A DNA stretch of 64,000 nt, from contig JAJFLA010000056.1 of assembly GCA_021772935.1 (NCBI GenBank), positions 140,976 through 204,975 of the forward strand. Direction: 5' to 3'. Each line of letters starts with the position of its first letter. The stretch's first letter is position 1. The notes below the pieces were generated by a model, which was not told where the DNA came from, made no database searches, and worked only from the letters and a program-made list of their open reading frames with translations. The stretch comes from Gammaproteobacteria bacterium. Its GTDB lineage: Bacteria; Pseudomonadota; Gammaproteobacteria; Xanthomonadales; SZUA-36. Below are positions 1-64,000 of the stretch, piece after piece. Both the position numbers and the translations under genes were made by a program.

Positions 1-33
1 CCGAGCTGAGATTTATTCGCAGCTTGATCAGCG

Positions 34-54
34 TGGCGCCTTATGCGCCATTTT
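34..54 (+). terminator. Short hairpin plus T-run just upstream of sucC
   Basis: A 6-bp perfect stem (TGGCGC/GCGCCA) with a 5-nt loop is followed by TTTT, ending a few bases before the sucC Shine-Dalgarno. It could end an upstream transcript or act as a leader hairpin. The short stem makes this a weak call. Confidence 0.3.
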
Positions 55-68
55 CTGAAGGAGTAAGC

Positions 69-1247
69 ATGAATTTCCATGAATATCAGGCGAAAGAACT
101 GTTCGCCAGTTACGGAATACCAGTCCCTGAAGGTAAAGTAGCACGAACACCTGAAGAGGCAGTCATTTCGGCACAGAGCCTTGGTGGCAATATGTGGGTT
201 GTCAAAGCACAAGTGCATGCGGGTGGTCGTGGTAAAGCGGGTGGTGTCAAACTGGTTCGAACACTCGATGAGGTACGTGCTGAGACCAATCATATGTTAA
301 ACATGAAAATAAGCACCTACCAGACAGGTGGCTTGTCACTGCCGGTGGATTCAGTCCTGATTGCTGAGGCGATTGATATTGAAAGCGAGCTTTATCTTTC
401 AGCACTGATCGATCGAGTCAACCGCTGTGTGACGTTTATGGGTTCAGCCGCAGGCGGCGTGGATATTGAGCAGGTAGCAGCGACTGAGCCGGAAAAAATC
501 GTCACGGTCAAGGTTGACAATACTGTTGGTTTTCAAGCATACCAAGGCCGTCAGATGGGTTTCGGTATGGGGCTTTCGGCCAAGCATGTTAAGCAAATGA
601 CTAAAATCATGTCGGCGCTTTATCGCTTATTTATAGATAAGGATCTCAGTCTGCTGGAAGTTAACCCGTTGATCATTGACGGTGATGACAACCTGGTGGC
701 ATTGGATGCGAAGATCAACATGGATGACAATGCCCTTTTCCGGCACCCGGCCCTGGCGGCGATGCGTGATGAAGCTCAAGAAGATCCAACCGAGGCAACC
801 GCGAGCCGTCATGGTTTGAACTACATCACTCTGGACGGTAACATCGCCTGCATGGTCAATGGTGCGGGTCTTGCAATGGCGACTATGGATGTGGTCAAGC
901 TTAATGGCGGTGAACCGGCGAATTTTCTTGATGTTGGTGGTGGTACCAACGCGGAGCGTGTTAAAGAAGCGTTCAAAATAATCCTTTCCGGCGAACATGT
1001 TGAAGCCATCCTGGTGAATATATTCGGAGGTATTGTCCGCTGTGACCTGATTGCCGAAGGCATTATTGCCGCGGTCGAGGAAGTTGGCGTGAATGTACCG
1101 GTGGTTGTCAGGCTGGAAGGCACGCTGGTGGATGAGGGCAGGCAGTTGCTGGCCGACAGCGGTCTTGCCATTATTTCTGCATCAGATTTGAATGACGCCG
1201 CAAAGAAAGCAGTTGCGGCAGCCAATAACAATGGAGTGGCCCAATGA
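69..1247 (+). CDS. sucC: Succinate-CoA ligase [ADP-forming] beta subunit
   Basis: The beta subunit of succinyl-CoA synthetase pairs with SucD to convert succinyl-CoA to succinate with nucleoside triphosphate formation in the TCA cycle. The 392-aa protein opens with the family signature [12 protein letters not shown] and shows an ATP-grasp domain with the glycine-rich [10 protein letters not shown] motif (about residues 50-60), followed by the C-terminal ligase domain ([19 protein letters not shown]). I chose the ATG at 69 because GAAGGAG lies 6-12 bases upstream; an in-frame start at 24 would add 15 residues with no family support. The stop overlaps the sucD start by 4 bases (ATGA), so the pair is translationally coupled. 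No sdh, suc or lpd genes are visible upstream because the window begins here. Confidence 0.97.
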
Positions 1248-2113
1248 GTGTTCTGGTTAACAAAGATACAAAAGTCATTTGCCAGGGGTTTACAGGCAAC
1301 CAGGGCACCTTCCACTCTGAACAGGCAATTGAATATGGTACCCGCCTGGTTGGTGGTGTTACGCCAGGAAAAGGCGGACAACAACACCTCGGCTTACCCG
1401 TATTTAACACTGTTGCTGACGCGGTTGACGAAACCGGTGCTGATGCTACTGTTATCTACGTACCACCACCTTTTGCCGCTGATGCCATTCTCGAAGCAGC
1501 TGATGCAGGTATAGAAGTGATTGTGGCCATCACTGAAGGAATTCCTGTACAGGATATGATTCGAGTCAAAGCGGTATTGGATAACAAACCGGATACGTGG
1601 CTTATCGGTCCGAACTGTCCGGGCATCATCACTCCAGGTGCCTGCAAGATTGGTATTATGCCTGGGCGTATTCACAGCCCCGGAAAAGTAGGGGTGGTTT
1701 CCCGCTCCGGCACATTGACTTATGAAGCCGTATACCAAACTACACAGGCTGGCTTGGGTCAAACCACTGTTATAGGAATTGGAGGTGATCCGATTCAGGG
1801 TATGAACTTTATTGATTGCCTGCGTATGTTCCAGGATGACGAACAAACCGAAGGCATTATCATGGTAGGTGAAATCGGTGGTTCTGCCGAGGAAGAAGCT
1901 GCCGAATTCATTACTGAATATGTAACCAAGCCAGTGGTGGCCTACATTGCTGGTGTAACGGCCCCCGCGGGCAAGCGCATGGGTCATGCTGGTGCCATTA
2001 TTGCAGGTGGCAAGGGTACGGCTGAGGCAAAATTTGAGGCACTGGAAGCGGCTGGGGTGACGACCGTTCGTTCACCGGCTGACCTTGGTAATGCGATACA
2101 GAAAGAACTTTAA
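1244..2113 (+). CDS. sucD: Succinate-CoA ligase alpha subunit
   Basis: This is the CoA-binding and phosphohistidine subunit of succinyl-CoA synthetase. The 289-aa protein has the N-terminal Rossmann CoA-binding motif ([15 protein letters not shown], with GGVTPGKGG after it) and the GHAGAII segment carrying the histidine that is phosphorylated during catalysis. Its length matches the usual 288-290 aa. It begins at the ATG overlapping the sucC stop. A hairpin with a T-rich tail follows the stop and probably ends the operon before nadE. Confidence 0.97.
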
Positions 2114-2127
2114 CGACCACTTTTTTG

Positions 2128-2166
2128 ACCTGTCTGTACCAACAGGCAGGTTGATTTCTGTTTTAT
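2128..2166 (+). terminator. Rho-independent terminator after sucCD
   Basis: A 10-bp stem (2128-2137 with 2142-2151; one G-T wobble) encloses the 4-nt loop ACCA and is followed by a T-rich tail ending at 2166, just before the nadE start. It sits 15 bases after the sucD stop. Confidence 0.65.
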
Positions 2167-2170
2167 TCTC

Positions 2171-3829
2171 ATGATTCAAATCGCCCTTGCACAACAAGAT
2201 TTCCCGGTGGGTGATATGACCGGTAACCTGGCTCGGGTGCTGCAAAGTATTTCGACAGCTGCCACCAGGGGTGCTGATCTGATCCTGTTTCCTGAAATGG
2301 CTATGAGTGGTTATCCGCCCGAAGATTTGTTGTTGCGTCCCGGATTTATGCACAGCTGTCATGATGTGATGGGGCAGTTGATCAGCAGTGTTCAAGGTAT
2401 AGATGTTGTCATCGGGCATCCATGGGCAGTGGGTTCTGAAAGATTTAATGCGGTCAGTTGGATACGAGACGGTGTGGTACTTGGGCGTTATTTCAAGCAG
2501 ATTTTACCCAACTATGCCGTTTTTGATGAGCGACGCTACTTTTCAGCCGGCACGCAACCGCTGGTGGTAAAAATTAAAGGTAGTAGCGTGGGTGTCATTA
2601 TTTGTGAGGATGCCTGGGTGCCAGGTCCGGCTTCAATGGCAAAAACGGCGGGTGCTGAATTACTGTTGGTACCGAATGCCTCGCCTTTTCGTGACAACAA
2701 ACTGGCAGCACGTACGGATATACTTCACGATCGGGGACAGGATTGTGGCTTACCTATTGTTTACAGCAACATGGTTGGCGGTCAGGATGAACTGGTTTTT
2801 GACGGACGCTCAATGTTGATGAATTCCAACGGTGGCTTCAGCATTTGTCCCAATCCGTGTGAAGAGAGTTTGCAGATAGCTTGTTTTACACCTGAATCGG
2901 GTCACCTGTTTTTTAAAGGTAACGAAGGCAATTCGAACCTCGGTGCCAATACCATCTGTCAGGATGAAGACATCACCGCATGTATTTACACGGTGTTGGT
3001 GCGTGGCTTGAAAGATTATATTGTTAAAAACGGCTTTACAGACGTTGTGATTGGTTTGTCCGGTGGTATCGACTCCGCATTGACACTGACACTGGCAGTG
3101 GATGCATTGGGTGCGGAGCACGTACACACCGTCATGATGCCATCCCGGCACACCACCAACCTGAGTCTGGAACTGGCTTGCCAACAAGCGCAGATACTGG
3201 CCGTTGACCACCGTGAGATATCGATAGAACTGGCTTTTGAAGCCCTGCTGGATACGCTGGAGCTGTCATTTGAGGGTTGTCATGCAGATGTTACTGAAGA
3301 AAACCTGCAAGCCAGGGTGCGTGGCAATTTATTGATGGCTTTGTCTAACAAGTTCGGCTGGATGGTACTGGCCACAGGCAACAAGAGTGAACTGGCCGTG
3401 GGTTACAGCACTATTTATGGCGATATGTGTGGTGGGTTTTCTCCCATTAAAGATTGTCTTAAAACGCGGGTTTACGAATTGAGTGTCTATAGAAATACAA
3501 TTTCACCTGCAATCCCACAAGCTGTCATAGAGCGCCCACCTTCTGCCGAACTGGCGCCTGGACAACTTGATCAGGACAGCTTGCCGGAATATGAATTACT
3601 GGACCAGATTCTGTATCACTATATTGAGCAGGACTGCTCGATTGCTGATATTGTCAGTAATGGTTTTGATGAAGTGACAGTGCGCCGAGTGGCGGCCATG
3701 GTTATCAGGAATGAATACAAACGACGCCAGGCTGCGCCTGGGGTGCGCATTACATCAAAGGCATTTGGTCGGGACAGGCGTTACCCGATTACTTCGGGTT
3801 GGCACGAAGAAAGTCTCAAAAAATCCTGA
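2171..3829 (+). CDS. nadE: Glutamine-dependent NAD+ synthetase
   Basis: It catalyses the last step of NAD synthesis, amidating deamido-NAD with ammonia released from glutamine. The 552-aa protein is the two-domain form. The N-terminal nitrilase-type glutaminase domain (about 1-260) shows the Glu in FPEMAMSGYPPED, a Lys in FKQILPNYAVFDE and the nucleophile Cys in IICEDAW. The C-terminal synthetase domain (about 275-545) has the PP-loop SGGIDSALT and the LATGNKSE and GDMCGGFSPIKD motifs. It follows sucCD on the same strand after a probable terminator, so it likely has its own promoter or depends on read-through. The start is the first ATG, with no strong Shine-Dalgarno visible. Confidence 0.95.
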   Translation: MIQIALAQQDFPVGDMTGNLARVLQSISTAATRGADLILFPEMAMSGYPPEDLLLRPGFMHSCHDVMGQLISSVQGIDVVIGHPWAVGSERFNAVSWIRDGVVLGRYFKQILPNYAVFDERRYFSAGTQPLVVKIKGSSVGVIICEDAWVPGPASMAKTAGAELLLVPNASPFRDNKLAARTDILHDRGQDCGLPIVYSNMVGGQDELVFDGRSMLMNSNGGFSICPNPCEESLQIACFTPESGHLFFKGNEGNSNLGANTICQDEDITACIYTVLVRGLKDYIVKNGFTDVVIGLSGGIDSALTLTLAVDALGAEHVHTVMMPSRHTTNLSLELACQQAQILAVDHREISIELAFEALLDTLELSFEGCHADVTEENLQARVRGNLLMALSNKFGWMVLATGNKSELAVGYSTIYGDMCGGFSPIKDCLKTRVYELSVYRNTISPAIPQAVIERPPSAELAPGQLDQDSLPEYELLDQILYHYIEQDCSIADIVSNGFDEVTVRRVAAMVIRNEYKRRQAAPGVRITSKAFGRDRRYPITSGWHEESLKKS

Positions 3830-3847
3830 GCTATACACCAAAAAATC

Positions 3848-3982
3848 GGGGGTCAGATTCAAATGCACTTCGCCCAACTGGGGTCAGACTCAAATGCACT
3901 TAACCCCCTTCTATTTATGACTTAGTATTTGTTGCATTTAAATCTGACCCCCGATTCATGTGATGTATTTGAATCTGACCCC
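3848..3982. repeat. Four-copy inverted palindromic repeat cluster (GGGGTCAG family)
   Basis: Two direct copies of GGGGTCAGATTCAAATGCA (starting at 3849 and 3880, the second with one change) face two inverted copies (3933-3951 and about 3965-3982) across an AT-rich spacer. The layout resembles REP/BIME elements mobilised in trans by Y1 (RAYT/IS200-like) transposases, but none is encoded here. The cluster fills the gap between convergent nadE and bamD and could fold into hairpins that stop transcription from both sides. A related pair is at 54439-54509. Confidence 0.8.
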
Positions 3983-4009
3983 GGTTCATCTTCAAGCTGT
4001 GGTCGTCAG

Positions 4010-4846
4010 TTAGTTCTTGCCAAATGGCCACAATTTGCGGAAGAACCCACTTTTAGACTCACCCGTCACATAAGGATGGTTGGGGTAATTCAAAACCAGG
4101 ACTTTCATAGTGTCTTCTGCCAACTCCGGCAGCCCCATTTCAGTGTAACTGATATGTAGAATTTCGAGCGCATTGCCCATTTCAGGCGAGCCAGGAAAGG
4201 TTTCAATCGCGTAGCGGGCCCTGTTGGCTGCTGCCACATAGGCTTTTCGGCGCAGATAATAACGTGCAACGTCCAGCTCATAAAAAGACAAGTTGTTGCG
4301 CAGGAATACCATGCGTTGTCTTGCATCCGGCCCGTAGCGACTGTCCGGGAAACGTCTGATCAACTGGTTAAAATCCCGCAACGATTCTCTGGCCACTGTC
4401 TGATCGCGATCACGTACCCGCGATGGCATCATGCGTTCCATGAAACCCACACGCTGCTCATAATTAGTCAAGCCACGAATGTAAAAGGCATAGTCTACGT
4501 TTGGGTGACTGGGATAAGTCCTGATAAAACGATCTGCCGTTGATAATGCAGCTTCCGGGCTGCCACCTTTGTGATAGGAATAGGCGAGTTCCAATTGAGC
4601 TTGTTCTGTAAACCGTCCGAACGGATAGCGTGTAGACAATTCCTGGTAAGCCTGGATGGCCCGCCCCCAGTTTTGGGAATTCATATAACGCTTAGCCGAC
4701 TCATACATTTCTGCGGCGGGCTTACCGTCATCAATTTTTTTATCTTTTTTACAACCCGAAACCGTGATTAACATCAGCGCAATCATCACGCTGATTAACA
4801 GTTGGGAATTGATTATGAACTTCAAACGAGGCGAAGTTGAAAACAT
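4010..4846 (-). CDS. bamD: Outer membrane protein assembly factor BamD (lipoprotein)
   Basis: BamD is the essential lipoprotein of the BAM complex that inserts beta-barrel proteins into the outer membrane. The 278-aa protein begins with a lipoprotein signal peptide ending in LITVSGC; the Cys would be lipidated. TPR-type helices follow, with the family segments NWGRAIQAYQELSTRYPFG, RTYPSHPNVDYAFYIRGLTNY and RRFPDSRYGPDARQRM. I chose the ATG at 4846 because it gives a normal signal peptide with R and K before the hydrophobic stretch. An in-frame start at 4906 would add 20 residues before the signal and has no ribosome site. It is divergent from rluD, the arrangement common in Gammaproteobacteria. 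Confidence 0.94.
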   Translation of the reverse strand: MFSTSPRLKFIINSQLLISVMIALMLITVSGCKKDKKIDDGKPAAEMYESAKRYMNSQNWGRAIQAYQELSTRYPFGRFTEQAQLELAYSYHKGGSPEAALSTADRFIRTYPSHPNVDYAFYIRGLTNYEQRVGFMERMMPSRVRDRDQTVARESLRDFNQLIRRFPDSRYGPDARQRMVFLRNNLSFYELDVARYYLRRKAYVAAANRARYAIETFPGSPEMGNALEILHISYTEMGLPELAEDTMKVLVLNYPNHPYVTGESKSGFFRKLWPFGKN

Positions 4847-4956
4847 GATTTGGCCTGACAAAATACAGAAGGCGGAATGATAGCGAAAAAGACTGACTAA
4901 AACCATAGAATAGAGCCGTGCAATAATGCTTGGAAGTAGTCGCCGGATAAAAAATA

Positions 4957-5913
4957 ATGCCCAGTAAAATCAGTCTAAGTCAACAAGTTGCTGAAAATTT
5001 AACCGGTTTACGGCTGGATCAGGTCGCCGTCGAATTGTTTCCGGGTTACTCCCGTGGTCGTTTGCAGCGGTGGATAAAACAGGGTGAACTGACCGTTGAT
5101 GGTAAATGTGTCAAGCCCAGCAGCCGTGTTGTGGGTGGTGAAAAACTCCGTATTGAAGCACAGATGATTTTTGAAGGTGAAGTTGAGCCGCAGGACATAC
5201 CACTGGATATCCTTTTCTCAGACGATCATTTGCTGGTGCTGAATAAACCTGCTGGTTTGGTGGTCCATCCCGCTGCTGGGAACTGGGATGGCACATTGCA
5301 GAATGCCCTGTTGAATTATGACTCGGAACTGGACACCCTGCCGCGTTCGGGTATCGTTCATCGACTGGATAAAGATACCAGTGGGGTGATGGTGGTAGCG
5401 CGCAGCCTTAAAGCACACGCCAGTCTGGTCAAGCAGTTGCAAACACGCAGTATGAGCCGTATATACGAGGCGGTTGTAAAAGGTGAGATTCCACCGGCCG
5501 GTACCATTAGTGCGGCCATCGACCGTAATCCTCGTGATCGTAAAAAGATGGCTGTCATTAAAAGTGGTAGAGCGGCAATCAGCCATTACAAGCTAATGCA
5601 GCATTTGCCTGGTACCAGTCATGTCGAGGTCGCGCTGGAATCGGGGAGAACACACCAGATACGTGTTCATATGACACATATTGCTTATCCCATCGTCGGA
5701 GATATGATCTATGGTCGAGGACCTATCAAACAAAAAGGTTTGCCTGCATCAGCTATTAAAGTCATCAATGGATTTCCGCGCCAGGCACTGCACGCACGTA
5801 AATTAAGGCTGATTCATCCTGAAAGTGGAGACGAATGTGAATATAGTGCACCGCTGGCAGATGACATCAGTGGATTGATTGAGACACTTAAACAGGCGCT
5901 GGCTGATGCCTGA
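4957..5913 (+). CDS. rluD: 23S rRNA pseudouridine(1911/1915/1917) synthase
   Basis: RluD isomerises three uridines in helix 69 of 23S rRNA. The 318-aa protein has an N-terminal S4-like RNA-binding domain (about 20-80: LRLDQVAVELFPGYSRGRLQRW) and a catalytic domain with the motif-II sequence HRLDKDTSG, whose Asp is the nucleophile, then GRTHQIRVHM near the C-terminus. The length matches the roughly 325 aa of the family. The bamD-rluD-pgeF neighbourhood favours RluD over the paralogue RluC. The stop overlaps the pgeF start by 8 bases. Confidence 0.94.
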   Translation: MPSKISLSQQVAENLTGLRLDQVAVELFPGYSRGRLQRWIKQGELTVDGKCVKPSSRVVGGEKLRIEAQMIFEGEVEPQDIPLDILFSDDHLLVLNKPAGLVVHPAAGNWDGTLQNALLNYDSELDTLPRSGIVHRLDKDTSGVMVVARSLKAHASLVKQLQTRSMSRIYEAVVKGEIPPAGTISAAIDRNPRDRKKMAVIKSGRAAISHYKLMQHLPGTSHVEVALESGRTHQIRVHMTHIAYPIVGDMIYGRGPIKQKGLPASAIKVINGFPRQALHARKLRLIHPESGDECEYSAPLADDISGLIETLKQALADA

Positions 5914-6664
5914 TCTGCCCAGGTTTGACGTGTCTGAAATCGGTATGGTTCAGCCGGACTGGCCAGCGCCAGGCAATGTCCAGGCTTTTACAACTACCCG
6001 CAAGGGTGGTTTTAGCCGGAAACAGTGGAGCAGCCTGAATCTGGGTGATCGTTGTGGTGATGATCCGAGTGACGTTAAACAAAATCGTGAATTGCTACGA
6101 AGCTTACTACCTTGTGACCCGCATTGGTTAAAACAGGTGCATGGCAAAAGAGTGGTTGCGTGGGCTGATGGTCTCAACTTTGAACCCGAGGCCGATGCAA
6201 TGGAGAGCAAAAACGTCAGACAGGTGTGTGCAGTGTTAACTGCGGACTGTCTGCCTGTTCTATTTTGTAACAAGGATGGAACAAAAGTGGCTGCTTCCCA
6301 TGCGGGATGGCGTGGTCTTGCCGCCGGTGTTCTTGAAGCCACGGTTCTGGCGATGGAAAACGATCCGGCTGAGTTGATGGCCTGGCTGGGACCTGCTATT
6401 GGCCCACAGGTGTTTGAAGTGGGTAATGATGTTTATGACTCATTTGTAAATGTGAATGATCATAACTCGAAGGCTTTCAAACCTGATGGTGACCGGTGGC
6501 TCGCCGATCTGTATCTACTTGCCAGGCAGGCGCTTTCCAGGGTTGGTGTAAAACAGGTTTCGGGCGGACAGTATTGCACTTATTCAGACCCCGATAAGTT
6601 CTTTTCTTACCGGCGCGATGGTGTCGTGGGTAGGATGGCGAGTGTGATCTGGTTGGCAGATTAA
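5906..6664 (+). CDS. pgeF: Purine nucleoside phosphorylase / peptidoglycan editing factor PgeF (YfiH family)
   Basis: This is a YfiH/LACC1-family protein. Members act on purine nucleosides, and in Escherichia coli PgeF guards peptidoglycan composition. The 252-aa sequence shows the conserved QVHGKRV (His), LTADCLPVLF (Cys) and SHAGWRGLAAG (His) motifs that form the metal site, plus GPAIGPQVFEVG. The start at 5906 lies inside the rluD end (8-base overlap), giving translational coupling; an in-frame ATG at 5879 would add nine residues of unconvincing sequence. A weak hairpin follows the stop. Confidence 0.9.
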   Translation: MPDLPRFDVSEIGMVQPDWPAPGNVQAFTTTRKGGFSRKQWSSLNLGDRCGDDPSDVKQNRELLRSLLPCDPHWLKQVHGKRVVAWADGLNFEPEADAMESKNVRQVCAVLTADCLPVLFCNKDGTKVAASHAGWRGLAAGVLEATVLAMENDPAELMAWLGPAIGPQVFEVGNDVYDSFVNVNDHNSKAFKPDGDRWLADLYLLARQALSRVGVKQVSGGQYCTYSDPDKFFSYRRDGVVGRMASVIWLAD

Positions 6665-6675
6665 AGCACTAGACA

Positions 6676-6706
6676 ATGGGTTCTACTCATAGCAGGCGGA
6701 GCCCAT
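6676..6706. terminator. Possible hairpin between convergent pgeF and threonine aldolase
   Basis: A 9-bp stem with two G-T wobbles (6676-6684 with 6698-6706) sits between two convergent stops. There is no convincing T-run on either strand, so a terminator role is uncertain. Confidence 0.25.
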
Positions 6707-6710
6707 GTGA

Positions 6711-7748
6711 CTATGGCATTCCCTCAAATGAATCAATCAAAAAAGAGGTTTCCCGATCAGTGGTTGAATGCCCAAAAACAAAGCGGGCCAGATCATCCCT
6801 TCCAGGCCATAGCAGAAACTGGATGTGCTGCGATTTGAGGTGATCAAAACCTTCCTTTGTCCACTTTACAAATACCTCATTAGCTTCAACAGGAAACTCC
6901 AGATTAGCCCTGCCATGATTATCTACTGCTGCACCAAACTTCGCAGCCTGCCGGTTAGCATGCCCCGCCATTTTCAACCAGCGGTCATTTTCGATATATG
7001 CCAGCAATTGAGCCGAGACATATCTCATCTTGCTCAACAGGTGACCGGAGCGCTTACGCAGGCGTTCTGCGGTTTCGCGCCATTGTGATTGCTTGAAGAT
7101 GACCAGCGCTTCAGCGGCCATGCAGCCATTCTTGCTGGCACCGAAAGAGAGCATGTCAATGCCTGCTTCGCAGCTGACTTCGGCTGGATGACAGCCGAGA
7201 CTGGCTATCGCATTGCCAAACCGGGCGCCATCCATATGCGTTTTCATTCCCATGGCATGAGCAGCATCACACAGGGTACTGACCTCATCAATTGAATAAA
7301 CGGTTCCACCTTCAGTCGCCTGAGTCAGGCTTAGCGCGGATGGTTTATAACTATGCACACCATGTCCCTCAGAGGCGTAAACGGATTGTTCCAAGGTAGC
7401 GAGATCCAGCTTTCCCTGCTCGCCATCGACCGCAACCAACCTCAAGCCATTGCCAAAAAATTCTGGTGCACCACACTCATCATTCAGGATATGTGCACCA
7501 CTGTGGCAGTAAACACTACCCCATGGGGGGGTGATGGTGGCGAGTGCGATGGAATTGGCGACCGTGCCTGTCGAGACAGGTAGCACCATCGCTTCGGTTC
7601 GAAAAAGCTCAGAAAAAGCCTGATCCAGTCTGGTCGACCAATCGTCCTCTGCGTAAGCCCACGCGGAGCCATGGTTGGCCTCGAGTATTGCATCCAAGAT
7701 GGCTGTTGCCACCGGGGTTTCGTTGTCGCTGCGGAAATTGGCAGTCAT
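6711..7748 (-). CDS. ltaE: Low-specificity L-threonine aldolase (PLP-dependent)
   Basis: It cleaves L-threonine or allo-threonine to glycine and acetaldehyde. The 345-aa protein belongs to the beta-eliminating lyase/threonine aldolase fold-type I family: RSDNETPVA at the N-terminus, the conserved HMDGARFGNA segment, and SFGASKNGCMAAEA, whose Lys should bind PLP. The length is typical (about 335-350 aa). It converges with pgeF and is divergent from hrpA across an 89-bp gap. I use the symbol for family membership; substrate preference cannot be read from the sequence. Confidence 0.85.
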   Translation of the reverse strand: MTANFRSDNETPVATAILDAILEANHGSAWAYAEDDWSTRLDQAFSELFRTEAMVLPVSTGTVANSIALATITPPWGSVYCHSGAHILNDECGAPEFFGNGLRLVAVDGEQGKLDLATLEQSVYASEGHGVHSYKPSALSLTQATEGGTVYSIDEVSTLCDAAHAMGMKTHMDGARFGNAIASLGCHPAEVSCEAGIDMLSFGASKNGCMAAEALVIFKQSQWRETAERLRKRSGHLLSKMRYVSAQLLAYIENDRWLKMAGHANRQAAKFGAAVDNHGRANLEFPVEANEVFVKWTKEGFDHLKSQHIQFLLWPGRDDLARFVFGHSTTDRETSFLIDSFEGMP

Positions 7749-7837
7749 ATGGATTCCGGGAAAAGTTTTATTGAGGTCTGGATTATAAGCAGGCTCCTAG
7801 TGGTAGACAATATCAAGCGCTGGGATAATATACCGCC

Positions 7838-10800
7838 ATGGGAAACGATACAAAGCCGTCTAAAGTACTTGATCAGGTCGCAGGCATGCTTGGTGACATC
7901 ATGCAGTCTGATGCTGCCTGGTGCAGGCAGCGTGTTAAGGCGGCCAGGGGGCGTTTGAAAGCAGGCAGGCCAATCGACGCAATTGTGAAGTCATTAATCG
8001 ACCATTGCACCCAGTCAGCTCAACAATGCCAAGCCCGGCAACAAAGACTGCCAGAGCCGGTTTATGATCCGGTTCTGCCAATTGTTGAATGGCGTGAAGA
8101 AATAATCTCGGCAATAAAAAAGCACCAAGTCGTAGTTATTTCAGGTGAAACCGGCTCCGGTAAAACAACTCAGATACCCAAGATGTGCATGCAGGCTGGC
8201 CGTGGTATACGCGGCTTGATTGGCTGTACACAACCCCGTCGAATCGCAGCACAGGCGATGGCAGACCGAGTGGCAGAAGAGTTGGGCTCGCCGATGGGTG
8301 ATGTGGTGGGCTACCAGGTCCGCTTTCGTGAAAAACTAAGAAAAGACAGCATCATCAAGTTTATGACTGATGGTATCTTGCTGGCCGAGACCACCCATGA
8401 TCGAGACCTGAATGTCTACGATACGATCATCATAGATGAAGCCCATGAGCGCAGTCTTAATATTGATTTTTTGCTTGGATATCTGAAGCAATTGCTGAGT
8501 CGGCGCCCTGATCTGCGTATCATCATTACTTCGGCCACCATTGACACGGAAAAATTTGCAAGTCATTTCAACGATGCGCCGGTGATTGAGGTTTCGGGTC
8601 GTAGTTATCCGGTGGATATTGAATACCACCCACTGGATGAGGATGAAGCAGCCACTCAGATTGCGGATCAACCAGCAAGCCGCGACCTTTATGCAAGTAT
8701 CGCCCGGGCTGTGCATCGATTAAACCGTATCGACGCTCACGCTGATATGCTGGTATTTTTCTCTGGTGAGCGTGAAATTCAGGAAGCTGGAGAATTCCTG
8801 CAAAGACAAAATTTTCGTCATACTGAAATTTTGCCCTTGTATGCAAGGCTTCCAGTTGCGGAGCAGCGCCGGGTTTTTCATCCGGGCGTCGCACGCCGTA
8901 TCATTTTGAGTACCAATGTGGCTGAAACTTCCCTGACTGTGCCGCGGATTCGGTTTGTGATTGACACCGGTTTTGCGCGTATCAGCAGGTACTCGCATCG
9001 AAGTCGGGTCCAACGCTTACCGATTGAGGCGATTTCACAAGCCTCTGCAAATCAGCGTAAAGGCCGTTGCGGTCGTCTGGGCCCTGGCACCTGTATCCGC
9101 TTGTATAGCGAGGCTGATTTTGATCTACGACCAGAATTTACCGAACCGGAGATTCTACGTACATCACTTGCTTCAGTTATTTTGCGTATGTTGACAACCG
9201 ATCTCGGGACGGTTGAAGAGTTTCCATTTCTGGACCCACCAGCGCCAAGAATGATTAACGATGCCTATCATTTATTGTTCGAGCTCGGTGCAATAAGTGC
9301 TGCTCGTCAACCGGTGAAACTGGGTCGGCAACTTGCACGCTGGCCACTGGATGTGCGCTTGGCGCGAATGCTAATTGAAGGCTCAAAAAAGTCCTGTTTG
9401 TATGAACTGATTGTATTGGCCTCTGCCCAAAGCATCCAGGATCCGCGAGAGCGACCGCTGGATGCCAGTGCTGCCGCAGATGAAGCCCATGGCAGGTTTG
9501 AGGATGATAATTCCGACTTCATGACATTCTTGAAGCTGTGGCAATACCTGAAACAACAGCGTAAGGAAAAATCTTCCAGCCAGTTTCGCAAACTATGCAA
9601 GCGTGAGTTTCTGAACTGGACGCGGGTGAATGAATGGTTTGATCTCTATCGCCAATTGTCTGAACAGGCACTTGAAGAAAAATTGTCGTTCAGTAAAGAA
9701 CCTGCGACCGATGGGCATATTCACCAGGCTTTACTGGCTGGCTTATTAAGCCACGTTGGCCACAGGCATCCAGAAGATAGCAGTTATATGGGGCCGCGAT
9801 CGAGGACGTTTCATGTTTTTCCGGGGTCCGGCTTATTCGCCAAACGACCGCAATGGCTAATGGCCGCAGAGATAGTGGAAACCAGTAAAACCTATGCTCG
9901 CATCAACGCTGTCATAAAGCCGGAGTGGATAGAAGCCGCTGCTGCACACCTGTTAAAGCACCACTATTTCGACCCCCACTGGTCGCGTAAGCAAGGTCGG
10001 GTGCTGGCTTGGGAGCAAGTGGCTTTATTCGGTCTGGTGATTGTTGAAAAACGGCGGGTAAATTACAGTAAATACAATCCATTAGAAGCACGCAAGATAT
10101 TTATAACCGGTGCATTGGTACGCGGAGAACTGGATACACGAGCTGGGTTTTTAAAAAACAACCAACAGGTCCGTGAAGACATTGAGGAGATGGAACATAA
10201 ACGCAGAAAGCATGATGTGATGGCTGATGAATCATCCCTGTTCGAATTCTTTGACGCACGTATTCCTGATAGTGTTTTTGACAGTATCAGCTTTGAAAAA
10301 TGGTTAAAGGAACTGGGCCCCTCAGGTCGGCAACAATTATACATCGGCCACGATGTACTCATGCATGAACAAGCGGGTGATGCACCGGGTGACCTGTATC
10401 CAGATGCATTGGTAATTGGTGTGGGAAATCTACCCTTGAATTATCAGTTCATGCCGGGTGATGCAGCGGATGGTGTAACCCTGGTTGTGCCACTGGAACG
10501 GCTCAATACATTGGCAAAGGGACAGTTGCAGTGGTTGGTGCCAGGTCTGCTGCGGGACAAGATAATTGCACTGATTAAGAACTTACCGAAGCCGCAACGC
10601 AGAATGCTCACGCCGGTGCCCCAGTTTGCGGATGCTGCGCTGGAACGTGTGCGTGATCGGTACCCGAGTCCCTTGTTGCCTGCACTGGTTGGTGCACTGA
10701 AGGACATGACGGGTATCGAGATCGATTTGAGCCTGTTTGATGAAAGTCTTTTGCCGGACTACCTGCGTTTTCGGATAGAAGTGATCGATGCAAATGAAAA

Positions 10801-11752
10801 AAGCATCGCCATTAGCCGAGACCTGCCCGGTTTACAGCGACAATTCGGGCAACAAGCCAAACGTCACTTTATGGATCGTCTTGGCAGTGAAGAGCAATGT
10901 GATAATGAGTTGGACTGGGTGTTCGGTGATTTACCCGGGTCAAAACTGACAGAAGATGACGACGGGCAATGCATCGAAGCATGGCCAGCGGTTGTTGACC
11001 AGGGTGAAGCCGTTGGTTTACGTATGTTCGATACGGCCGAAGAAGCGGCGGTTGAACACCATCATGGCGTATTGCGCTTACTGGCATTGCAGCTTGGCGG
11101 CAAGTTGCGTGACCTGCGCAAACACCATGGTTTGAGTGCTGTAGGTTTGATGGCATGGAGTGTAACTGGCTCAACTGAAAGATTACTTGATGAGTTGGTG
11201 GCGAGTAGCCTCTCGTTGGTGGCCGGCGCCCGTCCACTTGCAGTTCGTGACAAAACCTCATTCGAGGCATTGCTAAAGAGTGTGCGGGCTGAACTCGGTT
11301 TATCATTTCGCAAACAATCGGATAACCTTGATAAGACACTGAAGTTATGGGCTGAAATTTCAAACATACTGGACGATGGTTTCTTTATCCGACGACCCCA
11401 TGTGTTCAACGACATGCGCAGCCAACTCGATGACATGGTCTACGAGGGCTTTTTGCACGAGTTATCGCCTGCCAGACTTGAGCATTACCCACGTTACCTG
11501 AAAGCCATGTGTATCCGGCTTGCAAGTGTGGAAAAGGATCCGCATCGTGATGCTGCCAGGGTGAAAGAAATAGATCCCTTCTGGCACCAGTATTTACACT
11601 TTTTGGAAACAGGCCAGGCATATGATGCTGCTGTAGATGAGTATCGCTGGTTGATGGAGGAGTTCCGGGTATCACTGTTTGCGCAACAACTAGGTACTTG
11701 TGCGAAAGTATCGGTTCAGCGATTACGTAAAGCCTGGCAGAAAATTGCTTGA
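7838..11752 (+). CDS. hrpA: ATP-dependent RNA helicase HrpA
   Basis: HrpA is a DEAH-box RNA helicase linked in Escherichia coli to mRNA processing and rescue of stalled ribosomes. The 1304-aa length matches the E. coli protein (about 1300 aa). Visible motifs are Walker A GETGSGKTTQIPK, CTQPRRIAAQ, the DEAH box IIIDEAHERSLN, the SAT motif ITSATID, LSTNVAETSLTVP and QRKGRCGRLGPG, followed by the HA2/OB-fold region and the long HrpA-specific C-terminal part (DUF3418-like). It starts at ATG 7838. The 342-bp gap to relA holds a branched palindrome rather than a gene. Confidence 0.96.
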   Translation: MGNDTKPSKVLDQVAGMLGDIMQSDAAWCRQRVKAARGRLKAGRPIDAIVKSLIDHCTQSAQQCQARQQRLPEPVYDPVLPIVEWREEIISAIKKHQVVVISGETGSGKTTQIPKMCMQAGRGIRGLIGCTQPRRIAAQAMADRVAEELGSPMGDVVGYQVRFREKLRKDSIIKFMTDGILLAETTHDRDLNVYDTIIIDEAHERSLNIDFLLGYLKQLLSRRPDLRIIITSATIDTEKFASHFNDAPVIEVSGRSYPVDIEYHPLDEDEAATQIADQPASRDLYASIARAVHRLNRIDAHADMLVFFSGEREIQEAGEFLQRQNFRHTEILPLYARLPVAEQRRVFHPGVARRIILSTNVAETSLTVPRIRFVIDTGFARISRYSHRSRVQRLPIEAISQASANQRKGRCGRLGPGTCIRLYSEADFDLRPEFTEPEILRTSLASVILRMLTTDLGTVEEFPFLDPPAPRMINDAYHLLFELGAISAARQPVKLGRQLARWPLDVRLARMLIEGSKKSCLYELIVLASAQSIQDPRERPLDASAAADEAHGRFEDDNSDFMTFLKLWQYLKQQRKEKSSSQFRKLCKREFLNWTRVNEWFDLYRQLSEQALEEKLSFSKEPATDGHIHQALLAGLLSHVGHRHPEDSSYMGPRSRTFHVFPGSGLFAKRPQWLMAAEIVETSKTYARINAVIKPEWIEAAAAHLLKHHYFDPHWSRKQGRVLAWEQVALFGLVIVEKRRVNYSKYNPLEARKIFITGALVRGELDTRAGFLKNNQQVREDIEEMEHKRRKHDVMADESSLFEFFDARIPDSVFDSISFEKWLKELGPSGRQQLYIGHDVLMHEQAGDAPGDLYPDALVIGVGNLPLNYQFMPGDAADGVTLVVPLERLNTLAKGQLQWLVPGLLRDKIIALIKNLPKPQRRMLTPVPQFADAALERVRDRYPSPLLPALVGALKDMTGIEIDLSLFDESLLPDYLRFRIEVIDANEKSIAISRDLPGLQRQFGQQAKRHFMDRLGSEEQCDNELDWVFGDLPGSKLTEDDDGQCIEAWPAVVDQGEAVGLRMFDTAEEAAVEHHHGVLRLLALQLGGKLRDLRKHHGLSAVGLMAWSVTGSTERLLDELVASSLSLVAGARPLAVRDKTSFEALLKSVRAELGLSFRKQSDNLDKTLKLWAEISNILDDGFFIRRPHVFNDMRSQLDDMVYEGFLHELSPARLEHYPRYLKAMCIRLASVEKDPHRDAARVKEIDPFWHQYLHFLETGQAYDAAVDEYRWLMEEFRVSLFAQQLGTCAKVSVQRLRKAWQKIA

Positions 11753-11774
11753 ACGCGTGTCATACGGCACTAGT

Positions 11775-12036
11775 GCTCCTTCCATGTGATAACTACGGAT
11801 TCAGAGGTACCCAGATGTTTCAGGACAAGATGCAGACAGCAGTGAATGGCCCGGTCCTTCACAAGGGCTACATCGCAGTACTGGAACGTCTGGGTACCTC
11901 CCTGCGGGCGAGCTGGGAAGTGGTCGTCCGTAGTGCCGCAACACTTGGCAAGGACCGGGCCATTACTTGCGTGCTGCAACCCTACGGTCAACCACTTCCC
12001 AACTCGCTGAACTCGCAGTTATCACATGGAAGGAGC
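11775..12036. repeat. Large branched palindromic element (cloverleaf-like)
   Basis: The hrpA-relA gap contains nested inverted repeats. The outer 30-bp arms (11775-11804 and 12007-12036) match at 27 of 30 positions. Inside lie two hairpins: arm 1 pairs 11804-11823 with 11881-11900 (20 bp, one or two wobbles), and arm 2 pairs 11915-11933 with 11982-12000 (about 17 of 19). The two apical regions also carry a perfect 15-bp inverted pair, AATGGCCCGGTCCTT at 11845-11859 and its complement at 11950-11964. The whole is therefore a roughly symmetric inverted duplication able to fold as a three-way cross in DNA or RNA. I see no second copy in the window and no transposase. An open frame of 118 codons across it is not considered coding. 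Confidence 0.85.
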
Positions 12037-12094
12037 ATTAGCTTGCTGCACACACAGCTTGCAATATACGGTGTAAGTACAACATATTCTGATA

Positions 12095-14260
12095 ATGACA
12101 AATAACACTGACAATGCACTGACTGCCTGGTTGCAGGCCTACCATGATTCCGTTGGAAGCCCAGCTGATGAGTGTCTGCGCTTGTACGGCAGCGTGTGGC
12201 AAGGCAAGTTGGCAAGTGAAAAAAACCTGTCACTCCTTCGGCAATTGTTGGAGGTGATGTCAGGTCTGTCACCTGACCCACGCACGGTTGCTTGTGCGAT
12301 GTTGTTTGTTGCTACCGAATGTGGTCAAGACCTTGAGTTAATAACCGCTGAAATATCAAGCAAAGTCAGTGATCAACTTGATCAGTTGCTGTACCTGATA
12401 AAACTTGAGTCGGAACACTTGCCTGCAAGTACCGGGCATAGTGCTGAAGGTCTGCGCAGGATGTTACTGGCGTTGGTCAAGGATGTGCGCGTAGTGCTGA
12501 TTGCTTTGGCCTGGCAGCTGGTAAAGCTACGTGGGGCGAAAGATAACCCAGCACAAGCGGTTAGCCTGGCAAGGGAAGTCATATTGATCCACGCGCCGCT
12601 GGCCAATCGGCTTGGTGTGTGGCAATTGAAATGGGAACTGGAGGACCTGGCTTTTCGTTTTGATCAGCCGGAGGATTACCGCCGAATCGCCCGGCTCGTG
12701 GATGAACGCCGTTCCGACCGTGAAAGCTTTATCCGGTTGTTTATTGAAAAACTCGGAACAGCAATAAGCTCTGCCAACCTCAAGGGTGAAGTCAAAGGCC
12801 GCCCTAAACACATATACAGCATCTGGAAAAAAATGCAGCGTAAAGGGCTGGATTTTCACGAGTTGTTTGATGTCAGAGCTGTGCGTGTGTTGGTCGATGA
12901 CATACCAGCCTGTTACAGCGTATTGGGCTTGGTGCACACACTATGGCAACCCATTCCGGGGGAGTTCGATGATTACATCACCATGCCCAAGGGTAATGAT
13001 TACCAGTCTTTGCATACGGCTGTTGTTGGACCTCAAGGCAAGGTTGTAGAGGTCCAGATTCGTACTTATGAAATGAACGAACATGCTGAACTCGGTGTGG
13101 CCTCACACTGGCGTTACAAGGAAGGGGGTCCGAATGATCCAGCTTTCGATAACAAGATTGCTGTCATGCGGCAACTGCTGGATTCCGGTGAGGACAAGCT
13201 GGATGATGAAAGTCTGCTTGAGAGCTTCAAAACGGCAGCTAGCGAGGATCGCGTATACGTGTTAACACCCCAGGGGCAGGTTATCGATCTGGCACTTGGC
13301 GCAACCGTTCTGGACTTTGCTTACCATGTCCATACCGAGGTTGGTCATCGCTGTCAGGGGGCAAAGGTCAATGGCCGCATTGTTCCGCTAACCCATCATT
13401 TGCAGACGGGCAATCGGGTGGAGATTCTTACCGGCAAACACCCAAGACCCAGCCGGGACTGGCTCAATCCACGGCTCGGGTTTATCCGTGGTGCGCGGGC
13501 GAGATCCAAGGTGCGCCAATGGTTTCGGCGTGAAAGTCACGAGGACAACCTGCGCCAGGGAAAGGAAGTGCTGGAGGCAGACCTAAAACGTCTTGGTCTA
13601 TTGACTTCTGATCTGGAGAGCGTGCCGGAGAGGTTTAATTTCAATTCCGTGGATGATCTGTATGCTGCGGTGGGTAATGGTGATTTAACCGTTGGTCAGG
13701 TTGTTCATGCTGTTGAGCGTTACAAAGTCAAGGATGTCGAGCTAACGGCCCAGGACCTGGTTACGAAAACACCCAAACGCCGTCGTACACAAGCTGGCAG
13801 AGAGAGCAGTGATGTAACCATTGAAGGCGTGGGTAATTTGATGACTACCATGGCAGGTTGTTGTCAGCCTGTTCCCGGTGATCCGGTTTGCGGATATATC
13901 ACACGAGGTCGGGGTGTGACCATTCATCGTGATGACTGCCCCAACGTATTGCGCTGGGTGAGAGAGGATAATCCACGTTTGATTCAGGTGCGCTGGAGGA
14001 AACAGGTGGATTCAGGCTACCGCGTCAACCTGTTGCTCAGGGCATACAACCGACGAGAATTGATCAAGGATATCTCATCGATGATGGCAACCTCGGATGT
14101 GACTGTGACCGATATCAATAGTCATGTTGATGAATTAACCGAAGAGGTCGCTATCCGTTTACAGGTGGCGGTAAAAGATTATCAACAGCTTAGTGATTTA
14201 TTAAACCGGCTGAACACGATCCCCAATGTGTACGAGGCCCGTAGATTGAGAGAGGTTTAA
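12095..14260 (+). CDS. relA: GTP pyrophosphokinase RelA ((p)ppGpp synthetase I)
   Basis: RelA makes (p)ppGpp on stalled ribosomes during amino-acid starvation. The 721-aa protein has the long RSH layout: degenerate hydrolase region (about 40-200), synthetase domain (about 230-350), TGS domain (about 385-445), helical/zinc-finger region and C-terminal ACT domain (about 640-720). The synthetase motif reads EFDDYITMPKGNDYQSLH; the acidic ExDD form is typical of monofunctional gammaproteobacterial RelA rather than SpoT. I do not see the HD..ED hydrolase residues, so it probably cannot degrade ppGpp. It starts at ATG 12095 with no clear Shine-Dalgarno, shortly after the branched palindrome. Confidence 0.93.
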   Translation: MTNNTDNALTAWLQAYHDSVGSPADECLRLYGSVWQGKLASEKNLSLLRQLLEVMSGLSPDPRTVACAMLFVATECGQDLELITAEISSKVSDQLDQLLYLIKLESEHLPASTGHSAEGLRRMLLALVKDVRVVLIALAWQLVKLRGAKDNPAQAVSLAREVILIHAPLANRLGVWQLKWELEDLAFRFDQPEDYRRIARLVDERRSDRESFIRLFIEKLGTAISSANLKGEVKGRPKHIYSIWKKMQRKGLDFHELFDVRAVRVLVDDIPACYSVLGLVHTLWQPIPGEFDDYITMPKGNDYQSLHTAVVGPQGKVVEVQIRTYEMNEHAELGVASHWRYKEGGPNDPAFDNKIAVMRQLLDSGEDKLDDESLLESFKTAASEDRVYVLTPQGQVIDLALGATVLDFAYHVHTEVGHRCQGAKVNGRIVPLTHHLQTGNRVEILTGKHPRPSRDWLNPRLGFIRGARARSKVRQWFRRESHEDNLRQGKEVLEADLKRLGLLTSDLESVPERFNFNSVDDLYAAVGNGDLTVGQVVHAVERYKVKDVELTAQDLVTKTPKRRRTQAGRESSDVTIEGVGNLMTTMAGCCQPVPGDPVCGYITRGRGVTIHRDDCPNVLRWVREDNPRLIQVRWRKQVDSGYRVNLLLRAYNRRELIKDISSMMATSDVTVTDINSHVDELTEEVAIRLQVAVKDYQQLSDLLNRLNTIPNVYEARRLREV

Positions 14261-14300
14261 GAGCGTATAAGGTTTCGTTTGATCTTCTCGCGCTGAAAAA

Positions 14301-14360
14301 GATCAGGGTCAAATCCAGACCTTGGTCTGAGTCTGGTCCCTGCTCCTGTCCCCGGGACAG
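14301..14360. repeat. Pair of small palindromes between relA and the giant glycosyltransferase
   Basis: Between the convergent stops lie CAGACC-TT-GGTCTG (14316-14329) and CTGTCCC-C-GGGACAG (14346-14360). The first sits inside a GGGTCAAATCCAGACC context that recalls the GGGGTCAG repeat family. They may end transcription from both sides or be a degenerate REP-like unit. Confidence 0.5.
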
Positions 14361-14361
14361 C

Positions 14362-17300
14362 TTATGGGTCTTGCTGGGATAATGAATCGAACAGGGACAG
14401 GATGCTGTCACGCGCAGCTTCGATGGAAAAATGTTTTTTGACATTTTTTATCGATGCATCTGAGAGCTTGTTCCACAATGTTTCGTCCTGATAAAGCCTG
14501 ACAACTTCACGAGCAAACGATTCAGCATCTTCAGCAAGCAGGAACTCTCTTTCATGTTCTGCAAACATGCCTTCTCCAGCAACGGCGGTGGCAACAACCG
14601 GTTGACCGTGTGCCATGCTCATGTTGACCTTTCCTTTCACACCGGCGCCATAACGCAAAGGTGCAACTGCCAGACGACAGTCGCTCAGGAATGGTTGCAG
14701 GGATTCGACAAAGCCATGAAACACCACACCGTCCCCCTGTAAGGAGCTGACTTGTTCCGGCGCCTTGCTGCCGATCAGGTGGAACCGCATTTCCGGTAGT
14801 TGAGCGTGGATCAATGGCCATACATCTTTCACAAACCAACAAGCTGCATCGATGTTGGGTGGGTGTTGATAACCACCGACGAAATAGATATCCTTTCTTT
14901 CAGAAAAACACTTGTCCCGCCCCGGAACGTGGTGGATGTTGGAAAGTATATGTACTTTTTCACCAGGTGCATCTTGGGTCAGTACTTCTTGTTCGACCGA
15001 GCTTACGACCAATGTCACATCTGCCGCCTTGATAACCGATAATTCAGCACGCTGGGTTTGTGCGGCTGTGCTTCTCAGTGTCTTACTTTTTTCAAGCTCA
15101 GCAAGACGTTGTTCACGCAGATAGTGCAGGTCTACGGTGTCAAAAATAAAGCGAGCCTTGGGACAATAGCGCTTAATCAAAGCTACATAATTAGTTGCAA
15201 TGTAGTGTCGACTGATAAAGACATAGTCGTATTCGTTACCACGTTCGCGGAAGAAATCTGTCAAGGAATCCAGCCATGGATGGTACAGGACCTCAATCCC
15301 GACTTTTTGCAGGTCACGTGTATAGCGCCCGGTATAGGCACGATTGTCGGCAAAAAATGTGACGTCGTACCCGAGTTGCTTGCAGATACGTAGTAGATTG
15401 GTCAGGCGTACGCTGCCAGAATCCTGATCAGGTTCAGGCGTGGTAGCGTCAACAAACAAAATTTGACCTTTACTCCTGTGGTGGCTCGCTTTTCGGGCAG
15501 CCGATCGGTCTTCAGGGTTGGAATTACCTTGCGGTTGAGATTCAAGCTCAGACTGCCATCGCTGCAGGAACTTTTTCTGGTTGATAAGCTGAAATTTCTT
15601 GGTGCCGCTGGATGTGTCGGTGCCAGAGGTGATTCCTTCATGGTGGATGATGACTGACAAGGGTTGAACCAGTACCTTGTAACCGGACGCTCGTACCTTG
15701 AAAGCCAGGTCGGTGTCTTCGTAATAAGCAGGAGCATAGCGTTCGTCCAAACCGCCTATCTGGTGGAAATAGTCGGTTTTCAGAGCGATACAAGCGCCGG
15801 AACAGTAGTCTGCTTCGCGTAGAAAATGGTACTCAGGCCGATCCGCATCATCCCCACGGCCATAGTTCCAGCCTGAACCATCACTGAATATAATGCCGCC
15901 AGATTCCTGCAAGCTGCCATCAGGATATACCAGTCGCGAGCCAACCAGACCAGCTTCGGGTTCCCGCTTAAAGGTGTTGATCAATTCATCAAGCCAAGCT
16001 TCGGTTACCTGTGTGTCGTTGTTCAGTAATACCAGAAATTCTCCCCGGGCATGTTTCGCGCCGCGGTTACAGCTGCCGACAAAACCAAGGTTCTGATCAT
16101 TTCTCAGATGTTGTATGCCTTCAATGTGTGTCAATTGTTCAGCAGTTTCGTCACTGGACTGGTCATCAACAACGATTACTTCAAATGAATAGCTACCTCT
16201 GGCCTCCAGCAAACTGTGCAGACAGGCGGCTGTGTAATCCCATTTGTTATAAACCGGGATGACAATACTGACATCTGGCTGTTCAAAAACCTGGAAAGAA
16301 CCTGGTGATCCAGAGCTGTCAACGGGCTTCGGGTCAGTCTTGGATTCCTGCGTTGAAAGGGCCTCAGTACCGTTGTATTGCAATCGTTGCAAAGTGCCTG
16401 CAAAACCTTGTGTCGCCAGGTTGCGAACCAAGTTTGAAAACAACCACGGCCAACGCAAGGGGTTCCAACCACGTGCCTGCATAAAATTCTTTATAACACG
16501 CCGCATGGCACGAAGTGGTCGGGTAATTTTCCAGGATGTGCTTTGTAATATCAGTGCGCGTTCTGCTGTGATGGTCTGATAGTCTGATTCGAGCTGGCCC
16601 AGGCGTGCGCTCTTCTCTCCCAGCTCCGTTTGCACATGCTGCAGTGCTGTGCGAGTGTCTTCCAATACCTCAGCCTGTTGCTCCATATCTGATTGTTTTT
16701 CTGTCAACATTTGTTTGAGTTCGCTGATTTCAGCATTGAGTTGTTCAACCCACTTTTCACGTCGTTTTTGTTCCTGTTCCAGGTCTTTGTTGATCTGTTG
16801 AGCCCATGCGGTCCTTTCCTTGACATCGATTGCAAGTTGTTTGCCGCGTGATCGCTCCAATTTCAACAAGTCATCGGCCTTTTGTGCCCACTTAGTTCTT
16901 TCCTTGACGTCTTTTTCAAGTTGTTTGCCGCGTGATCGTTCCAGTTTCAGTAATTCATCGGCCTTTTGCGCCCACTGGGTCCTTTCCTTGACGTCCTTGG
17001 TCAGCTGTTTGCCGCGTGATCGCTCCAGTTTCAATAAGTCATCAACCTTCCGCGCCCACCGGTTTTTTTCCTTGACCTCCTTAGCCAATTGCTTGCCATG
17101 TAATCGCTCATGGTTTAGTAAATCATTGGTCTTTAACGCCCACTCGGATCTGAGTTTGACCTCCTGAACCAGTTTATTCTGTTCCGCCTGGGCAAGATGC
17201 AGTTCGGTAACTGACATTGATCGCTGATAATCTGCGGCGGCCCGTTGTACCTGTGAAGGTCCGGTATCAAATGGTATGAACGTCTTCACGTCCATAGCTG

Positions 17301-19221
17301 GTGGACAAAATTTGTTGTACCTGGTGACCATCTGTTGGGGTGTGACCATAGTGCTGGTCGACAGTTTCTGGCGTACCGCTTTGATTTGACTCGGGTTGCG
17401 GCATAGTGCGGTCACCTGGCTGATCATAGCATTGGCTTCAGCCTTGATTAACCAACCCGTTGTGCCGTGCGTGATGCGCTCTGGGAAGCTTCCATTACGG
17501 GTCGCCATAACGGGTATCTGTAATTGTTGTAACTCTGACAATGTATAGCTGAATGTTTCGGGCACGACAGACAAAAGTGCAGCAAAATCCGGTCCGATGG
17601 TGGTCAGTAGGTGGCTCAATGTGTCACGGTCGTATTCAAGTACCACATCGACGCCGGAGATGCCAAAAAACGCTTCACCCGATTTACCGGCGCCTAGCAA
17701 GTAGACCTGCACGTGTTCAGCCAGTTTGGGCAGCGCGCGTGACAATAGCTTCTGACCTTTGCCTTCCTGCATGCGCCCCAGGATTACCATGCGCAGGCGT
17801 TTGTCTTCACGCGGTTTAGGTAAAACGGGTTTCATCCCTGACATGATCGGAAAACCATGTGGGATAATCTTGCTTTTGAGTCCTGCAAATTTGGGTTCAA
17901 GCTTGTTTTGTAAGTCCAGAACCCACTTGCCCGGCGCTGCAATTTTTACATTGAAATCAGTAACAGTTTGCAAATACGCCTTGTGGATAATTGACCAGGC
18001 AAGAACATCTTTATCCGGAAAGTTCTGGTTTCTCTTATGCTCTGACAAGGCCTTTTCAAGGTTTGTGCCACCAACGGTATACAGGTATGAGTCCGGGCTC
18101 ACGTTAAGCAAAGGCCAGATTGGAAAGTGGTCATGCAAAATCTGCAACGTGGGTAAACCGGTGCGCAAAGGGTCGAGGCTGTGGCCGATAAGGGAGGAGA
18201 TAAATACCCGGCCGATTTCGAATCGATGGCAAATATCTGAAAGTATCTTCTGGTAGTTGGTATCGGTATCGCTTATGGACTCTATGGGCGGTTGCAGCCA
18301 CCAGCTGGCGATAGGGCAGCGTAGCTCATTTCCAACATATAGTGACAGTTTTTGTCCATGAGCGTGGCCCGATTGCGTGAGTTCTGAGCGCAGTTGATAA
18401 TGGGTATGGTGGTGGTCAGTTTCTATAAATGACCTTAGCCATTGGCCAACTCCCCCGCCCCAGCTGTGAGTAATGTGCAGGGTAGCGAATTTTTCCAAGC
18501 TATGAGTTGTTGGAAGAACTGCAATTTCTGCGTTAAACCAGTCCTGGAGTCTTGCACTCAGCTCACTGAAAGGCGGTGGGCAAGTGGATTCATGTGGTTC
18601 TAATGTCAGTGGCTCAAAAACCTGAAAAGCTGAATCATGCAGAAATATATGATCAGGCACCTGGAGTTTTCCACCCGCGGCCAATAATTCTTGCATCAGG
18701 GTGCCATGACGGGTTTTGGCAGTCAGGCACTTAACAGCTGCAACTGAAAGAAATACAAAATGGTCGACCCATTCGGTTAATGTATGCAGGTTCCCCGGAG
18801 CCAGCAGATTCACAAGGCCCGCAAGATCAATTTCTTTGCCGTGTGAAGGGGGGTGTAAGCCGGCAAAAGGGTTTAATGAGGTATCAGCATTTGAAAGCAG
18901 GCTCAGGACCAAAGGTTTATCAGTTTGTTCAAGTAGTTCGGCAAGCTGGTCGAGCAGGGGTTTGCTTGGTTGCAAACCGGCGCGCAGGAAAACAACAGGT
19001 CTTGCGGGGAACAGCTTAGCCAACTCAGCCAAAAGCAAACCAGGTTGATCGTAGCCGTTTACAGTTGTTGTCGTACCATCAATCGTGAGCTTGCTGCAAA
19101 GTGGTAATCCCAGCTCCAATAAGGTTTGTAACTGGTCCACAGTAATTTGGCCGTGGTCTTTCGCATGTACGTAGATTACGGGCTTGGTTGACAGTTTACT
19201 GAGCGTTTTCTTTTCAGTCAT
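14362..19221 (-). CDS. Giant multidomain glycosyltransferase (GT4-coiled coil-GT2-GT4)
   Basis: This 1619-aa protein appears to build a surface polysaccharide or glycan. An N-terminal region of unclear type (about 1-440) precedes a GT4-like Rossmann domain (about 455-640: ILGRMQEGKGQ, then PETFSYTLSELQQLQIPV). Next comes a long coiled coil (about 670-860) with four 28-residue repeats, then a GT2 domain (about 980-1210: DVSIVIPVYNKWDYTA, VVDDQSSD, LLNNDTQV, YYEDTDLAFKVRASG) and a C-terminal GT4-like domain (about 1250-1619: FVGGYQHPPNIDAACWF, APLRYGAGVKGKV). I start at ATG 19221; the only earlier start is a TTG at 19368 giving an unlikely leader. It is divergent from mrcB. Sugar and acceptor cannot be told. 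Several polymerising transferases show comparable GT-coiled coil-GT architecture. Confidence 0.85.
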   Translation of the reverse strand: MTEKKTLSKLSTKPVIYVHAKDHGQITVDQLQTLLELGLPLCSKLTIDGTTTTVNGYDQPGLLLAELAKLFPARPVVFLRAGLQPSKPLLDQLAELLEQTDKPLVLSLLSNADTSLNPFAGLHPPSHGKEIDLAGLVNLLAPGNLHTLTEWVDHFVFLSVAAVKCLTAKTRHGTLMQELLAAGGKLQVPDHIFLHDSAFQVFEPLTLEPHESTCPPPFSELSARLQDWFNAEIAVLPTTHSLEKFATLHITHSWGGGVGQWLRSFIETDHHHTHYQLRSELTQSGHAHGQKLSLYVGNELRCPIASWWLQPPIESISDTDTNYQKILSDICHRFEIGRVFISSLIGHSLDPLRTGLPTLQILHDHFPIWPLLNVSPDSYLYTVGGTNLEKALSEHKRNQNFPDKDVLAWSIIHKAYLQTVTDFNVKIAAPGKWVLDLQNKLEPKFAGLKSKIIPHGFPIMSGMKPVLPKPREDKRLRMVILGRMQEGKGQKLLSRALPKLAEHVQVYLLGAGKSGEAFFGISGVDVVLEYDRDTLSHLLTTIGPDFAALLSVVPETFSYTLSELQQLQIPVMATRNGSFPERITHGTTGWLIKAEANAMISQVTALCRNPSQIKAVRQKLSTSTMVTPQQMVTRYNKFCPPAMDVKTFIPFDTGPSQVQRAAADYQRSMSVTELHLAQAEQNKLVQEVKLRSEWALKTNDLLNHERLHGKQLAKEVKEKNRWARKVDDLLKLERSRGKQLTKDVKERTQWAQKADELLKLERSRGKQLEKDVKERTKWAQKADDLLKLERSRGKQLAIDVKERTAWAQQINKDLEQEQKRREKWVEQLNAEISELKQMLTEKQSDMEQQAEVLEDTRTALQHVQTELGEKSARLGQLESDYQTITAERALILQSTSWKITRPLRAMRRVIKNFMQARGWNPLRWPWLFSNLVRNLATQGFAGTLQRLQYNGTEALSTQESKTDPKPVDSSGSPGSFQVFEQPDVSIVIPVYNKWDYTAACLHSLLEARGSYSFEVIVVDDQSSDETAEQLTHIEGIQHLRNDQNLGFVGSCNRGAKHARGEFLVLLNNDTQVTEAWLDELINTFKREPEAGLVGSRLVYPDGSLQESGGIIFSDGSGWNYGRGDDADRPEYHFLREADYCSGACIALKTDYFHQIGGLDERYAPAYYEDTDLAFKVRASGYKVLVQPLSVIIHHEGITSGTDTSSGTKKFQLINQKKFLQRWQSELESQPQGNSNPEDRSAARKASHHRSKGQILFVDATTPEPDQDSGSVRLTNLLRICKQLGYDVTFFADNRAYTGRYTRDLQKVGIEVLYHPWLDSLTDFFRERGNEYDYVFISRHYIATNYVALIKRYCPKARFIFDTVDLHYLREQRLAELEKSKTLRSTAAQTQRAELSVIKAADVTLVVSSVEQEVLTQDAPGEKVHILSNIHHVPGRDKCFSERKDIYFVGGYQHPPNIDAACWFVKDVWPLIHAQLPEMRFHLIGSKAPEQVSSLQGDGVVFHGFVESLQPFLSDCRLAVAPLRYGAGVKGKVNMSMAHGQPVVATAVAGEGMFAEHEREFLLAEDAESFAREVVRLYQDETLWNKLSDASIKNVKKHFSIEAARDSILSLFDSLSQQDP
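16786..17121 (-). repeat. 84-bp tandem coding repeat (four 28-residue coiled-coil units)
   Basis: Within the giant glycosyltransferase the segment TTGCCGCGTGATCG recurs at 16841, 16925 and 17009, with a diverged copy at 17093: an exact 84-bp period. Each unit encodes 28 residues of the form LLKLERSRGKQL followed by KDVKERTQWAQKAD, i.e. four heptads. The units run 17121-17038, 17037-16954, 16953-16870 and 16869-16786. Confidence 0.9.
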
Positions 19222-19383
19222 TTTAATTTGCCACGTAACTGGATACGAGTGGTATTTGATCCCGGCCCGTGTTTTAAAATCATTTATTAAGTGATTGTCA
19301 GATGGATTATACCAAGACAAAGCGCGGCTATTATGGATAATGATTGAATTGATGTCACCCGATATCAAGAAGTATGAGAATAA

Positions 19384-21744
19384 ATGGCAAGCAAGGTAAA
19401 AAATACCAAATCGGTCCGACGTAAACCTGCACGCAAAAAAACGGTCAATAAAAAGCCGGGATTGTTGCGGCGCCTGTTTCGTGTGTTATTGCTGTTGCTG
19501 GGTTTGGTGATTGGTTTGGGTGTACCTTGGGTCATCTGGCTGGATATACAGGTCCGTGACGAATTTGAAGGTCGTCTGTGGGATGTGCCTAGCCGTGTAT
19601 ATGCACGTCCGCTCAGTATTTATACAGGAAAACCTATTTCAAAAAACTCCCTGTTGCTTGAGTTGAAAGCTGCAGGTTATCGCCAGACAGCACAGGCAGT
19701 CGAACCCGGCAGTTATGCTGTTCACGGTAATGATTTTGATATCAATCGCCGCGCCTTCATGTTTGATGACGGCATGCAGCCGACAACCCACTTTCGCCTG
19801 CAGTTGAGCAATGATGCTATCGCAACACTAAATAGTGTGCCCGGCTCTGTCGACCTGGGTCTTGTGCGTTTGGACCCGGCTGAAATTGCCTCGATTTACC
19901 CTTTGCATGATGAAGACCGTACCCTGGTGGCCTTGCAGGATGTACCTGAGTTGCTGCTTACTGGGTTGCAAGCTGTCGAAGATCGACAGTTCAAACATCA
20001 TCACGGCGTGGCGCTACGCAGCATTGCGCGCGCATTAGTGGCCAATGTGAAAGCGGGACGGGCGGTGCAGGGTGGAAGCACGCTGACCCAGCAATTAGTC
20101 AAAAACTATTTTCTGAGCAGCGAGCGAACACTGGTACGTAAGGCCAATGAAGCTGTCATGGCCGTATTGTTGGAATGGCATTACGATAAGGCGCAAATCC
20201 TGGAGGCCTATATCAATGAGATATACCTTGGCCAGCAGGGGAGGCACGCCATTCATGGTTTTGGCCGCGCCAGCGAGTTCTATTTTAACCGCCCATTGCA
20301 GGATATTGAACCGCAACAGATTGCTTTGCTGGTTGGTATGGTGCGTGGTGCATCCTTATATAATCCAAGGCGAAATCCGCAACGTGCATTGCAGCGACGT
20401 GACCAGGTACTGGATATTTTTGGTAGCACCGGATTGATGACAGGTCATCAAATCAATACTGCAAAATCCTATCCACTCGGAGTTATTAACAAGCCACGTT
20501 CCGGTGCCAGTGTCTATCCGGCCTTTCTGGATCTGGTGCGGCGTCAGTTGAAGCGTGATTATCGCGCATCTGATTTGGGCAGTGAGGGGCTGAAGATTTT
20601 CACCACGCTCGCACCATCAGAACAGGAATATGCCCAACAGGCAGTGTCCATGGGCCTGGATGATTTACAACAACGTGGTTTACCCGCTGATTTGCAGGCT
20701 GCCCTGGTCCTTGCAGACGTCGCCAGTGGTGAGGTTAGGGCTCTTGTGGGTGACCGTGTAGCGGGGCGTAATGGATTCAATCGTGCACTGGACGCGCGCC
20801 GACAAATTGGCTCGGTCATCAAACCACTGGTTTACCTCTTGGCACTGGAACACGTTGATGACTATAACCTGATTACACGAATTAAAGATGAGCCTGTGTC
20901 GCTGCGGCAAGCGGATGGAAGCTTATGGTCACCAGCGAACTATGATCACAAGTCTCATGGTGAATTACCGCTTATGGATGCCCTGATTCGCTCATATAAT
21001 CAGGCCACCGTAAAGGTCGGACTCAATGTTGGCGTTGCCAACCTGATCCGTAAGATCAAACAACTGGGTGTTGATGTAGATATTCCGGCGGTACCTGCAA
21101 CCTTGTTGGGTGCGGTCGAGTTGACACCGGTCGAAGTTACGCAGATTTACCAGTCATTGGCAGCAGGTGGCTACAGTGTACCATTGCGCTCAGTTACGGC
21201 TGTACTAACGCCGGAAGGCGACTTGCTAAGCCGTTATCCGCTACGGTTGAGGCCGCTGGAGCACCGGGAAGCAGTTGCATTGCTGAATTTTGCCCTAACC
21301 CAGGTGGTTGAGCAGGGCACTGCGAGAAACTTGCACGGTTTACTTGGAAATAACACATTGATTGCGGGAAAGACAGGTACAAGTAATGAACGACGTGACA
21401 GCTGGTTTGTCGGATATACACGTGAACGTGTTGCTGTGTCGTGGGTGGGGCGTGACGACAATCGTCCAGCCGCTGTAACCGGGGGTAATGCAGCCATGCG
21501 AATTTGGGCAGGCTTATTTCAACACTTACCCTTTGATGCCGTCGATTTACGTATGCCGGATGGTGCTAATTTTGTCTGGGTGGACAAACAACAACAGGCA
21601 CTGACTGGGCCAACCTGTCCGAGGGCGGTGCAAATACCATTTATAGAAGGCACTGAACCGAAGGCAACCACAAAGTGCTTGGAAAAGCAGCTTGACAAGA
21701 ACAGAAAATCTTTATGGAGAAAATGGTTTGAAGACAAAGACTAG
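19384..21744 (+). CDS. mrcB: Penicillin-binding protein 1B (bifunctional transglycosylase/transpeptidase)
   Basis: This class A PBP polymerises and cross-links peptidoglycan. The 786-aa protein has a basic cytoplasmic tail, one membrane segment (about 33-55), a UB2H-like domain (about 65-150: VPSRVYARPLSIYTG), and a GT51 domain with EDRQFKHHHG (catalytic Glu near 199) and GGSTLTQQLVKN. The transpeptidase domain shows the SxxK motif in IGSVIKP (Ser near 476), SYNQAT and KTGTSN. The UB2H domain and length point to PBP1B rather than PBP1A; in E. coli UB2H binds LpoB. The end overlaps the next lipoprotein gene by 17 bases, which suggests cotranscription. Confidence 0.95.
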   Translation: MASKVKNTKSVRRKPARKKTVNKKPGLLRRLFRVLLLLLGLVIGLGVPWVIWLDIQVRDEFEGRLWDVPSRVYARPLSIYTGKPISKNSLLLELKAAGYRQTAQAVEPGSYAVHGNDFDINRRAFMFDDGMQPTTHFRLQLSNDAIATLNSVPGSVDLGLVRLDPAEIASIYPLHDEDRTLVALQDVPELLLTGLQAVEDRQFKHHHGVALRSIARALVANVKAGRAVQGGSTLTQQLVKNYFLSSERTLVRKANEAVMAVLLEWHYDKAQILEAYINEIYLGQQGRHAIHGFGRASEFYFNRPLQDIEPQQIALLVGMVRGASLYNPRRNPQRALQRRDQVLDIFGSTGLMTGHQINTAKSYPLGVINKPRSGASVYPAFLDLVRRQLKRDYRASDLGSEGLKIFTTLAPSEQEYAQQAVSMGLDDLQQRGLPADLQAALVLADVASGEVRALVGDRVAGRNGFNRALDARRQIGSVIKPLVYLLALEHVDDYNLITRIKDEPVSLRQADGSLWSPANYDHKSHGELPLMDALIRSYNQATVKVGLNVGVANLIRKIKQLGVDVDIPAVPATLLGAVELTPVEVTQIYQSLAAGGYSVPLRSVTAVLTPEGDLLSRYPLRLRPLEHREAVALLNFALTQVVEQGTARNLHGLLGNNTLIAGKTGTSNERRDSWFVGYTRERVAVSWVGRDDNRPAAVTGGNAAMRIWAGLFQHLPFDAVDLRMPDGANFVWVDKQQQALTGPTCPRAVQIPFIEGTEPKATTKCLEKQLDKNRKSLWRKWFEDKD

Positions 21745-22225
21745 TGGTTTATGGTTATTGATTCTGCTGCTGGTTGCATGTAGCACTCAATCGCCAGCGC
21801 CGGTTGAAGATCGTGAGGTTAATGCTCGTGTCAGGGCCCCTGCCAATGAGGATAGTGCGGGTGTGCAAGTCTATTCACTGCAGAATCCGGCGGTGAAACA
21901 ACTGACGGCGCTAGCCGGGGGTGCCGAACGTGCGGGTGATCTGGACCAGGCCAGCGACTACCTGGAACGGGCGTTGCGTATACAACCGCGAGACCCGCAA
22001 TTGTTGCAACACATGGCAGAAATAAAGTTACAAAAAGAAGACTATCAACAAGCACTGAATTTTGCTGTCAGATCCTACGATATCGGCCCCCGGGTTGGTG
22101 AAATCTGTAGCAGGAACTGGCGTACGATCAGTGTGGCAAGAGAGCACCTCAAGGATTTTAATGGCTCCAACGATGCCGAGGCTCGTGCGAGCCAATGTAT
22201 GAACACACGACCAAAGGGGCTCTGA
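21728..22225 (+). CDS. TPR-containing lipoprotein downstream of PBP1B
   Basis: A 165-aa predicted lipoprotein. The signal peptide begins MKTKTSGLWLLILLL and ends in the lipobox LVAC. A tetratricopeptide-like segment follows (about 70-115: AGDLDQASDYLERALRIQPRD, then EDYQQALNFA). I chose the TTG at 21728 because GGAGA lies 7 bases upstream and it gives a compact signal peptide; a start at 21692 in the same frame would put 12 extra residues in front. The gene overlaps mrcB at its start and yoaA at its end. Overlap with mrcB raises a role beside PBP1B in cell-wall synthesis, as for other PBP-linked lipoproteins, but this is inference. It does not resemble LpoB to me. Confidence 0.75.
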   Translation: MKTKTSGLWLLILLLVACSTQSPAPVEDREVNARVRAPANEDSAGVQVYSLQNPAVKQLTALAGGAERAGDLDQASDYLERALRIQPRDPQLLQHMAEIKLQKEDYQQALNFAVRSYDIGPRVGEICSRNWRTISVAREHLKDFNGSNDAEARASQCMNTRPKGL

Positions 22226-24174
22226 GTAATACCATAGTGTCAGCTACAAAACAGACTAGTGCGCAGCTACTGGATTCAGGTGGGCCGTTTGAATCGGTTT
22301 TGTCCGGATTTGCCCCACGCCAGGAGCAATTACAACTGGCCGCCGCCATTGAGAAGACCATTGCAAGCGGTGGCGCGCTGGTGGCTGAAGCTGGAACCGG
22401 GATCGGCAAGACACTTGCCTATCTGGTGCCGGTACTCAAGGGTCGGGCACGAACCATCATATCGACCGGGACCAAGACGCTTCAAGACCAGTTGTATTTC
22501 CGTGATTTGCCAATGGTCAAAAAAGCACTGGGCAGCACGCTTAAAACAGCTCTCCTCAAAGGACGTGCAAATTACCTGTGTGTGTATCGAATGGAACAGG
22601 CCCGAAAAGATGGCAGACTGCCAAGCCGTGATTCGATAGCTGAGCTGGAGGCCATCAGGCAATGGGCACCCGTCAGTACTGACGGTGACCTTTCGATATC
22701 GACGGTGATTGCCGAAGACAGTGAGTTGTGGCCGCTGGTGACTTCCACGAGCGACAATTGTCTCGGCTCTGATTGTCCGGATTTTGAAGCTTGTTTTGTT
22801 GCTTCGGCGCGGCGTGAGGCACAGGAGGCTGATGTGGTGGTGGTTAATCACCACCTTTTATTTGCAGATATGGCAATCAAACACGGTGGCTTCGGTGAGG
22901 TTTTGCCCGGAGCATCAGTATTTATAGTCGATGAAGCGCACCAGGCACCCGAAACGGCCTCGCAGTTTTTTAGTGCGTCCCTGTCAGTCAAACAAATCTC
23001 CGACTTGTGTCGAGACGTGTTGTCTGAAGCAGCAGAAACCAGTGGCGGTATGGCCGCTGTGCGTGATGAAGTGGCCCATTGCCGCCAGATAATCAAGGAA
23101 TTTCAGCTTGTGTGTAATGACCACCTGGAGGACCGTGGTAGCTGGGATGAGATGTTGAACCATTCAGCGGTCAGAAATGTCTTGCAGGCATTAGACAGTG
23201 CAGTTGCTGGTTTAAAGCCGGTCGTCTTGCCATTGCAAGGTGCCAGTCGGGGCATGGATGCCTGTGTACAGCGTCTCGCCGAAGTTCAAGCACATTTTGA
23301 CCATCTTGACAAACCGGTTCCCGATACAGAAGTGCGTTGGTTTGAGCGTCGTGGACGGGGTGTTTCAATTCATTCCACGCCTTTGGATATCTCGAATTTG
23401 TTTTCCAGTTATTGTGAGCAACTGGATGCCGCGTGGATATTTACCTCCGCAACCTTGTCTGTCAATGGTGGTTTTGATCACTTCGTCCAGGCCTTAGGCT
23501 TGCAGGACGCCGATACACTGAATCTGGATTCGCCCTTCGACTACGAAAATCAAGCACTGTTGTGGTTGCCGAACTCCTTGCCGGAGCCACGTGAATCATC
23601 TTTTGTTCCTGCGCTGCTGGAACAGGTACGACCGGTGCTTAAAGCCAGCCAGGGCCGTGCTTTTATGTTGTTCACATCACACCGGGCTTTAAAACAAGCT
23701 GCGGAGTTGCTGGCAGACAGTATTGATCACCCTTTGTTCGTGCAGGGCGACATGCCCCGTAGCATGCTGCTCGATAATTTTCGGAAGTCGGGTGATGGCA
23801 TTCTGCTGGGGTCTGCCAGCTTTTGGGGTGGCGTGGATGTCATGGGTGACGCCTTGTCCCTGGTAATTATCGATAAATTACCGTTTGCACCACCCAATGA
23901 CCCGGTCATGGTTGCACGCAGTAATCAGTTGAGACAGCATGGCGGTAACCCATTCATGGAATTATTTTTACCACAGGCAGTCATTGCCCTCAAACAGGGT
24001 GCGGGTCGCCTGATACGTGATATCAACGACCGTGGCGTGTTGGTGATTTGTGACCGTAGGTTGAATACCAAGGGTTATGGCAGCGTTTTTCTGGAAAGCC
24101 TGCCACCCATGCAACAAACATCGGACCGGGACCGTGTAGTGGAGTTTTTTGAAAATGAATTTGCTCGCAATTGA
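22195..24174 (+). CDS. yoaA: ATP-dependent DNA helicase YoaA (DinG/XPD-like, Fe-S)
   Basis: A superfamily-2 iron-sulphur helicase; in E. coli YoaA works with HolC (chi) in repair of stalled forks. The 659-aa protein shows Walker A EAGTGIGKT, ISTGTKTLQDQL, Fe-S Cys residues spread over NYLCVYR, NCLGSDC and FEACF, the VNHHLLFADMA segment, the DEAH box IVDEAHQ, then FTSATLS, SASFWGGVD and GRLIRDINDRG. It aligns closely along its length with E. coli YoaA from memory. ATG 22195 overlaps the lipoprotein gene by 31 bases; a GTG at 22237 is an alternative. The yoaA-tsaB pairing is also seen in enterics. Confidence 0.92.
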   Translation: MYEHTTKGALSNTIVSATKQTSAQLLDSGGPFESVLSGFAPRQEQLQLAAAIEKTIASGGALVAEAGTGIGKTLAYLVPVLKGRARTIISTGTKTLQDQLYFRDLPMVKKALGSTLKTALLKGRANYLCVYRMEQARKDGRLPSRDSIAELEAIRQWAPVSTDGDLSISTVIAEDSELWPLVTSTSDNCLGSDCPDFEACFVASARREAQEADVVVVNHHLLFADMAIKHGGFGEVLPGASVFIVDEAHQAPETASQFFSASLSVKQISDLCRDVLSEAAETSGGMAAVRDEVAHCRQIIKEFQLVCNDHLEDRGSWDEMLNHSAVRNVLQALDSAVAGLKPVVLPLQGASRGMDACVQRLAEVQAHFDHLDKPVPDTEVRWFERRGRGVSIHSTPLDISNLFSSYCEQLDAAWIFTSATLSVNGGFDHFVQALGLQDADTLNLDSPFDYENQALLWLPNSLPEPRESSFVPALLEQVRPVLKASQGRAFMLFTSHRALKQAAELLADSIDHPLFVQGDMPRSMLLDNFRKSGDGILLGSASFWGGVDVMGDALSLVIIDKLPFAPPNDPVMVARSNQLRQHGGNPFMELFLPQAVIALKQGAGRLIRDINDRGVLVICDRRLNTKGYGSVFLESLPPMQQTSDRDRVVEFFENEFARN

Positions 24175-24823
24175 AACGGCAACAGAGACCTGCTCTGTCG
24201 CTTTATCCATTAATGCTGAGGTTATTGAACGATACCAGCACGCGCCAAGACAGCACGCTGAATTGTTGCTGCCCTGGGTTGACTCTGTATTGGCTGAAGC
24301 GGGTGTCGGCTTTTCATCACTCGATGCCATCGCATTCAGTCGTGGTCCAGGGAGTTTTACCAGTTTGCGTATTGGCATCGGCGTTGTACAAGGCTTGGCG
24401 TGGGCCTCTGATTGCCCGGTCGTACCTGTTTCCAGTCTCGCCGCCACCGCGCAAACCGCGGTCAGTGAAGGAATCAAATCAGCACTGGTCGCGCTGGATG
24501 CACGTATGAATGAGGTTTTCACGGCCACCTTTGAAACCAATAGAAATGGAATCATGCTTTTAGTCGATACAGAAAGGGTCTGTAGCCCAGAGAAGGTTGA
24601 ACGGCCTGTTAATTCTGAAACCTACGGTATTGGCATTGGTTTTGATCGCTACCCGGCCTTGCATACCCTGGCAGGAACTCTTGTGGGTATACAATCTGAC
24701 ATCTGGCCGAAAGCATCCTCTGTACTCAAGCTGGCGGAAGTTTGGCTACAAACCAATGAGGCTCTACCTGCGGAGCTGGCACAACCTGTATACCTCAGGG
24801 ACAATGTTGCAAAAAAGAATTAG
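24155..24823 (+). CDS. tsaB: tRNA threonylcarbamoyladenosine biosynthesis protein TsaB
   Basis: TsaB is the scaffold subunit that pairs with TsaD to form t6A37 on ANN-decoding tRNAs. The 222-aa protein opens MNLLAIETATETCSVAL, an ASKHA-type nucleotide-binding start, and has the SRGPGSFTSLRIGIG motif. I use ATG 24155 with GGAG 11-14 bases upstream; the frame also permits a TTG at 24149. The start overlaps the yoaA end by 20 bases and the stop overlaps the converging LysE-type gene by 4 bases. Confidence 0.93.
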   Translation: MNLLAIETATETCSVALSINAEVIERYQHAPRQHAELLLPWVDSVLAEAGVGFSSLDAIAFSRGPGSFTSLRIGIGVVQGLAWASDCPVVPVSSLAATAQTAVSEGIKSALVALDARMNEVFTATFETNRNGIMLLVDTERVCSPEKVERPVNSETYGIGIGFDRYPALHTLAGTLVGIQSDIWPKASSVLKLAEVWLQTNEALPAELAQPVYLRDNVAKKN

Positions 24824-25437
24824 TTTACTAATCCATTGCTTAGCACACGCACTGCCAGTGCGATCAGAATCACGCCAAAAGCTCGCTCGACCCATATGAC
24901 GTTTTGTTGTAACCGTGCTAACCAACGTGGGTTGGAGAATGACCATACGACAACCATGTACCAGGCCATATCAATGACCATGGCAGTGGATGCATAGGTA
25001 AACTTTTCCAACCAGGATGTTTCACTACCAATTACCTGGCTAAACAGGGCGATAAAAAACAGTGCAATCTTTGGGTTTAAAAAAACCACGAGAAAACCGT
25101 CACGTGCGGCGCTACCCGTAGTAGGAGGGTCTGCCAGCATGGCTTTGGAAGTAGTAGCTGCCCGCAGCGCGTTGATGCCCATCCACAGCAGGTAACCGGC
25201 ACCACCCCATTGCAGCGTGGTAAATAACACCTGAGATGCGGTAATCATAACCGCAATACCCGAAATGCATAACAGGGCGTAAAGCCCGACACCCAGCCCA
25301 TGGCTTATCGCCGCTATAAGCCCTACCTGACGACCGCCACTAAGTGTTTGTTTGAGTACAACAGCCAGAGACGGGCCTGGAGACATGGCACCAAGCAGGC
25401 AAATGGAAACTACTGTTAACCATATTGCAATCGTCAT
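24820..25437 (-). CDS. LysE/RhtB family amino-acid exporter
   Basis: A 205-aa inner-membrane protein with about six hydrophobic segments and the LysE signature near the N-terminus (LLGAMSPGPSLAVVLKQTL), plus FLNPKIALFF. Family members export amino acids such as lysine, threonine or homoserine; the substrate here is unknown. It converges with tsaB with overlapping stops. The 220-bp gap upstream, to the divergent hydroxylase gene, contains a TATAAT at 25554-25559 on the plus strand but no good -35 box. Confidence 0.88.
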   Translation of the reverse strand: MTIAIWLTVVSICLLGAMSPGPSLAVVLKQTLSGGRQVGLIAAISHGLGVGLYALLCISGIAVMITASQVLFTTLQWGGAGYLLWMGINALRAATTSKAMLADPPTTGSAARDGFLVVFLNPKIALFFIALFSQVIGSETSWLEKFTYASTAMVIDMAWYMVVVWSFSNPRWLARLQQNVIWVERAFGVILIALAVRVLSNGLVN

Positions 25438-25657
25438 AGCTTATGAGTGTGCGGCAATATCAACACAGATGCACCTACGAAGCTTGTGTTGAAAACACCA
25501 ATCACGCGGCAATATCCAGGGTGCGTCGGTAATACTGATTCGATCAATTAGGATATAATGGTTGAAATCAGTGATAATGCATCAAGCAAACGTAGTTCAA
25601 TCAACCCTTTTTCGGCTTATAAGCAAGGCTTGCAATGACAAGAGAGATTTATTGATT

Positions 25658-26299
25658 ATGAATGAAGGCCGCCTGCAACGAATACCGCCACATTTGGCGC
25701 CCCAAAAAGGGGAGATTCGCTTATTTAAAAACAAATTACTGGAGCGACTCAGCCGGATTTCACCACAAACGGTACTGGCGGTTTACCTTCCGATTATAGT
25801 GTTTTCTGTTTGGAAAAGTTTTGCGATAGGTGTAAGTCCTCTGGTTTTCGGAGTTTTATTTTTGTCCGGTGTTATCTTTTGGACCTTGCTTGAGTTTGTC
25901 CTGCATCGCTATGCATTTCACTTTTTTCCGGTTGGAGATTTTCAGGTGCGTGTGCAGTTCCTGTTCCATGGAGTACACCACCAATACCCGAATGATAAGG
26001 ATCGATTGGTGATGCCGGTGACTTTGAGTCTGCTGATCACCGCGTTACTGTTTTTACTATTTAGCGTAATTTTTGGAGAATTTGTTTGGGGTTTCTTTGT
26101 TGGGGTCACCTTGGGTTACCTGGCTTATGACATGACACACTACAGTATTCACCATATACGGGCACCGCGGAACGTTTACCTTAAAAGGCTTTGGAAGCAC
26201 CACATGGACCACCACTACAGAGATACCAATAAAGCTTATGGTGTATCTTCAGCGCTTTGGGATCATGTGTTTGGTACAATGCAAACGCAAAAAAAGTGA
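25658..26299 (+). CDS. Fatty acid 2-hydroxylase-like membrane di-iron hydroxylase
   Basis: A 213-aa integral-membrane member of the fatty acid hydroxylase superfamily. The histidine clusters are HRYAFH, HGVHHQYPNDKDRLVMP, THYSIHH and HHMDHHYRD, ending KAYGVSSALWDHVFGTM. The HGxHHxxPxDKxRLVMP and HHYxxxxxxxGVxSxxWDxVFGT patterns are those I know from yeast Scs7 and mammalian FA2H, which hydroxylate C2 of the N-acyl chain of ceramides. At least three hydrophobic stretches are visible. It lacks the cytochrome b5 domain of the yeast enzyme. I start at ATG 25658, with AGAGAG upstream; ATG 25577 and TTG 25562 are in frame. It lies on the same strand ahead of the sphingolipid genes, so I infer that it makes 2-hydroxy-ceramide. 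Confidence 0.8.
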   Translation: MNEGRLQRIPPHLAPQKGEIRLFKNKLLERLSRISPQTVLAVYLPIIVFSVWKSFAIGVSPLVFGVLFLSGVIFWTLLEFVLHRYAFHFFPVGDFQVRVQFLFHGVHHQYPNDKDRLVMPVTLSLLITALLFLLFSVIFGEFVWGFFVGVTLGYLAYDMTHYSIHHIRAPRNVYLKRLWKHHMDHHYRDTNKAYGVSSALWDHVFGTMQTQKK

Positions 26300-26694
26300 C
26301 AGGGAATAGGTCGTGTGTCAGGTATTTTGTTAGAATCGGGTCTATAACCAAAATTAAACGGTAATTTAATAATGAAGAACTAGCCCAAAAAATACTTGGG
26401 TTGGGTATAATTCGACATTATGATGTGAAGCTTGCATTGATCAAACAATTGCTGAGTTTGTTATCAATACGGTACCATTATTTAATAAGGGTGCAGAAAA
26501 AAGCAGGATGATTTACATTTAATTAACGATTTTATAAGTTAAATCTGCGAAAATTGGTTTGATAAACGCAGGTGGGGAAGGCTTGGCTTGAATATTTTAA
26601 TCAGACCTGATGCCATAACTTTAAATTTAGAGGCCTACTTAGTGGTACTTAAATACTCTTTATTGAGTGCAAATTTCACAATGGTGTGTTGATC
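26300..26694 (+). promoter_or_regulatory. 395-bp AT-rich intergenic region ahead of the sphingolipid operon
   Basis: No convincing gene is present. A small hairpin (CCCAA/TTGGG, about 26383-26400) is followed by TATAAT at 26406-26411, a possible -10 element without a clear -35. The long AT-rich leader before the ligase gene suggests this is where its operon is transcribed and regulated, but I see no recognisable operator. Confidence 0.35.
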
Positions 26695-28461
26695 ATGAAT
26701 CATATGAAACCAACTCCTGCCAACACATCTTTGTCGGTAAAAATTACCCCGTACACCAATCTGGTGGATGCGCTTGAGTATGCGGCACAAGGTGATACCG
26801 GGTTTAACTTTTACGATGGCCGAGGTCACTTGTCTGCCGTTTTGCCATACTCGGAACTGCGTGACGAAGCCAAAGTGATTGCGCGCAAGTTACTTAGTCT
26901 TGGCTGTGAGCGCGGTGCACGGGTTGGAATTATTGCTGAAACAGAACCCATGTTTCACAGATTCTTTTTCGCCTGTCAGTACGCTGGTTTAATCCCCATT
27001 GCTTTACCGGCAGGAATACAACTGGGTGCCCATGGTGCTTATGTAAGTCAGGTTCGGCGCATGTTAAAAAGTTGTAGTGCCTCAATCGTGGTTGCGCCAG
27101 AGACACATGCAAACTTTATGACTGAAGCGGTTCAGGGTCTTGATTTGCTCATGGCCGGAACACAACAGGACTACGATGCTTTGCCAGAGGCTGATGTGGA
27201 ATTTGTGCCTTTGGGTGCAGATGATCCGGCCTATCTGCAATACACATCTGGCAGCACCAGTTTTCCGCGGGGTGTTGAAGTTACGCAAAAAACAGTATTG
27301 AACAACCTGATGGAAATCGCCCGTTATGGGCTGAAGCTTGATTCCAATGACCGGTTTGTCTCCTGGTTGCCCTTTTACCATGATATGGGTCTTGTTGGGT
27401 TTGTGTTGGTTCCGCTGATTGGCCAGTTATCCGTGGACTATCTTGGTTCACGTACCTTTGCCATGAGGCCGAGATTGTGGCTGAAAATACTTTCAGATAA
27501 TGGCGGTACAATTTCTTCCGCACCCACATTTGGCTATGCTTTGTGTGCCAAGCGCCTTCGACCTTCCGATGTTGAAAATTATGATCTCAGTAATTGGCGG
27601 GCAGCCTGCGTAGGTGCCGAACGTATTAATCCAGAGCCACTAAAGTTATTCGCCGACATACTTAAACCTAGCGGCTTTGATGAACGTGCATTTGTCGCCT
27701 GTTATGGTATGGCTGAATGTGTCCTGGCCACCAGTTTCGCGCCCTTGGGCGAGGGTCTGAATGTTGACGTGGTGGACAGAAAGCTGATGGCGATTACGGG
27801 TGAGGCCAGACCAACAGACTCAGATTCTGTATCAGCCTCGTCTTATGTTGATTGTGGCAAACTCTTGCCAGGCTTTGAGTTTTCGATCCTGGATGATGAC
27901 GGCAATGAACTTGAGGATCGTCACTGCGGCCACATACACCTCAAAGGCCCCAGCGTGATGCGTGGGTATTACAAAGATGAAGAATCCACGCGAAAAGTTT
28001 TATCGCTGGATGGTTGGTTAAATACAGGTGATATTGGCTATCGGATTGGTCAACATGTGGTCATCACATCACGTAGCAAAGATGTCATTATCATCAAAGG
28101 GCGAAATATCTGGCCCTACGATCTCGAAGTACTGGCTGAAAAGACCTGTGGCGTCAAACACGGAGGTGTTGCTGCGTTCTCGGTCACTGATGAGCGTCAG
28201 GAGGAACAGGCAGTGATGGTGGTCGAGACCCGTGAAAAAGACACTGATAAACGTCAGCACATTGTTGAAGACATAAGTCGTTCCATCCATGCCTATTTTG
28301 GGATCAACGCACTTATTGACCTGACCCCACGGGGAACATTGCCGAGAACCTCTTCCGGCAAACTATCCAGAACCCAGTCCAAGCAGGACTTTCTCGCACG
28401 CAAGACCTTGCAGGGTGTAGAAGAATCAATGACGAGGGTTGCAAATAAGCAGCCTGCCTGA
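26695..28461 (+). CDS. Fatty acyl-AMP ligase / acyl-ACP synthetase of the sphingolipid cluster
   Basis: An ANL-superfamily adenylating enzyme of 588 aa. It shows the P-loop YTSGSTSFPRGVEVT, the A5 motif YGMAECVLATSF, LNTGDIGYR and SKDVIIIKGRN in the hinge region, and the A10 Lys in PRTSSGKLSRTQ. Its similarity is to fatty acyl-AMP ligases, which load acyl groups on carrier proteins rather than CoA. With the small ACP gene 1 kb downstream, it probably charges that ACP for the palmitoyltransferase, as the acyl-ACP synthetase does in Caulobacter ceramide synthesis. ATG 26695 is chosen; GTG 26686 and ATG 26704 are alternatives. The next gene starts directly after the stop. Confidence 0.88.
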   Translation: MNHMKPTPANTSLSVKITPYTNLVDALEYAAQGDTGFNFYDGRGHLSAVLPYSELRDEAKVIARKLLSLGCERGARVGIIAETEPMFHRFFFACQYAGLIPIALPAGIQLGAHGAYVSQVRRMLKSCSASIVVAPETHANFMTEAVQGLDLLMAGTQQDYDALPEADVEFVPLGADDPAYLQYTSGSTSFPRGVEVTQKTVLNNLMEIARYGLKLDSNDRFVSWLPFYHDMGLVGFVLVPLIGQLSVDYLGSRTFAMRPRLWLKILSDNGGTISSAPTFGYALCAKRLRPSDVENYDLSNWRAACVGAERINPEPLKLFADILKPSGFDERAFVACYGMAECVLATSFAPLGEGLNVDVVDRKLMAITGEARPTDSDSVSASSYVDCGKLLPGFEFSILDDDGNELEDRHCGHIHLKGPSVMRGYYKDEESTRKVLSLDGWLNTGDIGYRIGQHVVITSRSKDVIIIKGRNIWPYDLEVLAEKTCGVKHGGVAAFSVTDERQEEQAVMVVETREKDTDKRQHIVEDISRSIHAYFGINALIDLTPRGTLPRTSSGKLSRTQSKQDFLARKTLQGVEESMTRVANKQPA

Positions 28462-29391
28462 GTGCAGACAGACTCATCATCGGTCTTTATTACAGGGGCA
28501 ACTGGCTTCATTGGTCAGCGATTGGTGTCCTGTCTTCTCGAGCAGGGTCATGCCGTTCGAGCAATGGTTCGTCCTGAAAAAAAAAGTAGTAGCCAGATCC
28601 CATTAGCCTGTGAGCAGATTCCGGTTGGCCTGACGGATGTAGACAAGCTGACCGGTATCGTTGCTGAATCCAAAGCGGTCATTTATTGCGCGGGTAGTGT
28701 CAGGGGCCGTAACCTGACAGATTTTTCTGTCGCTAACATCCAGGGTATACAGGCGTTGATTGATGCGTCTGAGCGTGCCTCAAACGCTCCGCCATTATTG
28801 CTGGTGTCCTCACTGGCGGCAAGCCAGCCACAACTATCCGATTATGCACGAAGCAAAAATGCAGGTGAGCAATTACTACTGGGTAAGCCGTTATTACCGT
28901 GGACGATAATCCGCCCACCCGCTGTTTACGGTCCAGGTGACCAGGATATGTTGCGGGTTTTAAAAATGGTACGCCGGGGCTTGCTCCTACATGCCGGTCC
29001 ACGTGATCAACATGTATCATTGTTACATGTCGATGATCTGGCCAGTGCAGTTGTTGCCTGGTTATTAGCGTCGCAATGTTGTCGTCACAAAACCTATGCC
29101 ATAGATGATGGAACACCGGGTGGATACACTTGGGATGCCATCGGAGAAGCGGTCAGCAAAAAAAAATTACGGGCCTTGAAATTGCCTCGTCTCTCGATGG
29201 ACATTGTAGCAACAGCTAACGTGTTGTTTTCAAAGCTGTTAGGATATGCACCCATGTTTTCGCCAGGTAAAGTCCGGGAGCTCATACAACCGGAGTGGTT
29301 GTGTGACAACAGTAGTTTTACAGATGCAACCGGTTGGAAGCCACAGTTGGATTTAAAGCAGGGTGCGGAGCGGCTATTCAAACCAGATTAA
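28462..29391 (+). CDS. Extended SDR, probable ceramide reductase (CerR-like)
   Basis: A 309-aa extended short-chain dehydrogenase with the N-terminal nucleotide-binding motif VFITGATGFIGQRL, the YARSK catalytic Tyr-Lys pair, and PPAVYGPGD. In the Caulobacter ceramide pathway an SDR of this kind reduces the 3-oxo group of the sphingoid base or oxidised ceramide. The place between the acyl-ACP ligase and the ACP/palmitoyltransferase pair makes that role the best inference; the motifs alone would fit any NAD(P)-dependent sugar epimerase. The GTG start abuts the previous stop with no spacer. Confidence 0.8.
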   Translation: MQTDSSSVFITGATGFIGQRLVSCLLEQGHAVRAMVRPEKKSSSQIPLACEQIPVGLTDVDKLTGIVAESKAVIYCAGSVRGRNLTDFSVANIQGIQALIDASERASNAPPLLLVSSLAASQPQLSDYARSKNAGEQLLLGKPLLPWTIIRPPAVYGPGDQDMLRVLKMVRRGLLLHAGPRDQHVSLLHVDDLASAVVAWLLASQCCRHKTYAIDDGTPGGYTWDAIGEAVSKKKLRALKLPRLSMDIVATANVLFSKLLGYAPMFSPGKVRELIQPEWLCDNSSFTDATGWKPQLDLKQGAERLFKPD

Positions 29392-29493
29392 TAGATAGCT
29401 TGTCTACCTGATAGTTATGCAAATTTAACGCATGATCATCCATCGTGCGCTACAATCCCCAATTTCTACAGCCATAGTCCGGCGGAGATTTAA

Positions 29494-29766
29494 TTGAATA
29501 ATTCGACTGACGTAGTGAGCGAAAAGCTTGCCGAAATACTGACTGAATACCTTAAGACAAACTGGGCGAACTCGCCGTCAAGTAACCGTACCGTTACCGC
29601 TACCACCAACATGGTGACAGAATTGCAACTAGACTCCTTTCAGGTCATGGAGTTTATGCTGGAAGTGGAGGATCATTACGATGTTGCTATTGATCTTGAC
29701 AGCCTGTCAAATATTCAGAGTATCACTGATCTTGCGGGTGTTGTTATCACCGCACACCAGGATTAG
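29494..29766 (+). CDS. Dedicated acyl carrier protein of the sphingolipid cluster
   Basis: A 90-aa carrier protein with the phosphopantetheine site in ELQLDSFQVMEF (Ser 48). The motif is DSF rather than the DSL of housekeeping AcpP. It starts at TTG 29494 with GGAG 7-10 bases upstream; no ATG gives a complete domain. Six bases separate its stop from the palmitoyltransferase start. I infer that it carries the acyl group from the ligase to the palmitoyltransferase. Confidence 0.9.
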   Translation: MNNSTDVVSEKLAEILTEYLKTNWANSPSSNRTVTATTNMVTELQLDSFQVMEFMLEVEDHYDVAIDLDSLSNIQSITDLAGVVITAHQD

Positions 29767-29772
29767 CCAGGT

Positions 29773-30942
29773 ATGTCACTTCTAGATAAGTTTATAGGTG
29801 CCAAACAGCTAAAATCGGGCTTGGAAAACGCTGGTAAGGACCCTACAAATGTAGTGTTTGATTCTATCAACTCAGCTACAGAAGGGGTTGTAGATGGGCG
29901 AGTAACCATACTCGCAGGCACCAACAATTATCTTGGTCTGACATTCAACCCGGATTGTGTTGCCGCAGGTGTTTCGGCGCTGAAATCAGATGGTACTGGC
30001 ACCACGGGTTCACGCATGGCAAATGGCAGTTATGCAACACATGGTGCCCTGGAAGCGGAGTTGGCGGATTTCTTTCAGTGTGATCAGGCCATGGTATTTT
30101 CAACCGGTTATGCCGCTAATCTTGGAGTGTTGTCTGCATTACTGGGGAAAGGTGATGCAGTACTGTTGGACTCTGATGCCCACGCCAGCCTCTACGATGG
30201 TTGTCGAATGAGCGAGGCCGATGTGTTTCGCTTCAAGCACAACGATATGCAGAGCCTGGAAAAACGACTGACACGTTTGGGTGATCGCGCCAGTCGTTGC
30301 CTGATTGTCATTGAAGGCATGTACAGTGTATTGGGAGATTGTGCACCGTTGGCTGAGGTTGTGGCGCTCAAGGAGCGTTTTGGTGCCCATTTGCTGGTCG
30401 ACGAAGCACATTCCCTCGGTGTTTTTGGTCCACGAGGTTGTGGTGTGGCCGAAGAGCAGGGCGTGTTGGACAAAGTTGACTTTATCGTGGGCACTTTCAG
30501 CAAAAGTCTGGGTGCAATGGGTGGGTTCTGTGCCAGCCAACACGATGTGCTGGGGCTGTTCCGCTACGTTTCCAGACCTTTTATGTTTACCGCTTCACCT
30601 AGTCCGTCAGTTATTGCAACAACCCGGGAAGCATTACGGCAATTACGCACCCGGCCTGAATTGAAAGAAACGCTGTGGTCAAATGCAAGACAACTTTATA
30701 CCGGTCTGCAGGATTTGGGTTTTGAGCTTGGACCACAGCTTAGCCCCGTCATTGCTGTTCGTTGTCAGGACAGAGAATCAGCACTTTTCAACTGGAATCA
30801 GCTATTGCAGGCTGGTGTGTATGTCAACATGATGCTGCCGCCGGCGACACCGGGTGGTGCCTGCTTTTTGCGTTGTAGCATCGGTGCGGCGCATACCGCT
30901 GAACAAATCAGCACTATCATCGAAAAGTTTGCAGAATTGTAG
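29773..30942 (+). CDS. spt: Serine palmitoyltransferase-like alpha-oxoamine synthase
   Basis: A 389-aa PLP enzyme of the alpha-oxoamine synthase family, which condenses an amino acid with an acyl thioester. Motifs are TNNYLGLTFNPD, GTGTTGSRMANGSYATH, LDSDAHASLYDG, LLVDEAHSLGVFG and GTFSKSLGAMGGF with the PLP Lys at 244. BioF, KBL and HemA share these motifs. I favour serine palmitoyltransferase because the adjacent genes are a dedicated ACP, an acyl ligase and a ceramide-reductase-like SDR, and no biotin genes are near. The product would be 3-oxosphinganine. It is convergent with the flippase gene, 21 bp away. Confidence 0.85.
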   Translation: MSLLDKFIGAKQLKSGLENAGKDPTNVVFDSINSATEGVVDGRVTILAGTNNYLGLTFNPDCVAAGVSALKSDGTGTTGSRMANGSYATHGALEAELADFFQCDQAMVFSTGYAANLGVLSALLGKGDAVLLDSDAHASLYDGCRMSEADVFRFKHNDMQSLEKRLTRLGDRASRCLIVIEGMYSVLGDCAPLAEVVALKERFGAHLLVDEAHSLGVFGPRGCGVAEEQGVLDKVDFIVGTFSKSLGAMGGFCASQHDVLGLFRYVSRPFMFTASPSPSVIATTREALRQLRTRPELKETLWSNARQLYTGLQDLGFELGPQLSPVIAVRCQDRESALFNWNQLLQAGVYVNMMLPPATPGGACFLRCSIGAAHTAEQISTIIEKFAEL

Positions 30943-30963
30943 CGTGGGCATGAAGTGCCCGTG

Positions 30964-32241
30964 TTATTTATTTCGCACCAGCCGCAGCATTAATAGAAGT
31001 GTCAATAAAGTGCCTGAGCTGGCGGCAACCCCTGGTCCCAGCAAGCCCATAGACGGTATTAGTACATAGAATAAACTCAGGTAAATCAATACGCTCAGCA
31101 GATAGATACGCAGCACCTGAGCTACCTTGCCCATGGCATAGGCGGTAGCGCGCAATGGGGAGCCTGCCAGTTCAAATGTTGCTGCAAGCAGCATCAGGGT
31201 CAGGAGTGGTGCTGCTTCACTGTATTCAGGTCCGATAATACCGAGTATCGGACCGGCTGCGGGAATTGAAAGTAAAACCAATAGTAGTCCGGCGGCCCCC
31301 GCCACTTTAACCGCACGAAAGGCCAACTCATGGAATCCCTCTGCGTTGCTATGTAATATTCGGGCCAGGTCTGGGAACAATACTTCGTTAAGCATCATAG
31401 CCGGTTTACTCAATACACTTGAAAAATCACGCGCCAGTCGGAACATACCGGCGGCGGCCGGCCCCAGCATACTGCCAGCAAGCAGAACAACAAGGTGTTT
31501 TGGCACTAAATCGATGTTGGTCTGCCAGTAAACCACTGCGATAAAGTGGCGAAATTCCTTGCTGGTTTTCCGAGTTTCCTGCCAGTTTCCACCTTGCCAG
31601 ATGTGACTCTTGTGGTGCCGTTTGAATTCTACATGGCCTCGAATCATTAACCAGACGTTATCCAGCACAAAAGCTGCGGCCCAGATGGCAACAAAAACAA
31701 CCATGCCAGCGTCCACTGCCCAGGCAATGGCGACACCTGTGATGCGAATAGCTGGACCAACTATGTAGAAAACACTAAGCGCATCAAAGCGATCATATAA
31801 GCGCAATATGCCATTAGGTGTGTTGCTAGCGGTGCTCAACATGACCAGGCTATACAGACCCGTTAGTGAAATCATCTGTGCATCCCAGTGCAAAAAACCA
31901 CCCGCCACTGTGGCTGCTGCCATACCTACTAAAGTGGCTGCAATCGACGATGCCACATCGATCAGGGTGGTGGTTCGGAACAGCTGTTTCAGCCCTTTAT
32001 TTTCACCATTTTCATGTAGTGGAACGCCAAACCGTACGATGGCCTCGTAGGTTCTGAAGTTCAGAAAACCCCGCACCGCCAGCACGTATGTGTGTAACAG
32101 GATTACAAGACCAAACTCAGTGACGGGCAAGGCATGGGCCATCAGCGCTGTCGCTGCCAGCGTGAAGACCGCGGCGATACCTCGTCCTCGAAGTACAACC
32201 CCAAAATTTTTCAAAACCCGCCCAGAGGTATTTTTTTTCAC
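30964..32241 (-). CDS. MOP/Wzx-type lipid flippase
   Basis: A 425-aa polytopic membrane protein with about 12 hydrophobic stretches, of the polysaccharide-biosynthesis (Wzx/MATE-like) flippase superfamily. It closes a probable minus-strand operon lptF-lptG-CDP-alcohol transferase-Tam41-like-flippase. I place the start at GTG 32241, which overlaps the upstream stop (TAGTG), indicating coupling; TTG 32274 is the in-frame alternative. It could move a lipid-linked sugar, or a glycosylated or phospho-ceramide, across the inner membrane; the cluster suggests a sphingolipid but no motif proves it. Confidence 0.8.
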   Translation of the reverse strand: MKKNTSGRVLKNFGVVLRGRGIAAVFTLAATALMAHALPVTEFGLVILLHTYVLAVRGFLNFRTYEAIVRFGVPLHENGENKGLKQLFRTTTLIDVASSIAATLVGMAAATVAGGFLHWDAQMISLTGLYSLVMLSTASNTPNGILRLYDRFDALSVFYIVGPAIRITGVAIAWAVDAGMVVFVAIWAAAFVLDNVWLMIRGHVEFKRHHKSHIWQGGNWQETRKTSKEFRHFIAVVYWQTNIDLVPKHLVVLLAGSMLGPAAAGMFRLARDFSSVLSKPAMMLNEVLFPDLARILHSNAEGFHELAFRAVKVAGAAGLLLVLLSIPAAGPILGIIGPEYSEAAPLLTLMLLAATFELAGSPLRATAYAMGKVAQVLRIYLLSVLIYLSLFYVLIPSMGLLGPGVAASSGTLLTLLLMLRLVRNK

Positions 32242-33272
32242 TAGCGAAATGCACCCTGACGATAAAGTTTCCAAATCAAAGGCCAGGCAAAAATCAGGGG
32301 ATGTTTAAGTTGCCGTGTGCTTGGTTCGATATAAATTCCGGAGTGCCGTTCAATTTTCCATAATAGGTATTCCATGGGTTCGTTAAACGTGAACGCCGCC
32401 TTGAACAAACGCAACATTGATAGCAGCTTGCCTTGCACGCGGCGCAGCCACCAGGTCAATGAAGAGGTTTTTCTGGAAAAACCACTGCTCTGGTTGCAGA
32501 ACATACCATCGGCTTCTAACTTCAAAAGCGCTGGGTTTTTCTGGGCAAAAGAGTTCGTGACGCTGTCATAATATGCAGGTTCAAACTCATATATTGACTC
32601 GCCGCGGTTACTGTTTTCCGTACGCAGTTCACATTGATAGGTTAACGACAAACCACGTGTCCATAATTCCCTGCTGCTGAATTTGTCTTCCATGGCAGGT
32701 AGGGCACGTCGTAAAAACGTGGCTGAAGCGCTTTTGAATGCGTTTGTTAAAACGGCCTGTACTGTTTCATCGCGTACATACAGGACTTCACAGGGTTGTG
32801 CAAAACGCGCCCAAAAATAGGAATGAAAATCGTGTTGCATTGCGTCGCAAAATCGGCTCAGACTTAATAAGGCATATTTGGCACGCACGGCAAAGCTCTG
32901 ATCGTCTGCAGCTTCTGTCTTATGGTGAATATGGTAAACGTTGGGTGGCAACAGCCTGCACATCCATCCTTGCCAGGCTGAATCAAGTGTTTGGTAATCA
33001 TCCACCAGTACATAAAAGTCCAGCATGGTATCGCGCTTACCACGTAGCCAGGAGCCATAGACCAGTATGGCCTGCATTGTGTCACCATGTTTGCGCCTGA
33101 TTTCCTCAAGTAAAAGCTCAAGACTTACATCTTCCACCGATTCTTGCGGTGGAAATCTACTCTGATGGATATTGGGTGTCACCAGTTTATGCGTTTCATC
33201 ACTGCCTTCCATAAGCGCCCCGGGTCGCACCAAATATTGAATAAGAGTATGCATTTGGTCCCGTTGCCACAT
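32241..33272 (-). CDS. Tam41-like nucleotidyltransferase
   Basis: A 343-aa protein with an N-terminal nucleotidyltransferase-like core (ILVYGSWLRGKRDTMLDFYVLVDD), then VYHIHHKT and AKYALLSLSRFCDAM, FWARFAQPCEVLYVRD and a helical C-terminal half. This order resembles Tam41, the mitochondrial-type CDP-diacylglycerol synthase also known in some bacteria: a GS(x)n(D/E) nucleotide site, a KYG/KYA segment, then LAGRLQKPV-like sequence. It sits beside a CDP-alcohol phosphotransferase, so it may make a CDP-activated lipid, perhaps CDP-ceramide or CDP-diacylglycerol. Similarity is from memory and the lipid is inferred. ATGs at 33272, 33254 and 33212 are all possible; the first overlaps the upstream gene by 74 bases, the last by 14. 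Confidence 0.6.
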   Translation of the reverse strand: MWQRDQMHTLIQYLVRPGALMEGSDETHKLVTPNIHQSRFPPQESVEDVSLELLLEEIRRKHGDTMQAILVYGSWLRGKRDTMLDFYVLVDDYQTLDSAWQGWMCRLLPPNVYHIHHKTEAADDQSFAVRAKYALLSLSRFCDAMQHDFHSYFWARFAQPCEVLYVRDETVQAVLTNAFKSASATFLRRALPAMEDKFSSRELWTRGLSLTYQCELRTENSNRGESIYEFEPAYYDSVTNSFAQKNPALLKLEADGMFCNQSSGFSRKTSSLTWWLRRVQGKLLSMLRLFKAAFTFNEPMEYLLWKIERHSGIYIEPSTRQLKHPLIFAWPLIWKLYRQGAFR

Positions 33273-34419
33273 TGGTTTCGCTTAACCAAGAAATCAGCGG
33301 GCCTCGTGCCAACCTGGCCATTAATGCCTGGAACAGGCGAACAAGCAGTATGACCGTGGTCAAGGCAGACCAGAAGGTAACGGCAACAAATCCCCATTCC
33401 GGCCTGGCAATCAATAAGCTTAAACTCAATAAAATCAAGCAAGGGTTACGTCGTGCTGTGACCAGTCTGAACCACGCGTCAAAAGGGCGCCATGTGAATA
33501 TGCTGCATTTTCCCAAAAACGGGAACACACCTTCAACAACCCGTCCCACAACATAAGCAGTGATGATGATCGTATACATCTGTTCAAGCCCCTGACCCAA
33601 TACAAGCTGGAAATTGATCAACGACATGCCCCAGAAAATATACCAGAATGGAGGGTGAAACAGGTCGATAGCATGATCAAACAGGTGGCCAAATTTGCTT
33701 GATTGAATAGTGACACGAGCCAGCTTGCCATCGACCGTGTCGAGGAAGGTCATGATCCAGCCAGCCAACAGTCCCCAACCATAGTACCCGTTCAAGAACA
33801 GGTAACATGCAGCCAAAACCAGCAGGAGTCCAAAGCTTGTAACCATGTTCGGCGATATGCTCAAATTGGCACATAGGCGCACAAGCTGTTTGGCCGGTTT
33901 TGGCCAGACAAACTTAGTAACCAGATCTGTAATTCCCCGGTAGGCATTGCCGTATAAGCGATTCTCAAGTTCGTGTTTACGTGTGGCATTTACTGGCTCG
34001 AGCAATGGTACGGTAGATCTGCGCAAATTTTCATCAAAAGCTTCCATATCCTTGGTTTGAACGACCTGCAGGTCTTCGGGCAGGTGTTGGCTGTGATCAT
34101 GCATGTGAGTCAGCACTTCATTCAGGTAGTCCATATCAATAAAAGCTGCCGCCACAGTATTACCCGTATACTGCAAAACGGAATTTGGCTGTTCTAACAC
34201 GCCTCTAAGTGTACGTTTTTCAAACAGAAAATAGCCATTGAGCAATAAAACCTGACCTCTGAACGGCGCGTTATCGGCATTTTCCAACCAGTGTATGTGG
34301 CTTAAGTCACCAGCGGATTCCTTGCCTATTTCCTCTAGTTGCCGTTGTAGGCGGCGTGTTGAGCTAAGGCCCCAAAGGCGAACGGGTGAGTGTTCAGAAA
34401 CAAGCGCGTAAATGGTCAT
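33199..34419 (-). CDS. CDP-alcohol phosphotransferase with divergent N-terminal domain
   Basis: A 406-aa enzyme. The C-terminal half has the full CDP-alcohol phosphotransferase signature DG(x2)AR(x8)G(x3)D(x3)D starting at Asp 230, within about six membrane segments. These enzymes join a CDP-activated group to an alcohol, as in phosphatidylglycerol phosphate or phosphatidylinositol phosphate synthesis. The first 170 residues look like a worn nucleotidyltransferase domain (VLLLNGYFLFEKRTL) lacking the GxGxR loop, recalling inositol-phosphate cytidylyltransferase/DIPP synthase fusions. Between the halves lies GNAYRGITD, then NLSISPNMVT. The active cytidylyltransferase may instead be one of the separate genes nearby. 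It follows lptG by 33 bp on the same strand. Confidence 0.85.
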   Translation of the reverse strand: MTIYALVSEHSPVRLWGLSSTRRLQRQLEEIGKESAGDLSHIHWLENADNAPFRGQVLLLNGYFLFEKRTLRGVLEQPNSVLQYTGNTVAAAFIDMDYLNEVLTHMHDHSQHLPEDLQVVQTKDMEAFDENLRRSTVPLLEPVNATRKHELENRLYGNAYRGITDLVTKFVWPKPAKQLVRLCANLSISPNMVTSFGLLLVLAACYLFLNGYYGWGLLAGWIMTFLDTVDGKLARVTIQSSKFGHLFDHAIDLFHPPFWYIFWGMSLINFQLVLGQGLEQMYTIIITAYVVGRVVEGVFPFLGKCSIFTWRPFDAWFRLVTARRNPCLILLSLSLLIARPEWGFVAVTFWSALTTVILLVRLFQALMARLARGPLISWLSETNVATGPNAYSYSIFGATRGAYGRQ

Positions 34420-34452
34420 GTTATATTTCGTCTCGGATTAAACAGTGACTTT

Positions 34453-35526
34453 CTATAATGTTCGTCGGCGAATTGCGAATATGGCTATCGCCAGTAAAAT
34501 GAAAGGTGGGGTCAGGATAACCAGCGATGGGTTCAGACCCAAAATACCCGCCAGGTGACCACTTAACTGTTGCAACAAGTAAAAACCGATGCCAACTAAT
34601 CCACCCGTCATGGCCCGCTGGCTGGCAGATACTGATCGGACTGAGCCCAACAGAAATGGCAAAGACAACAAAGCCATGGCCAGTAAACCGGGTAGCAGGC
34701 TGATCTGCTGCCATAGCACGACTTCATACTGGTGGGTGTCAAGCTCATTTTTGTTCAGGTTTGATATTGTTTCAATCAGGTCATTTGGTGCCAATGCTTC
34801 GAGTGGCAAGATCAGTACTGCAGCTTGTTCAGCCGAAAGCAAAGCATTCCACTGCATGTTATCCCGTTTTGTTTCAGTCACCTGTGCATCCTGAAACCTG
34901 CTTTCCAAGACGTTAATCAACACCCAGTTTTCCCGCCCGGTATAAAACGCACTGGACGCTTGAATCAATTGTGTCAAGCGGCCTTGCTCATCGGTCGAGT
35001 AAATCTCAATACCAGCCAATGTACGGTCAGACTGTACATTGTCAACGCGGATAAAATGCTTGTCATTTCGGGTCCAGAATGCGCGTGATTCGCCTGTACC
35101 TGTTTCGGTGTTTTGCAATGCCTGTCCACGTAACCATGCCGCCTCACGTTCGAACCCAGGGACAACTGTGAACTGTAGAATTGTAATAAATATGCCCAGA
35201 AAAACAGCCAAACCAGCAACTGTTTGTGCGATGCGTTGTTTGGATATACCACTGGTACGTATAGCGATCAGTTCACGATGATTGGCCATTGCGCCCAGCC
35301 CAAATAAACCACCTAAAAGCGTGGTAACCGGTAGCAACTCTACGATTCGTTTGGGTGTGGTCAAAATAACCACTAACATGGCATCAGGCAGGGTAAAGCT
35401 ACCCTTGCCGACATCTTCCAACTCTTCGGCCAACGCCATGAAGCTGAATAACGCTAATAATAACAGCAGCGCCGGGAATATCCCGGCCAGGAATCGCTGC
35501 ATGATATAGCGATCAATCTTGAGCAC
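34453..35526 (-). CDS. lptG: LptG-family permease of an Lpt-type lipid exporter
   Basis: A 357-aa YjgP/YjgQ-family inner-membrane protein: three N-terminal membrane helices (LKIDRYIMQRFLAG start; PVTTLLGGLFGLGAMANHREL with the coupling-helix region), a periplasmic beta-jellyroll (about 130-265) and three C-terminal helices. In LPS export, LptF and LptG with the ATPase LptB extract LPS from the inner membrane. It overlaps the lptF gene by 14 bases. Unlike most Gammaproteobacteria, where lptFG sit by pepA, here they head an operon of sphingolipid head-group genes. They could be the cell's only lptFG or a paralogue dedicated to sphingolipids. Confidence 0.88.
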   Translation of the reverse strand: MLKIDRYIMQRFLAGIFPALLLLLALFSFMALAEELEDVGKGSFTLPDAMLVVILTTPKRIVELLPVTTLLGGLFGLGAMANHRELIAIRTSGISKQRIAQTVAGLAVFLGIFITILQFTVVPGFEREAAWLRGQALQNTETGTGESRAFWTRNDKHFIRVDNVQSDRTLAGIEIYSTDEQGRLTQLIQASSAFYTGRENWVLINVLESRFQDAQVTETKRDNMQWNALLSAEQAAVLILPLEALAPNDLIETISNLNKNELDTHQYEVVLWQQISLLPGLLAMALLSLPFLLGSVRSVSASQRAMTGGLVGIGFYLLQQLSGHLAGILGLNPSLVILTPPFILLAIAIFAIRRRTL

Positions 35527-36598
35527 GTCGGTCCTTCCTCAATTTGAGTGTTGCGGGTATGTACAAGCCCGCAACCACCAGCGAGAGTAGGCCGGGGACC
35601 CACCATATGTAAGCACTACTGCCTTGTTCAACCCAGCTGCGGCTAACATCCAGCAGGAAGAAATAAACAGAATAAATTACCAGTGCCAACAGCATCTTTG
35701 CATAACGCCCCTGCCGGGGACGGCTGCGACTCAGTGGGATGGCTGCCAATGCTAGCAACAAGGCAGAAACAGGTGTTGACAAGCGCCATTGAAATTCTGC
35801 CTGGCCAGTTGGGTCGGAGGACTGCCATAGATTTTTTGTGGTAGCGGATTTGACCTTGTAACCCGGTGGTTTTGGAGTTTCAGCCGGCAACCAAAGTGTG
35901 AATGTGTCGAATTGTGCCGAAAAGTCCGTGCCATCTTGCACTTTTCTCAAGACACGCGCGTCTGTCAACTGTAAGCGGTGAAGCATGGGCTTGAAAAGAT
36001 ATTCAAAAACCCCTTTGGTGGCAGTAATTACCTGCAGATCACGGTCTTTTCTCGTGCGAACAAAAATACCATCCAGATCACTGCCGTTTTCAGCGATTTT
36101 ATCTATAAAAACAGTCCGCCTACTGTCACCAAAAGTATAGAACCTCGCTGCCCGTATCCGCCCTGTTTCGGCGCTGGCCTCAGCGTTTGCCTTGACCTGG
36201 TACGATTGTGCGTAAGCCCAAGGCCGCGCCCAGGTAGACAGCACGGTCACCACCACGGCCAGTACCAGTGCCAGACGCATGAGTGGGCGCAACAGGCGAG
36301 CTTCACTGATGCCACTGGCGCGCATGGCATAGATTTCAGAATCGGTATAGAGACGGCCAAGACCGGTCATAACGGCCAGGAACAAACTGAGTGGCAAAAG
36401 AGTGTCCAGTGAAATGATGGATTTGAGTAAAGTTAGTCGTGCGACTTCACTGGCTTGCAAAAGCCCCGCATCCGCATCCACCAGGAAGCGGCTAAGGCTG
36501 AAGGTAATGAAAATAACCACAAGCGCTATGAAAATACCCAGCAATGGGTGCAGTACTTCTCTGAGTAGGTAATGATCGATAATGTTTTTTGTGGGCAT
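35513..36598 (-). CDS. lptF: LptF-family permease of an Lpt-type lipid exporter
   Basis: A 361-aa partner of the overlapping lptG product with the same layout: three N-terminal helices (IDHYLLREVLHPLLGIF; LPLSLFLAVMTGLGRLYTDSE, then YAMRASGIS), a periplasmic jellyroll and three C-terminal helices (FQWRLSTPVSALLLALAAIPLSRS). It is the first gene of the minus-strand operon. Its start is 99 bp from the divergent LptA-like gene, so one regulatory region could serve the inner-membrane and periplasmic parts of the exporter. Subunit assignment as F rather than G is by gene order and sequence feel. Confidence 0.87.
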   Translation of the reverse strand: MPTKNIIDHYLLREVLHPLLGIFIALVVIFITFSLSRFLVDADAGLLQASEVARLTLLKSIISLDTLLPLSLFLAVMTGLGRLYTDSEIYAMRASGISEARLLRPLMRLALVLAVVVTVLSTWARPWAYAQSYQVKANAEASAETGRIRAARFYTFGDSRRTVFIDKIAENGSDLDGIFVRTRKDRDLQVITATKGVFEYLFKPMLHRLQLTDARVLRKVQDGTDFSAQFDTFTLWLPAETPKPPGYKVKSATTKNLWQSSDPTGQAEFQWRLSTPVSALLLALAAIPLSRSRPRQGRYAKMLLALVIYSVYFFLLDVSRSWVEQGSSAYIWWVPGLLSLVVAGLYIPATLKLRKDRRAQD

Positions 36599-36697
36599 TT
36601 GTGTGGTGATTTGTGTGTGTTAGGGTTTTTCTTTGACATCAAAGTTGCCAGAACTTGCTATGATCAGTTAGCTTGAAGGTCAAATCCAGTAATAAGT

Positions 36698-37189
36698 ATG
36701 AAAAAAACAGTTATATGTAGTTTATTGACATTAATAGTCTCCCCTTGTCATGCAACACCATTAGGAGAGGGTGCTTTTGATACCATCAGTATAAGCGCGG
36801 ATGAGGCCCGTGAGGATGAACTGCCAGGAATTCTTCATTTTCAAGGACATTTTTTGATGCGAAGTGATGACTGGCAATTGACGTCTGCGCGGGCAACGGT
36901 TTATGGCAGACCCAACCGACCGGATGAGGTTTACCTGGAAGGTTCACCAGCCCGTTTCCTGATCAGTCAGACACATAATACCCAACAGGGTCCGGTTGAG
37001 GCTGTTGCGTCGGTTGTCGAGTATTTGCGTGCTGTTAACAAGTTGAAGTTATCCGGTGGTGCCACATTGACGTTGGATAAAGAGGTTATTCGGAGTACAT
37101 ATATTGAGTACGACATCAATACCAACCGCTATCATGCAGGCGGTATTGATGGTGTTCTGATCGAAGTTCAACCGGACAATATGTTTTAG
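36698..37189 (+). CDS. LptA/OstA-domain periplasmic protein
   Basis: A 163-aa secreted protein: signal peptide MKKTVICSLLTLIVSPCHA, then an OstA/LptA-type beta-jellyroll with ISISADEAREDE, LHFQGHF, TSARATVYGR, EVYLEGSPARF, VEAVASVVEYL and NKLKLSGGATLTLD. LptA strands form the bridge that carries LPS across the periplasm. A canonical lptA is present in this window at 50186-50800, so this is a second, divergent copy placed head-to-head with lptFG. I infer a bridge component for the sphingolipid cluster. Its stop lies 1 base before the end of the converging nucleotidyltransferase gene. Confidence 0.82.
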   Translation: MKKTVICSLLTLIVSPCHATPLGEGAFDTISISADEAREDELPGILHFQGHFLMRSDDWQLTSARATVYGRPNRPDEVYLEGSPARFLISQTHNTQQGPVEAVASVVEYLRAVNKLKLSGGATLTLDKEVIRSTYIEYDINTNRYHAGGIDGVLIEVQPDNMF

Positions 37190-37190
37190 C

Positions 37191-37919
37191 TTATCGTGAC
37201 CATCGCTCGACGACATCCGCCGCAGCTGCAAAATCTGCAGCATCATCGACTTCGCACCAACTCATACCATTTATCGGACAGATTCCAGCGATACCTTCAC
37301 TGGCAAGCTGGTCGATGGCAGACAGGTACCACAGCTTGAGTGCATCTGACTTGTCCATCATTTCTTCGAGTTTCTGTGTGAATGCATGTGCACCGGTTTC
37401 ATTAAATACCATCAGACCAATGCTTTCCCCGCTGACGAGGCTGATATCCAATTGCTTGCTGACTTTTAGTAGCCTGTCACCATCGGCAATAATCTTCATA
37501 TCATCAAGGTCAAAATAGGATTTGGTGTCGGTGGCAAGTGTAATGCCATAACTGTTGTCACAAGCAAGCAAGCGTTGCAGAATGGCGGCTTCGAATAAGG
37601 TATCCCCATTCATCAGCACAAACGGCCCATCCATTTCAAAACGTGCTTCCCAACAAGTACCGAGGTTGTCGGTGTGAGCATACATTGGGTTATGTAATGT
37701 TCGTACCTTGATGCCGCTAACCTTGTTTACGATCGTATCGACCATTTCACTTGCAAAACCAGACACGACCACGACTTCATCTATGTCGCATTGTGCGATC
37801 TGGCCTAATTGCCATTCAAGAATTGAGATTCCATGAAGGGGCAAACAGCACTTGGCCATGTTTGATGTCAATGGCATCAGCCGACGACCCTGGCCTGCGC
37901 TAAGTATGATTGCTTTCAA
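37191..37919 (-). CDS. Sugar/alcohol-phosphate nucleotidyltransferase (LicC/CpgD-like)
   Basis: A 242-aa NTP-transferase starting MKAIILSAGQGRRLMPLT, the GxGxR-type nucleotide loop, followed by KCCLPLHGISILEWQL, FVLMNGDTLFE with the metal-binding Asp, and SIGLMVFN. The size and motifs fit choline-phosphate or related cytidylyltransferases. In this cluster it may make the CDP-head group (for example CDP-glycerol, CDP-phosphoglycerate or CDP-inositol) used by the CDP-alcohol transferase 3 kb away. A cytidylyltransferase of the Caulobacter ceramide head-group pathway is the closest functional precedent I know. It converges with the LptA-like gene. Confidence 0.82.
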   Translation of the reverse strand: MKAIILSAGQGRRLMPLTSNMAKCCLPLHGISILEWQLGQIAQCDIDEVVVVSGFASEMVDTIVNKVSGIKVRTLHNPMYAHTDNLGTCWEARFEMDGPFVLMNGDTLFEAAILQRLLACDNSYGITLATDTKSYFDLDDMKIIADGDRLLKVSKQLDISLVSGESIGLMVFNETGAHAFTQKLEEMMDKSDALKLWYLSAIDQLASEGIAGICPINGMSWCEVDDAADFAAAADVVERWSR

Positions 37920-38087
37920 ACAGGTTCCTTACGAGAAAAGTGCTGCATTAGAACATGAATTCGTTAATCTGCAAAATGCATTATTGATACAATTAAGTGC
38001 ACAGCACTTGATAAGTACACAGAGTTTGGAATTTTTGCTGCCTACCCTGTGACAGGAGTCTTAGCAGACAGACGACGGATTAGGAAT

Positions 38088-39695
38088 ATGTTAATAGATC
38101 TTGAACAGACCACTGATGACATTTTGCTGGGTGCGGAAGTCTGTATTGTTGGTGCAGGAGCAGCGGGTGTTGCGCTTGCACGGGATTTGATGCACGCAGG
38201 GCGTGACGTGTGTCTGCTGGAAGGTGGTGGGATGGATTATGAAGAACACACCCAGTCATTATTCGATGGCAATAATATCGGCATGGAATATTATGATCTT
38301 GACCATGCCAGGTTACGTTTTTTTGGAGGGACAACTAATATCTGGGGCGGGCGCAGTGTTCCGTTGGACCCGATTGATTTTGAAAAACGTGAATGGGTAC
38401 CTCATAGCGGATGGCCGATCACACTTGATGACTTGCAGAATTATTACCGCATTGCTCATGATTCATTGGAACTGGGTGAGTTTGAGTATGAGGCCGGAAT
38501 TTGGGAAAAACTTCAGCTAAGTCCTATCGATTTTGATCCTGAAGAAATAGCCACGCGTTTCTGGCGGTTCGATGACCTTGCAGAACGCTTTAACAGCCGA
38601 CGAAGTGATGACCTGATTAAATCGGCAAATGTACGCGTTGTACTGCATGCAAACACTGTCGGACTCCAGGCAGTCGAAAACGCATCGGGTATCACACATT
38701 TGAATGCAAAATCCCTGTCAGGCAGGAAATTAAAAGTCCAGTCCCATCACTTTGTGCTTGCCTGTGGCGCGATTGAAAATGCTCGCTTGTTATTGGCATC
38801 CAATAATGTGGAAGCCAATGGGATTGGTAACCAGCATGATCAGTTGGGTCGCTATTTCATGGAACACCCGCACGGTAGAATTGCCCATATTGATACACAG
38901 GATCCCGCAGCTTTCTGGGCGTTGTATCGCAAGCGCTATCCGGTAGCGGGCGTGCCACTCGCCCCGGCGCTGGTGTTGCCGCCCTCTTTGCAGCAGCGAT
39001 TGGGTATTCTTAATAGCGCAGCTACCTTTAAATTACAGAAAGATCCGAGCAATGGCGCGACCATGAGTAAACGGGTATATCTAAACTTGAAACACAGTTT
39101 GTCGCCCTCGAAATCTGGTCGCCGTCTTTGGCAGACCTGGCGAGGCACTCAGGACTGGTTACAGCGGCATGTCTCCATGCCATTATTACGTTTTGGTGTG
39201 AAAGTTAACCGAATGGGTCTTTATGTGATTGCCCGCGCTGAGCAGGCCCCAAATCCTGATAGCCGCGTGTGCTTGTCAAAGAAGAAGGATGCATTGGGAA
39301 GCCCCAAGGCTGATCTCGATTGGCGTCTCAGCGCACTGGACAAGGAAACCATGCTGCAATTTGGCAAAACGCTGCAACGCGAGTTTGATCGGCTTGGCTT
39401 GGGTAAAGTGACAACCTCCCCATGGTTAGAGGACGGTCAACCCGAATGGCCGGTCGATGCGAGCGTAGGCAATCATCCGATTGGTGGTTACCACCATATG
39501 GGCACGACCCGTATGAGCGCGTCAGCCAAGAACGGTGTGGTGGACGCCAATTGTACGATACACGGATATCACAACCTACACATCGCTGGAAGTTCTGTAT
39601 TTACTACCGGGGGGTGGGCCAATCCTACTTTGACCTTGCTGGCGTTGACGCATCGGCTCGGTGATCACTTGAATATCTTGTTGGACAGGCAGTAA
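38088..39695 (+). CDS. GMC-family FAD-dependent oxidoreductase
   Basis: A 535-aa flavoenzyme: N-terminal FAD motif VCIVGAGAAGVALARDL, FFGGTTNIWGGRSVPLD, FVLACGAIENARLLL, and the C-terminal GMC region GGYHHMGTTRMS, VVDANCTIHGYHNLHIAGSSVF and GGWANPTLTLLAL. GMC enzymes oxidise alcohols on sugars, sterols and other substrates. Its substrate is unknown; a hydroxyl on the sphingoid base, acyl chain or head group is possible from context. I start at ATG 38088; GTG 38049 is in frame. The 168-bp upstream gap to the divergent nucleotidyltransferase contains no visible gene. Confidence 0.85.
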   Translation: MLIDLEQTTDDILLGAEVCIVGAGAAGVALARDLMHAGRDVCLLEGGGMDYEEHTQSLFDGNNIGMEYYDLDHARLRFFGGTTNIWGGRSVPLDPIDFEKREWVPHSGWPITLDDLQNYYRIAHDSLELGEFEYEAGIWEKLQLSPIDFDPEEIATRFWRFDDLAERFNSRRSDDLIKSANVRVVLHANTVGLQAVENASGITHLNAKSLSGRKLKVQSHHFVLACGAIENARLLLASNNVEANGIGNQHDQLGRYFMEHPHGRIAHIDTQDPAAFWALYRKRYPVAGVPLAPALVLPPSLQQRLGILNSAATFKLQKDPSNGATMSKRVYLNLKHSLSPSKSGRRLWQTWRGTQDWLQRHVSMPLLRFGVKVNRMGLYVIARAEQAPNPDSRVCLSKKKDALGSPKADLDWRLSALDKETMLQFGKTLQREFDRLGLGKVTTSPWLEDGQPEWPVDASVGNHPIGGYHHMGTTRMSASAKNGVVDANCTIHGYHNLHIAGSSVFTTGGWANPTLTLLALTHRLGDHLNILLDRQ

Positions 39696-39756
39696 TAAAA
39701 GGCAAAACGAGACTAATTCAGAGGCGCTCCGGGTAAATCACCAGACCAGTTTCCGA

Positions 39757-39877
39757 TGGCCCAGGCCAGCCTCTCGACCAGTTCCTGGTCTCACCTTCTC
39801 CGTGTGCTCTATTGCGAAATAGGTGTAACACTGACACGATCGCATCGCACGTCCCTGTGCTCTATTGCGATATACCG
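39757..39877 (-). repeat. REP-like palindromic repeat block, inverted relative to the 63.5-64 kb array
   Basis: The block carries TGGCCCAGGCCA (39757-39768), the hairpin GACCAG-TTC-CTGGTC (39776-39790), then two units of GTGCTCTATTGCG (about 39803 and 39858) around a GATCGCATCGCAC segment. In order and sequence it is the reverse complement of the units in the terminal array. The last unit supplies the stop codon of the adjoining minus-strand gene (39862-39864). Confidence 0.85.
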
Positions 39878-40761
39878 TCCGTCCTGGACATAATTTTTTC
39901 TGCTAATTGCTGGTCTTCGATGGAATCAACGTCCACGGCAGCCCTGGCAAAATCCAATTGCACATAGCCAATTCGGCAACCTGCAGCCGTTGAAAATGAC
40001 CGAAGCACCTGTTCAAACGTTACGCGTCTGAACAGGTAACGCAAGAGAGCCATGGGACCGAAGCGACGCGCAATTCGCCAAGGGTGTTTGCGATCAGCTT
40101 CTGCCTGACGCCAGAAAACGAGTGCCTTCCGACCTTCTGGGCTGAGAATGGCGCAGAGGTTACTACCACAGAAATGTCCATCTGAAAATTTTAGTACCGT
40201 GCGTTTGTTTTCCGGCCAGGCCGCGTGAACCAGCGCGTGTGGGACAAAGCCCATGACAAGATCGTAGTTTGAATCGTTCACGGAAGAGGGGAGGGGACGG
40301 GCATCGATCGAGAGGCTGCCAGGGTCTACTGACAGCTGGTCGGGAGGCTGGTCTGGGGTATGCGAAAACGCTTGTGTGCAGAAGTCATCCACGATTTCGC
40401 CAGTTAACAAGGCATGGTCACCGGCTGTCAGCAGAGTCGGGTAATGATCCAGTTTCTCCAATGCCGCCAATGCACTATTGGTGGGCCCGAGGTCTGGCGC
40501 CAGCCACTCAAAAGCCCGGTGTTGTAGAAGATTTTTTAAACCTGGGTTGTTTGCAACGACATCAGCCGATGGCCCACAAATGATACCGCCACCCACCAAG
40601 CGACTATCTGTAATCGCCTGCATCACATGTGCGAGTGCTGGTTTACCAGCAACAGGAACCATCACACTTGCTGTGATATTGAAGGCGTGGCTTAGTGCGC
40701 TGCCGCCTGGGCGTTCACCCGCGAGTATGATTGAGCGGTATTTAGCCGATTGCTCGATCAT
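39862..40761 (-). CDS. Nucleotidyltransferase-family protein with repeat-derived segments
   Basis: A 299-aa MobA-like NTP-transferase: SIILAGERPGGSALSHAF as the nucleotide loop, then VMVPVAGKPALAHVMQAI and LLTAGDHALLTGEIV with the expected Asp. The spacing fits a CDP- or UDP-forming enzyme for a small phosphorylated head group. The middle (about residues 133-165) is a Pro/Ser/Asp-rich stretch encoded by DNA matching the local palindromic repeat, and the C-terminal ISQ and stop lie inside another repeat copy, so both the linker and end look repeat-derived. It lies 15 bp downstream of the ceramide-synthase-like gene on the same strand, which suggests one operon. Confidence 0.75.
   Translation of the reverse strand: MIEQSAKYRSIILAGERPGGSALSHAFNITASVMVPVAGKPALAHVMQAITDSRLVGGGIICGPSADVVANNPGLKNLLQHRAFEWLAPDLGPTNSALAALEKLDHYPTLLTAGDHALLTGEIVDDFCTQAFSHTPDQPPDQLSVDPGSLSIDARPLPSSVNDSNYDLVMGFVPHALVHAAWPENKRTVLKFSDGHFCGSNLCAILSPEGRKALVFWRQAEADRKHPWRIARRFGPMALLRYLFRRVTFEQVLRSFSTAAGCRIGYVQLDFARAAVDVDSIEDQQLAEKIMSRTDGISQ
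40304..40358 (-). repeat. In-frame palindromic repeat fragment inside the nucleotidyltransferase gene
   Basis: CTGGTCGGGAGGCTGGTCTG at 40336 matches the CTGGTCGAGAGGCTGGTCTG unit of the terminal array with one change, and ATCGAGAGGCTGCC at 40307-40320 is a second partial copy. The reading frame passes through both. Confidence 0.75.
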
Positions 40762-40776
40762 GTCGGAGTAGAAGGT

Positions 40777-41922
40777 TTAAATGTCTTTGTCATACATTCG
40801 GTAACGTTTCGTAACCTCGCCACCGACACTTTCAATGATATTTCTAGTGGCATGGTTATGCTCTAGTACCCAGGACATTTCAACACGCTCAAGACCTTTG
40901 GATGTACCGGCGTCCATTGCAGCCTTGATAACCATATAGGCCAGTGCCGGGCCGAAGCGGGTGTTCTGATATTTCTGCCGGACACCCATCAATGCCACCC
41001 GGGCTGTTTTGGGGGAAGCAACCTTCAGACGCCAAAACAATTTGGCCCAGCCGAATGGTAGCAGACGGCCATTCAAGTCTGCGATGGCTTCATTGATATT
41101 GGGTAGCAGGACAACAAAAGAAGCGGCTTGACCATCGATTTCAGCAATTTGGATAAAATCCTTGGGCAGCAACATCAATAATTCCTTGCCGATCACACTG
41201 AATTCTTCACGCGTAAACGGTACATAGTTCCAATTGTTCTGCCAGGCGTCATTGAAAATGTCCCGCATCAATTCAAGCTCATTGGTCTTTTCGTTGCGAT
41301 CCAGGCAACGGACCTTAACGCGGTTAGCGCTTCTTGTGATGAGTGCCTGCATAACCCTGGGTATGGTGAGCATGTGGTTGTCCAACTCATAGGCCAGCAA
41401 ATCTTGTGCTGGCTGGTAGCCACAACGCTCAATCGCGGCGCCGTAGTAGTTTGGTGAATGAGCCATCATGACGTAAGGCGGGGTATCAAAACCATCGACC
41501 AGGATGCCGAGTTCCTGATTGATGCCGAGGCTGAAAGGGCCTAAGGCCTTTCGCATACCCTTGGCCCGCAACCAATACTCAGCAGTATCAAACAATGCTT
41601 TGAAAACAGCATCATCATCTGGGGCTTCAATTAAGCCGAAAAACCCGATCTTGTTATCGTATCGTTGCTGGTGTAAATGATCGATTTGTGCCGAAATGCG
41701 CCCGACTGGCTTGCCGTCCCTGTAAGCTGTCCATGCCTGCCAGTCAGCGTGCATGAAATATGGGTGTTTGTGTGAAAAAGCTTCTCTGCGTTCGGCAAGC
41801 AGCGGTGGCACCCAGTTTGGATCATCCTGGTAAATGCCCCAGGGTACCCGAATAAACGTATCTAAGGCCTGCTTTCCGGAAACCTCTCTGATTTCAACTG
41901 CTGTGTCAGAAAAACTATTCAT
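40777..41922 (-). CDS. GNAT-fold acyltransferase, candidate bacterial ceramide synthase
   Basis: A 381-aa protein of the GNAT-like family recognised by an opening such as FIRVPWGIYQDDPNWVPPLL, then WTAYRDGKPVGRISAQID, GFFGLIEAPDD, LGPFSLGINQELGILVDG, PPYVMMAHSPNYY and a C-terminal SWVLEHNHATRNIIESVG with GNAT character. I recall that the ceramide synthase of Caulobacter, found beside its spt-acp-cerR genes, is of this kind; it N-acylates the sphingoid base. Its presence in this island supports that role, though related proteins of unknown role are widespread. It heads a short run with the nucleotidyltransferase at 39862. No signal peptide is seen. Confidence 0.65.
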   Translation of the reverse strand: MNSFSDTAVEIREVSGKQALDTFIRVPWGIYQDDPNWVPPLLAERREAFSHKHPYFMHADWQAWTAYRDGKPVGRISAQIDHLHQQRYDNKIGFFGLIEAPDDDAVFKALFDTAEYWLRAKGMRKALGPFSLGINQELGILVDGFDTPPYVMMAHSPNYYGAAIERCGYQPAQDLLAYELDNHMLTIPRVMQALITRSANRVKVRCLDRNEKTNELELMRDIFNDAWQNNWNYVPFTREEFSVIGKELLMLLPKDFIQIAEIDGQAASFVVLLPNINEAIADLNGRLLPFGWAKLFWRLKVASPKTARVALMGVRQKYQNTRFGPALAYMVIKAAMDAGTSKGLERVEMSWVLEHNHATRNIIESVGGEVTKRYRMYDKDI

Positions 41923-41995
41923 AAACTAACTTCCAGTGAATGTGGGTTACATTGTCGTGTATCAATTGCAGGCAGGGTATGAAATAAGCCGACAG

Positions 41996-44494
41996 TCATT
42001 TGGGTATCCGCTGTATCGCTGAAAAAATGTTGAGGTAACGGCTGCAAATACTTTTCCAATCCATTTCAGCGGCAAAATCAAGCGCAGCGGCAGATAATTC
42101 GTGTCGATATTTTTTTGACTCAGCCAGTTTCATGATTTCATTTGACATGCTCAACCAGTCGTCGGTGATAATGGCTTCGCGACCATTGACGACCGGAATG
42201 CCTTCGATTCCTTTAGATGTGCTGATAACGGGTAGTCCGGCGGCAAAACAATCGATGATTTTCATTCGTGTACCGCCACCTTCGCGTAATGGAATGACCG
42301 CCAGGTCACAGCCTTTCAGCCAGGGGCTGACTTCATCAACGCTTCCAGTGAAATGAATGTTGGTGTGCATGCTTTCGCTCGGTGGATTACGTCCAATGGC
42401 TATGAGATGAAAAGGGTACGGGCAGTTCGCCAGTTGCGGTAATAAAATTTCAGCAAAAACCTGCAATGCATCACAATTAGGTGGATAGGAAAATGTGCCG
42501 TGAAATGCTATCAATACCGCATTATCCGGTAGATCAAAATCCTGTCGAATGGAATGCATCGCTGGTCGTTGATGATTGGCGGGCTTAAAACCATGAGGAA
42601 TGGTATGCAGTAATGCCGGTTTTACACCGTCGCCAAGCAGTTGCTGGCGATCATTATCGGATACACAAATGACGGCATCGGAACGATTGCAAAGGTTGAT
42701 TTCAATTGCCTGCAGGTTTCGAAATTGCGCTGCAGAAAGTTCTGCTACCTGTGCTTTAAGCCGTGCATATTCGACATTGTGTTCGACCAGCACAACTGGT
42801 GTGTTCAAGATTTCGCGGGCTTCGATGCAGGGTTTTGCATACGCTGGAAATTCTGCTTGCAGGATACCGGCATTCAACTGTTTGGCGGCATACAGACAAT
42901 GCCAGAAAAAACTATTGTCGCTTAATGGCAGGTACAAAAAGCTGTTGCTTTCGGGTATGTCCTTGCTGAAATGCAAAAGTCGGGTTAGTGAACGTGGCAA
43001 GCTCAGCAATCGCAACCAGAAAGGTAGACGACAACGCTGTTTGTGACCATTGTCAAATAGCCACCAGTATTTGCGGTCATCACTGACAATGCCTACCCTG
43101 CGACCATGTTGTGACAAGCCTCGTGCGGTTTCGACAATTTTGACAGCGGCTCCATGGTCATCTGGAAACAAATCACTGCGGGTAACGATCAGTATATTAT
43201 TACGTGGTCCGGATTCGGGCCCTGGTTGGAATATTTGGCGAAGACCGAAGCGTCTGAGTAAACGGGCTTGCCTTTTTATTCGTTTGGGCCAAGGCGGCTT
43301 GCCAAGAGTTATAGATGTTGTTTGCTGAGGAGCCAAGGGTAGCCGTGCAGCTTTTGCCGGCATTTCAAGCCAGTTCAGTAAGGGTTTGCAGGCTTTGTCA
43401 GGGCACAGTTCATCTTCAACCAGGCGGAGCGCATTTTTTGAGCGGCTTTCCCATTCATCTGGGTTGTTCATTATTTGCTGCAATAATTTACTAAGGTCTT
43501 GCGGGCCTTGTATGGTCCAGCCGGCTTCATATTGTTTTACCAGTCTGGCTAGCGGCAGATAGTCATTGCAAATTAATGGTAAGCCGTGACGCAGAAATTC
43601 CAGAGAACGAAATGACTGACTAAATTTTCTTTCAATATTTGATTGTGCAACTTCCAGGCCGATGTGGGCAGATTCCAGCAAAAAACGACTGAAGTGGCTG
43701 TAGGGTACAAGTTCTTGGGTTTGATAGCCGGGTGCCTTGTGGCCCGGGGTCGTCTCTCGATGGGTCCCCGCTGGCCCAGGCCAGTCTTCCGACCGGTTCC
43801 CGGTCTGGTCTTCCCTCGCCTCCTGCCAGCGGTATTGTCCGCCAAACAATATCAGGCGTGGTGCTTTGGATTCTTGATCATCCTTTAAGTCTTGAATGGC
43901 CTGCCAGTACAGTTCAGATTTTCGCCAGGGCCAGTGGACGCCACCACTGACCAGTGTCCAGCCACTGGTTCGGGGATCAGACTCTGGTCTGCCTGCTGGT
44001 TCCGCTGCTAATGGCACTACCAGTACAGGCTCGTTGCTGCGCAGGTCAAATCCTGCTTGCAGCAATGTATACCACAGCAGGTCGCGTTGCTTGTGATTGC
44101 CGCATAACAACACGTCACATTTTGACAGCGCACGTTGCAATCGCTGCAACTCCGGGCCTACGAGCGCTGGGTGCTCAAAAAGTTTTTCCAACGGCCTGGG
44201 TGCGACAAAATCCACAATTACCGCTTGTGGCAACTCGAAAGGCAGTAATTCCAATAGTTCCCAATAGCTAACCAGGATGACATCCGGGTGTAGCCTCTTA
44301 ATGGTTGCATGTAATTCATCACGGTTATGAAAAGCATCTGGATGTGAGCTTTTTTGCTTATCCAACCAGGTTTGTAAGATGGTATGTCCGGCACGACGCA
44401 ATGCACTTTCCAGTTGTGCTGTACGTATGGCATTACCGGTGGCAACTACGTCAGTTGCTAACGGAGACTCCTGCGTGATCAATAATATCTGCAT
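41996..44494 (-). CDS. Tandem GT4 glycosyltransferase (two GT-B domains)
   Basis: An 832-aa fusion of two GT-B glycosyltransferase domains. The N-terminal one (about 1-390) opens MQILLITQESPLATD and ends with a LEFLRHGLPLICND donor-site segment. The C-terminal one (about 420-832) has VTRSDLFPDDHGAAVKI, HNVEYARLKAQ, AFHGTFSYPPNCDAL, FTGSVDEVSPWLKGCDLAV and PLREGGGTRMKIIDCFAAGLPVI. Residues about 220-250 of the first domain (WQEAREDQTGNRSEDWPGP onward) are encoded by a palindromic repeat and are not part of the usual fold. It may add sugars to ceramide or to another glycolipid; this is inferred from position only. Confidence 0.85.
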   Translation of the reverse strand: MQILLITQESPLATDVVATGNAIRTAQLESALRRAGHTILQTWLDKQKSSHPDAFHNRDELHATIKRLHPDVILVSYWELLELLPFELPQAVIVDFVAPRPLEKLFEHPALVGPELQRLQRALSKCDVLLCGNHKQRDLLWYTLLQAGFDLRSNEPVLVVPLAAEPAGRPESDPRTSGWTLVSGGVHWPWRKSELYWQAIQDLKDDQESKAPRLILFGGQYRWQEAREDQTGNRSEDWPGPAGTHRETTPGHKAPGYQTQELVPYSHFSRFLLESAHIGLEVAQSNIERKFSQSFRSLEFLRHGLPLICNDYLPLARLVKQYEAGWTIQGPQDLSKLLQQIMNNPDEWESRSKNALRLVEDELCPDKACKPLLNWLEMPAKAARLPLAPQQTTSITLGKPPWPKRIKRQARLLRRFGLRQIFQPGPESGPRNNILIVTRSDLFPDDHGAAVKIVETARGLSQHGRRVGIVSDDRKYWWLFDNGHKQRCRLPFWLRLLSLPRSLTRLLHFSKDIPESNSFLYLPLSDNSFFWHCLYAAKQLNAGILQAEFPAYAKPCIEAREILNTPVVLVEHNVEYARLKAQVAELSAAQFRNLQAIEINLCNRSDAVICVSDNDRQQLLGDGVKPALLHTIPHGFKPANHQRPAMHSIRQDFDLPDNAVLIAFHGTFSYPPNCDALQVFAEILLPQLANCPYPFHLIAIGRNPPSESMHTNIHFTGSVDEVSPWLKGCDLAVIPLREGGGTRMKIIDCFAAGLPVISTSKGIEGIPVVNGREAIITDDWLSMSNEIMKLAESKKYRHELSAAALDFAAEMDWKSICSRYLNIFSAIQRIPK
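43740..43830 (-). repeat. Palindromic repeat inserted in frame in the tandem glycosyltransferase
   Basis: The coding sequence contains TGGCCCAGGCCA (43772-43783) and the hairpin GACCGG-TTC-CCGGTC (43791-43805) followed by TGGTCTTCCCTCGCC. Order and spacing match the intergenic copy at 39757-39790. The stem differs by an A-to-G change on one side with the matching T-to-C on the other, so pairing is kept. Confidence 0.8.
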
Positions 44495-44505
44495 GCGGGA
44501 TCAGG

Positions 44506-45870
44506 CTAGTTTGCAAGTAGCAAATAGCTGGCCAGACCGATGAAAGCGAATATGCCAACAACATCGGTAACCGTGGTTAAGACAACACCGCCTGCCAGTG
44601 CGGGGTCAATTGACATACGCTTCAAAATGACTGGGATTAATGCTCCGGCCAGTGCTCCGGCCATCAGGTTCACAATGATGGCGATGGCCATCACGAATCC
44701 CAGACCGGGGTCACCGTACCAAAAGTAGGCGATTGCTGCGATGACGATGGAAAATAGGATTCCGTTGAGTATGCCAACAGCCAACTCCTTGCGTAAAATT
44801 GCCATGGAATTACGTGCGCTGACTTGTCCGGTCGCCATACCCCTGATCATCAATGTAAGTGTTTGGGTACCTGCGATACCACCCATACTCATCACCACGG
44901 GGAATAAAACGGCCAGTTCAACCAACTGGTCGAGTGTTGGCTGGAAGGCGTATAAGACAACAGCTGCCAACAAGGCAGTAATCAAGTTCACGCTCAACCA
45001 TAGCCAACGCCGACGTGCAGATTGCAACACAGGTGCAAACATATCGTCTTCTTCATCCAGACCAGCGGCGGTCAAAACCATGTGTTCACCTTCTTCACGA
45101 ATAACGTCAACGACATCATCAATGGTGATCCGACCCAGCAGTAAACCATCCTTATCTGTGACCGGGGCTGATACCAGGTCATCGTGTTCAAATTCGATGG
45201 CCACCTGTCGGGCAGGCATATCAACTGGGATTGCCTCGGTGGATGTATCAATTAAATCTGTAACCTGGCTGGTGGGTTCTTTGGTCAGTACATCGGCTAG
45301 CTTCAGTTGGCCAATATATATACCGGCTCGATCGACAACAAATAACTGGTCAAAGACATCCGGTAACTCGCCCCTGACCCGCAAATAGCGTAAAACCACG
45401 TCAAGACTGACATCCGGGCGTACGGTTACGACATCGGGGTTCATCAGGCCACCGGCAGAATCCTCCGGATAGGACATCACTTGTGCCAAGCGCTCGCGAT
45501 CCTGCCTGTCCATGGCGCGCAGTACTTCCTTGATAACGGCATCCGGCAGATCGTTCAGGATATCTGCAAGGTCATCGATATCCAGGTCACTCATGGCCTG
45601 GATCAGGTCATCGGCTGAAGTGTCGCGAATCAGGCCTGCACGTACTTCATCGTTGACTTCGACCAGTACGTCACCATCGAGGTCAACTTTTACAAAATCC
45701 CAGACGGCCTGGCGTTTGGTTTGAGGTAAAGACTCGAGTAAATCGCCAATCTCAGCGCCGTTGAGACTGTTGAGTAGTTGTTTGACCTGTGACTGAACAC
45801 CACTGTCCAGTGCATCGGATAAGCGATCAAGGTGACGGGCTGTTTTTTCTTCGTGCTGGTATTCCCGCAT
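44506..45870 (-). CDS. mgtE: Magnesium transporter MgtE
   Basis: A 454-aa MgtE Mg2+ channel: N-terminal superhelical domain (about 25-130), two CBS domains (about 135-255: YPEDSAGGLMNPDVVTVRPD), a plug helix and five membrane helices (about 290-450) with PVVMSMGGIAGTQTLTLMIRG and DPALAGGVVLTTVTDV. I use ATG 45870; a TTG at 45912 is in frame. It lies downstream of rapZ on the same strand, where other Gammaproteobacteria often have npr or other PTS genes before it. Confidence 0.92.
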   Translation of the reverse strand: MREYQHEEKTARHLDRLSDALDSGVQSQVKQLLNSLNGAEIGDLLESLPQTKRQAVWDFVKVDLDGDVLVEVNDEVRAGLIRDTSADDLIQAMSDLDIDDLADILNDLPDAVIKEVLRAMDRQDRERLAQVMSYPEDSAGGLMNPDVVTVRPDVSLDVVLRYLRVRGELPDVFDQLFVVDRAGIYIGQLKLADVLTKEPTSQVTDLIDTSTEAIPVDMPARQVAIEFEHDDLVSAPVTDKDGLLLGRITIDDVVDVIREEGEHMVLTAAGLDEEDDMFAPVLQSARRRWLWLSVNLITALLAAVVLYAFQPTLDQLVELAVLFPVVMSMGGIAGTQTLTLMIRGMATGQVSARNSMAILRKELAVGILNGILFSIVIAAIAYFWYGDPGLGFVMAIAIIVNLMAGALAGALIPVILKRMSIDPALAGGVVLTTVTDVVGIFAFIGLASYLLLAN

Positions 45871-46038
45871 CGTTTTCGCCAACCTTTGGTGGGGTTTATG
45901 GAAGACCGTCAAACACGTATTGCCAGTCTGGGTAACCTGTATATTGTACCAAGGAGCCTGTTGGAATTAAGGAAAAAATTGCAATACTGTTGTTGCTATC
46001 ATTCTCAATCAATCAACAATATTCTGCTTTGATGGTCT

Positions 46039-46920
46039 TCAAACATTGTTCCATGATGGCATCTCGCGGTGATGCACCAATACATTTTCATGCTTCTTGC
46101 TGAGGCAGCCTGCCAGTTTTTCAGCGAGATAGACTGATCGGTGCTTACCACCGGTGCAGCCAATACCGATGGTCACGTAACTGCGTTGTGCATTTTGGAA
46201 TGCGGGTAGCCAGGTATTCATGAATTCCTGGATATCCTGAGTCATCTTTAACACACGTTCGTCACTTTCAAGCCATAAGCTGACGGCTTCATCTTTACCG
46301 GTAAGTGTTTTGAGTTCCTGTTCCCAGTAGGGGTTGGGAAGGATTCGCGCATCAAACATGAAGTCCACGTCCTGTGGCACACCTTGCTTAAACGCGAATG
46401 ATTGCAGCACGATCGTCAAACCACTGGAACGGCGGTCAACAAAATTCCACACCTGGCGTCTGAGTTGGTGGATGTTGGTATTGCTGGTGTTAATGACCTG
46501 GTCCGCCTGGCGATGTAAGGGTTCCAGCAGTTGCTTCTCATTTTCGATCGCATTGGACAGTACTTTGTCGCTACCAGTGAGTGGGTGGCGTCGCCGTGTC
46601 TCGCTGAAACGTTTGATGAGAACCGGTTTATCTGCTGTGATAAACAGGAGTTTGCATTTAATGCCGTTTTCCCGTAGCGAAGTCATCCAATCAAGCACGA
46701 CCTGAAGGTCTGACTCACGGGTGCGGGCATCGATGCCGAGTGCGACTTTTCTGTACAGATCCGGATTGGCGGAAATATGTGGTCCAAAATCTGGCAACAT
46801 GGCCCCTGGTAGGTTATCAATGCAGTAATACCCAAGATCTTCAAGTGCATTCAGTGCAGTTGACTTGCCGCTGCCCGACATGCCGCTGACAATAACGACA
46901 TCTTTGCTTGGCTTAGCCAT
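46039..46920 (-). CDS. rapZ: RNase adapter protein RapZ
   Basis: RapZ (YvcJ family) binds small RNA GlmZ in E. coli and directs RNase E, tuning glucosamine-6-phosphate synthesis. The 293-aa protein has Walker A SGMSGSGKSTAL near the N-terminus, the YYCIDNLPGAML segment and the C-terminal RNA-binding part with TIGIGCTGGKHRSVY. It follows ptsN by 38 bp, in the standard rpoN-hpf-ptsN-rapZ order. The usual next gene, npr, is not seen; 168 bp on begins mgtE. Confidence 0.95.
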   Translation of the reverse strand: MAKPSKDVVIVSGMSGSGKSTALNALEDLGYYCIDNLPGAMLPDFGPHISANPDLYRKVALGIDARTRESDLQVVLDWMTSLRENGIKCKLLFITADKPVLIKRFSETRRRHPLTGSDKVLSNAIENEKQLLEPLHRQADQVINTSNTNIHQLRRQVWNFVDRRSSGLTIVLQSFAFKQGVPQDVDFMFDARILPNPYWEQELKTLTGKDEAVSLWLESDERVLKMTQDIQEFMNTWLPAFQNAQRSYVTIGIGCTGGKHRSVYLAEKLAGCLSKKHENVLVHHREMPSWNNV

Positions 46921-46958
46921 GTAAAATTTCGCTATGATGGGTCAAACCCGGCAGACTC

Positions 46959-47411
46959 CTATTGTGAGCTTGAAAGCAATTGCCAAATCTCATTGGCATC
47001 GGTGGCGTTGCGTAGCTGCTCCAGCAACTGTGGATCACTAAAGCGATCTGCGATGCTCGAAAGTAATTTCGAATGATCTTCAGTGCAATGTTTTGGTACG
47101 GCCAAGGCAAAAATCAGGTCAACGGGTTTTCCATCGTCGGCATCGAAAGGCAAAGGTTTGATCAGTTGTAGGAAGAGAGCCTCAACACCCTGGGTTCCTT
47201 CGATGCGCCCGTGTGGAATCGCAACACCATTACCCAGCGCTGTGCTGCCAAGGTGTTCCCGGGCACAAAGGCTTTCGAAGATATTTCTTGAGCACAGATC
47301 CGTGTTTTTTTTGGCCAGAGTCATACTGATTAACTCGAGCAATCGTTTCTTGCTGTTTATCCGGACACTCGTAAGAATGCGGCCTGGACTTAGTAAATCG
47401 CTATCAAGCAT
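46959..47411 (-). CDS. ptsN: Nitrogen-regulatory PTS enzyme IIA (EIIANtr)
   Basis: EIIANtr is the terminal phosphoacceptor of the PtsP-NPr-PtsN chain and regulates potassium transport and other targets. The 150-aa protein has the phosphorylated His in GNGVAIPHGRIEG (residue 67) and VDLIFALAVP. It begins MLDSDLLSPGRILTSV, a normal family start. The phosphate donors PtsP and NPr are not in the window. Confidence 0.93.
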   Translation of the reverse strand: MLDSDLLSPGRILTSVRINSKKRLLELISMTLAKKNTDLCSRNIFESLCAREHLGSTALGNGVAIPHGRIEGTQGVEALFLQLIKPLPFDADDGKPVDLIFALAVPKHCTEDHSKLLSSIADRFSDPQLLEQLRNATDANEIWQLLSSSQ

Positions 47412-47448
47412 GGCGGGTCATCAATATCCAGGGATCTCTATTATTGGT

Positions 47449-47784
47449 TCAGTACTCGCCGCCCGTCTCTACAGGTTCATGTTTGGCGTGGTGGTGGTCG
47501 GTGATGCGATCTTTGTAGCGGCGTACCTGACGATCCAGCTTGTCCACCAATCCGTCGATTGAAGCGTACATGTCCATTGCAGAGTCAGTCGCAAACAATG
47601 TGCGTCCACCGGCGTTGACCGTAGCTTCAGCCTGTTGCTGCAGTTTTTCTACACTTAAAATAACATTTATTGAATTCACCTGGTCAAAATGGCGTATAAG
47701 TCTCTGCATTTTTTCGGTGACATAAGCACGAAGTGCTGGAGTGACGTTAAGATGATGGCCAGTAATATTAATGTGCATCAACAA
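47449..47784 (-). CDS. hpf: Ribosome hibernation promoting factor
   Basis: A 111-aa short-form HPF/YfiA-family protein that inactivates ribosomes in stationary phase. It begins MLMHINITGHHLNVTPALRAYVTEKM and has ASIDGLVDKLDRQVRRYKDRI. It lies between rpoN and ptsN, 191 bp from the rpoN stop and 37 bp before ptsN, the usual place in Gammaproteobacteria. Confidence 0.94.
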   Translation of the reverse strand: MLMHINITGHHLNVTPALRAYVTEKMQRLIRHFDQVNSINVILSVEKLQQQAEATVNAGGRTLFATDSAMDMYASIDGLVDKLDRQVRRYKDRITDHHHAKHEPVETGGEY

Positions 47785-47975
47785 TCTCCTTTGTGATGGG
47801 TTCCCTAAAATTAATGTAAGGCCAATCAGCTCTACATCAATGGGTAGTGGACCTGAACCTAATGGTTACGGGCGTTTGTGGTTCAATTATATTCACTAGC
47901 GTTGATTGCTTGTTAGGCATATTGATAGTTTATACATCAGGTGCTGAATTATCTATTGTTTCCATACGCTGTTAG

Positions 47976-49439
47976 TTAAAATTCAACCGTTCTACGATAT
48001 GCCCGACGACGCTCACTGGATGACCCGAGTCCTAATGATTCGCGATACTTTGCAACGGTGCGACGGGCTACGAGAATTCCTGTTTGGCGTAAAAGGACCG
48101 AGATTTCCTGGTCACTCAAGGGTTGTTTTTGGGGTTCATTTTCGATCAATATCTGAATCCGGGCCTTGGTGGCAGTGGCGCTAATTATGCCGCCACTGGT
48201 GGTTCGTACATGACTGGAGAAAAAGTATTTTAGTTCAAAAACCCCTCTTGGTGTCAGCATGTATTTTCGTGTAGTCGCCCTTGAAACCGTTGACTCATGA
48301 ACACCAACCTGCTCGGCAATATCCTTCAGTATCAGTGGTTTCATGGCAATTTCACCATCTTTCAGAAACCCTTTTTGGGTGTTTACAATGCACTGGGATA
48401 CCTTCAATAGCGTGCGGTTACGTAGTTCAAGGCTGGAAAGTAGCCAGCGTGCTTCTTGCAAACGTCCACGTAAATAATCAGCGTCCTTCCCACCAGATTT
48501 ACGCAGCAGAGAAATATAATACTTATTCAGACACAAACTGGGGTTGCTTTCTGGACTAAGTGTCGTCACCCATTCGTCGCCATTGAGACGTACATATACA
48601 TCAGGTACCAGGTATTCATCACGGCGGTTGTCAAAACGCGCTCCCGGGTGAGGTTCCAGTCCCCGGATCAATTCCAATGCTTGTTTCAGGTTCTCTGGAG
48701 TTGCCCCAGTCTCGCGTTGCATGTCCTCATACGCGTTAGCTGCAACCAGGTTCAGAAAATCACGTGTCAGTCGAAGTGCAAGGTCAATGCCGGCAGTCCC
48801 TGACGGTTGTGCCCGCAATTGGACCCAGATACATTCCGCTGGATCACGGCTGGCAACCCCAACCGGCTCCAGTCGCTGCACTCGATGTAAAACAGCGATA
48901 ATCTCGTCGTCTTCCACCTGTATTTCGGGTAACAGACTTTCACGTATGTCAGAGATGTCATCGACAAGGAAGCCGTCATCATCCAGTGCATAAACGATGG
49001 CCGCAGCGATGGTTGCGTCCAATTCGCTGAAATGCGCCAGGCGGATTTGTGCCAGTAGATGTTCACGCAAGGAATTAGAGCTGGTATCGGCAATCTGGCG
49101 TTCAGAGAAATCATCTGACCAGCTTGCATTGTCTGCCCACCGTTCCGTTTCTGTATCCGCTTGCCACTGATCCGATTCGTAGTTGTCGGTTGAGCTGTCC
49201 TGATCATGTTCAGCTTTACGGCTTTCAGCCATTTCAGCATCAAGGGAAACCTGTTCGCGATCTTCGCCTGCCTGTTCTACATTTTGTTCATGGTCCAACA
49301 GAGGATTAGCATCAACCAGTTCCTGGATATAGTCACGTAGTTCTATGCGATTGAGCTGTAATAGGCGAATGGCCTGTTGCAATTGCGGTGACAACGCCAG
49401 CTTTTGAGTCAGTTGGAGTTGCAGGGATGGATTAGGCAT
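47976..49439 (-). CDS. rpoN: RNA polymerase sigma-54 factor
   Basis: Sigma-54 directs RNA polymerase to GG/GC-type promoters that need an AAA+ activator. The 487-aa protein has the glutamine-rich region I (LQLTQKLALSPQLQQAIRLL), an acidic region II, the core-binding domain, the helix-turn-helix (VGVHESTVSRATTRKYM) and the RpoN box RRTVAKYRE near the C-terminus. It follows lptB by 25 bp, in the conserved lptB-rpoN-hpf order. Confidence 0.96.
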   Translation of the reverse strand: MPNPSLQLQLTQKLALSPQLQQAIRLLQLNRIELRDYIQELVDANPLLDHEQNVEQAGEDREQVSLDAEMAESRKAEHDQDSSTDNYESDQWQADTETERWADNASWSDDFSERQIADTSSNSLREHLLAQIRLAHFSELDATIAAAIVYALDDDGFLVDDISDIRESLLPEIQVEDDEIIAVLHRVQRLEPVGVASRDPAECIWVQLRAQPSGTAGIDLALRLTRDFLNLVAANAYEDMQRETGATPENLKQALELIRGLEPHPGARFDNRRDEYLVPDVYVRLNGDEWVTTLSPESNPSLCLNKYYISLLRKSGGKDADYLRGRLQEARWLLSSLELRNRTLLKVSQCIVNTQKGFLKDGEIAMKPLILKDIAEQVGVHESTVSRATTRKYMLTPRGVFELKYFFSSHVRTTSGGIISATATKARIQILIENEPQKQPLSDQEISVLLRQTGILVARRTVAKYRESLGLGSSSERRRAYRRTVEF

Positions 49440-49464
49440 GGGTGAGTATTAAGCCTGAAGGTAA

Positions 49465-50184
49465 TTAGAGGCGGAACTCGCTTCCAAGATAAACCTTTCG
49501 CACCTCTTCGTTGGCCAACAGGGAGTCTGCATTCCCTTCTGCCAAGACCTGCCCTTCATTCAAAATATAAGCGTGGTGGCAGATACCCAGCATCTCACGG
49601 ACATTGTGGTCAGTAATCAAGACACCGATATCCTGGTCTGTCAGTTGTCTGATGATTCCCTGTATTTCCCGAACCGAAAGTGGGTCAACGCCTGCGAAGG
49701 GCTCGTCGAGCAGGATAAATCTTGGTCTTGCAGCCAGCGCACGGGCTATCTCTACTCTGCGTCGTTCACCGCCTGACAGCACTTGCCCCATCTGGTTTGC
49801 AAGGTGTGCTACGCCCAGCTCTTCCATCAGTGTTTGTTGTGTCTCTTTGCGGCTATCCGCATCAAGGTCACGGCGTAATTCAAGGATAGCCATGATATTG
49901 TCACGTACGGAAAGCTTACGGAACACGGAAGCTTCCTGGGGCAGGTAACCGACACCAAGACTGGAACGTACATTTACCGGTTTGTGCGTTATATCTACAG
50001 AGTCAACTGTAATACTGCCTTTATCAGTTGGGATCAATCCTACGATCATATAAAAACAGGTGGTCTTGCCAGCCCCGTTGGGGCCAAGTAAACCAACCAC
50101 CTGGCCGGGTTCCACTTCAATGTTTACGCCACGCACGACTTCTTTTTTGCGGTAGGATTTATGCAGGTTGGTGGCCTTGAGCAT
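49465..50184 (-). CDS. lptB: LPS export ABC transporter ATPase LptB
   Basis: The cytoplasmic ATPase that powers LptB2FGC. The 239-aa protein shows Walker [11 protein letters not shown]-loop LPQEASVF, the signature [15 protein letters not shown], Walker [11 protein letters not shown] and the H-loop ITDHNVRE. The start is ATG 50184, one base past the lptA stop; an in-frame extension to 50256 lies inside lptA. It probably serves the LptFG encoded at 34-36 kb too, since no second lptB is visible in the sphingolipid island. Confidence 0.95.
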
Positions 50185-50185
50185 G

Positions 50186-50800
50186 TTAGTTGTTTTCCTT
50201 GCTGGAATCACCTGTGTCCGAGTTTTGTTTGTCTGGATCAGTTGCTTCGGGCTCACTCACAGGGTCTTTGTTTTGCTTGTCTGTACTGAGTACTTCAGGA
50301 TCAAGCCGGATATGCATTCTGTGACTACCGTTTTCATCGCCGCTACCCTGAAAGTGCTGGATGTTAAGGTCGTAAGTTAGCAGTTCGCCATTAATCTGGT
50401 ACTGGGGGTGCTTTACACTGGCCTTACCAGTCAACGTCACCAGTCCGCTGGCAACCTGGTAATCAATGATCTGGGCAGTGGCTTGAACCAGTCCTTTTTC
50501 CTCAATTTCCTGTTCTAGAAACGCGGGCTTGCCACGAAAGGTTACCGATTTAACCCGACCATCGGTTTTGTTGACCTCAGCCTCATCCGCCGTTATATGT
50601 AAGGTGCCCTGGCGGATATCGACATTGCCCCATAATGTGGTGAGGCCATCACCGAGTGATCCGTCAGTGTTATCAGCATAGATCTGCAGGGTTTCTTGCC
50701 GATCTGTTTCTAATGCCATCAGTGGCAGGCTGAAAAATAATATGCATAGCAATACACAAAATTTGTGCTGCACCCTGGGTGCTCTGTTAGTTAACTGCAT
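50186..50800 (-). CDS. lptA: LPS export periplasmic bridge protein LptA
   Basis: The canonical LptA of the lptCAB operon. The 204-aa protein has a signal peptide ([17 protein letters not shown]), then the OstA fold with [42 protein letters not shown] and [19 protein letters not shown]. An acidic Asp/Lys/Ser-rich tail (about 170-204) extends past the fold. ATG 50800 overlaps lptC by 14 bases. Compare the LptA-like protein at 36698-37189. Confidence 0.92.
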
Positions 50801-51350
50801 AAGTAGCCTTAACACGATGATATAATTGAAACTTCCCATTTTTCATGTCTAAATTCATACCCATGGCGTCCATCCGGTTGAGGCCATCGAACATGCTGAC
50901 GGACTGGTCGGTGCTGGCGGTTTGTGGTGTGACTTCTATACGAACTTCCCGGGTTTTGAGTTCGGCCCAGATGCCGGATGTCGGTTCACGCCTTTGTACA
51001 TGTACTCGTCCTGATAACTGAATATGTTCCTTATCTGCCGTCATTATTGCGGCATCTGCTGTGATATCCCACACGGCATCCGGTTGGATTAGCTTGATGA
51101 CCGGTTGCTCAACGGTACCGCGTTGCAGCTTTGGGTTATTTTTCAATACGGGTGCCTGCATATTTATTGTTGGTTGCCCATTGTCATCAAAAAATTGTAA
51201 TTCAAAATCACGAAGCGCGTAATCAAGTTTTGGGTCCAGACCGGCGACAGGCCCAGGTAGTTCACCGTCCTGCTCACGACTGACCCAAAAGCTGACAGTT
51301 GTAAGTAATACCAGAGCAATCAGTCCATTTCGTGTTTTTCGGGTGATCAT
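50787..51350 (-). CDS. lptC: LPS export membrane-anchored protein LptC
   Basis: LptC is a single-pass inner-membrane protein that passes LPS from LptBFG to LptA. The 187-aa protein has an N-terminal anchor (RNGLIALVLLTTVSFWV) and a jellyroll with DYALRDFELQFFDDNGQP, DAAIMTADKEHIQLSGRVHVQR and LKTREVRIEV. It overlaps kdsC by 4 bases upstream and lptA by 14 downstream. Confidence 0.92.
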   Translation of the reverse strand: MITRKTRNGLIALVLLTTVSFWVSREQDGELPGPVAGLDPKLDYALRDFELQFFDDNGQPTINMQAPVLKNNPKLQRGTVEQPVIKLIQPDAVWDITADAAIMTADKEHIQLSGRVHVQRREPTSGIWAELKTREVRIEVTPQTASTDQSVSMFDGLNRMDAMGMNLDMKNGKFQLYHRVKATYAVN

Positions 51351-51886
51351 GATGCCAGAATTTCATCCAGAATGATCTGATCTTTATCTTGTGCCGCCAG
51401 AATCAGGTTACAAATTTCCCTGACGGCGCCGTCACCTCCATTGCGCTTGGTTATCCAGTGGGCTTGATCTTTGACACGATCTTCGGCGTCTGCCACTGAC
51501 ACTGCCAATCCCACCCTTAACAGTACCGGAAGATCAATCCAGTCATCGCCGGCAAAACAAATTTGCTGGGCATCGAGACCGGTCACTTCCAGCAAATGCA
51601 GAAAAGCGTCCAGCTTTTTTTGACGGCCTTGATAGACATGCTGGATATCCAACTGAGCCATACGTTGTACAACAGCTTCGGACTCCATGCCTGTTATCAC
51701 TGCGACTTCAATACCACATCGCTGCAAGACCTTAATGCCCAGCCCGTCCCGGGTATTAAATGCTTTCATTACGTTGCCGGCGTGATCGATATACAACTTT
51801 CCATCAGTTAGCACTCCGTCCACATCGAGCACCAGCATACGTATGTTAGAGGCGCGCTGTTTGAGCGCGGCATCCATAACGGTCAT
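51347..51886 (-). CDS. kdsC: 3-deoxy-D-manno-octulosonate 8-phosphate phosphatase KdsC
   Basis: A HAD-family phosphatase that dephosphorylates Kdo-8-phosphate in Kdo synthesis. The 179-aa protein shows the nucleophile motif VLDVDGVLTDGKLY, GDDWIDLPVL (acidic motif IV) and AVSVADAEDRVKDQAHW. The start abuts the kdsD stop and the end overlaps lptC by 4 bases, so the operon is tightly coupled. Confidence 0.94.
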   Translation of the reverse strand: MTVMDAALKQRASNIRMLVLDVDGVLTDGKLYIDHAGNVMKAFNTRDGLGIKVLQRCGIEVAVITGMESEAVVQRMAQLDIQHVYQGRQKKLDAFLHLLEVTGLDAQQICFAGDDWIDLPVLLRVGLAVSVADAEDRVKDQAHWITKRNGGDGAVREICNLILAAQDKDQIILDEILAS

Positions 51887-52858
51887 TCAGACCACTCCCG
51901 CTTGCAATAAATCATTAAAGTTTAAAACACCCTGCAAACGGGAATCATCTCCCACAACCAGCAAGCCCTGTACTTGGTGTTTTTGTAACATTCTAACCGC
52001 CTCGACTGCCAGTGCCTGAGCTTGAATGGTTTTGCCATTTCTGGTCATCACCTCACCGACTGTTGTACTGTGTGGGTCGAGTGCTTGTTCCAGCGTTCGT
52101 CTAAGGTCGCCGTCGGTGAAGATACCTTGAACCTTCATTTCCTCATTGGTAATTGCGACCATACCCAATCGTTTTTTTGTCATCTCTACGATCGCTTCTG
52201 AGACACTCGCCGCTGCTGCAACGACAGGCATTTCATCACCGCTGTGCATGATGTCCTCGATAAGGATGATCAGGCGCTTACCGAGTTGTCCCGCTGGGTG
52301 TGAACGGGCAAAATCTTCTGCTGTGAAACCACGAGCCTCCAGTAATGAAACTGCCAGTGCGTCACCCATGACCAGCGCAGCTGTGGTACTTGAGGTGGGT
52401 GCCAAGCCCAATGGGCAAGCCTCGGCACCAACAGCTACATTGATGTGAACATCTGCATGCCTGGCCAGTGAAGAAGCAGGCTTGCCAGTCATGGCAATAA
52501 TACCGACGCCGAGCCGTTTGAGTAGTGGCACTATCTGTCTGACTTCGTCGGTTTCACCGGAATTTGACAGCACCAGAACTACATCTTCGCTGGTTATCAT
52601 GCCAAGGTCGCCATGGGAAGCCTCCGCCGGGTGAACGAAAAATGCAGGTGTGCCGGTACTTGCCAACGTGGCGGCAATCTTGCCTGCGATATGTCCTGAT
52701 TTACCCATGCCCAGTACGATGATACGGCCTGGACAGTCAAGCAAGATTTGGCACGCTGCCACAAACGAGCTATCAATACGGGTCGCCAAGTTGGCAACGG
52801 CAGCGGCTTCGGTCTCGATAACGGTCCGGGCCAGCTTTTTCAAAGCGTAACTGTCCAT
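51887..52858 (-). CDS. kdsD: D-arabinose 5-phosphate isomerase KdsD
   Basis: It converts ribulose 5-phosphate to arabinose 5-phosphate for Kdo. The 323-aa protein has an N-terminal SIS domain (about 30-180: RIIVLGMGKSGHIAGKIA, HPAEASHGDLGM, LSNSGETDE, TSSTTAALVMGDALAV) and two CBS domains (about 205-323). It is the first gene of the kdsD-kdsC-lptC-lptA-lptB run, 59 bp after yrbG. Confidence 0.95.
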   Translation of the reverse strand: MDSYALKKLARTVIETEAAAVANLATRIDSSFVAACQILLDCPGRIIVLGMGKSGHIAGKIAATLASTGTPAFFVHPAEASHGDLGMITSEDVVLVLSNSGETDEVRQIVPLLKRLGVGIIAMTGKPASSLARHADVHINVAVGAEACPLGLAPTSSTTAALVMGDALAVSLLEARGFTAEDFARSHPAGQLGKRLIILIEDIMHSGDEMPVVAAAASVSEAIVEMTKKRLGMVAITNEEMKVQGIFTDGDLRRTLEQALDPHSTTVGEVMTRNGKTIQAQALAVEAVRMLQKHQVQGLLVVGDDSRLQGVLNFNDLLQAGVV

Positions 52859-52917
52859 GTGTGTATTCTAACCCTAATTGATTACAGGCAATTGACTATG
52901 GTGGTTCTCTGACCTGT

Positions 52918-53907
52918 TCATGAGCCTGTAAACAGGTCTATGTTAACGGAACTCATCCACACCATGATGAAATAGCCGATAAACATGACCAACAGTATGC
53001 CCCCGGCTCTTCTGCCAACGCGGCCTGAGCCGCGGAAATCTGAGGCCATCAGGTATAGGATGCCAGAGATCAGGAACATTGCAGGGAAGTCCCGTGCCAG
53101 GATGATAGGCAGCAGATCTATCGGCTGGATGACGGCCGCTATTCCCAGAACACCCAACAGGTTGAAAATATTAGAGCCAATAATATTGCCTATGGCCAGG
53201 TCATCTTCTTTGCTTAACACGGCGGTGATTGCAGTTGCAAGTTCTGGCAGACTGGTGCCCAGTGCCACGATGGTCAGGCCGATGACAGTATCAGTAACAC
53301 CCAAAACCCGGGCTATGGTAATCGCACCATCAACAAGAAATATCGAACTGACGGGCAGGACGGTGAGCCCAACCAAGAGCCAGAAAACGGCGGTTTTGGT
53401 AGGTATATCTTTTGGGATCTCAGCATCAAATTCTTCCGCCAACGGATCAGAGAGTGGTCGGTGCATGCCAATACGAATGATCCAGATGACAACAAGCAGC
53501 AGGCCAACCAGTAAAATCGAACCTTCAAGTTGACTGTAAACGCCATCCAGTGCCATTAGAAAACAAACCAGCATAATTAGCATCAGCATCGGGTATTCGC
53601 GTTTCAGGGCGGTGGATTCCAGGCGTAAAGGATAAATTAATGCTGTCACACCCAGTACCAGCCCCATATTGGCTATGTTTGAACCAATGGCATTGCCAAC
53701 GGCTAAGCCGGGGTTACCCTTTAACGTGGCGACGGCCGAGACCACCAGTTCGGGAGCCGAGGTACCAAAGCCGATGATAGTTAGGCCGATAATCAATGGT
53801 GATACATCCAGGTTTCGTGCGGTTGCTGACGCGCCTGCAACCAACCGGTCTGCGCCCCAAACCAGCAGCAGAAACCCGGCGACCAATTGGATGGTTGCTG
53901 TCAGCAT
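52918..53907 (-). CDS. yrbG: CaCA-family Ca2+(K+)/Na+ antiporter YrbG
   Basis: A 329-aa cation antiporter with about ten membrane segments and the two inverted alpha-repeat motifs: IGFGTSAPELVVSAVA with GNAIGSNIANMGLVLG, and VALGTSLPELATAITA with GNIIGSNIFNLLGVLG. The position before kdsD matches E. coli yrbG. The 227-bp gap to the divergent ibaG holds no other gene that I can support. Confidence 0.92.
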   Translation of the reverse strand: MLTATIQLVAGFLLLVWGADRLVAGASATARNLDVSPLIIGLTIIGFGTSAPELVVSAVATLKGNPGLAVGNAIGSNIANMGLVLGVTALIYPLRLESTALKREYPMLMLIMLVCFLMALDGVYSQLEGSILLVGLLLVVIWIIRIGMHRPLSDPLAEEFDAEIPKDIPTKTAVFWLLVGLTVLPVSSIFLVDGAITIARVLGVTDTVIGLTIVALGTSLPELATAITAVLSKEDDLAIGNIIGSNIFNLLGVLGIAAVIQPIDLLPIILARDFPAMFLISGILYLMASDFRGSGRVGRRAGGILLVMFIGYFIMVWMSSVNIDLFTGS

Positions 53908-54134
53908 TCTTGATGCTCGCCCTGATTGGAGTTTGGTGGGCAGGATGTTTGAGTCTGGAGAATAATTTGCATGTATGGGGAGTTTTTAATGGTAGTGGAA
54001 TCCATTATTATATTCGTTCCTGAAAGGTCAAGTCCGTTTGCCTCTCGGCCATGCGGTTCTTGTATATTAGATGGTTTCCCGGCCCAATGATTCATTTTTA
54101 TGAAGCATTACCCGTTAATGAAGGACGATAGTTT

Positions 54135-54359
54135 ATGGATAGCACAACAATAGCGCAAATGATACGCAAAGGTCTTCCGGGTGCAGATGTGACTGTGAGT
54201 GGTGATGATGGCGTTCATTTTGAAGCCGTGGTTCGTAGTGTGGCTTTTGTGGGCAAGCCCACCCTGGCGAGACACCGGATGGTATATGCCACACTGGGTG
54301 AGTTGATGGGTAATGAGATTCACGCACTTGGCTTGCGTACGGAATTGCCCGAAAAGTAA
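54135..54359 (+). CDS. ibaG: BolA-family protein IbaG
   Basis: A 74-aa BolA-like protein (YrbA/IbaG subfamily) that works with monothiol glutaredoxins in Fe-S handling and acid response. It has the core HFEAVVRSVAFVGKPTLARHR followed by MVYATLGELM and the ALGLRTELPEK end. It is divergent from yrbG, as in other Gammaproteobacteria, but is not followed here by murA. Confidence 0.9.
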   Translation: MDSTTIAQMIRKGLPGADVTVSGDDGVHFEAVVRSVAFVGKPTLARHRMVYATLGELMGNEIHALGLRTELPEK

Positions 54360-54438
54360 TGGCTTGCATTCAAATCAGTGGTGGTGTGTCACTTAATACA
54401 GGACACTACACTAGAATACTGTACTGCATCGTAATTCA

Positions 54439-54509
54439 GGGGTCAGATTCAAATGCAGCACGCAAACGTTACTTATCATGCACCTTCAATTGCATTTGAG
54501 TCTGACCCC
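54439..54509. repeat. Inverted GGGGTCAG-family repeat pair
   Basis: GGGGTCAGATTCAAATGCA at 54439-54457 faces TGCATTTGAGTCTGACCCC at 54491-54509 across 33 bases. It belongs to the family seen at 3848-3982 and resembles a compact non-autonomous palindromic element. Confidence 0.8.
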
Positions 54510-54532
54510 TGTCGAAACAACAACAGTCGGAT

Positions 54533-54563
54533 AAAAAAAGGGCTCAGCAGTTCTGCTGAGCCC
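54533..54563 (-). terminator. Rho-independent terminator of the IPTL-CTERM gene
   Basis: On the minus strand an 11-bp perfect GC-rich stem (54553-54563 with 54540-54550) is followed by seven T residues (54539-54533). It lies 29 bases after the stop of the gene at 54593. Confidence 0.88.
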
Positions 54564-54592
54564 CATTTGCCTGGTGCATTTTTCTGGTGTGT

Positions 54593-55171
54593 TTAAATTT
54601 TCCGACGCACGGTGGTCATACCCACACCAAGTATCAAACCAAATAGTACCAGCAAGGACCAACTACTCATGGTCGGGATAGCTGTTGGGGTGCAGCCAGT
54701 GCTACTGGTCCCAACGCCACTGATCGTCAATGTGTAAGCACCTTGACCACCCAGGAAGGAATCAAGTTGCACAATATGTTGACCCGTAGAATTGGGGACA
54801 AAATTCAAAGTCGTGGAGTTGGAACCGCCATCGTCCGAATTTGCGCCAATCGCATTGCTGTGAAAATCAACAGTGTTGATATCGCCAACTTCGGCGTTGT
54901 CGTCGAAGATTTTATAAACCCAGAGGTAGTTACCGTTTGAGAATGCAGGGGATTCCATGGTAATGGTCACAGTGCTCGATTCAACAGCGCAAAAGGTATA
55001 CCAGGGGTGTGGTGACGAGGCGCCATCTAAATGTACGAAGGTGCCATTAAATACGCCATTACCATCACCATTAATACTGGTGATAGTGTTTGCCTCACCA
55101 TGAGTAGCCAGTGCAAGTGCTGGTGCGATTAATAAAAAAACGAAGGTTGTGTTTCTGAGAAAGTTATACAT
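54593..55171 (-). CDS. Secreted IPTL-CTERM surface protein
   Basis: A 192-aa exported protein: signal peptide (RNTTFVFLLIAPALALA), a beta-sandwich resembling the bacterial pre-peptidase C-terminal fold (SSTVTITMESPAF, then NSTGQHIVQLDSF and QGAYTLTISGVG), and a C-terminal sorting signal with IPTMSSWSLLVLFGL then a hydrophobic helix and VRRKI. The last part fits the IPTL-CTERM class of exosortase-type signals. Two Cys residues (in WYTFCAVE and SSTGC) may pair. Function is unknown; a surface or extracellular role is likely. It has its own terminator. Confidence 0.82.
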   Translation of the reverse strand: MYNFLRNTTFVFLLIAPALALATHGEANTITSINGDGNGVFNGTFVHLDGASSPHPWYTFCAVESSTVTITMESPAFSNGNYLWVYKIFDDNAEVGDINTVDFHSNAIGANSDDGGSNSTTLNFVPNSTGQHIVQLDSFLGGQGAYTLTISGVGTSSTGCTPTAIPTMSSWSLLVLFGLILGVGMTTVRRKI

Positions 55172-55318
55172 AGTTTTGACCCCGCCCGAAGTAGCTTTAA
55201 GCCTGTCTATTAATGGTCTAAATAATTGTTATTCGCATTTATTATTATATTTATTATTATAAAAAAATACTCACGAGGTCAAGTTGTGTTTAATTTTTTT
55301 GCTCATCAAGGCTTGTTT

Positions 55319-56245
55319 TCACCACGCTGTCAGGGCCTGATCAAAGTTGTGACGCACAGTGCTCTGGTGCTTTATCCTGCACAAAGTAAGGTTACCCGGA
55401 TTGTCAAACATGGGATGCTTTTTGCTGACACTGCGGTTACTGACCAAGTCTGGTTTAACTGGCCCCGGCTTATTGTTTTTACAGGGTCCAACTGGCTGAA
55501 CCGGCTGCCCACCAACATCCAACGAGATAATTTTCAGCTTGAAATCATTGCCGTGTTTTTTGGAATGTCGAATCAGGACGGGGATGTAATTGTGGTCATC
55601 CGCATACCAGACCAGTGAGGTTCGCTTTAAGTTTTTGCGGATACGCATAACGCGCGTAACCGCCAAACAACCCAATGCTGTATCGATTGATTCTTCGCGG
55701 TCCACCTCGTACAGATGTTTCTTGATGTCATCTTCATCTACGATGTTGACGACCATAGGTGATTGATGATTAGCCAGTTGTGAACTGATGTTCAGCGACA
55801 ACGAGAAGGGATCAATGGCCCCACCCACCAGTGGCATTTGGCTGTCACCTGATTTGCTGGTGGTGGTTACGATACCTGAGGGCCAGTCAAAAACTGCCTG
55901 CCAGGTAGTTTTGTAAGCCAACAGGCTGAATGAGAATTTGTAATTATCGGGTATGAACTCGCCATCCAGCCATCTACCCGTTGCGGTCTGTACGCCTTTT
56001 ACATTTAACCAATCAGCCAGACCTTGCATGTCGTGGGTAAAGCCGTGCAAGGTCCAGATATTATCCTGGTGTGACAGGCGTATGGTTACCTCAGCTACGG
56101 CTTTGTCATTGCGTAACACCCGGTATACCGCTGTGTAGTCCTGTGGAATGGCGGGTCCTTCGGCCGCTTGCAGTGAAACCAGTGGGAAGACTGAAAGTAT
56201 TGTGCACAGGAGAAACGAAGTGATTTTAAAAAAACGAGCCATCAT
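55319..56245 (-). CDS. DUF3108 periplasmic protein
   Basis: A 308-aa exported protein with signal peptide [22 protein letters not shown] and a DUF3108-type beta-rich body (YTAVYRVLRNDKAVAEVTIRL, FSLLAYKTTWQAVFDWPSG, then TRVMRIRKNLKRTSLVWYADD and YIPVLIRHSKK). DUF3108 proteins commonly follow purN in Gammaproteobacteria; their function is not known to me. The start (ATG 56245 or 56242) overlaps the purN end by up to 20 bases. The last 40 or so residues look poorly conserved. Confidence 0.85.
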   Translation of the reverse strand: MMARFFKITSFLLCTILSVFPLVSLQAAEGPAIPQDYTAVYRVLRNDKAVAEVTIRLSHQDNIWTLHGFTHDMQGLADWLNVKGVQTATGRWLDGEFIPDNYKFSFSLLAYKTTWQAVFDWPSGIVTTTSKSGDSQMPLVGGAIDPFSLSLNISSQLANHQSPMVVNIVDEDDIKKHLYEVDREESIDTALGCLAVTRVMRIRKNLKRTSLVWYADDHNYIPVLIRHSKKHGNDFKLKIISLDVGGQPVQPVGPCKNNKPGPVKPDLVSNRSVSKKHPMFDNPGNLTLCRIKHQSTVRHNFDQALTAW

Positions 56246-56891
56246 GTTTTAGTTGCAAAGGTTGCTCAAGCGCATGACCCAGATACAAAACCGAGTCTTG
56301 TTGGTAGTGGACTTTACGGTTGCAGAATAGTTCGACCGTTGCCACCAGTAGTTTGTGTTCCAGTGGCCCCAGTCTTGTGCTGAGCGAAGCTACATCATCA
56401 TCGGGCAGGATGGGTATTTTGACTTGAGAAATGACTGGGCCTGAGTCGAGGCCAGCTGTCACAAAATGGATGCTGGCACCGGTTTGTGTGTCACCTGAAA
56501 GCAGTGCGCGATTATAAGTGTCCAGACCTTTGTATAAAGGCAATAACGATGGGTGCAGGTTGATCATGCGGCCACAATAATTGTTGGTGAAGTCTTCACT
56601 CAGAATACGCATATAACCCGCGAGAATGATCAGTTCTGCCTGGTCTTGTTGTAACACTTTTGTTACCGCTGCGTCGTGCGATTGTCGGTCTGGGAAAGCA
56701 GTATGGCTGATAACCTTGACAGGAATGTTGGCCGCCGTCGCGTGTGTTATACCTGCTGCATCTTCACAGTTGGAAACTACCCGTACAATGTTCAGCTCGA
56801 GACCAGCGCTCTCAACGGCATTAATCAGTGCTTTCAGATTACTGCCGGTACCGGAAATTAGCACAGCAGCTTTCAAGGTATTTTGCTTCAT
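56226..56891 (-). CDS. purN: Phosphoribosylglycinamide formyltransferase PurN
   Basis: The third step of purine synthesis, formylating GAR with 10-formyl-THF. The 221-aa protein shows [40 protein letters not shown] with the catalytic His, and [15 protein letters not shown] with the Asp. The start is ATG 56891, which overlaps the purM stop as ATGA; a longer open frame upstream is only purM in another frame. Confidence 0.95.
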
Positions 56892-57946
56892 GAGTGGGTA
56901 TAGCGAACTCGTGGTCTGGTATCTGAGTGTTTTATTACCCGGCCAAGGCGATGCACGGGTTCGTCTGCTTCGGCAAGTGTCTGGCAAATTCCATCTGCCG
57001 CCCCTGCGGTTACCAGAATCACCATGCCAATACCACAATTGAAGGTACGCAACATTTCCTGCTCATCAATTCCACCACGCTTTTGCAGCCACTTGAACAC
57101 TGCCGGAAACTCCCAGGACGACAGGTCAATTTCCAGTCCCAGGCCGGCCGGTATGACACGAACTATATTTTCACTGATACCACCGCCAGTGATATGCGCG
57201 AGACCGTCAAGAGGGTGCTGCTGGATCAAGGGCAGCAGAGATTTTACGTAAATCCTGGTGGGGGCGAGCAATGCGTCGCCTAAAGTATGGTCATCAAGGG
57301 GCATGGATGGTTCATCACCGGATATCTCCAGCACTTTTCGAATTAACGAGTAACCGTTGGAGTGTGGTCCGGATGATTCAAGACCCAGTAGCACATGGCC
57401 ACTTTTGATCCGGCTTCCGTCGATTAATTGCGGTCGATCAACAACGCCTACGGTAAATCCTGCCAGGTCATATTCTTCGACGCTATACATGCCTGGCATT
57501 TCTGCGGTCTCTCCACCGATTAATGCACAACCGGCTTGCCGGCAGCCTTCTGCGATGCCTTCAATGACTGCCTGGGCATTGTCAATCTTCAGTTTTCCGG
57601 TGGCGTAATAATCGAGAAAAAACAGGGGCTCTGCACCACAGGTCAGGATGTCGTTGACACACATTGCAACCAGGTCAATACCTATGGTGTCATGGCGTTC
57701 AAGCTGTCTCGCCAGTAACAACTTGGTGCCGACGCCATCTGTTCCAGACACTAGTAAGGGTTGCTTGTAGCGCTCGATATCAAGCTGGAACAGTCCACCA
57801 AAGCCGCCAAGACCAGTGACGACGCCAGGCCGATTGGTAGACTTGACTGCGGGTTTGATGCGCTCCACCAATTCATTGCCGGCGTCGATGTCGACACCGG
57901 CATCAAGGTAGCTTAGTCCGGAGGGAATTTGTGTTTTACCAGTCAA
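56888..57946 (-). CDS. purM: Phosphoribosylformylglycinamidine cyclo-ligase PurM
   Basis: The fifth step of purine synthesis, closing the imidazole ring to give AIR. The 352-aa protein has [61 protein letters not shown] and [10 protein letters not shown]. It is divergent from the DUF2066 gene, the standard arrangement, and translationally coupled to purN. Confidence 0.96.
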
Positions 57947-58036
57947 TATAGAATCCGTTTATTCATGCCAGTTTGTAGTCTCCTATGGTATCTTATTAAA
58001 AGCTCGGAATAACCCAATTTTTGCTTGGTTGTGCGG

Positions 58037-59068
58037 ATGAAAAAATTACTGCTAACATTTATCACGCTGAATTTGTCAGTTGCCGAGGCAATCGCAGACG
58101 TCCACCTGTATTCAGGTGAGGTCGTTGTAGCCACTCAGGGTGAAGCTGATCGCAGCGAGGCGATTCCAGAAGCACTCATACAGGTTTTGCAGAAACTCAG
58201 CGGTCAGCGTGAGATGCCTTTCTCGCCGGCACTGGGTGAAGCTCTCGATAATGCTGACAGGCTGCTGCGCTCATTTCGGTACAAAAATGTTGAACGTGCA
58301 AGTCCAGATGGTGCTGTTACCCTGGAATTGCGGCTGGTAGCACAGTTTATGCAATCGGAAGTAGACAAGATCGTACAGCAAATCGGCTTACCTCGTTGGC
58401 AACAGGAGCGCCCGGCGGTTCAAATCTGGGTCGTCATTGATAATGGTCGCGAACGGGAGTTGAAACCCTTTGAGTTTGGTTACGCATGGCAGTCTATGGA
58501 AGACATTGCGGCTATGCGGGGTTTGCCTGTGAGTTGGCCCGAATTGGATGATGAAGAGGCGCAACTGGTTGATATGCGTCTTGTCTGGGGTGGTTTTACC
58601 GATTACCTGGTTGAGCGTGGCGCACCTGCAGATGGTCTGGTTATCATTGCCGCCAGACGCGAAGGGCCCAAGTGGGCGTTACGTTGGAATCTCCTCAGCA
58701 CTGGACAGAGCTGGAGTTGGCGCAACAGTGATCAGGAATTGATGTTCGCTTTGGCACAAGGCATCCATCAAATGACTGATCAGATTGCGGCTGGCAACAC
58801 CATTTCTGCCTCGGAACAAGGCCCATGGACAGTAGATGTCACCATTGCTGAATTAAACCGTGCTGAAGACTATGCGACTTGCCTTGAGTATTTAAAGAAT
58901 CTGAGTCTTGTGACAGCGGTCGAAATATTGGGTGCAGATCCTGGGCGTGTACACTTCCGTCTGCAGCTTAATGCTTCATCGGAGTATTTGTCAGAAGCTT
59001 TCAATCGAGGATCTGTGTTGTTGCCTTCACGTGCTGGCAAGGAGTATGAATATGAGTTTTTACGCTGA
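58037..59068 (+). CDS. DUF2066 exported protein
   Basis: A 343-aa protein with signal peptide MKKLLLTFITLNLSVAEAIA and the DUF2066 body (RSEAIPEALIQVLQKLSGQ, RLLRSFRYKN, QIWVVIDNGRE, NLLSTGQSWSWRN). This family regularly lies between purM and perM in Gammaproteobacteria; its function is unknown. ATG 58037 is chosen, as the in-frame start at 58025 adds only four residues ahead of the signal. The stop overlaps the next start (TGATG). Confidence 0.87.
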   Translation: MKKLLLTFITLNLSVAEAIADVHLYSGEVVVATQGEADRSEAIPEALIQVLQKLSGQREMPFSPALGEALDNADRLLRSFRYKNVERASPDGAVTLELRLVAQFMQSEVDKIVQQIGLPRWQQERPAVQIWVVIDNGRERELKPFEFGYAWQSMEDIAAMRGLPVSWPELDDEEAQLVDMRLVWGGFTDYLVERGAPADGLVIIAARREGPKWALRWNLLSTGQSWSWRNSDQELMFALAQGIHQMTDQIAAGNTISASEQGPWTVDVTIAELNRAEDYATCLEYLKNLSLVTAVEILGADPGRVHFRLQLNASSEYLSEAFNRGSVLLPSRAGKEYEYEFLR

Positions 59069-60156
59069 TGACTTCTGATTCCCGTAACTGGCTCGTGTTG
59101 ACGTTGCTGGTGGGTGGTGGCTGGTTGATCTATTTACTGGCACCGGTGATCACACCGTTCGCTATTTCCGCTGTGCTGGCCTATTTTGGTGACCCTTTGG
59201 TTGACCGCTTAGAGAAAATCTCTATTTGGAAATGGAAAGTCGGAAGGACGGTGGCCGTCACCACCGTATTTGTTCTGATGTTGGCTTTGTTGACCCTCGT
59301 GCTGTTGGTCATTGTTCCATTGCTGGTTGAGCAAGTCCGCCTACTGATTCAGCGCTTGCCAGAATGGATTGAATGGTTTTCTGGCACTGCGCTTCCGTGG
59401 TTGGCCAGCAAAACGGGCATTGAGTCGAAGGATTTCGATCCTGCACGGTTTTCCGAAATGTTGAAGGAGTATTGGAAGGAAATCAGCTCAGCCACTTTCA
59501 AGGTCATAGATATCATATCGCGAGGTGGTATGGCGGTAGCGGCTCTGGTGACCCATCTTGTTCTGATTCCGGTCGTCACGTTTTACCTGTTGAGGGATTG
59601 GGATTTGCTCATCCGCGGGGTCCATGATTTATTGCCGCGAAAACTGGAAGGCGAAATCAGCCGGTTGGCGGCGGACGTGGATGATGTGCTTGCCGCATTT
59701 TTCCGTGGGCAGTTAATGGTGATGATGGCCCTCGGCCTGATATATGCTGTTGGCTTGTCATTGGTTGGAATTGAATTGGCGGTTCTGATCGGAATGGGTG
59801 CTGGTCTGCTCAGTATTGTTCCTTATCTGGGTTCTATTGTCGGTGTGTTGGTTGCCGCGGGTACTGCTGTTTTTCAATTCCACGATTGGCCCCACCTGAT
59901 CATGGTGTTGCTGGTTTTTGGCCTGGGTCAGGCAGCAGAAGGAATGTACCTGACACCGAAACTGGTCGGTGACCGGATCGGCTTACACCCCGTAACGGTT
60001 ATTTTTGCGGTGCTCGCTGGTGGGCAGTTATTCGGGTTTCTCGGCATATTGCTGGCATTACCTGTTGCCGCTGCGCTCAATGTCCTGGTTCGGCACATGC
60101 ATCAGCAGTACAGGCGAAGTGAGTTGTATCAACCATCAGTGGACGGAGATAGTTGA
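59068..60156 (+). CDS. perM: AI-2E family transporter (PerM)
   Basis: A 362-aa polytopic membrane protein of the AI-2 exporter superfamily: FAISAVLAYFGDPLVDRLEK, then VTTVFVLMLALLTLVLLVIVP, the periplasmic amphipathic part, and GLGQAAEGMYLTPKLVGDRIG with HPVTVIFAVLAGGQLFGFLG. Substrate is unclear for most members. Coupled to the gene before and followed by hda after 6 bp. Confidence 0.9.
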   Translation: MTSDSRNWLVLTLLVGGGWLIYLLAPVITPFAISAVLAYFGDPLVDRLEKISIWKWKVGRTVAVTTVFVLMLALLTLVLLVIVPLLVEQVRLLIQRLPEWIEWFSGTALPWLASKTGIESKDFDPARFSEMLKEYWKEISSATFKVIDIISRGGMAVAALVTHLVLIPVVTFYLLRDWDLLIRGVHDLLPRKLEGEISRLAADVDDVLAAFFRGQLMVMMALGLIYAVGLSLVGIELAVLIGMGAGLLSIVPYLGSIVGVLVAAGTAVFQFHDWPHLIMVLLVFGLGQAAEGMYLTPKLVGDRIGLHPVTVIFAVLAGGQLFGFLGILLALPVAAALNVLVRHMHQQYRRSELYQPSVDGDS

Positions 60157-60162
60157 CACGAT

Positions 60163-60867
60163 ATGTTGTTTTCCCCACAAATCCCCTTGCAGTTGACGCC
60201 TCGGAGCGACAGTCGCTTTGAAGGTTTTGTTAGCGGGCCTAACGCGGCGGTTGTTGAAGCCCTAAAACATGTGCCAGACGAGCCCGGTTCGCATATTTTT
60301 CTGTTTGGTGGCGAAGGCAGTGGTAAAACACATTTATTAAATGCGTTGTGTCACGAGACCCGTGAGCGTCAGGGGCGAGCTTTTTACCTGGCACTGAAAC
60401 GTTTGCCGGAGAATGCCATTACATCATTACAGGGGCTTGAGAAACTTGATCTTGTCTGTGTAGATGACTTACATGTTATCGCCGGTGACGAGGCTTGGGA
60501 AGAAGCCTTGTTTCATTGTTTCAACCGTATCAGGGAGGCTAAGGGGCGATTGCTTATCAGCAGTCGAAAACGATTGTCAGCATTAAATCTTGGCTTGCCC
60601 GATTTGGCGTCTCGACTGGCCTGGGGATTGCGCTTACCGCTACTGCCCCTGGAAGACGATGACAAACAAATGGTTCTAAATCTGCACAGTGGCGCCCTGG
60701 GGTTTAGCTTGCCTGAAGATGTTCAGCGATATCTGTTAAAACACCATGACCGAAGTATGGCTGCATTAATTAAAACTGTAGAGAATTTACACCGTGTTGC
60801 TCTAACCAATAAACGTAAAATAACGGTCCCATTGACACGTGAAGTGCTAAAAGTGACCAAGGAGTAA
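60163..60867 (+). CDS. hda: DnaA regulatory inactivator Hda
   Basis: A 234-aa AAA+ DnaA paralogue that, with the sliding clamp, promotes hydrolysis of DnaA-bound ATP and limits re-initiation. It starts MLFSPQIPLQLTPR, including a clamp-binding-like QIPLQL at the N-terminus, and shows Walker A FGGEGSGKTHLL and Walker B DLVCVDDLHVI. The C-terminal DNA-binding domain of DnaA is absent, as expected. perM-hda is a conserved neighbourhood. Confidence 0.94.
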   Translation: MLFSPQIPLQLTPRSDSRFEGFVSGPNAAVVEALKHVPDEPGSHIFLFGGEGSGKTHLLNALCHETRERQGRAFYLALKRLPENAITSLQGLEKLDLVCVDDLHVIAGDEAWEEALFHCFNRIREAKGRLLISSRKRLSALNLGLPDLASRLAWGLRLPLLPLEDDDKQMVLNLHSGALGFSLPEDVQRYLLKHHDRSMAALIKTVENLHRVALTNKRKITVPLTREVLKVTKE

Positions 60868-60871
60868 ACCT

Positions 60872-61645
60872 ATGCTGACAAAAGCTCAGATCACCCGTAA
60901 CTGGCTACCACGTTATACCGGCATGCCGCTGGAGGAATTCGGCGACTATGTGCTGGTAACAAATTTTGGTAACTATGTACGACGCTTTGCAGAGATGTTT
61001 GACTGTAAGATTTTTGGTGAAGACCGCGCCATGCAGGCCAGCACCAATGCAGATGGTTTGACCATTATCAATTACGGTATTGGCTCAAGCAATGCAGCGA
61101 CTATTATGGATTTGTTAACAGCCGTCTCGCCAAAAGGTGTGTTGTTCCTTGGAAAGTGCGGTGGCCTGAAGACGTCGACTGAAATTGGACATTTTATTTT
61201 ACCGATAGCGGCCATTCGAGGTGAGGGCACCAGCAACGACTATTTTCCACCAGAAGTACCCGCACTGCCTTCATTCAAATTGCACAAATTTGTTTCAGAC
61301 AAAATACTGGCTCACAATCTGGAATACCGAACAGGTGTGATCTATACCACTAACCGTCGGGTGTGGGAGCATGACGAGGCGTTTCATAAGAGATTACATG
61401 ATATGACCTGTATTGGCATTGATATGGAAACTGCAACACTGTTCATCGTGGGACATGCCAATGCGATCGCACACGGAGCGTTATTGCTGGTTTCTGATGT
61501 GCCGGTGACACCTGATGGCGTGAAAACCGAAGAGTCCGATAAAAAAGTCACCGCCAACTGGGTGGATTTGCACCTGCAGATCGGCATTGAAGCCATGACC
61601 GAGCTTGGGCAGAAGGGCGAAAAAATTAAGCACCTGCGTTACTGA
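60872..61645 (+). CDS. amn: Short-form AMP nucleosidase
   Basis: A 257-aa nucleoside phosphorylase-fold protein of the AMP nucleosidase type, splitting AMP into adenine and ribose 5-phosphate. Motifs are VLVTNFGNYVRRFAEMF, NYGIGSSNAATIMDLL, FLGKCGGLK, IRGEGTSNDYFP, CIGIDMETATLFIVG and LLVSDVPVTPDG. E. coli Amn is about 484 aa with an extra N-terminal domain; this is the catalytic-domain-only form, frequent in Bacteroidetes. Four bases separate it from hda. A terminator follows. Confidence 0.85.
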   Translation: MLTKAQITRNWLPRYTGMPLEEFGDYVLVTNFGNYVRRFAEMFDCKIFGEDRAMQASTNADGLTIINYGIGSSNAATIMDLLTAVSPKGVLFLGKCGGLKTSTEIGHFILPIAAIRGEGTSNDYFPPEVPALPSFKLHKFVSDKILAHNLEYRTGVIYTTNRRVWEHDEAFHKRLHDMTCIGIDMETATLFIVGHANAIAHGALLLVSDVPVTPDGVKTEESDKKVTANWVDLHLQIGIEAMTELGQKGEKIKHLRY

Positions 61646-61658
61646 AAGCCCAGGTTAG

Positions 61659-61684
61659 AAAGGGACCGCTGTTGCGGCCCCTTT
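61659..61684 (+). terminator. Rho-independent terminator after amn
   Basis: An 11-bp stem with one A-C mismatch (61659-61669 with 61674-61684), a TGTT loop and a T-run at its 3' side. It lies 14 bases after the amn stop and between convergent genes. Confidence 0.75.
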
Positions 61685-61708
61685 TGATAGAGCGGGGTTG
61701 GTGTATTG

Positions 61709-63418
61709 CTATTTGAAGCTGATGTTACTGTCTATTACCAGCCCATCGTTGGTGAAACGCATATCTATCCGGGAATGATCAAATATTGATGTGAAAGAAG
61801 TATGCGCGGCATCGGATAGTTCATCAGCAAACGATCCTTCTACATCCCTGGCAGGCGTCAGTTTTTGTGAGAGAGCCATCTGCAGTTCAAACTGTCTCGC
61901 CATGTCATACGAAACTGAGAGAAATGTTCCGTTTTCATTGGGCTTCTCAGCCATGAATCCCGCAAGGTCGCTGGCATGTTGCTCACCCAAGGCAGCACCA
62001 ATTGCGTTGTCATTCATCATCGCAAAAACATCAAGATCTTCCATCTGCAGTACTTCTGCCGGAACCCTGACAGCTTCAGACTGATTTGGCAGGTCCAGGT
62101 CGCTGAAGCCAGGAATCATCATGCTTGCCATGCCAATGAACATTTCAGGTTTGTCTACATGGAGAGCCAACAGACCTTCACCCTGCGGGACATCTCCGTT
62201 GAGTTTGAGATTATCCACTTTGATACGTACCCCTTGCAGGTTGTTGACCATGGGTGGCATGGGAATATTAAGCTGCGCTACCAACTCACCTGCAGTCTGA
62301 TTTAGTTCCTGCAGCATTTCACATTGATAAGGTGAAGCCATGATGTCGCTGACTTTTTCGAGCACAAAACTGCGTAGTTTCCCAACCTGTACAGCCAGCG
62401 ATGCTGAGAACAGGTGATCTCCGTCTGTGGCAGCAGGTGTATTGGATACCAGCGTGGCCAAACTGCTTGCCAGTGAGTCATTGATCTCCAGTTCATAACG
62501 CATGGCGATTTCGTTGGCACTGAGTCGGGTGGTTCCAATGGTCATCCGTGGTGCTTTGTCTATCATTGACGTTATCTCTGCAACACATACGGCATCAAGA
62601 GACATCAATTCAGTAAACTCCGAGCCTAAATATGTGTGCGTTATGCTATTCGGGTTGAGTAATTCATCTGCCAGTTTTTGTAGGTCTAGGTAGCCTGTGC
62701 CATAAGCTGTATAACCTTTCTCCGCGTTCATAATAGCTAGCGTATTGGCCGATGCCATGCTTTGTGTTGGCAGTTTTTGACCCAGGAATGCAGCCAGCAA
62801 ACTGTCTTCAGCATCCACAGGAAACGCACTGATTGCCAGGTGCTGATCGAGGATAGCGACATATAAGCCTAGTTGTTTTCCATCTTCCCCAAAGTGCCAA
62901 TAGTTAGTTCCGTTGAGTGTTTTTACTGGTAATTCAAACCCCATTTTGACTTCAATACGGTCAATGGCGTCATGCAGCGCCTGAGCATCACTTAAGCCAA
63001 TTCGCGCGACGGGAAAGACGCCCATTGCATAGAAGGCGTGATCAGCCTGTATGGTAATTCCCAGTTTCTCAAGACTTTCTGAATTGAGGATGCCACCCAG
63101 TTCATCCAGTATTGCAACGGCTAGTCCGGCCATCTGATTGTCCTGGTAAATACCAGCAGCATAGTCAGCTTGAAATTGGGTAACCCGTTTGGATATGACG
63201 TCCATGATAGGTTGGGAACGCGAAAGATAAATATCGGAAATTTCCTTTGGGATAGCTTCAAGGTCGGCCATGACATAGGCAGTATTCGCCGGAACATAGG
63301 CAAGCAACGGGTTGGTGTTTTCACTAACGGTACCTGATGTTTCTTCGGATCCCCCGTTGCAGGCTGTGAGTAACAGGGTGGTGCTGGCAATGAGTGCTAG
63401 TGTCCGGATGGGTTTCAT
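61709..63418 (-). CDS. Large predicted lipoprotein of unknown function
   Basis: A 569-aa protein with a lipoprotein signal MKPIRTLALIASTTLLLTAC. The mature part opens with NPLLAYVPANTAYVMADLEAIP, a form I associate with DUF3352-like proteins, and continues with no enzyme motif I recognise. Mature Cys are few (DAVCVAE, PYQCEML). I start at ATG 63418; the longer frame to 63466 adds 16 residues ahead of the signal. No operon partner is visible: the terminal repeat array lies upstream and amn converges downstream. Confidence 0.7.
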   Translation of the reverse strand: MKPIRTLALIASTTLLLTACNGGSEETSGTVSENTNPLLAYVPANTAYVMADLEAIPKEISDIYLSRSQPIMDVISKRVTQFQADYAAGIYQDNQMAGLAVAILDELGGILNSESLEKLGITIQADHAFYAMGVFPVARIGLSDAQALHDAIDRIEVKMGFELPVKTLNGTNYWHFGEDGKQLGLYVAILDQHLAISAFPVDAEDSLLAAFLGQKLPTQSMASANTLAIMNAEKGYTAYGTGYLDLQKLADELLNPNSITHTYLGSEFTELMSLDAVCVAEITSMIDKAPRMTIGTTRLSANEIAMRYELEINDSLASSLATLVSNTPAATDGDHLFSASLAVQVGKLRSFVLEKVSDIMASPYQCEMLQELNQTAGELVAQLNIPMPPMVNNLQGVRIKVDNLKLNGDVPQGEGLLALHVDKPEMFIGMASMMIPGFSDLDLPNQSEAVRVPAEVLQMEDLDVFAMMNDNAIGAALGEQHASDLAGFMAEKPNENGTFLSVSYDMARQFELQMALSQKLTPARDVEGSFADELSDAAHTSFTSIFDHSRIDMRFTNDGLVIDSNISFK

Positions 63419-63500
63419 GGTCTTAATATCCTGTATATCAATGTATGTATAGGTGTTATACCACACTACAACACTAAAGACAAATTATTATGCACAGGAC

Positions 63501-64000
63501 GTGCGGTATATCGCGATAGAGCACAAGGATGTGCGGCGCGATTGATAAGGTGTTGCACGGCAATAAAGATGTGCGGTATATCGCGATAGAGCACAAGGAC
63601 AAGGTGAGAGAAGGTGAGACCAGGAACTGGTCGAGAGGCTGGCCTGGGCCATGTGCGGCGCGATTGATAAGGTGTTGCACGGCAACAAAGACGTGCGGTA
63701 TATCGCGATAGAGCACAGGGATGTGCGGCGCGATTGATGGGGTGTCGCACGGCAATAAAAAAGTGCGGTATATCGCGATAGAGCACAAGGACAAGGTGAG
63801 AGAAGGTGAGACCAGGAACTGGTCGAGAGGCTGGTCTGGGCCACCGGGTACCGGTCGAGAGGGTGGCCTGGGCCATGTGCGGCGCGATTGATAAGGTGTT
63901 GCACGGCAACAAAGATGTGCGGTATATCGCGATAGAGCACAAGGACAAGGTGAGAGAAGGTGAGACCAGGAACTGGTCGAGAGGCTGGCCTGGGCCACCG
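63501..64000. repeat. Array of mixed palindromic repeats at the window end
   Basis: Three unit types alternate. Unit A, beginning GTGCGGTATATCGCGATA with the 10-bp palindrome TATCGCGATA, starts at 63501, 63571, 63693, 63763 and 63917. Unit B, beginning GTGCGGCGCGATTGAT, starts near 63531, 63653, 63723 and 63875. Unit C carries the hairpin GACCAG-GAA-CTGGTC (63618, 63810, 63964) and a TGGCC-TG-GGCCA palindrome. A-to-A spacing is 70, 122, 70 and 154 bp. The array continues past the window. The open frames running through it are translations of repeats, not genes. Confidence 0.92.

What the first reader, a model, noticed from the sequence alone, without database searches (positions are those of the whole stretch)
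34453..37189. A second Lpt-type export set (LptF, LptG, LptA-like) inside the sphingolipid island
lptF-lptG head a minus-strand operon with CDP-alcohol transferase, Tam41-like and flippase genes, and face a divergent LptA-like gene. The window also carries the canonical lptC-lptA-lptB operon, so the second LptA is a paralogue. I infer an exporter that lifts a sphingolipid to the outer membrane, perhaps sharing LptB. No LptC, LptD or second LptB is seen in the island.
Basis: inference. Interest (0 to 1): 0.85.

Follow-up and report, generated by a model that had tools for sequence, protein, structure and literature searches.

The report
Sphingolipid-island Lpt export pair plus LptA2
Next to its sphingolipid-making genes this Lysobacterales bacterium carries a second LptF-LptG-LptA set, the kind of machine that normally lifts LPS to the cell surface; most examined sphingolipid-gene genomes without the LPS gene lpxC keep only this second type of LptFG pair, so it likely carries sphingolipids to the outer membrane, a step for which no transporter seems to have been shown.

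Summary
Window 34453-37189 encodes LptG2, LptF2 and a divergent LptA2. The genome (98% complete) has two LptFG pairs (the canonical one beside a pepA-like gene), two LptA-like genes, and one each of LptB, LptC and LptD. In 151 genomes of the order, 30 of 33 with serine palmitoyltransferase have extra LptFG, against 1 of 118 without; LptA2 occurs in 12, all with Spt. Island LptFG forms clades apart from canonical LptFG. Of nine spt genomes estimated 100% complete, lacking LpxC, and with LptFG counted, eight have one pair only: in six the island pair, in two a pair elsewhere but of island type; one has none. The likely cargo is the island's phosphosphingolipid, with LptB shared. A similar exporter (LptC2F2G2) was proposed, untested, for Caulobacter (PMC11324152). 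Added here: LptA2 instead of LptC2, the LpxC contrast, rejection of a single origin for alpha- and gamma-type island pairs (AU p 7e-6), and a hydrophobic LptF2 exit site. No transport was measured.

The parts
35513..36598 (-). lptF2, second LptF permease
   Evidence: PF03739 E 3.6e-66; TIGR04407 312.9 vs 230 bits; 31% identical to the canonical LptF of the same genome
34453..35526 (-). lptG2, second LptG permease
   Evidence: PF03739 E 5.1e-65; TIGR04408 305.3 vs 240 bits; 28% identical to the canonical LptG
36698..37189 (+). lptA2, LptA-type periplasmic jellyroll protein, divergent from lptF2; signal-peptide-like start (by eye)
33199..34419 (-). CDP-alcohol phosphotransferase, probable headgroup enzyme of the island
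   Evidence: PF01066 42.4 vs 22 bits
32241..33272 (-). Tam41-like nucleotidyltransferase (weak label)
   Evidence: PF09139 18.1 bits, under cut-off 24
30964..32274 (-). MATE/flippase-like membrane protein (weak label), candidate flippase
   Evidence: PF01554 17.3 bits, under cut-off 24.9; island profile also matches the gene upstream of aasR in Caulobacter sp. HMWF025, 386 bits
29773..30942 (+). spt, serine palmitoyltransferase (context: cargo synthesis)
   Evidence: NCBIfam NF047599 597.9 vs 500 bits
40777..41922 (-). GNAT-family protein, candidate ceramide synthase cerS (context)
   Evidence: PF00583 31.9 vs 20.7 bits; the cerS label is by gene position and recall, no family model matched
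49465..50256 (-). lptB, the only LptB over cut-off found in the genome; presumed shared ATPase
   Evidence: TIGR04406 370 vs 240 bits, next ABC protein 164 bits
50186..50839 (-). canonical lptA (comparison)
   Evidence: TIGR03002 101.5 vs 71.7 bits
50787..51350 (-). lptC, the only LptC found in the genome (comparison)
   Evidence: PF06835 107 vs 21 bits; single match in G000

Best explanation
LptF2, LptG2 and LptA2 are a second Lpt-type set beside the sphingolipid genes that is likely to export the island's ceramide-based phospholipid to the outer membrane. Inferred mechanism: ceramide is made and given a phospho-headgroup at the inner membrane; the MATE-like protein probably flips it; LptF2G2, driven by the genome's only LptB, would pull it out of the periplasmic leaflet; LptF2 would pass it through a hydrophobic rather than cationic exit site to LptA2; LptA2 would bridge to the only LptD. 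Shown by calculation: gene content, co-occurrence with spt, separate ancestry of the pair, exclusive retention of island-type LptFG in eight of nine counted genomes without LpxC, conserved LptB-coupling glutamates, and the LptA-type fold of the LptA2 model. Not shown: cargo, partners, direction, sharing of LptB and LptD, and whether LptC takes part.
For: Extra LptFG in 30 of 33 spt genomes and 1 of 118 others in the order sample; LptA2 in 12 of 151, all 12 with Spt, and divergent next to lptF2 in the window and in all 11 loci fetched for the other genomes. Island pairs form clades apart from canonical ones: 26 gamma-type pairs plus G511 100/99, 14 alpha-type pairs plus G512 100/100. LpxC-negative spt genomes estimated 100% complete, LptFG counted in nine: six have the island pair only, two have one island-type pair elsewhere, one has none; three LpxC-positive alphas with an island pair (G664, G504, G698) have two pairs. 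LptF E84 kept in 34 of 34 and LptG E88 in 31 of 34 gamma island proteins, the window included. LptF exit positions 223 and 230: Arg/Lys in 51 of 60 gamma canonical vs 2 of 34 gamma island; Phe/Met/Leu in 1 of 60 vs 34 of 34. LptA2 model is LptA-like.
Against: Some spt genomes lack a nearby pair: G366 and G411 have only a canonical-type pair, and 13 of 40 named spt loci with complete 10-kb flanks have none, although one of these is Caulobacter HMWF025, and the C. crescentus pair is in the cluster described in PMC11324152. G547 has spt, no LpxC and no LptFG at all. G388 and G398 of the window's own genus gave no LpxC yet have four LptFG; they are 88-89% complete. LptFG was counted in only 11 of the 23 LpxC-negative genomes. 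Most spt islands have no LptA2: the profile hit 11 of 60 fetched neighbourhoods and, strongly, 2 of 80 named loci. The exit-site change is not seen in alpha islands. E. coli LptG K34 and LptF R212 do not discriminate.
Confidence: 0.55

Rival explanations
1. The island pair exports sphingolipid, but hands it to the ordinary LptC-LptA-LptD bridge; LptA2 is only an accessory or a lipid-binding modulator.
For: Most spt islands with LptFG show no LptA2; the genome has one LptC and one LptD.
Against: In the LptA2 clade the gene accompanies lptF2 in all 12 genomes found, and the pairs of this clade form one branch (100/100).
Confidence: 0.22
2. The pair moves another lipid made by the island's CDP-alcohol and Tam41-like enzymes (a glycerophospholipid), not a sphingolipid.
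For: The headgroup enzymes are in the same operon and no family model names their substrate.
Against: Extra LptFG tracks spt across the order; orthologues of such enzymes are required for phosphosphingolipids in Caulobacter (PMC11324152, sections 8 and 13; the orthology of the window's genes is inferred).
Confidence: 0.12
3. It is a second LPS exporter, for LPS in general or for a variant form.
For: LptF2 and LptG2 pass the NCBIfam cut-offs of the LPS exporters; LpxC is present in this genome.
Against: Eight of nine counted LpxC-negative genomes keep only island-type LptFG; conserved location beside spt; changed exit site in gamma LptF2.
Confidence: 0.08
4. Chance location of ordinary LPS genes.
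For: A canonical lptCAB operon lies 12 kb away in the same window.
Against: The canonical pair is elsewhere in the genome; conserved neighbourhood in other lineages; separate clades; Fisher p 4e-27 for extra LptFG with spt, not corrected for kinship.
Confidence: 0.01

Closest known systems
Proposed phosphosphingolipid exporter of Caulobacter crescentus: LptC2 (CC_1168), LptF2/LptG2 (CC_1156, CC_1155), flippase CC_1166 (PMC11324152; abstract, section 8 part 1 of 2, sections 9 and 13, and passages read; supplements not readable)
   Same: Second LptFG pair inside the spt cluster with headgroup enzymes and a flippase-like gene; same proposed job; untested there too
   Different: Here the third jellyroll protein is LptA-type (PF03968), not LptC-type; named Caulobacterales loci carry an LptC-type gene. 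The LptFG pair belongs to a different clade from alpha island pairs. PMC11324152 says the gammaproteobacteria it examined lack CC_1168 and mentions no LptA2 in the parts I read
Canonical Lpt system (LptB2FG-C-A-DE) of E. coli
   Same: LptF/LptG family, coupling-helix glutamates, LptA-type jellyroll
   Different: Beside spt; no own LptB, LptC or LptD in the island; about 24-31% identity to the genome's own canonical copies; hydrophobic exit site; kept without LpxC
LptC-bypass six-protein Lpt bridge in E. coli LptF R212 mutants (PMC9972910, passages read)
   Same: A precedent for LptF handing lipid straight to LptA without LptC
   Different: A laboratory mutant carrying LPS; R212 is also absent from the canonical LptF of the window's family, so the residue proves nothing here
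Borrelia burgdorferi Lpt orthologues (PMC10353723, abstract and outline seen)
   Same: Lpt orthologues in a bacterium without LPS, suggested by modelling to carry glycolipids
   Different: No sphingolipid island; not compared by sequence here

Membership tests
LptF/LptG permeases (PF03739; TIGR04407, TIGR04408) | Full-length match over the curated cut-offs | tested here: met
LptF/LptG permeases (PF03739; TIGR04407, TIGR04408) | Coupling-helix glutamates E84 (LptF) and E88 (LptG) for LptB | tested here: met
   Both Glu in the window proteins; 34 of 34 and 31 of 34 gamma island proteins
LptF/LptG permeases (PF03739; TIGR04407, TIGR04408) | LPS as the cargo | not testable with these tools
   Indirect evidence against: island type kept in LpxC-negative genomes
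LptA (TIGR03002 equivalog) | Score over the equivalog cut-off | tested here: not met
   52.8 vs 71.7 bits; the genome's canonical LptA scores 101.5
LptA/LptD_N domain family (PF03968) | Score over the gathering cut-off | tested here: met
   38.3 vs 20.4 bits
LptA/LptD_N domain family (PF03968) | LptA-type beta-jellyroll fold | tested here: met
LptA/LptD_N domain family (PF03968) | Bridging between inner-membrane complex and LptD | not testable with these tools
   No interaction data
Proposed Caulobacter sphingolipid exporter (LptC2/F2/G2 plus flippase) | Second LptFG pair beside spt | tested here: met
Proposed Caulobacter sphingolipid exporter (LptC2/F2/G2 plus flippase) | Second LptC | tested here: not met
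   One PF06835 match in a genome 98% complete, at E up to 1
Proposed Caulobacter sphingolipid exporter (LptC2/F2/G2 plus flippase) | Flippase gene in the cluster | tested here: inconclusive
   MATE-like gene present but MatE under cut-off; profile match to the Caulobacter gene
Proposed Caulobacter sphingolipid exporter (LptC2/F2/G2 plus flippase) | Same LptFG lineage | tested here: not met
   All island pairs as one clade rejected, AU p 6.9e-6; C. crescentus itself was not in the tree, the Caulobacterales-like row L312 was

The most novel reading that the evidence does not exclude
Proteobacteria built dedicated sphingolipid conveyor belts out of the LPS machine at least twice, once in alpha- and once in gammaproteobacteria. 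In the Lysobacterales branch this grew into a near-complete second periplasmic bridge, LptF2G2-LptA2, that works without a second LptC, runs on the shared LptB and empties into the shared LptD; lineages that lost LPS run on this belt alone.
Probability: 0.35. Interest if true: 0.88.

Novelty: new variant of a known kind. Interest (0 to 1): 0.73.

Why it matters
How sphingolipids reach the outer membrane was called unknown in 2024 (PMC11324152, passage). If this reading is right, Lpt is not an LPS machine as such but a lipid-conveyor chassis that has been re-aimed more than once, and two LptFG types in one cell with one LptB and one LptD give a direct way to ask what sets cargo choice. It also offers a simple account of how bacteria without LPS furnish their surface, and names a small gene set to delete.

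Tried and rejected
Substrate-lysine test: E. coli LptG K34 and R136 (PMC5548808, passages) were looked up in 34 gamma island and 57 gamma canonical LptG. The six commonest residues at K34 in canonical LptG (51 of 57) are not Lys, and R136 is Arg/Lys in 24 of 34 island and 48 of 57 canonical, so neither position says anything about cargo.

LptC-bypass test: LptF R212, whose replacement bypasses LptC in E. coli (PMC9972910, passages), is absent in 34 of 34 gamma island LptF, but also in 10 of 10 canonical LptF of the window's family; 39 of 50 other gamma canonical LptF have Arg. It does not show that LptF2 works without LptC.

LptA- or LptC-type genes in other islands: 81 of 107 listed uncharacterised ORFs from 19 loci were scanned together with LptA2. 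PF03968 was matched by no more than one member (LptA2 itself) and PF06835 by no more than one; only 25 of 59 families were shown, so a single LptC match is not excluded. The LptA2 profile found nothing in 49 of 60 fetched neighbourhoods at E up to 10.

Transfer of the whole cluster from alpha to gamma as the only story (suggested in PMC11324152, section 9): not borne out for LptFG (AU test), though single transfers seem to occur: Solimonas marina L297 has an alpha-type pair and Nitrospirillum L287 a gamma-type pair. The rows G511 and G512 were put in the island group after the first quick tree had been seen, which the AU test does not allow for. 66 of 141 complete pairs, picked by me, were used.

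Base composition gives no sign of recent import (47-51% GC over 30001-42000, window range 45-52%). A promoter/terminator scan of 36400-36900 gave about what shuffles give.

Full report
What is there. Window 34453-37189 holds LptG2 and LptF2 on the minus strand and LptA2 on the plus strand. LptF2 and LptG2 match PF03739 over almost the whole model and pass the NCBIfam LptF and LptG equivalog cut-offs; LptA2 passes PF03968 but not the LptA equivalog cut-off. With the start codons of the ORF list, the five minus-strand genes overlap or nearly touch (14-bp overlap, 33-bp gap, 74-bp and 34-bp overlaps), so lptF2-lptG2-CDP-alcohol transferase-Tam41-like-MATE-like is a plausible operon. The Tam41 and MatE labels rest on sub-threshold scores. 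Spt passes its own equivalog cut-off.

The rest of the genome. G000 is 98% complete in 56 contigs. It has four PF03739 matches: the island pair and a second pair at C52:58280-60423, divergent from an ORF that reads as the aminopeptidase pepA (label by eye, the same neighbour as in E. coli). There are two PF03968 matches, one LptC, one LptD and one LptB over cut-off (370 bits; next ABC protein 164, cut-off 240). LpxC is present, so this organism should make LPS as well. Island and canonical proteins share 31% (F), 28% (G) and 24% (A) identity.

Not a chance location. In 151 genomes drawn from the order, 33 have a strong Spt (E at or below 1e-129; the next match in any other genome is 1.5e-68). 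Of these, 30 have three or more matches to LptG2, against 1 (G317) of the other 118. The three exceptions are G366 and G411, which have only a canonical-type pair, and G405, whose island pair was seen in its locus. LptA2 at E 7.5e-18 or better is in 12 genomes, all with Spt; 24 further genomes have weaker matches (8.5e-11 at best), which I read as canonical LptA. In the window's family, 11 of 25 genomes have Spt, LptA2 and four LptFG matches; the other 14 have no strong Spt, no close LptA2 and at most two LptFG matches. The Fisher p values (2e-9 for LptA2, 4e-27 for extra LptFG) ignore kinship. LptA2 stands divergent to lptF2 in the window and in all 11 other loci fetched for these genomes.

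Wider. An LptFG pair lies beside cerS or spt in many other gamma and alpha lineages. One of the 13 without is Caulobacter sp. HMWF025, and PMC11324152 describes a pair in the C. crescentus cluster, so a 10-kb flank undercounts.

Ancestry. A quick tree of 197 proteins put 34 gamma island LptF in one clade (support 99) and 34 gamma island LptG in another (96). In a tree of 66 concatenated LptF+LptG rows, 26 gamma-type island pairs plus G511 form one clade (100/99), 14 alpha-type island pairs plus G512 another (100/100), and three alpha canonical pairs a third (100/100). Holding all islands together is rejected (AU p 6.9e-6), and so is placing G511 with the gamma canonical rows (p 4e-4). So the pair was probably recruited at least twice, with some later transfers (L287, L297). 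The pairs with a detected LptA2 in this tree (G000, G320, G341, G327, G298, G304, L335) and L354, whose contig ends at lptF2, form one clade (100/100), which fits one gain of LptA2. LptA2 proteins (18) are a clade apart from canonical LptA (18), SH-aLRT 99.

The LPS contrast. I searched LpxC in 65 genomes, 63 of them with spt; 23 lacked it, and LptFG had been counted in 11 of those 23. Nine are estimated 100% complete: G427, G717, G705, G729, G646 and G619 have one pair, the island pair; G511 and G512 have one pair elsewhere in the genome that groups inside the island clades; G547 has none. The other two, G388 and G398, belong to the window's genus, have four LptFG matches and are fragmented and 88-89% complete, so the missing LpxC may be an assembly gap. 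LpxC-positive alphas with an island pair (G664, G504, G698) have two pairs. G619's pair is close to that of named Sphingopyxis JAI108; Sphingomonas koreensis is named as a bacterium lacking LPS in PMC11324152 (passage). The plain reading is that canonical LptFG goes with LPS and the island type with sphingolipid. It is a correlation over few independent losses.

Against what is known. PMC11324152 proposes LptC2, LptF2, LptG2 and a flippase as a phosphosphingolipid exporter in Caulobacter, says transport was not studied further, and reports that the beta- and gammaproteobacteria it examined lack the LptC2 orthologue. No other paper listed in nine searches of the held library appeared to make this link; I judged the others by title and abstract, preprints and most subscription papers are not held, and the paper's supplements were not readable here. 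The window's case is thus a variant of a proposed kind. What I add is LptA2, the LpxC contrast, the two origins and the exit-site signature.

Noticed in passing
window 34420-34452; L137 10962-11891; L141 11805-12749: Two genus relatives carry a metallophosphoesterase gene (PF00149) between lptG2 and the CDP-alcohol gene; in the window the two genes are 33 bp apart and no similar gene is found in the 64 kb.
   Followed up: partly
L294 502-1245 (Gammaproteobacteria MAG JOPF141): A different LptA-like gene (PF03968, 61 bits) sits divergent between an island-type lptF and spt; on the LptA tree it is a long branch on the canonical side, perhaps an independent recruitment.
   Followed up: partly
L322, L328: MAGs labelled Nitrospirota and Nitrospirales carry the spt cluster with a gamma-type island LptFG pair, possible spread beyond Proteobacteria or mislabelled contigs.
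   Followed up: no
L001 1309-2571 and canonical lptF of nine family members: LptF position 212 (Arg in E. coli, LptC-bypass site) is Val, Ile, Ala or Met in 10 of 10 canonical LptF of the window's family, although the window's genome has LptC.
   Followed up: partly
window 25562-26299: Fatty acid hydroxylase family gene (PF04116) just upstream of the ceramide genes, a candidate for hydroxylating the sphingolipid.
   Followed up: no
G511 C1:2176934-2179047: A gammaproteobacterium without LpxC whose only LptFG pair lies far from spt yet is of island type, a natural test case.
   Followed up: partly
window 63498-63843: Tandem array (periods 70 and 192 bp, 90-95% matches) at the right end of the window.
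   Followed up: no
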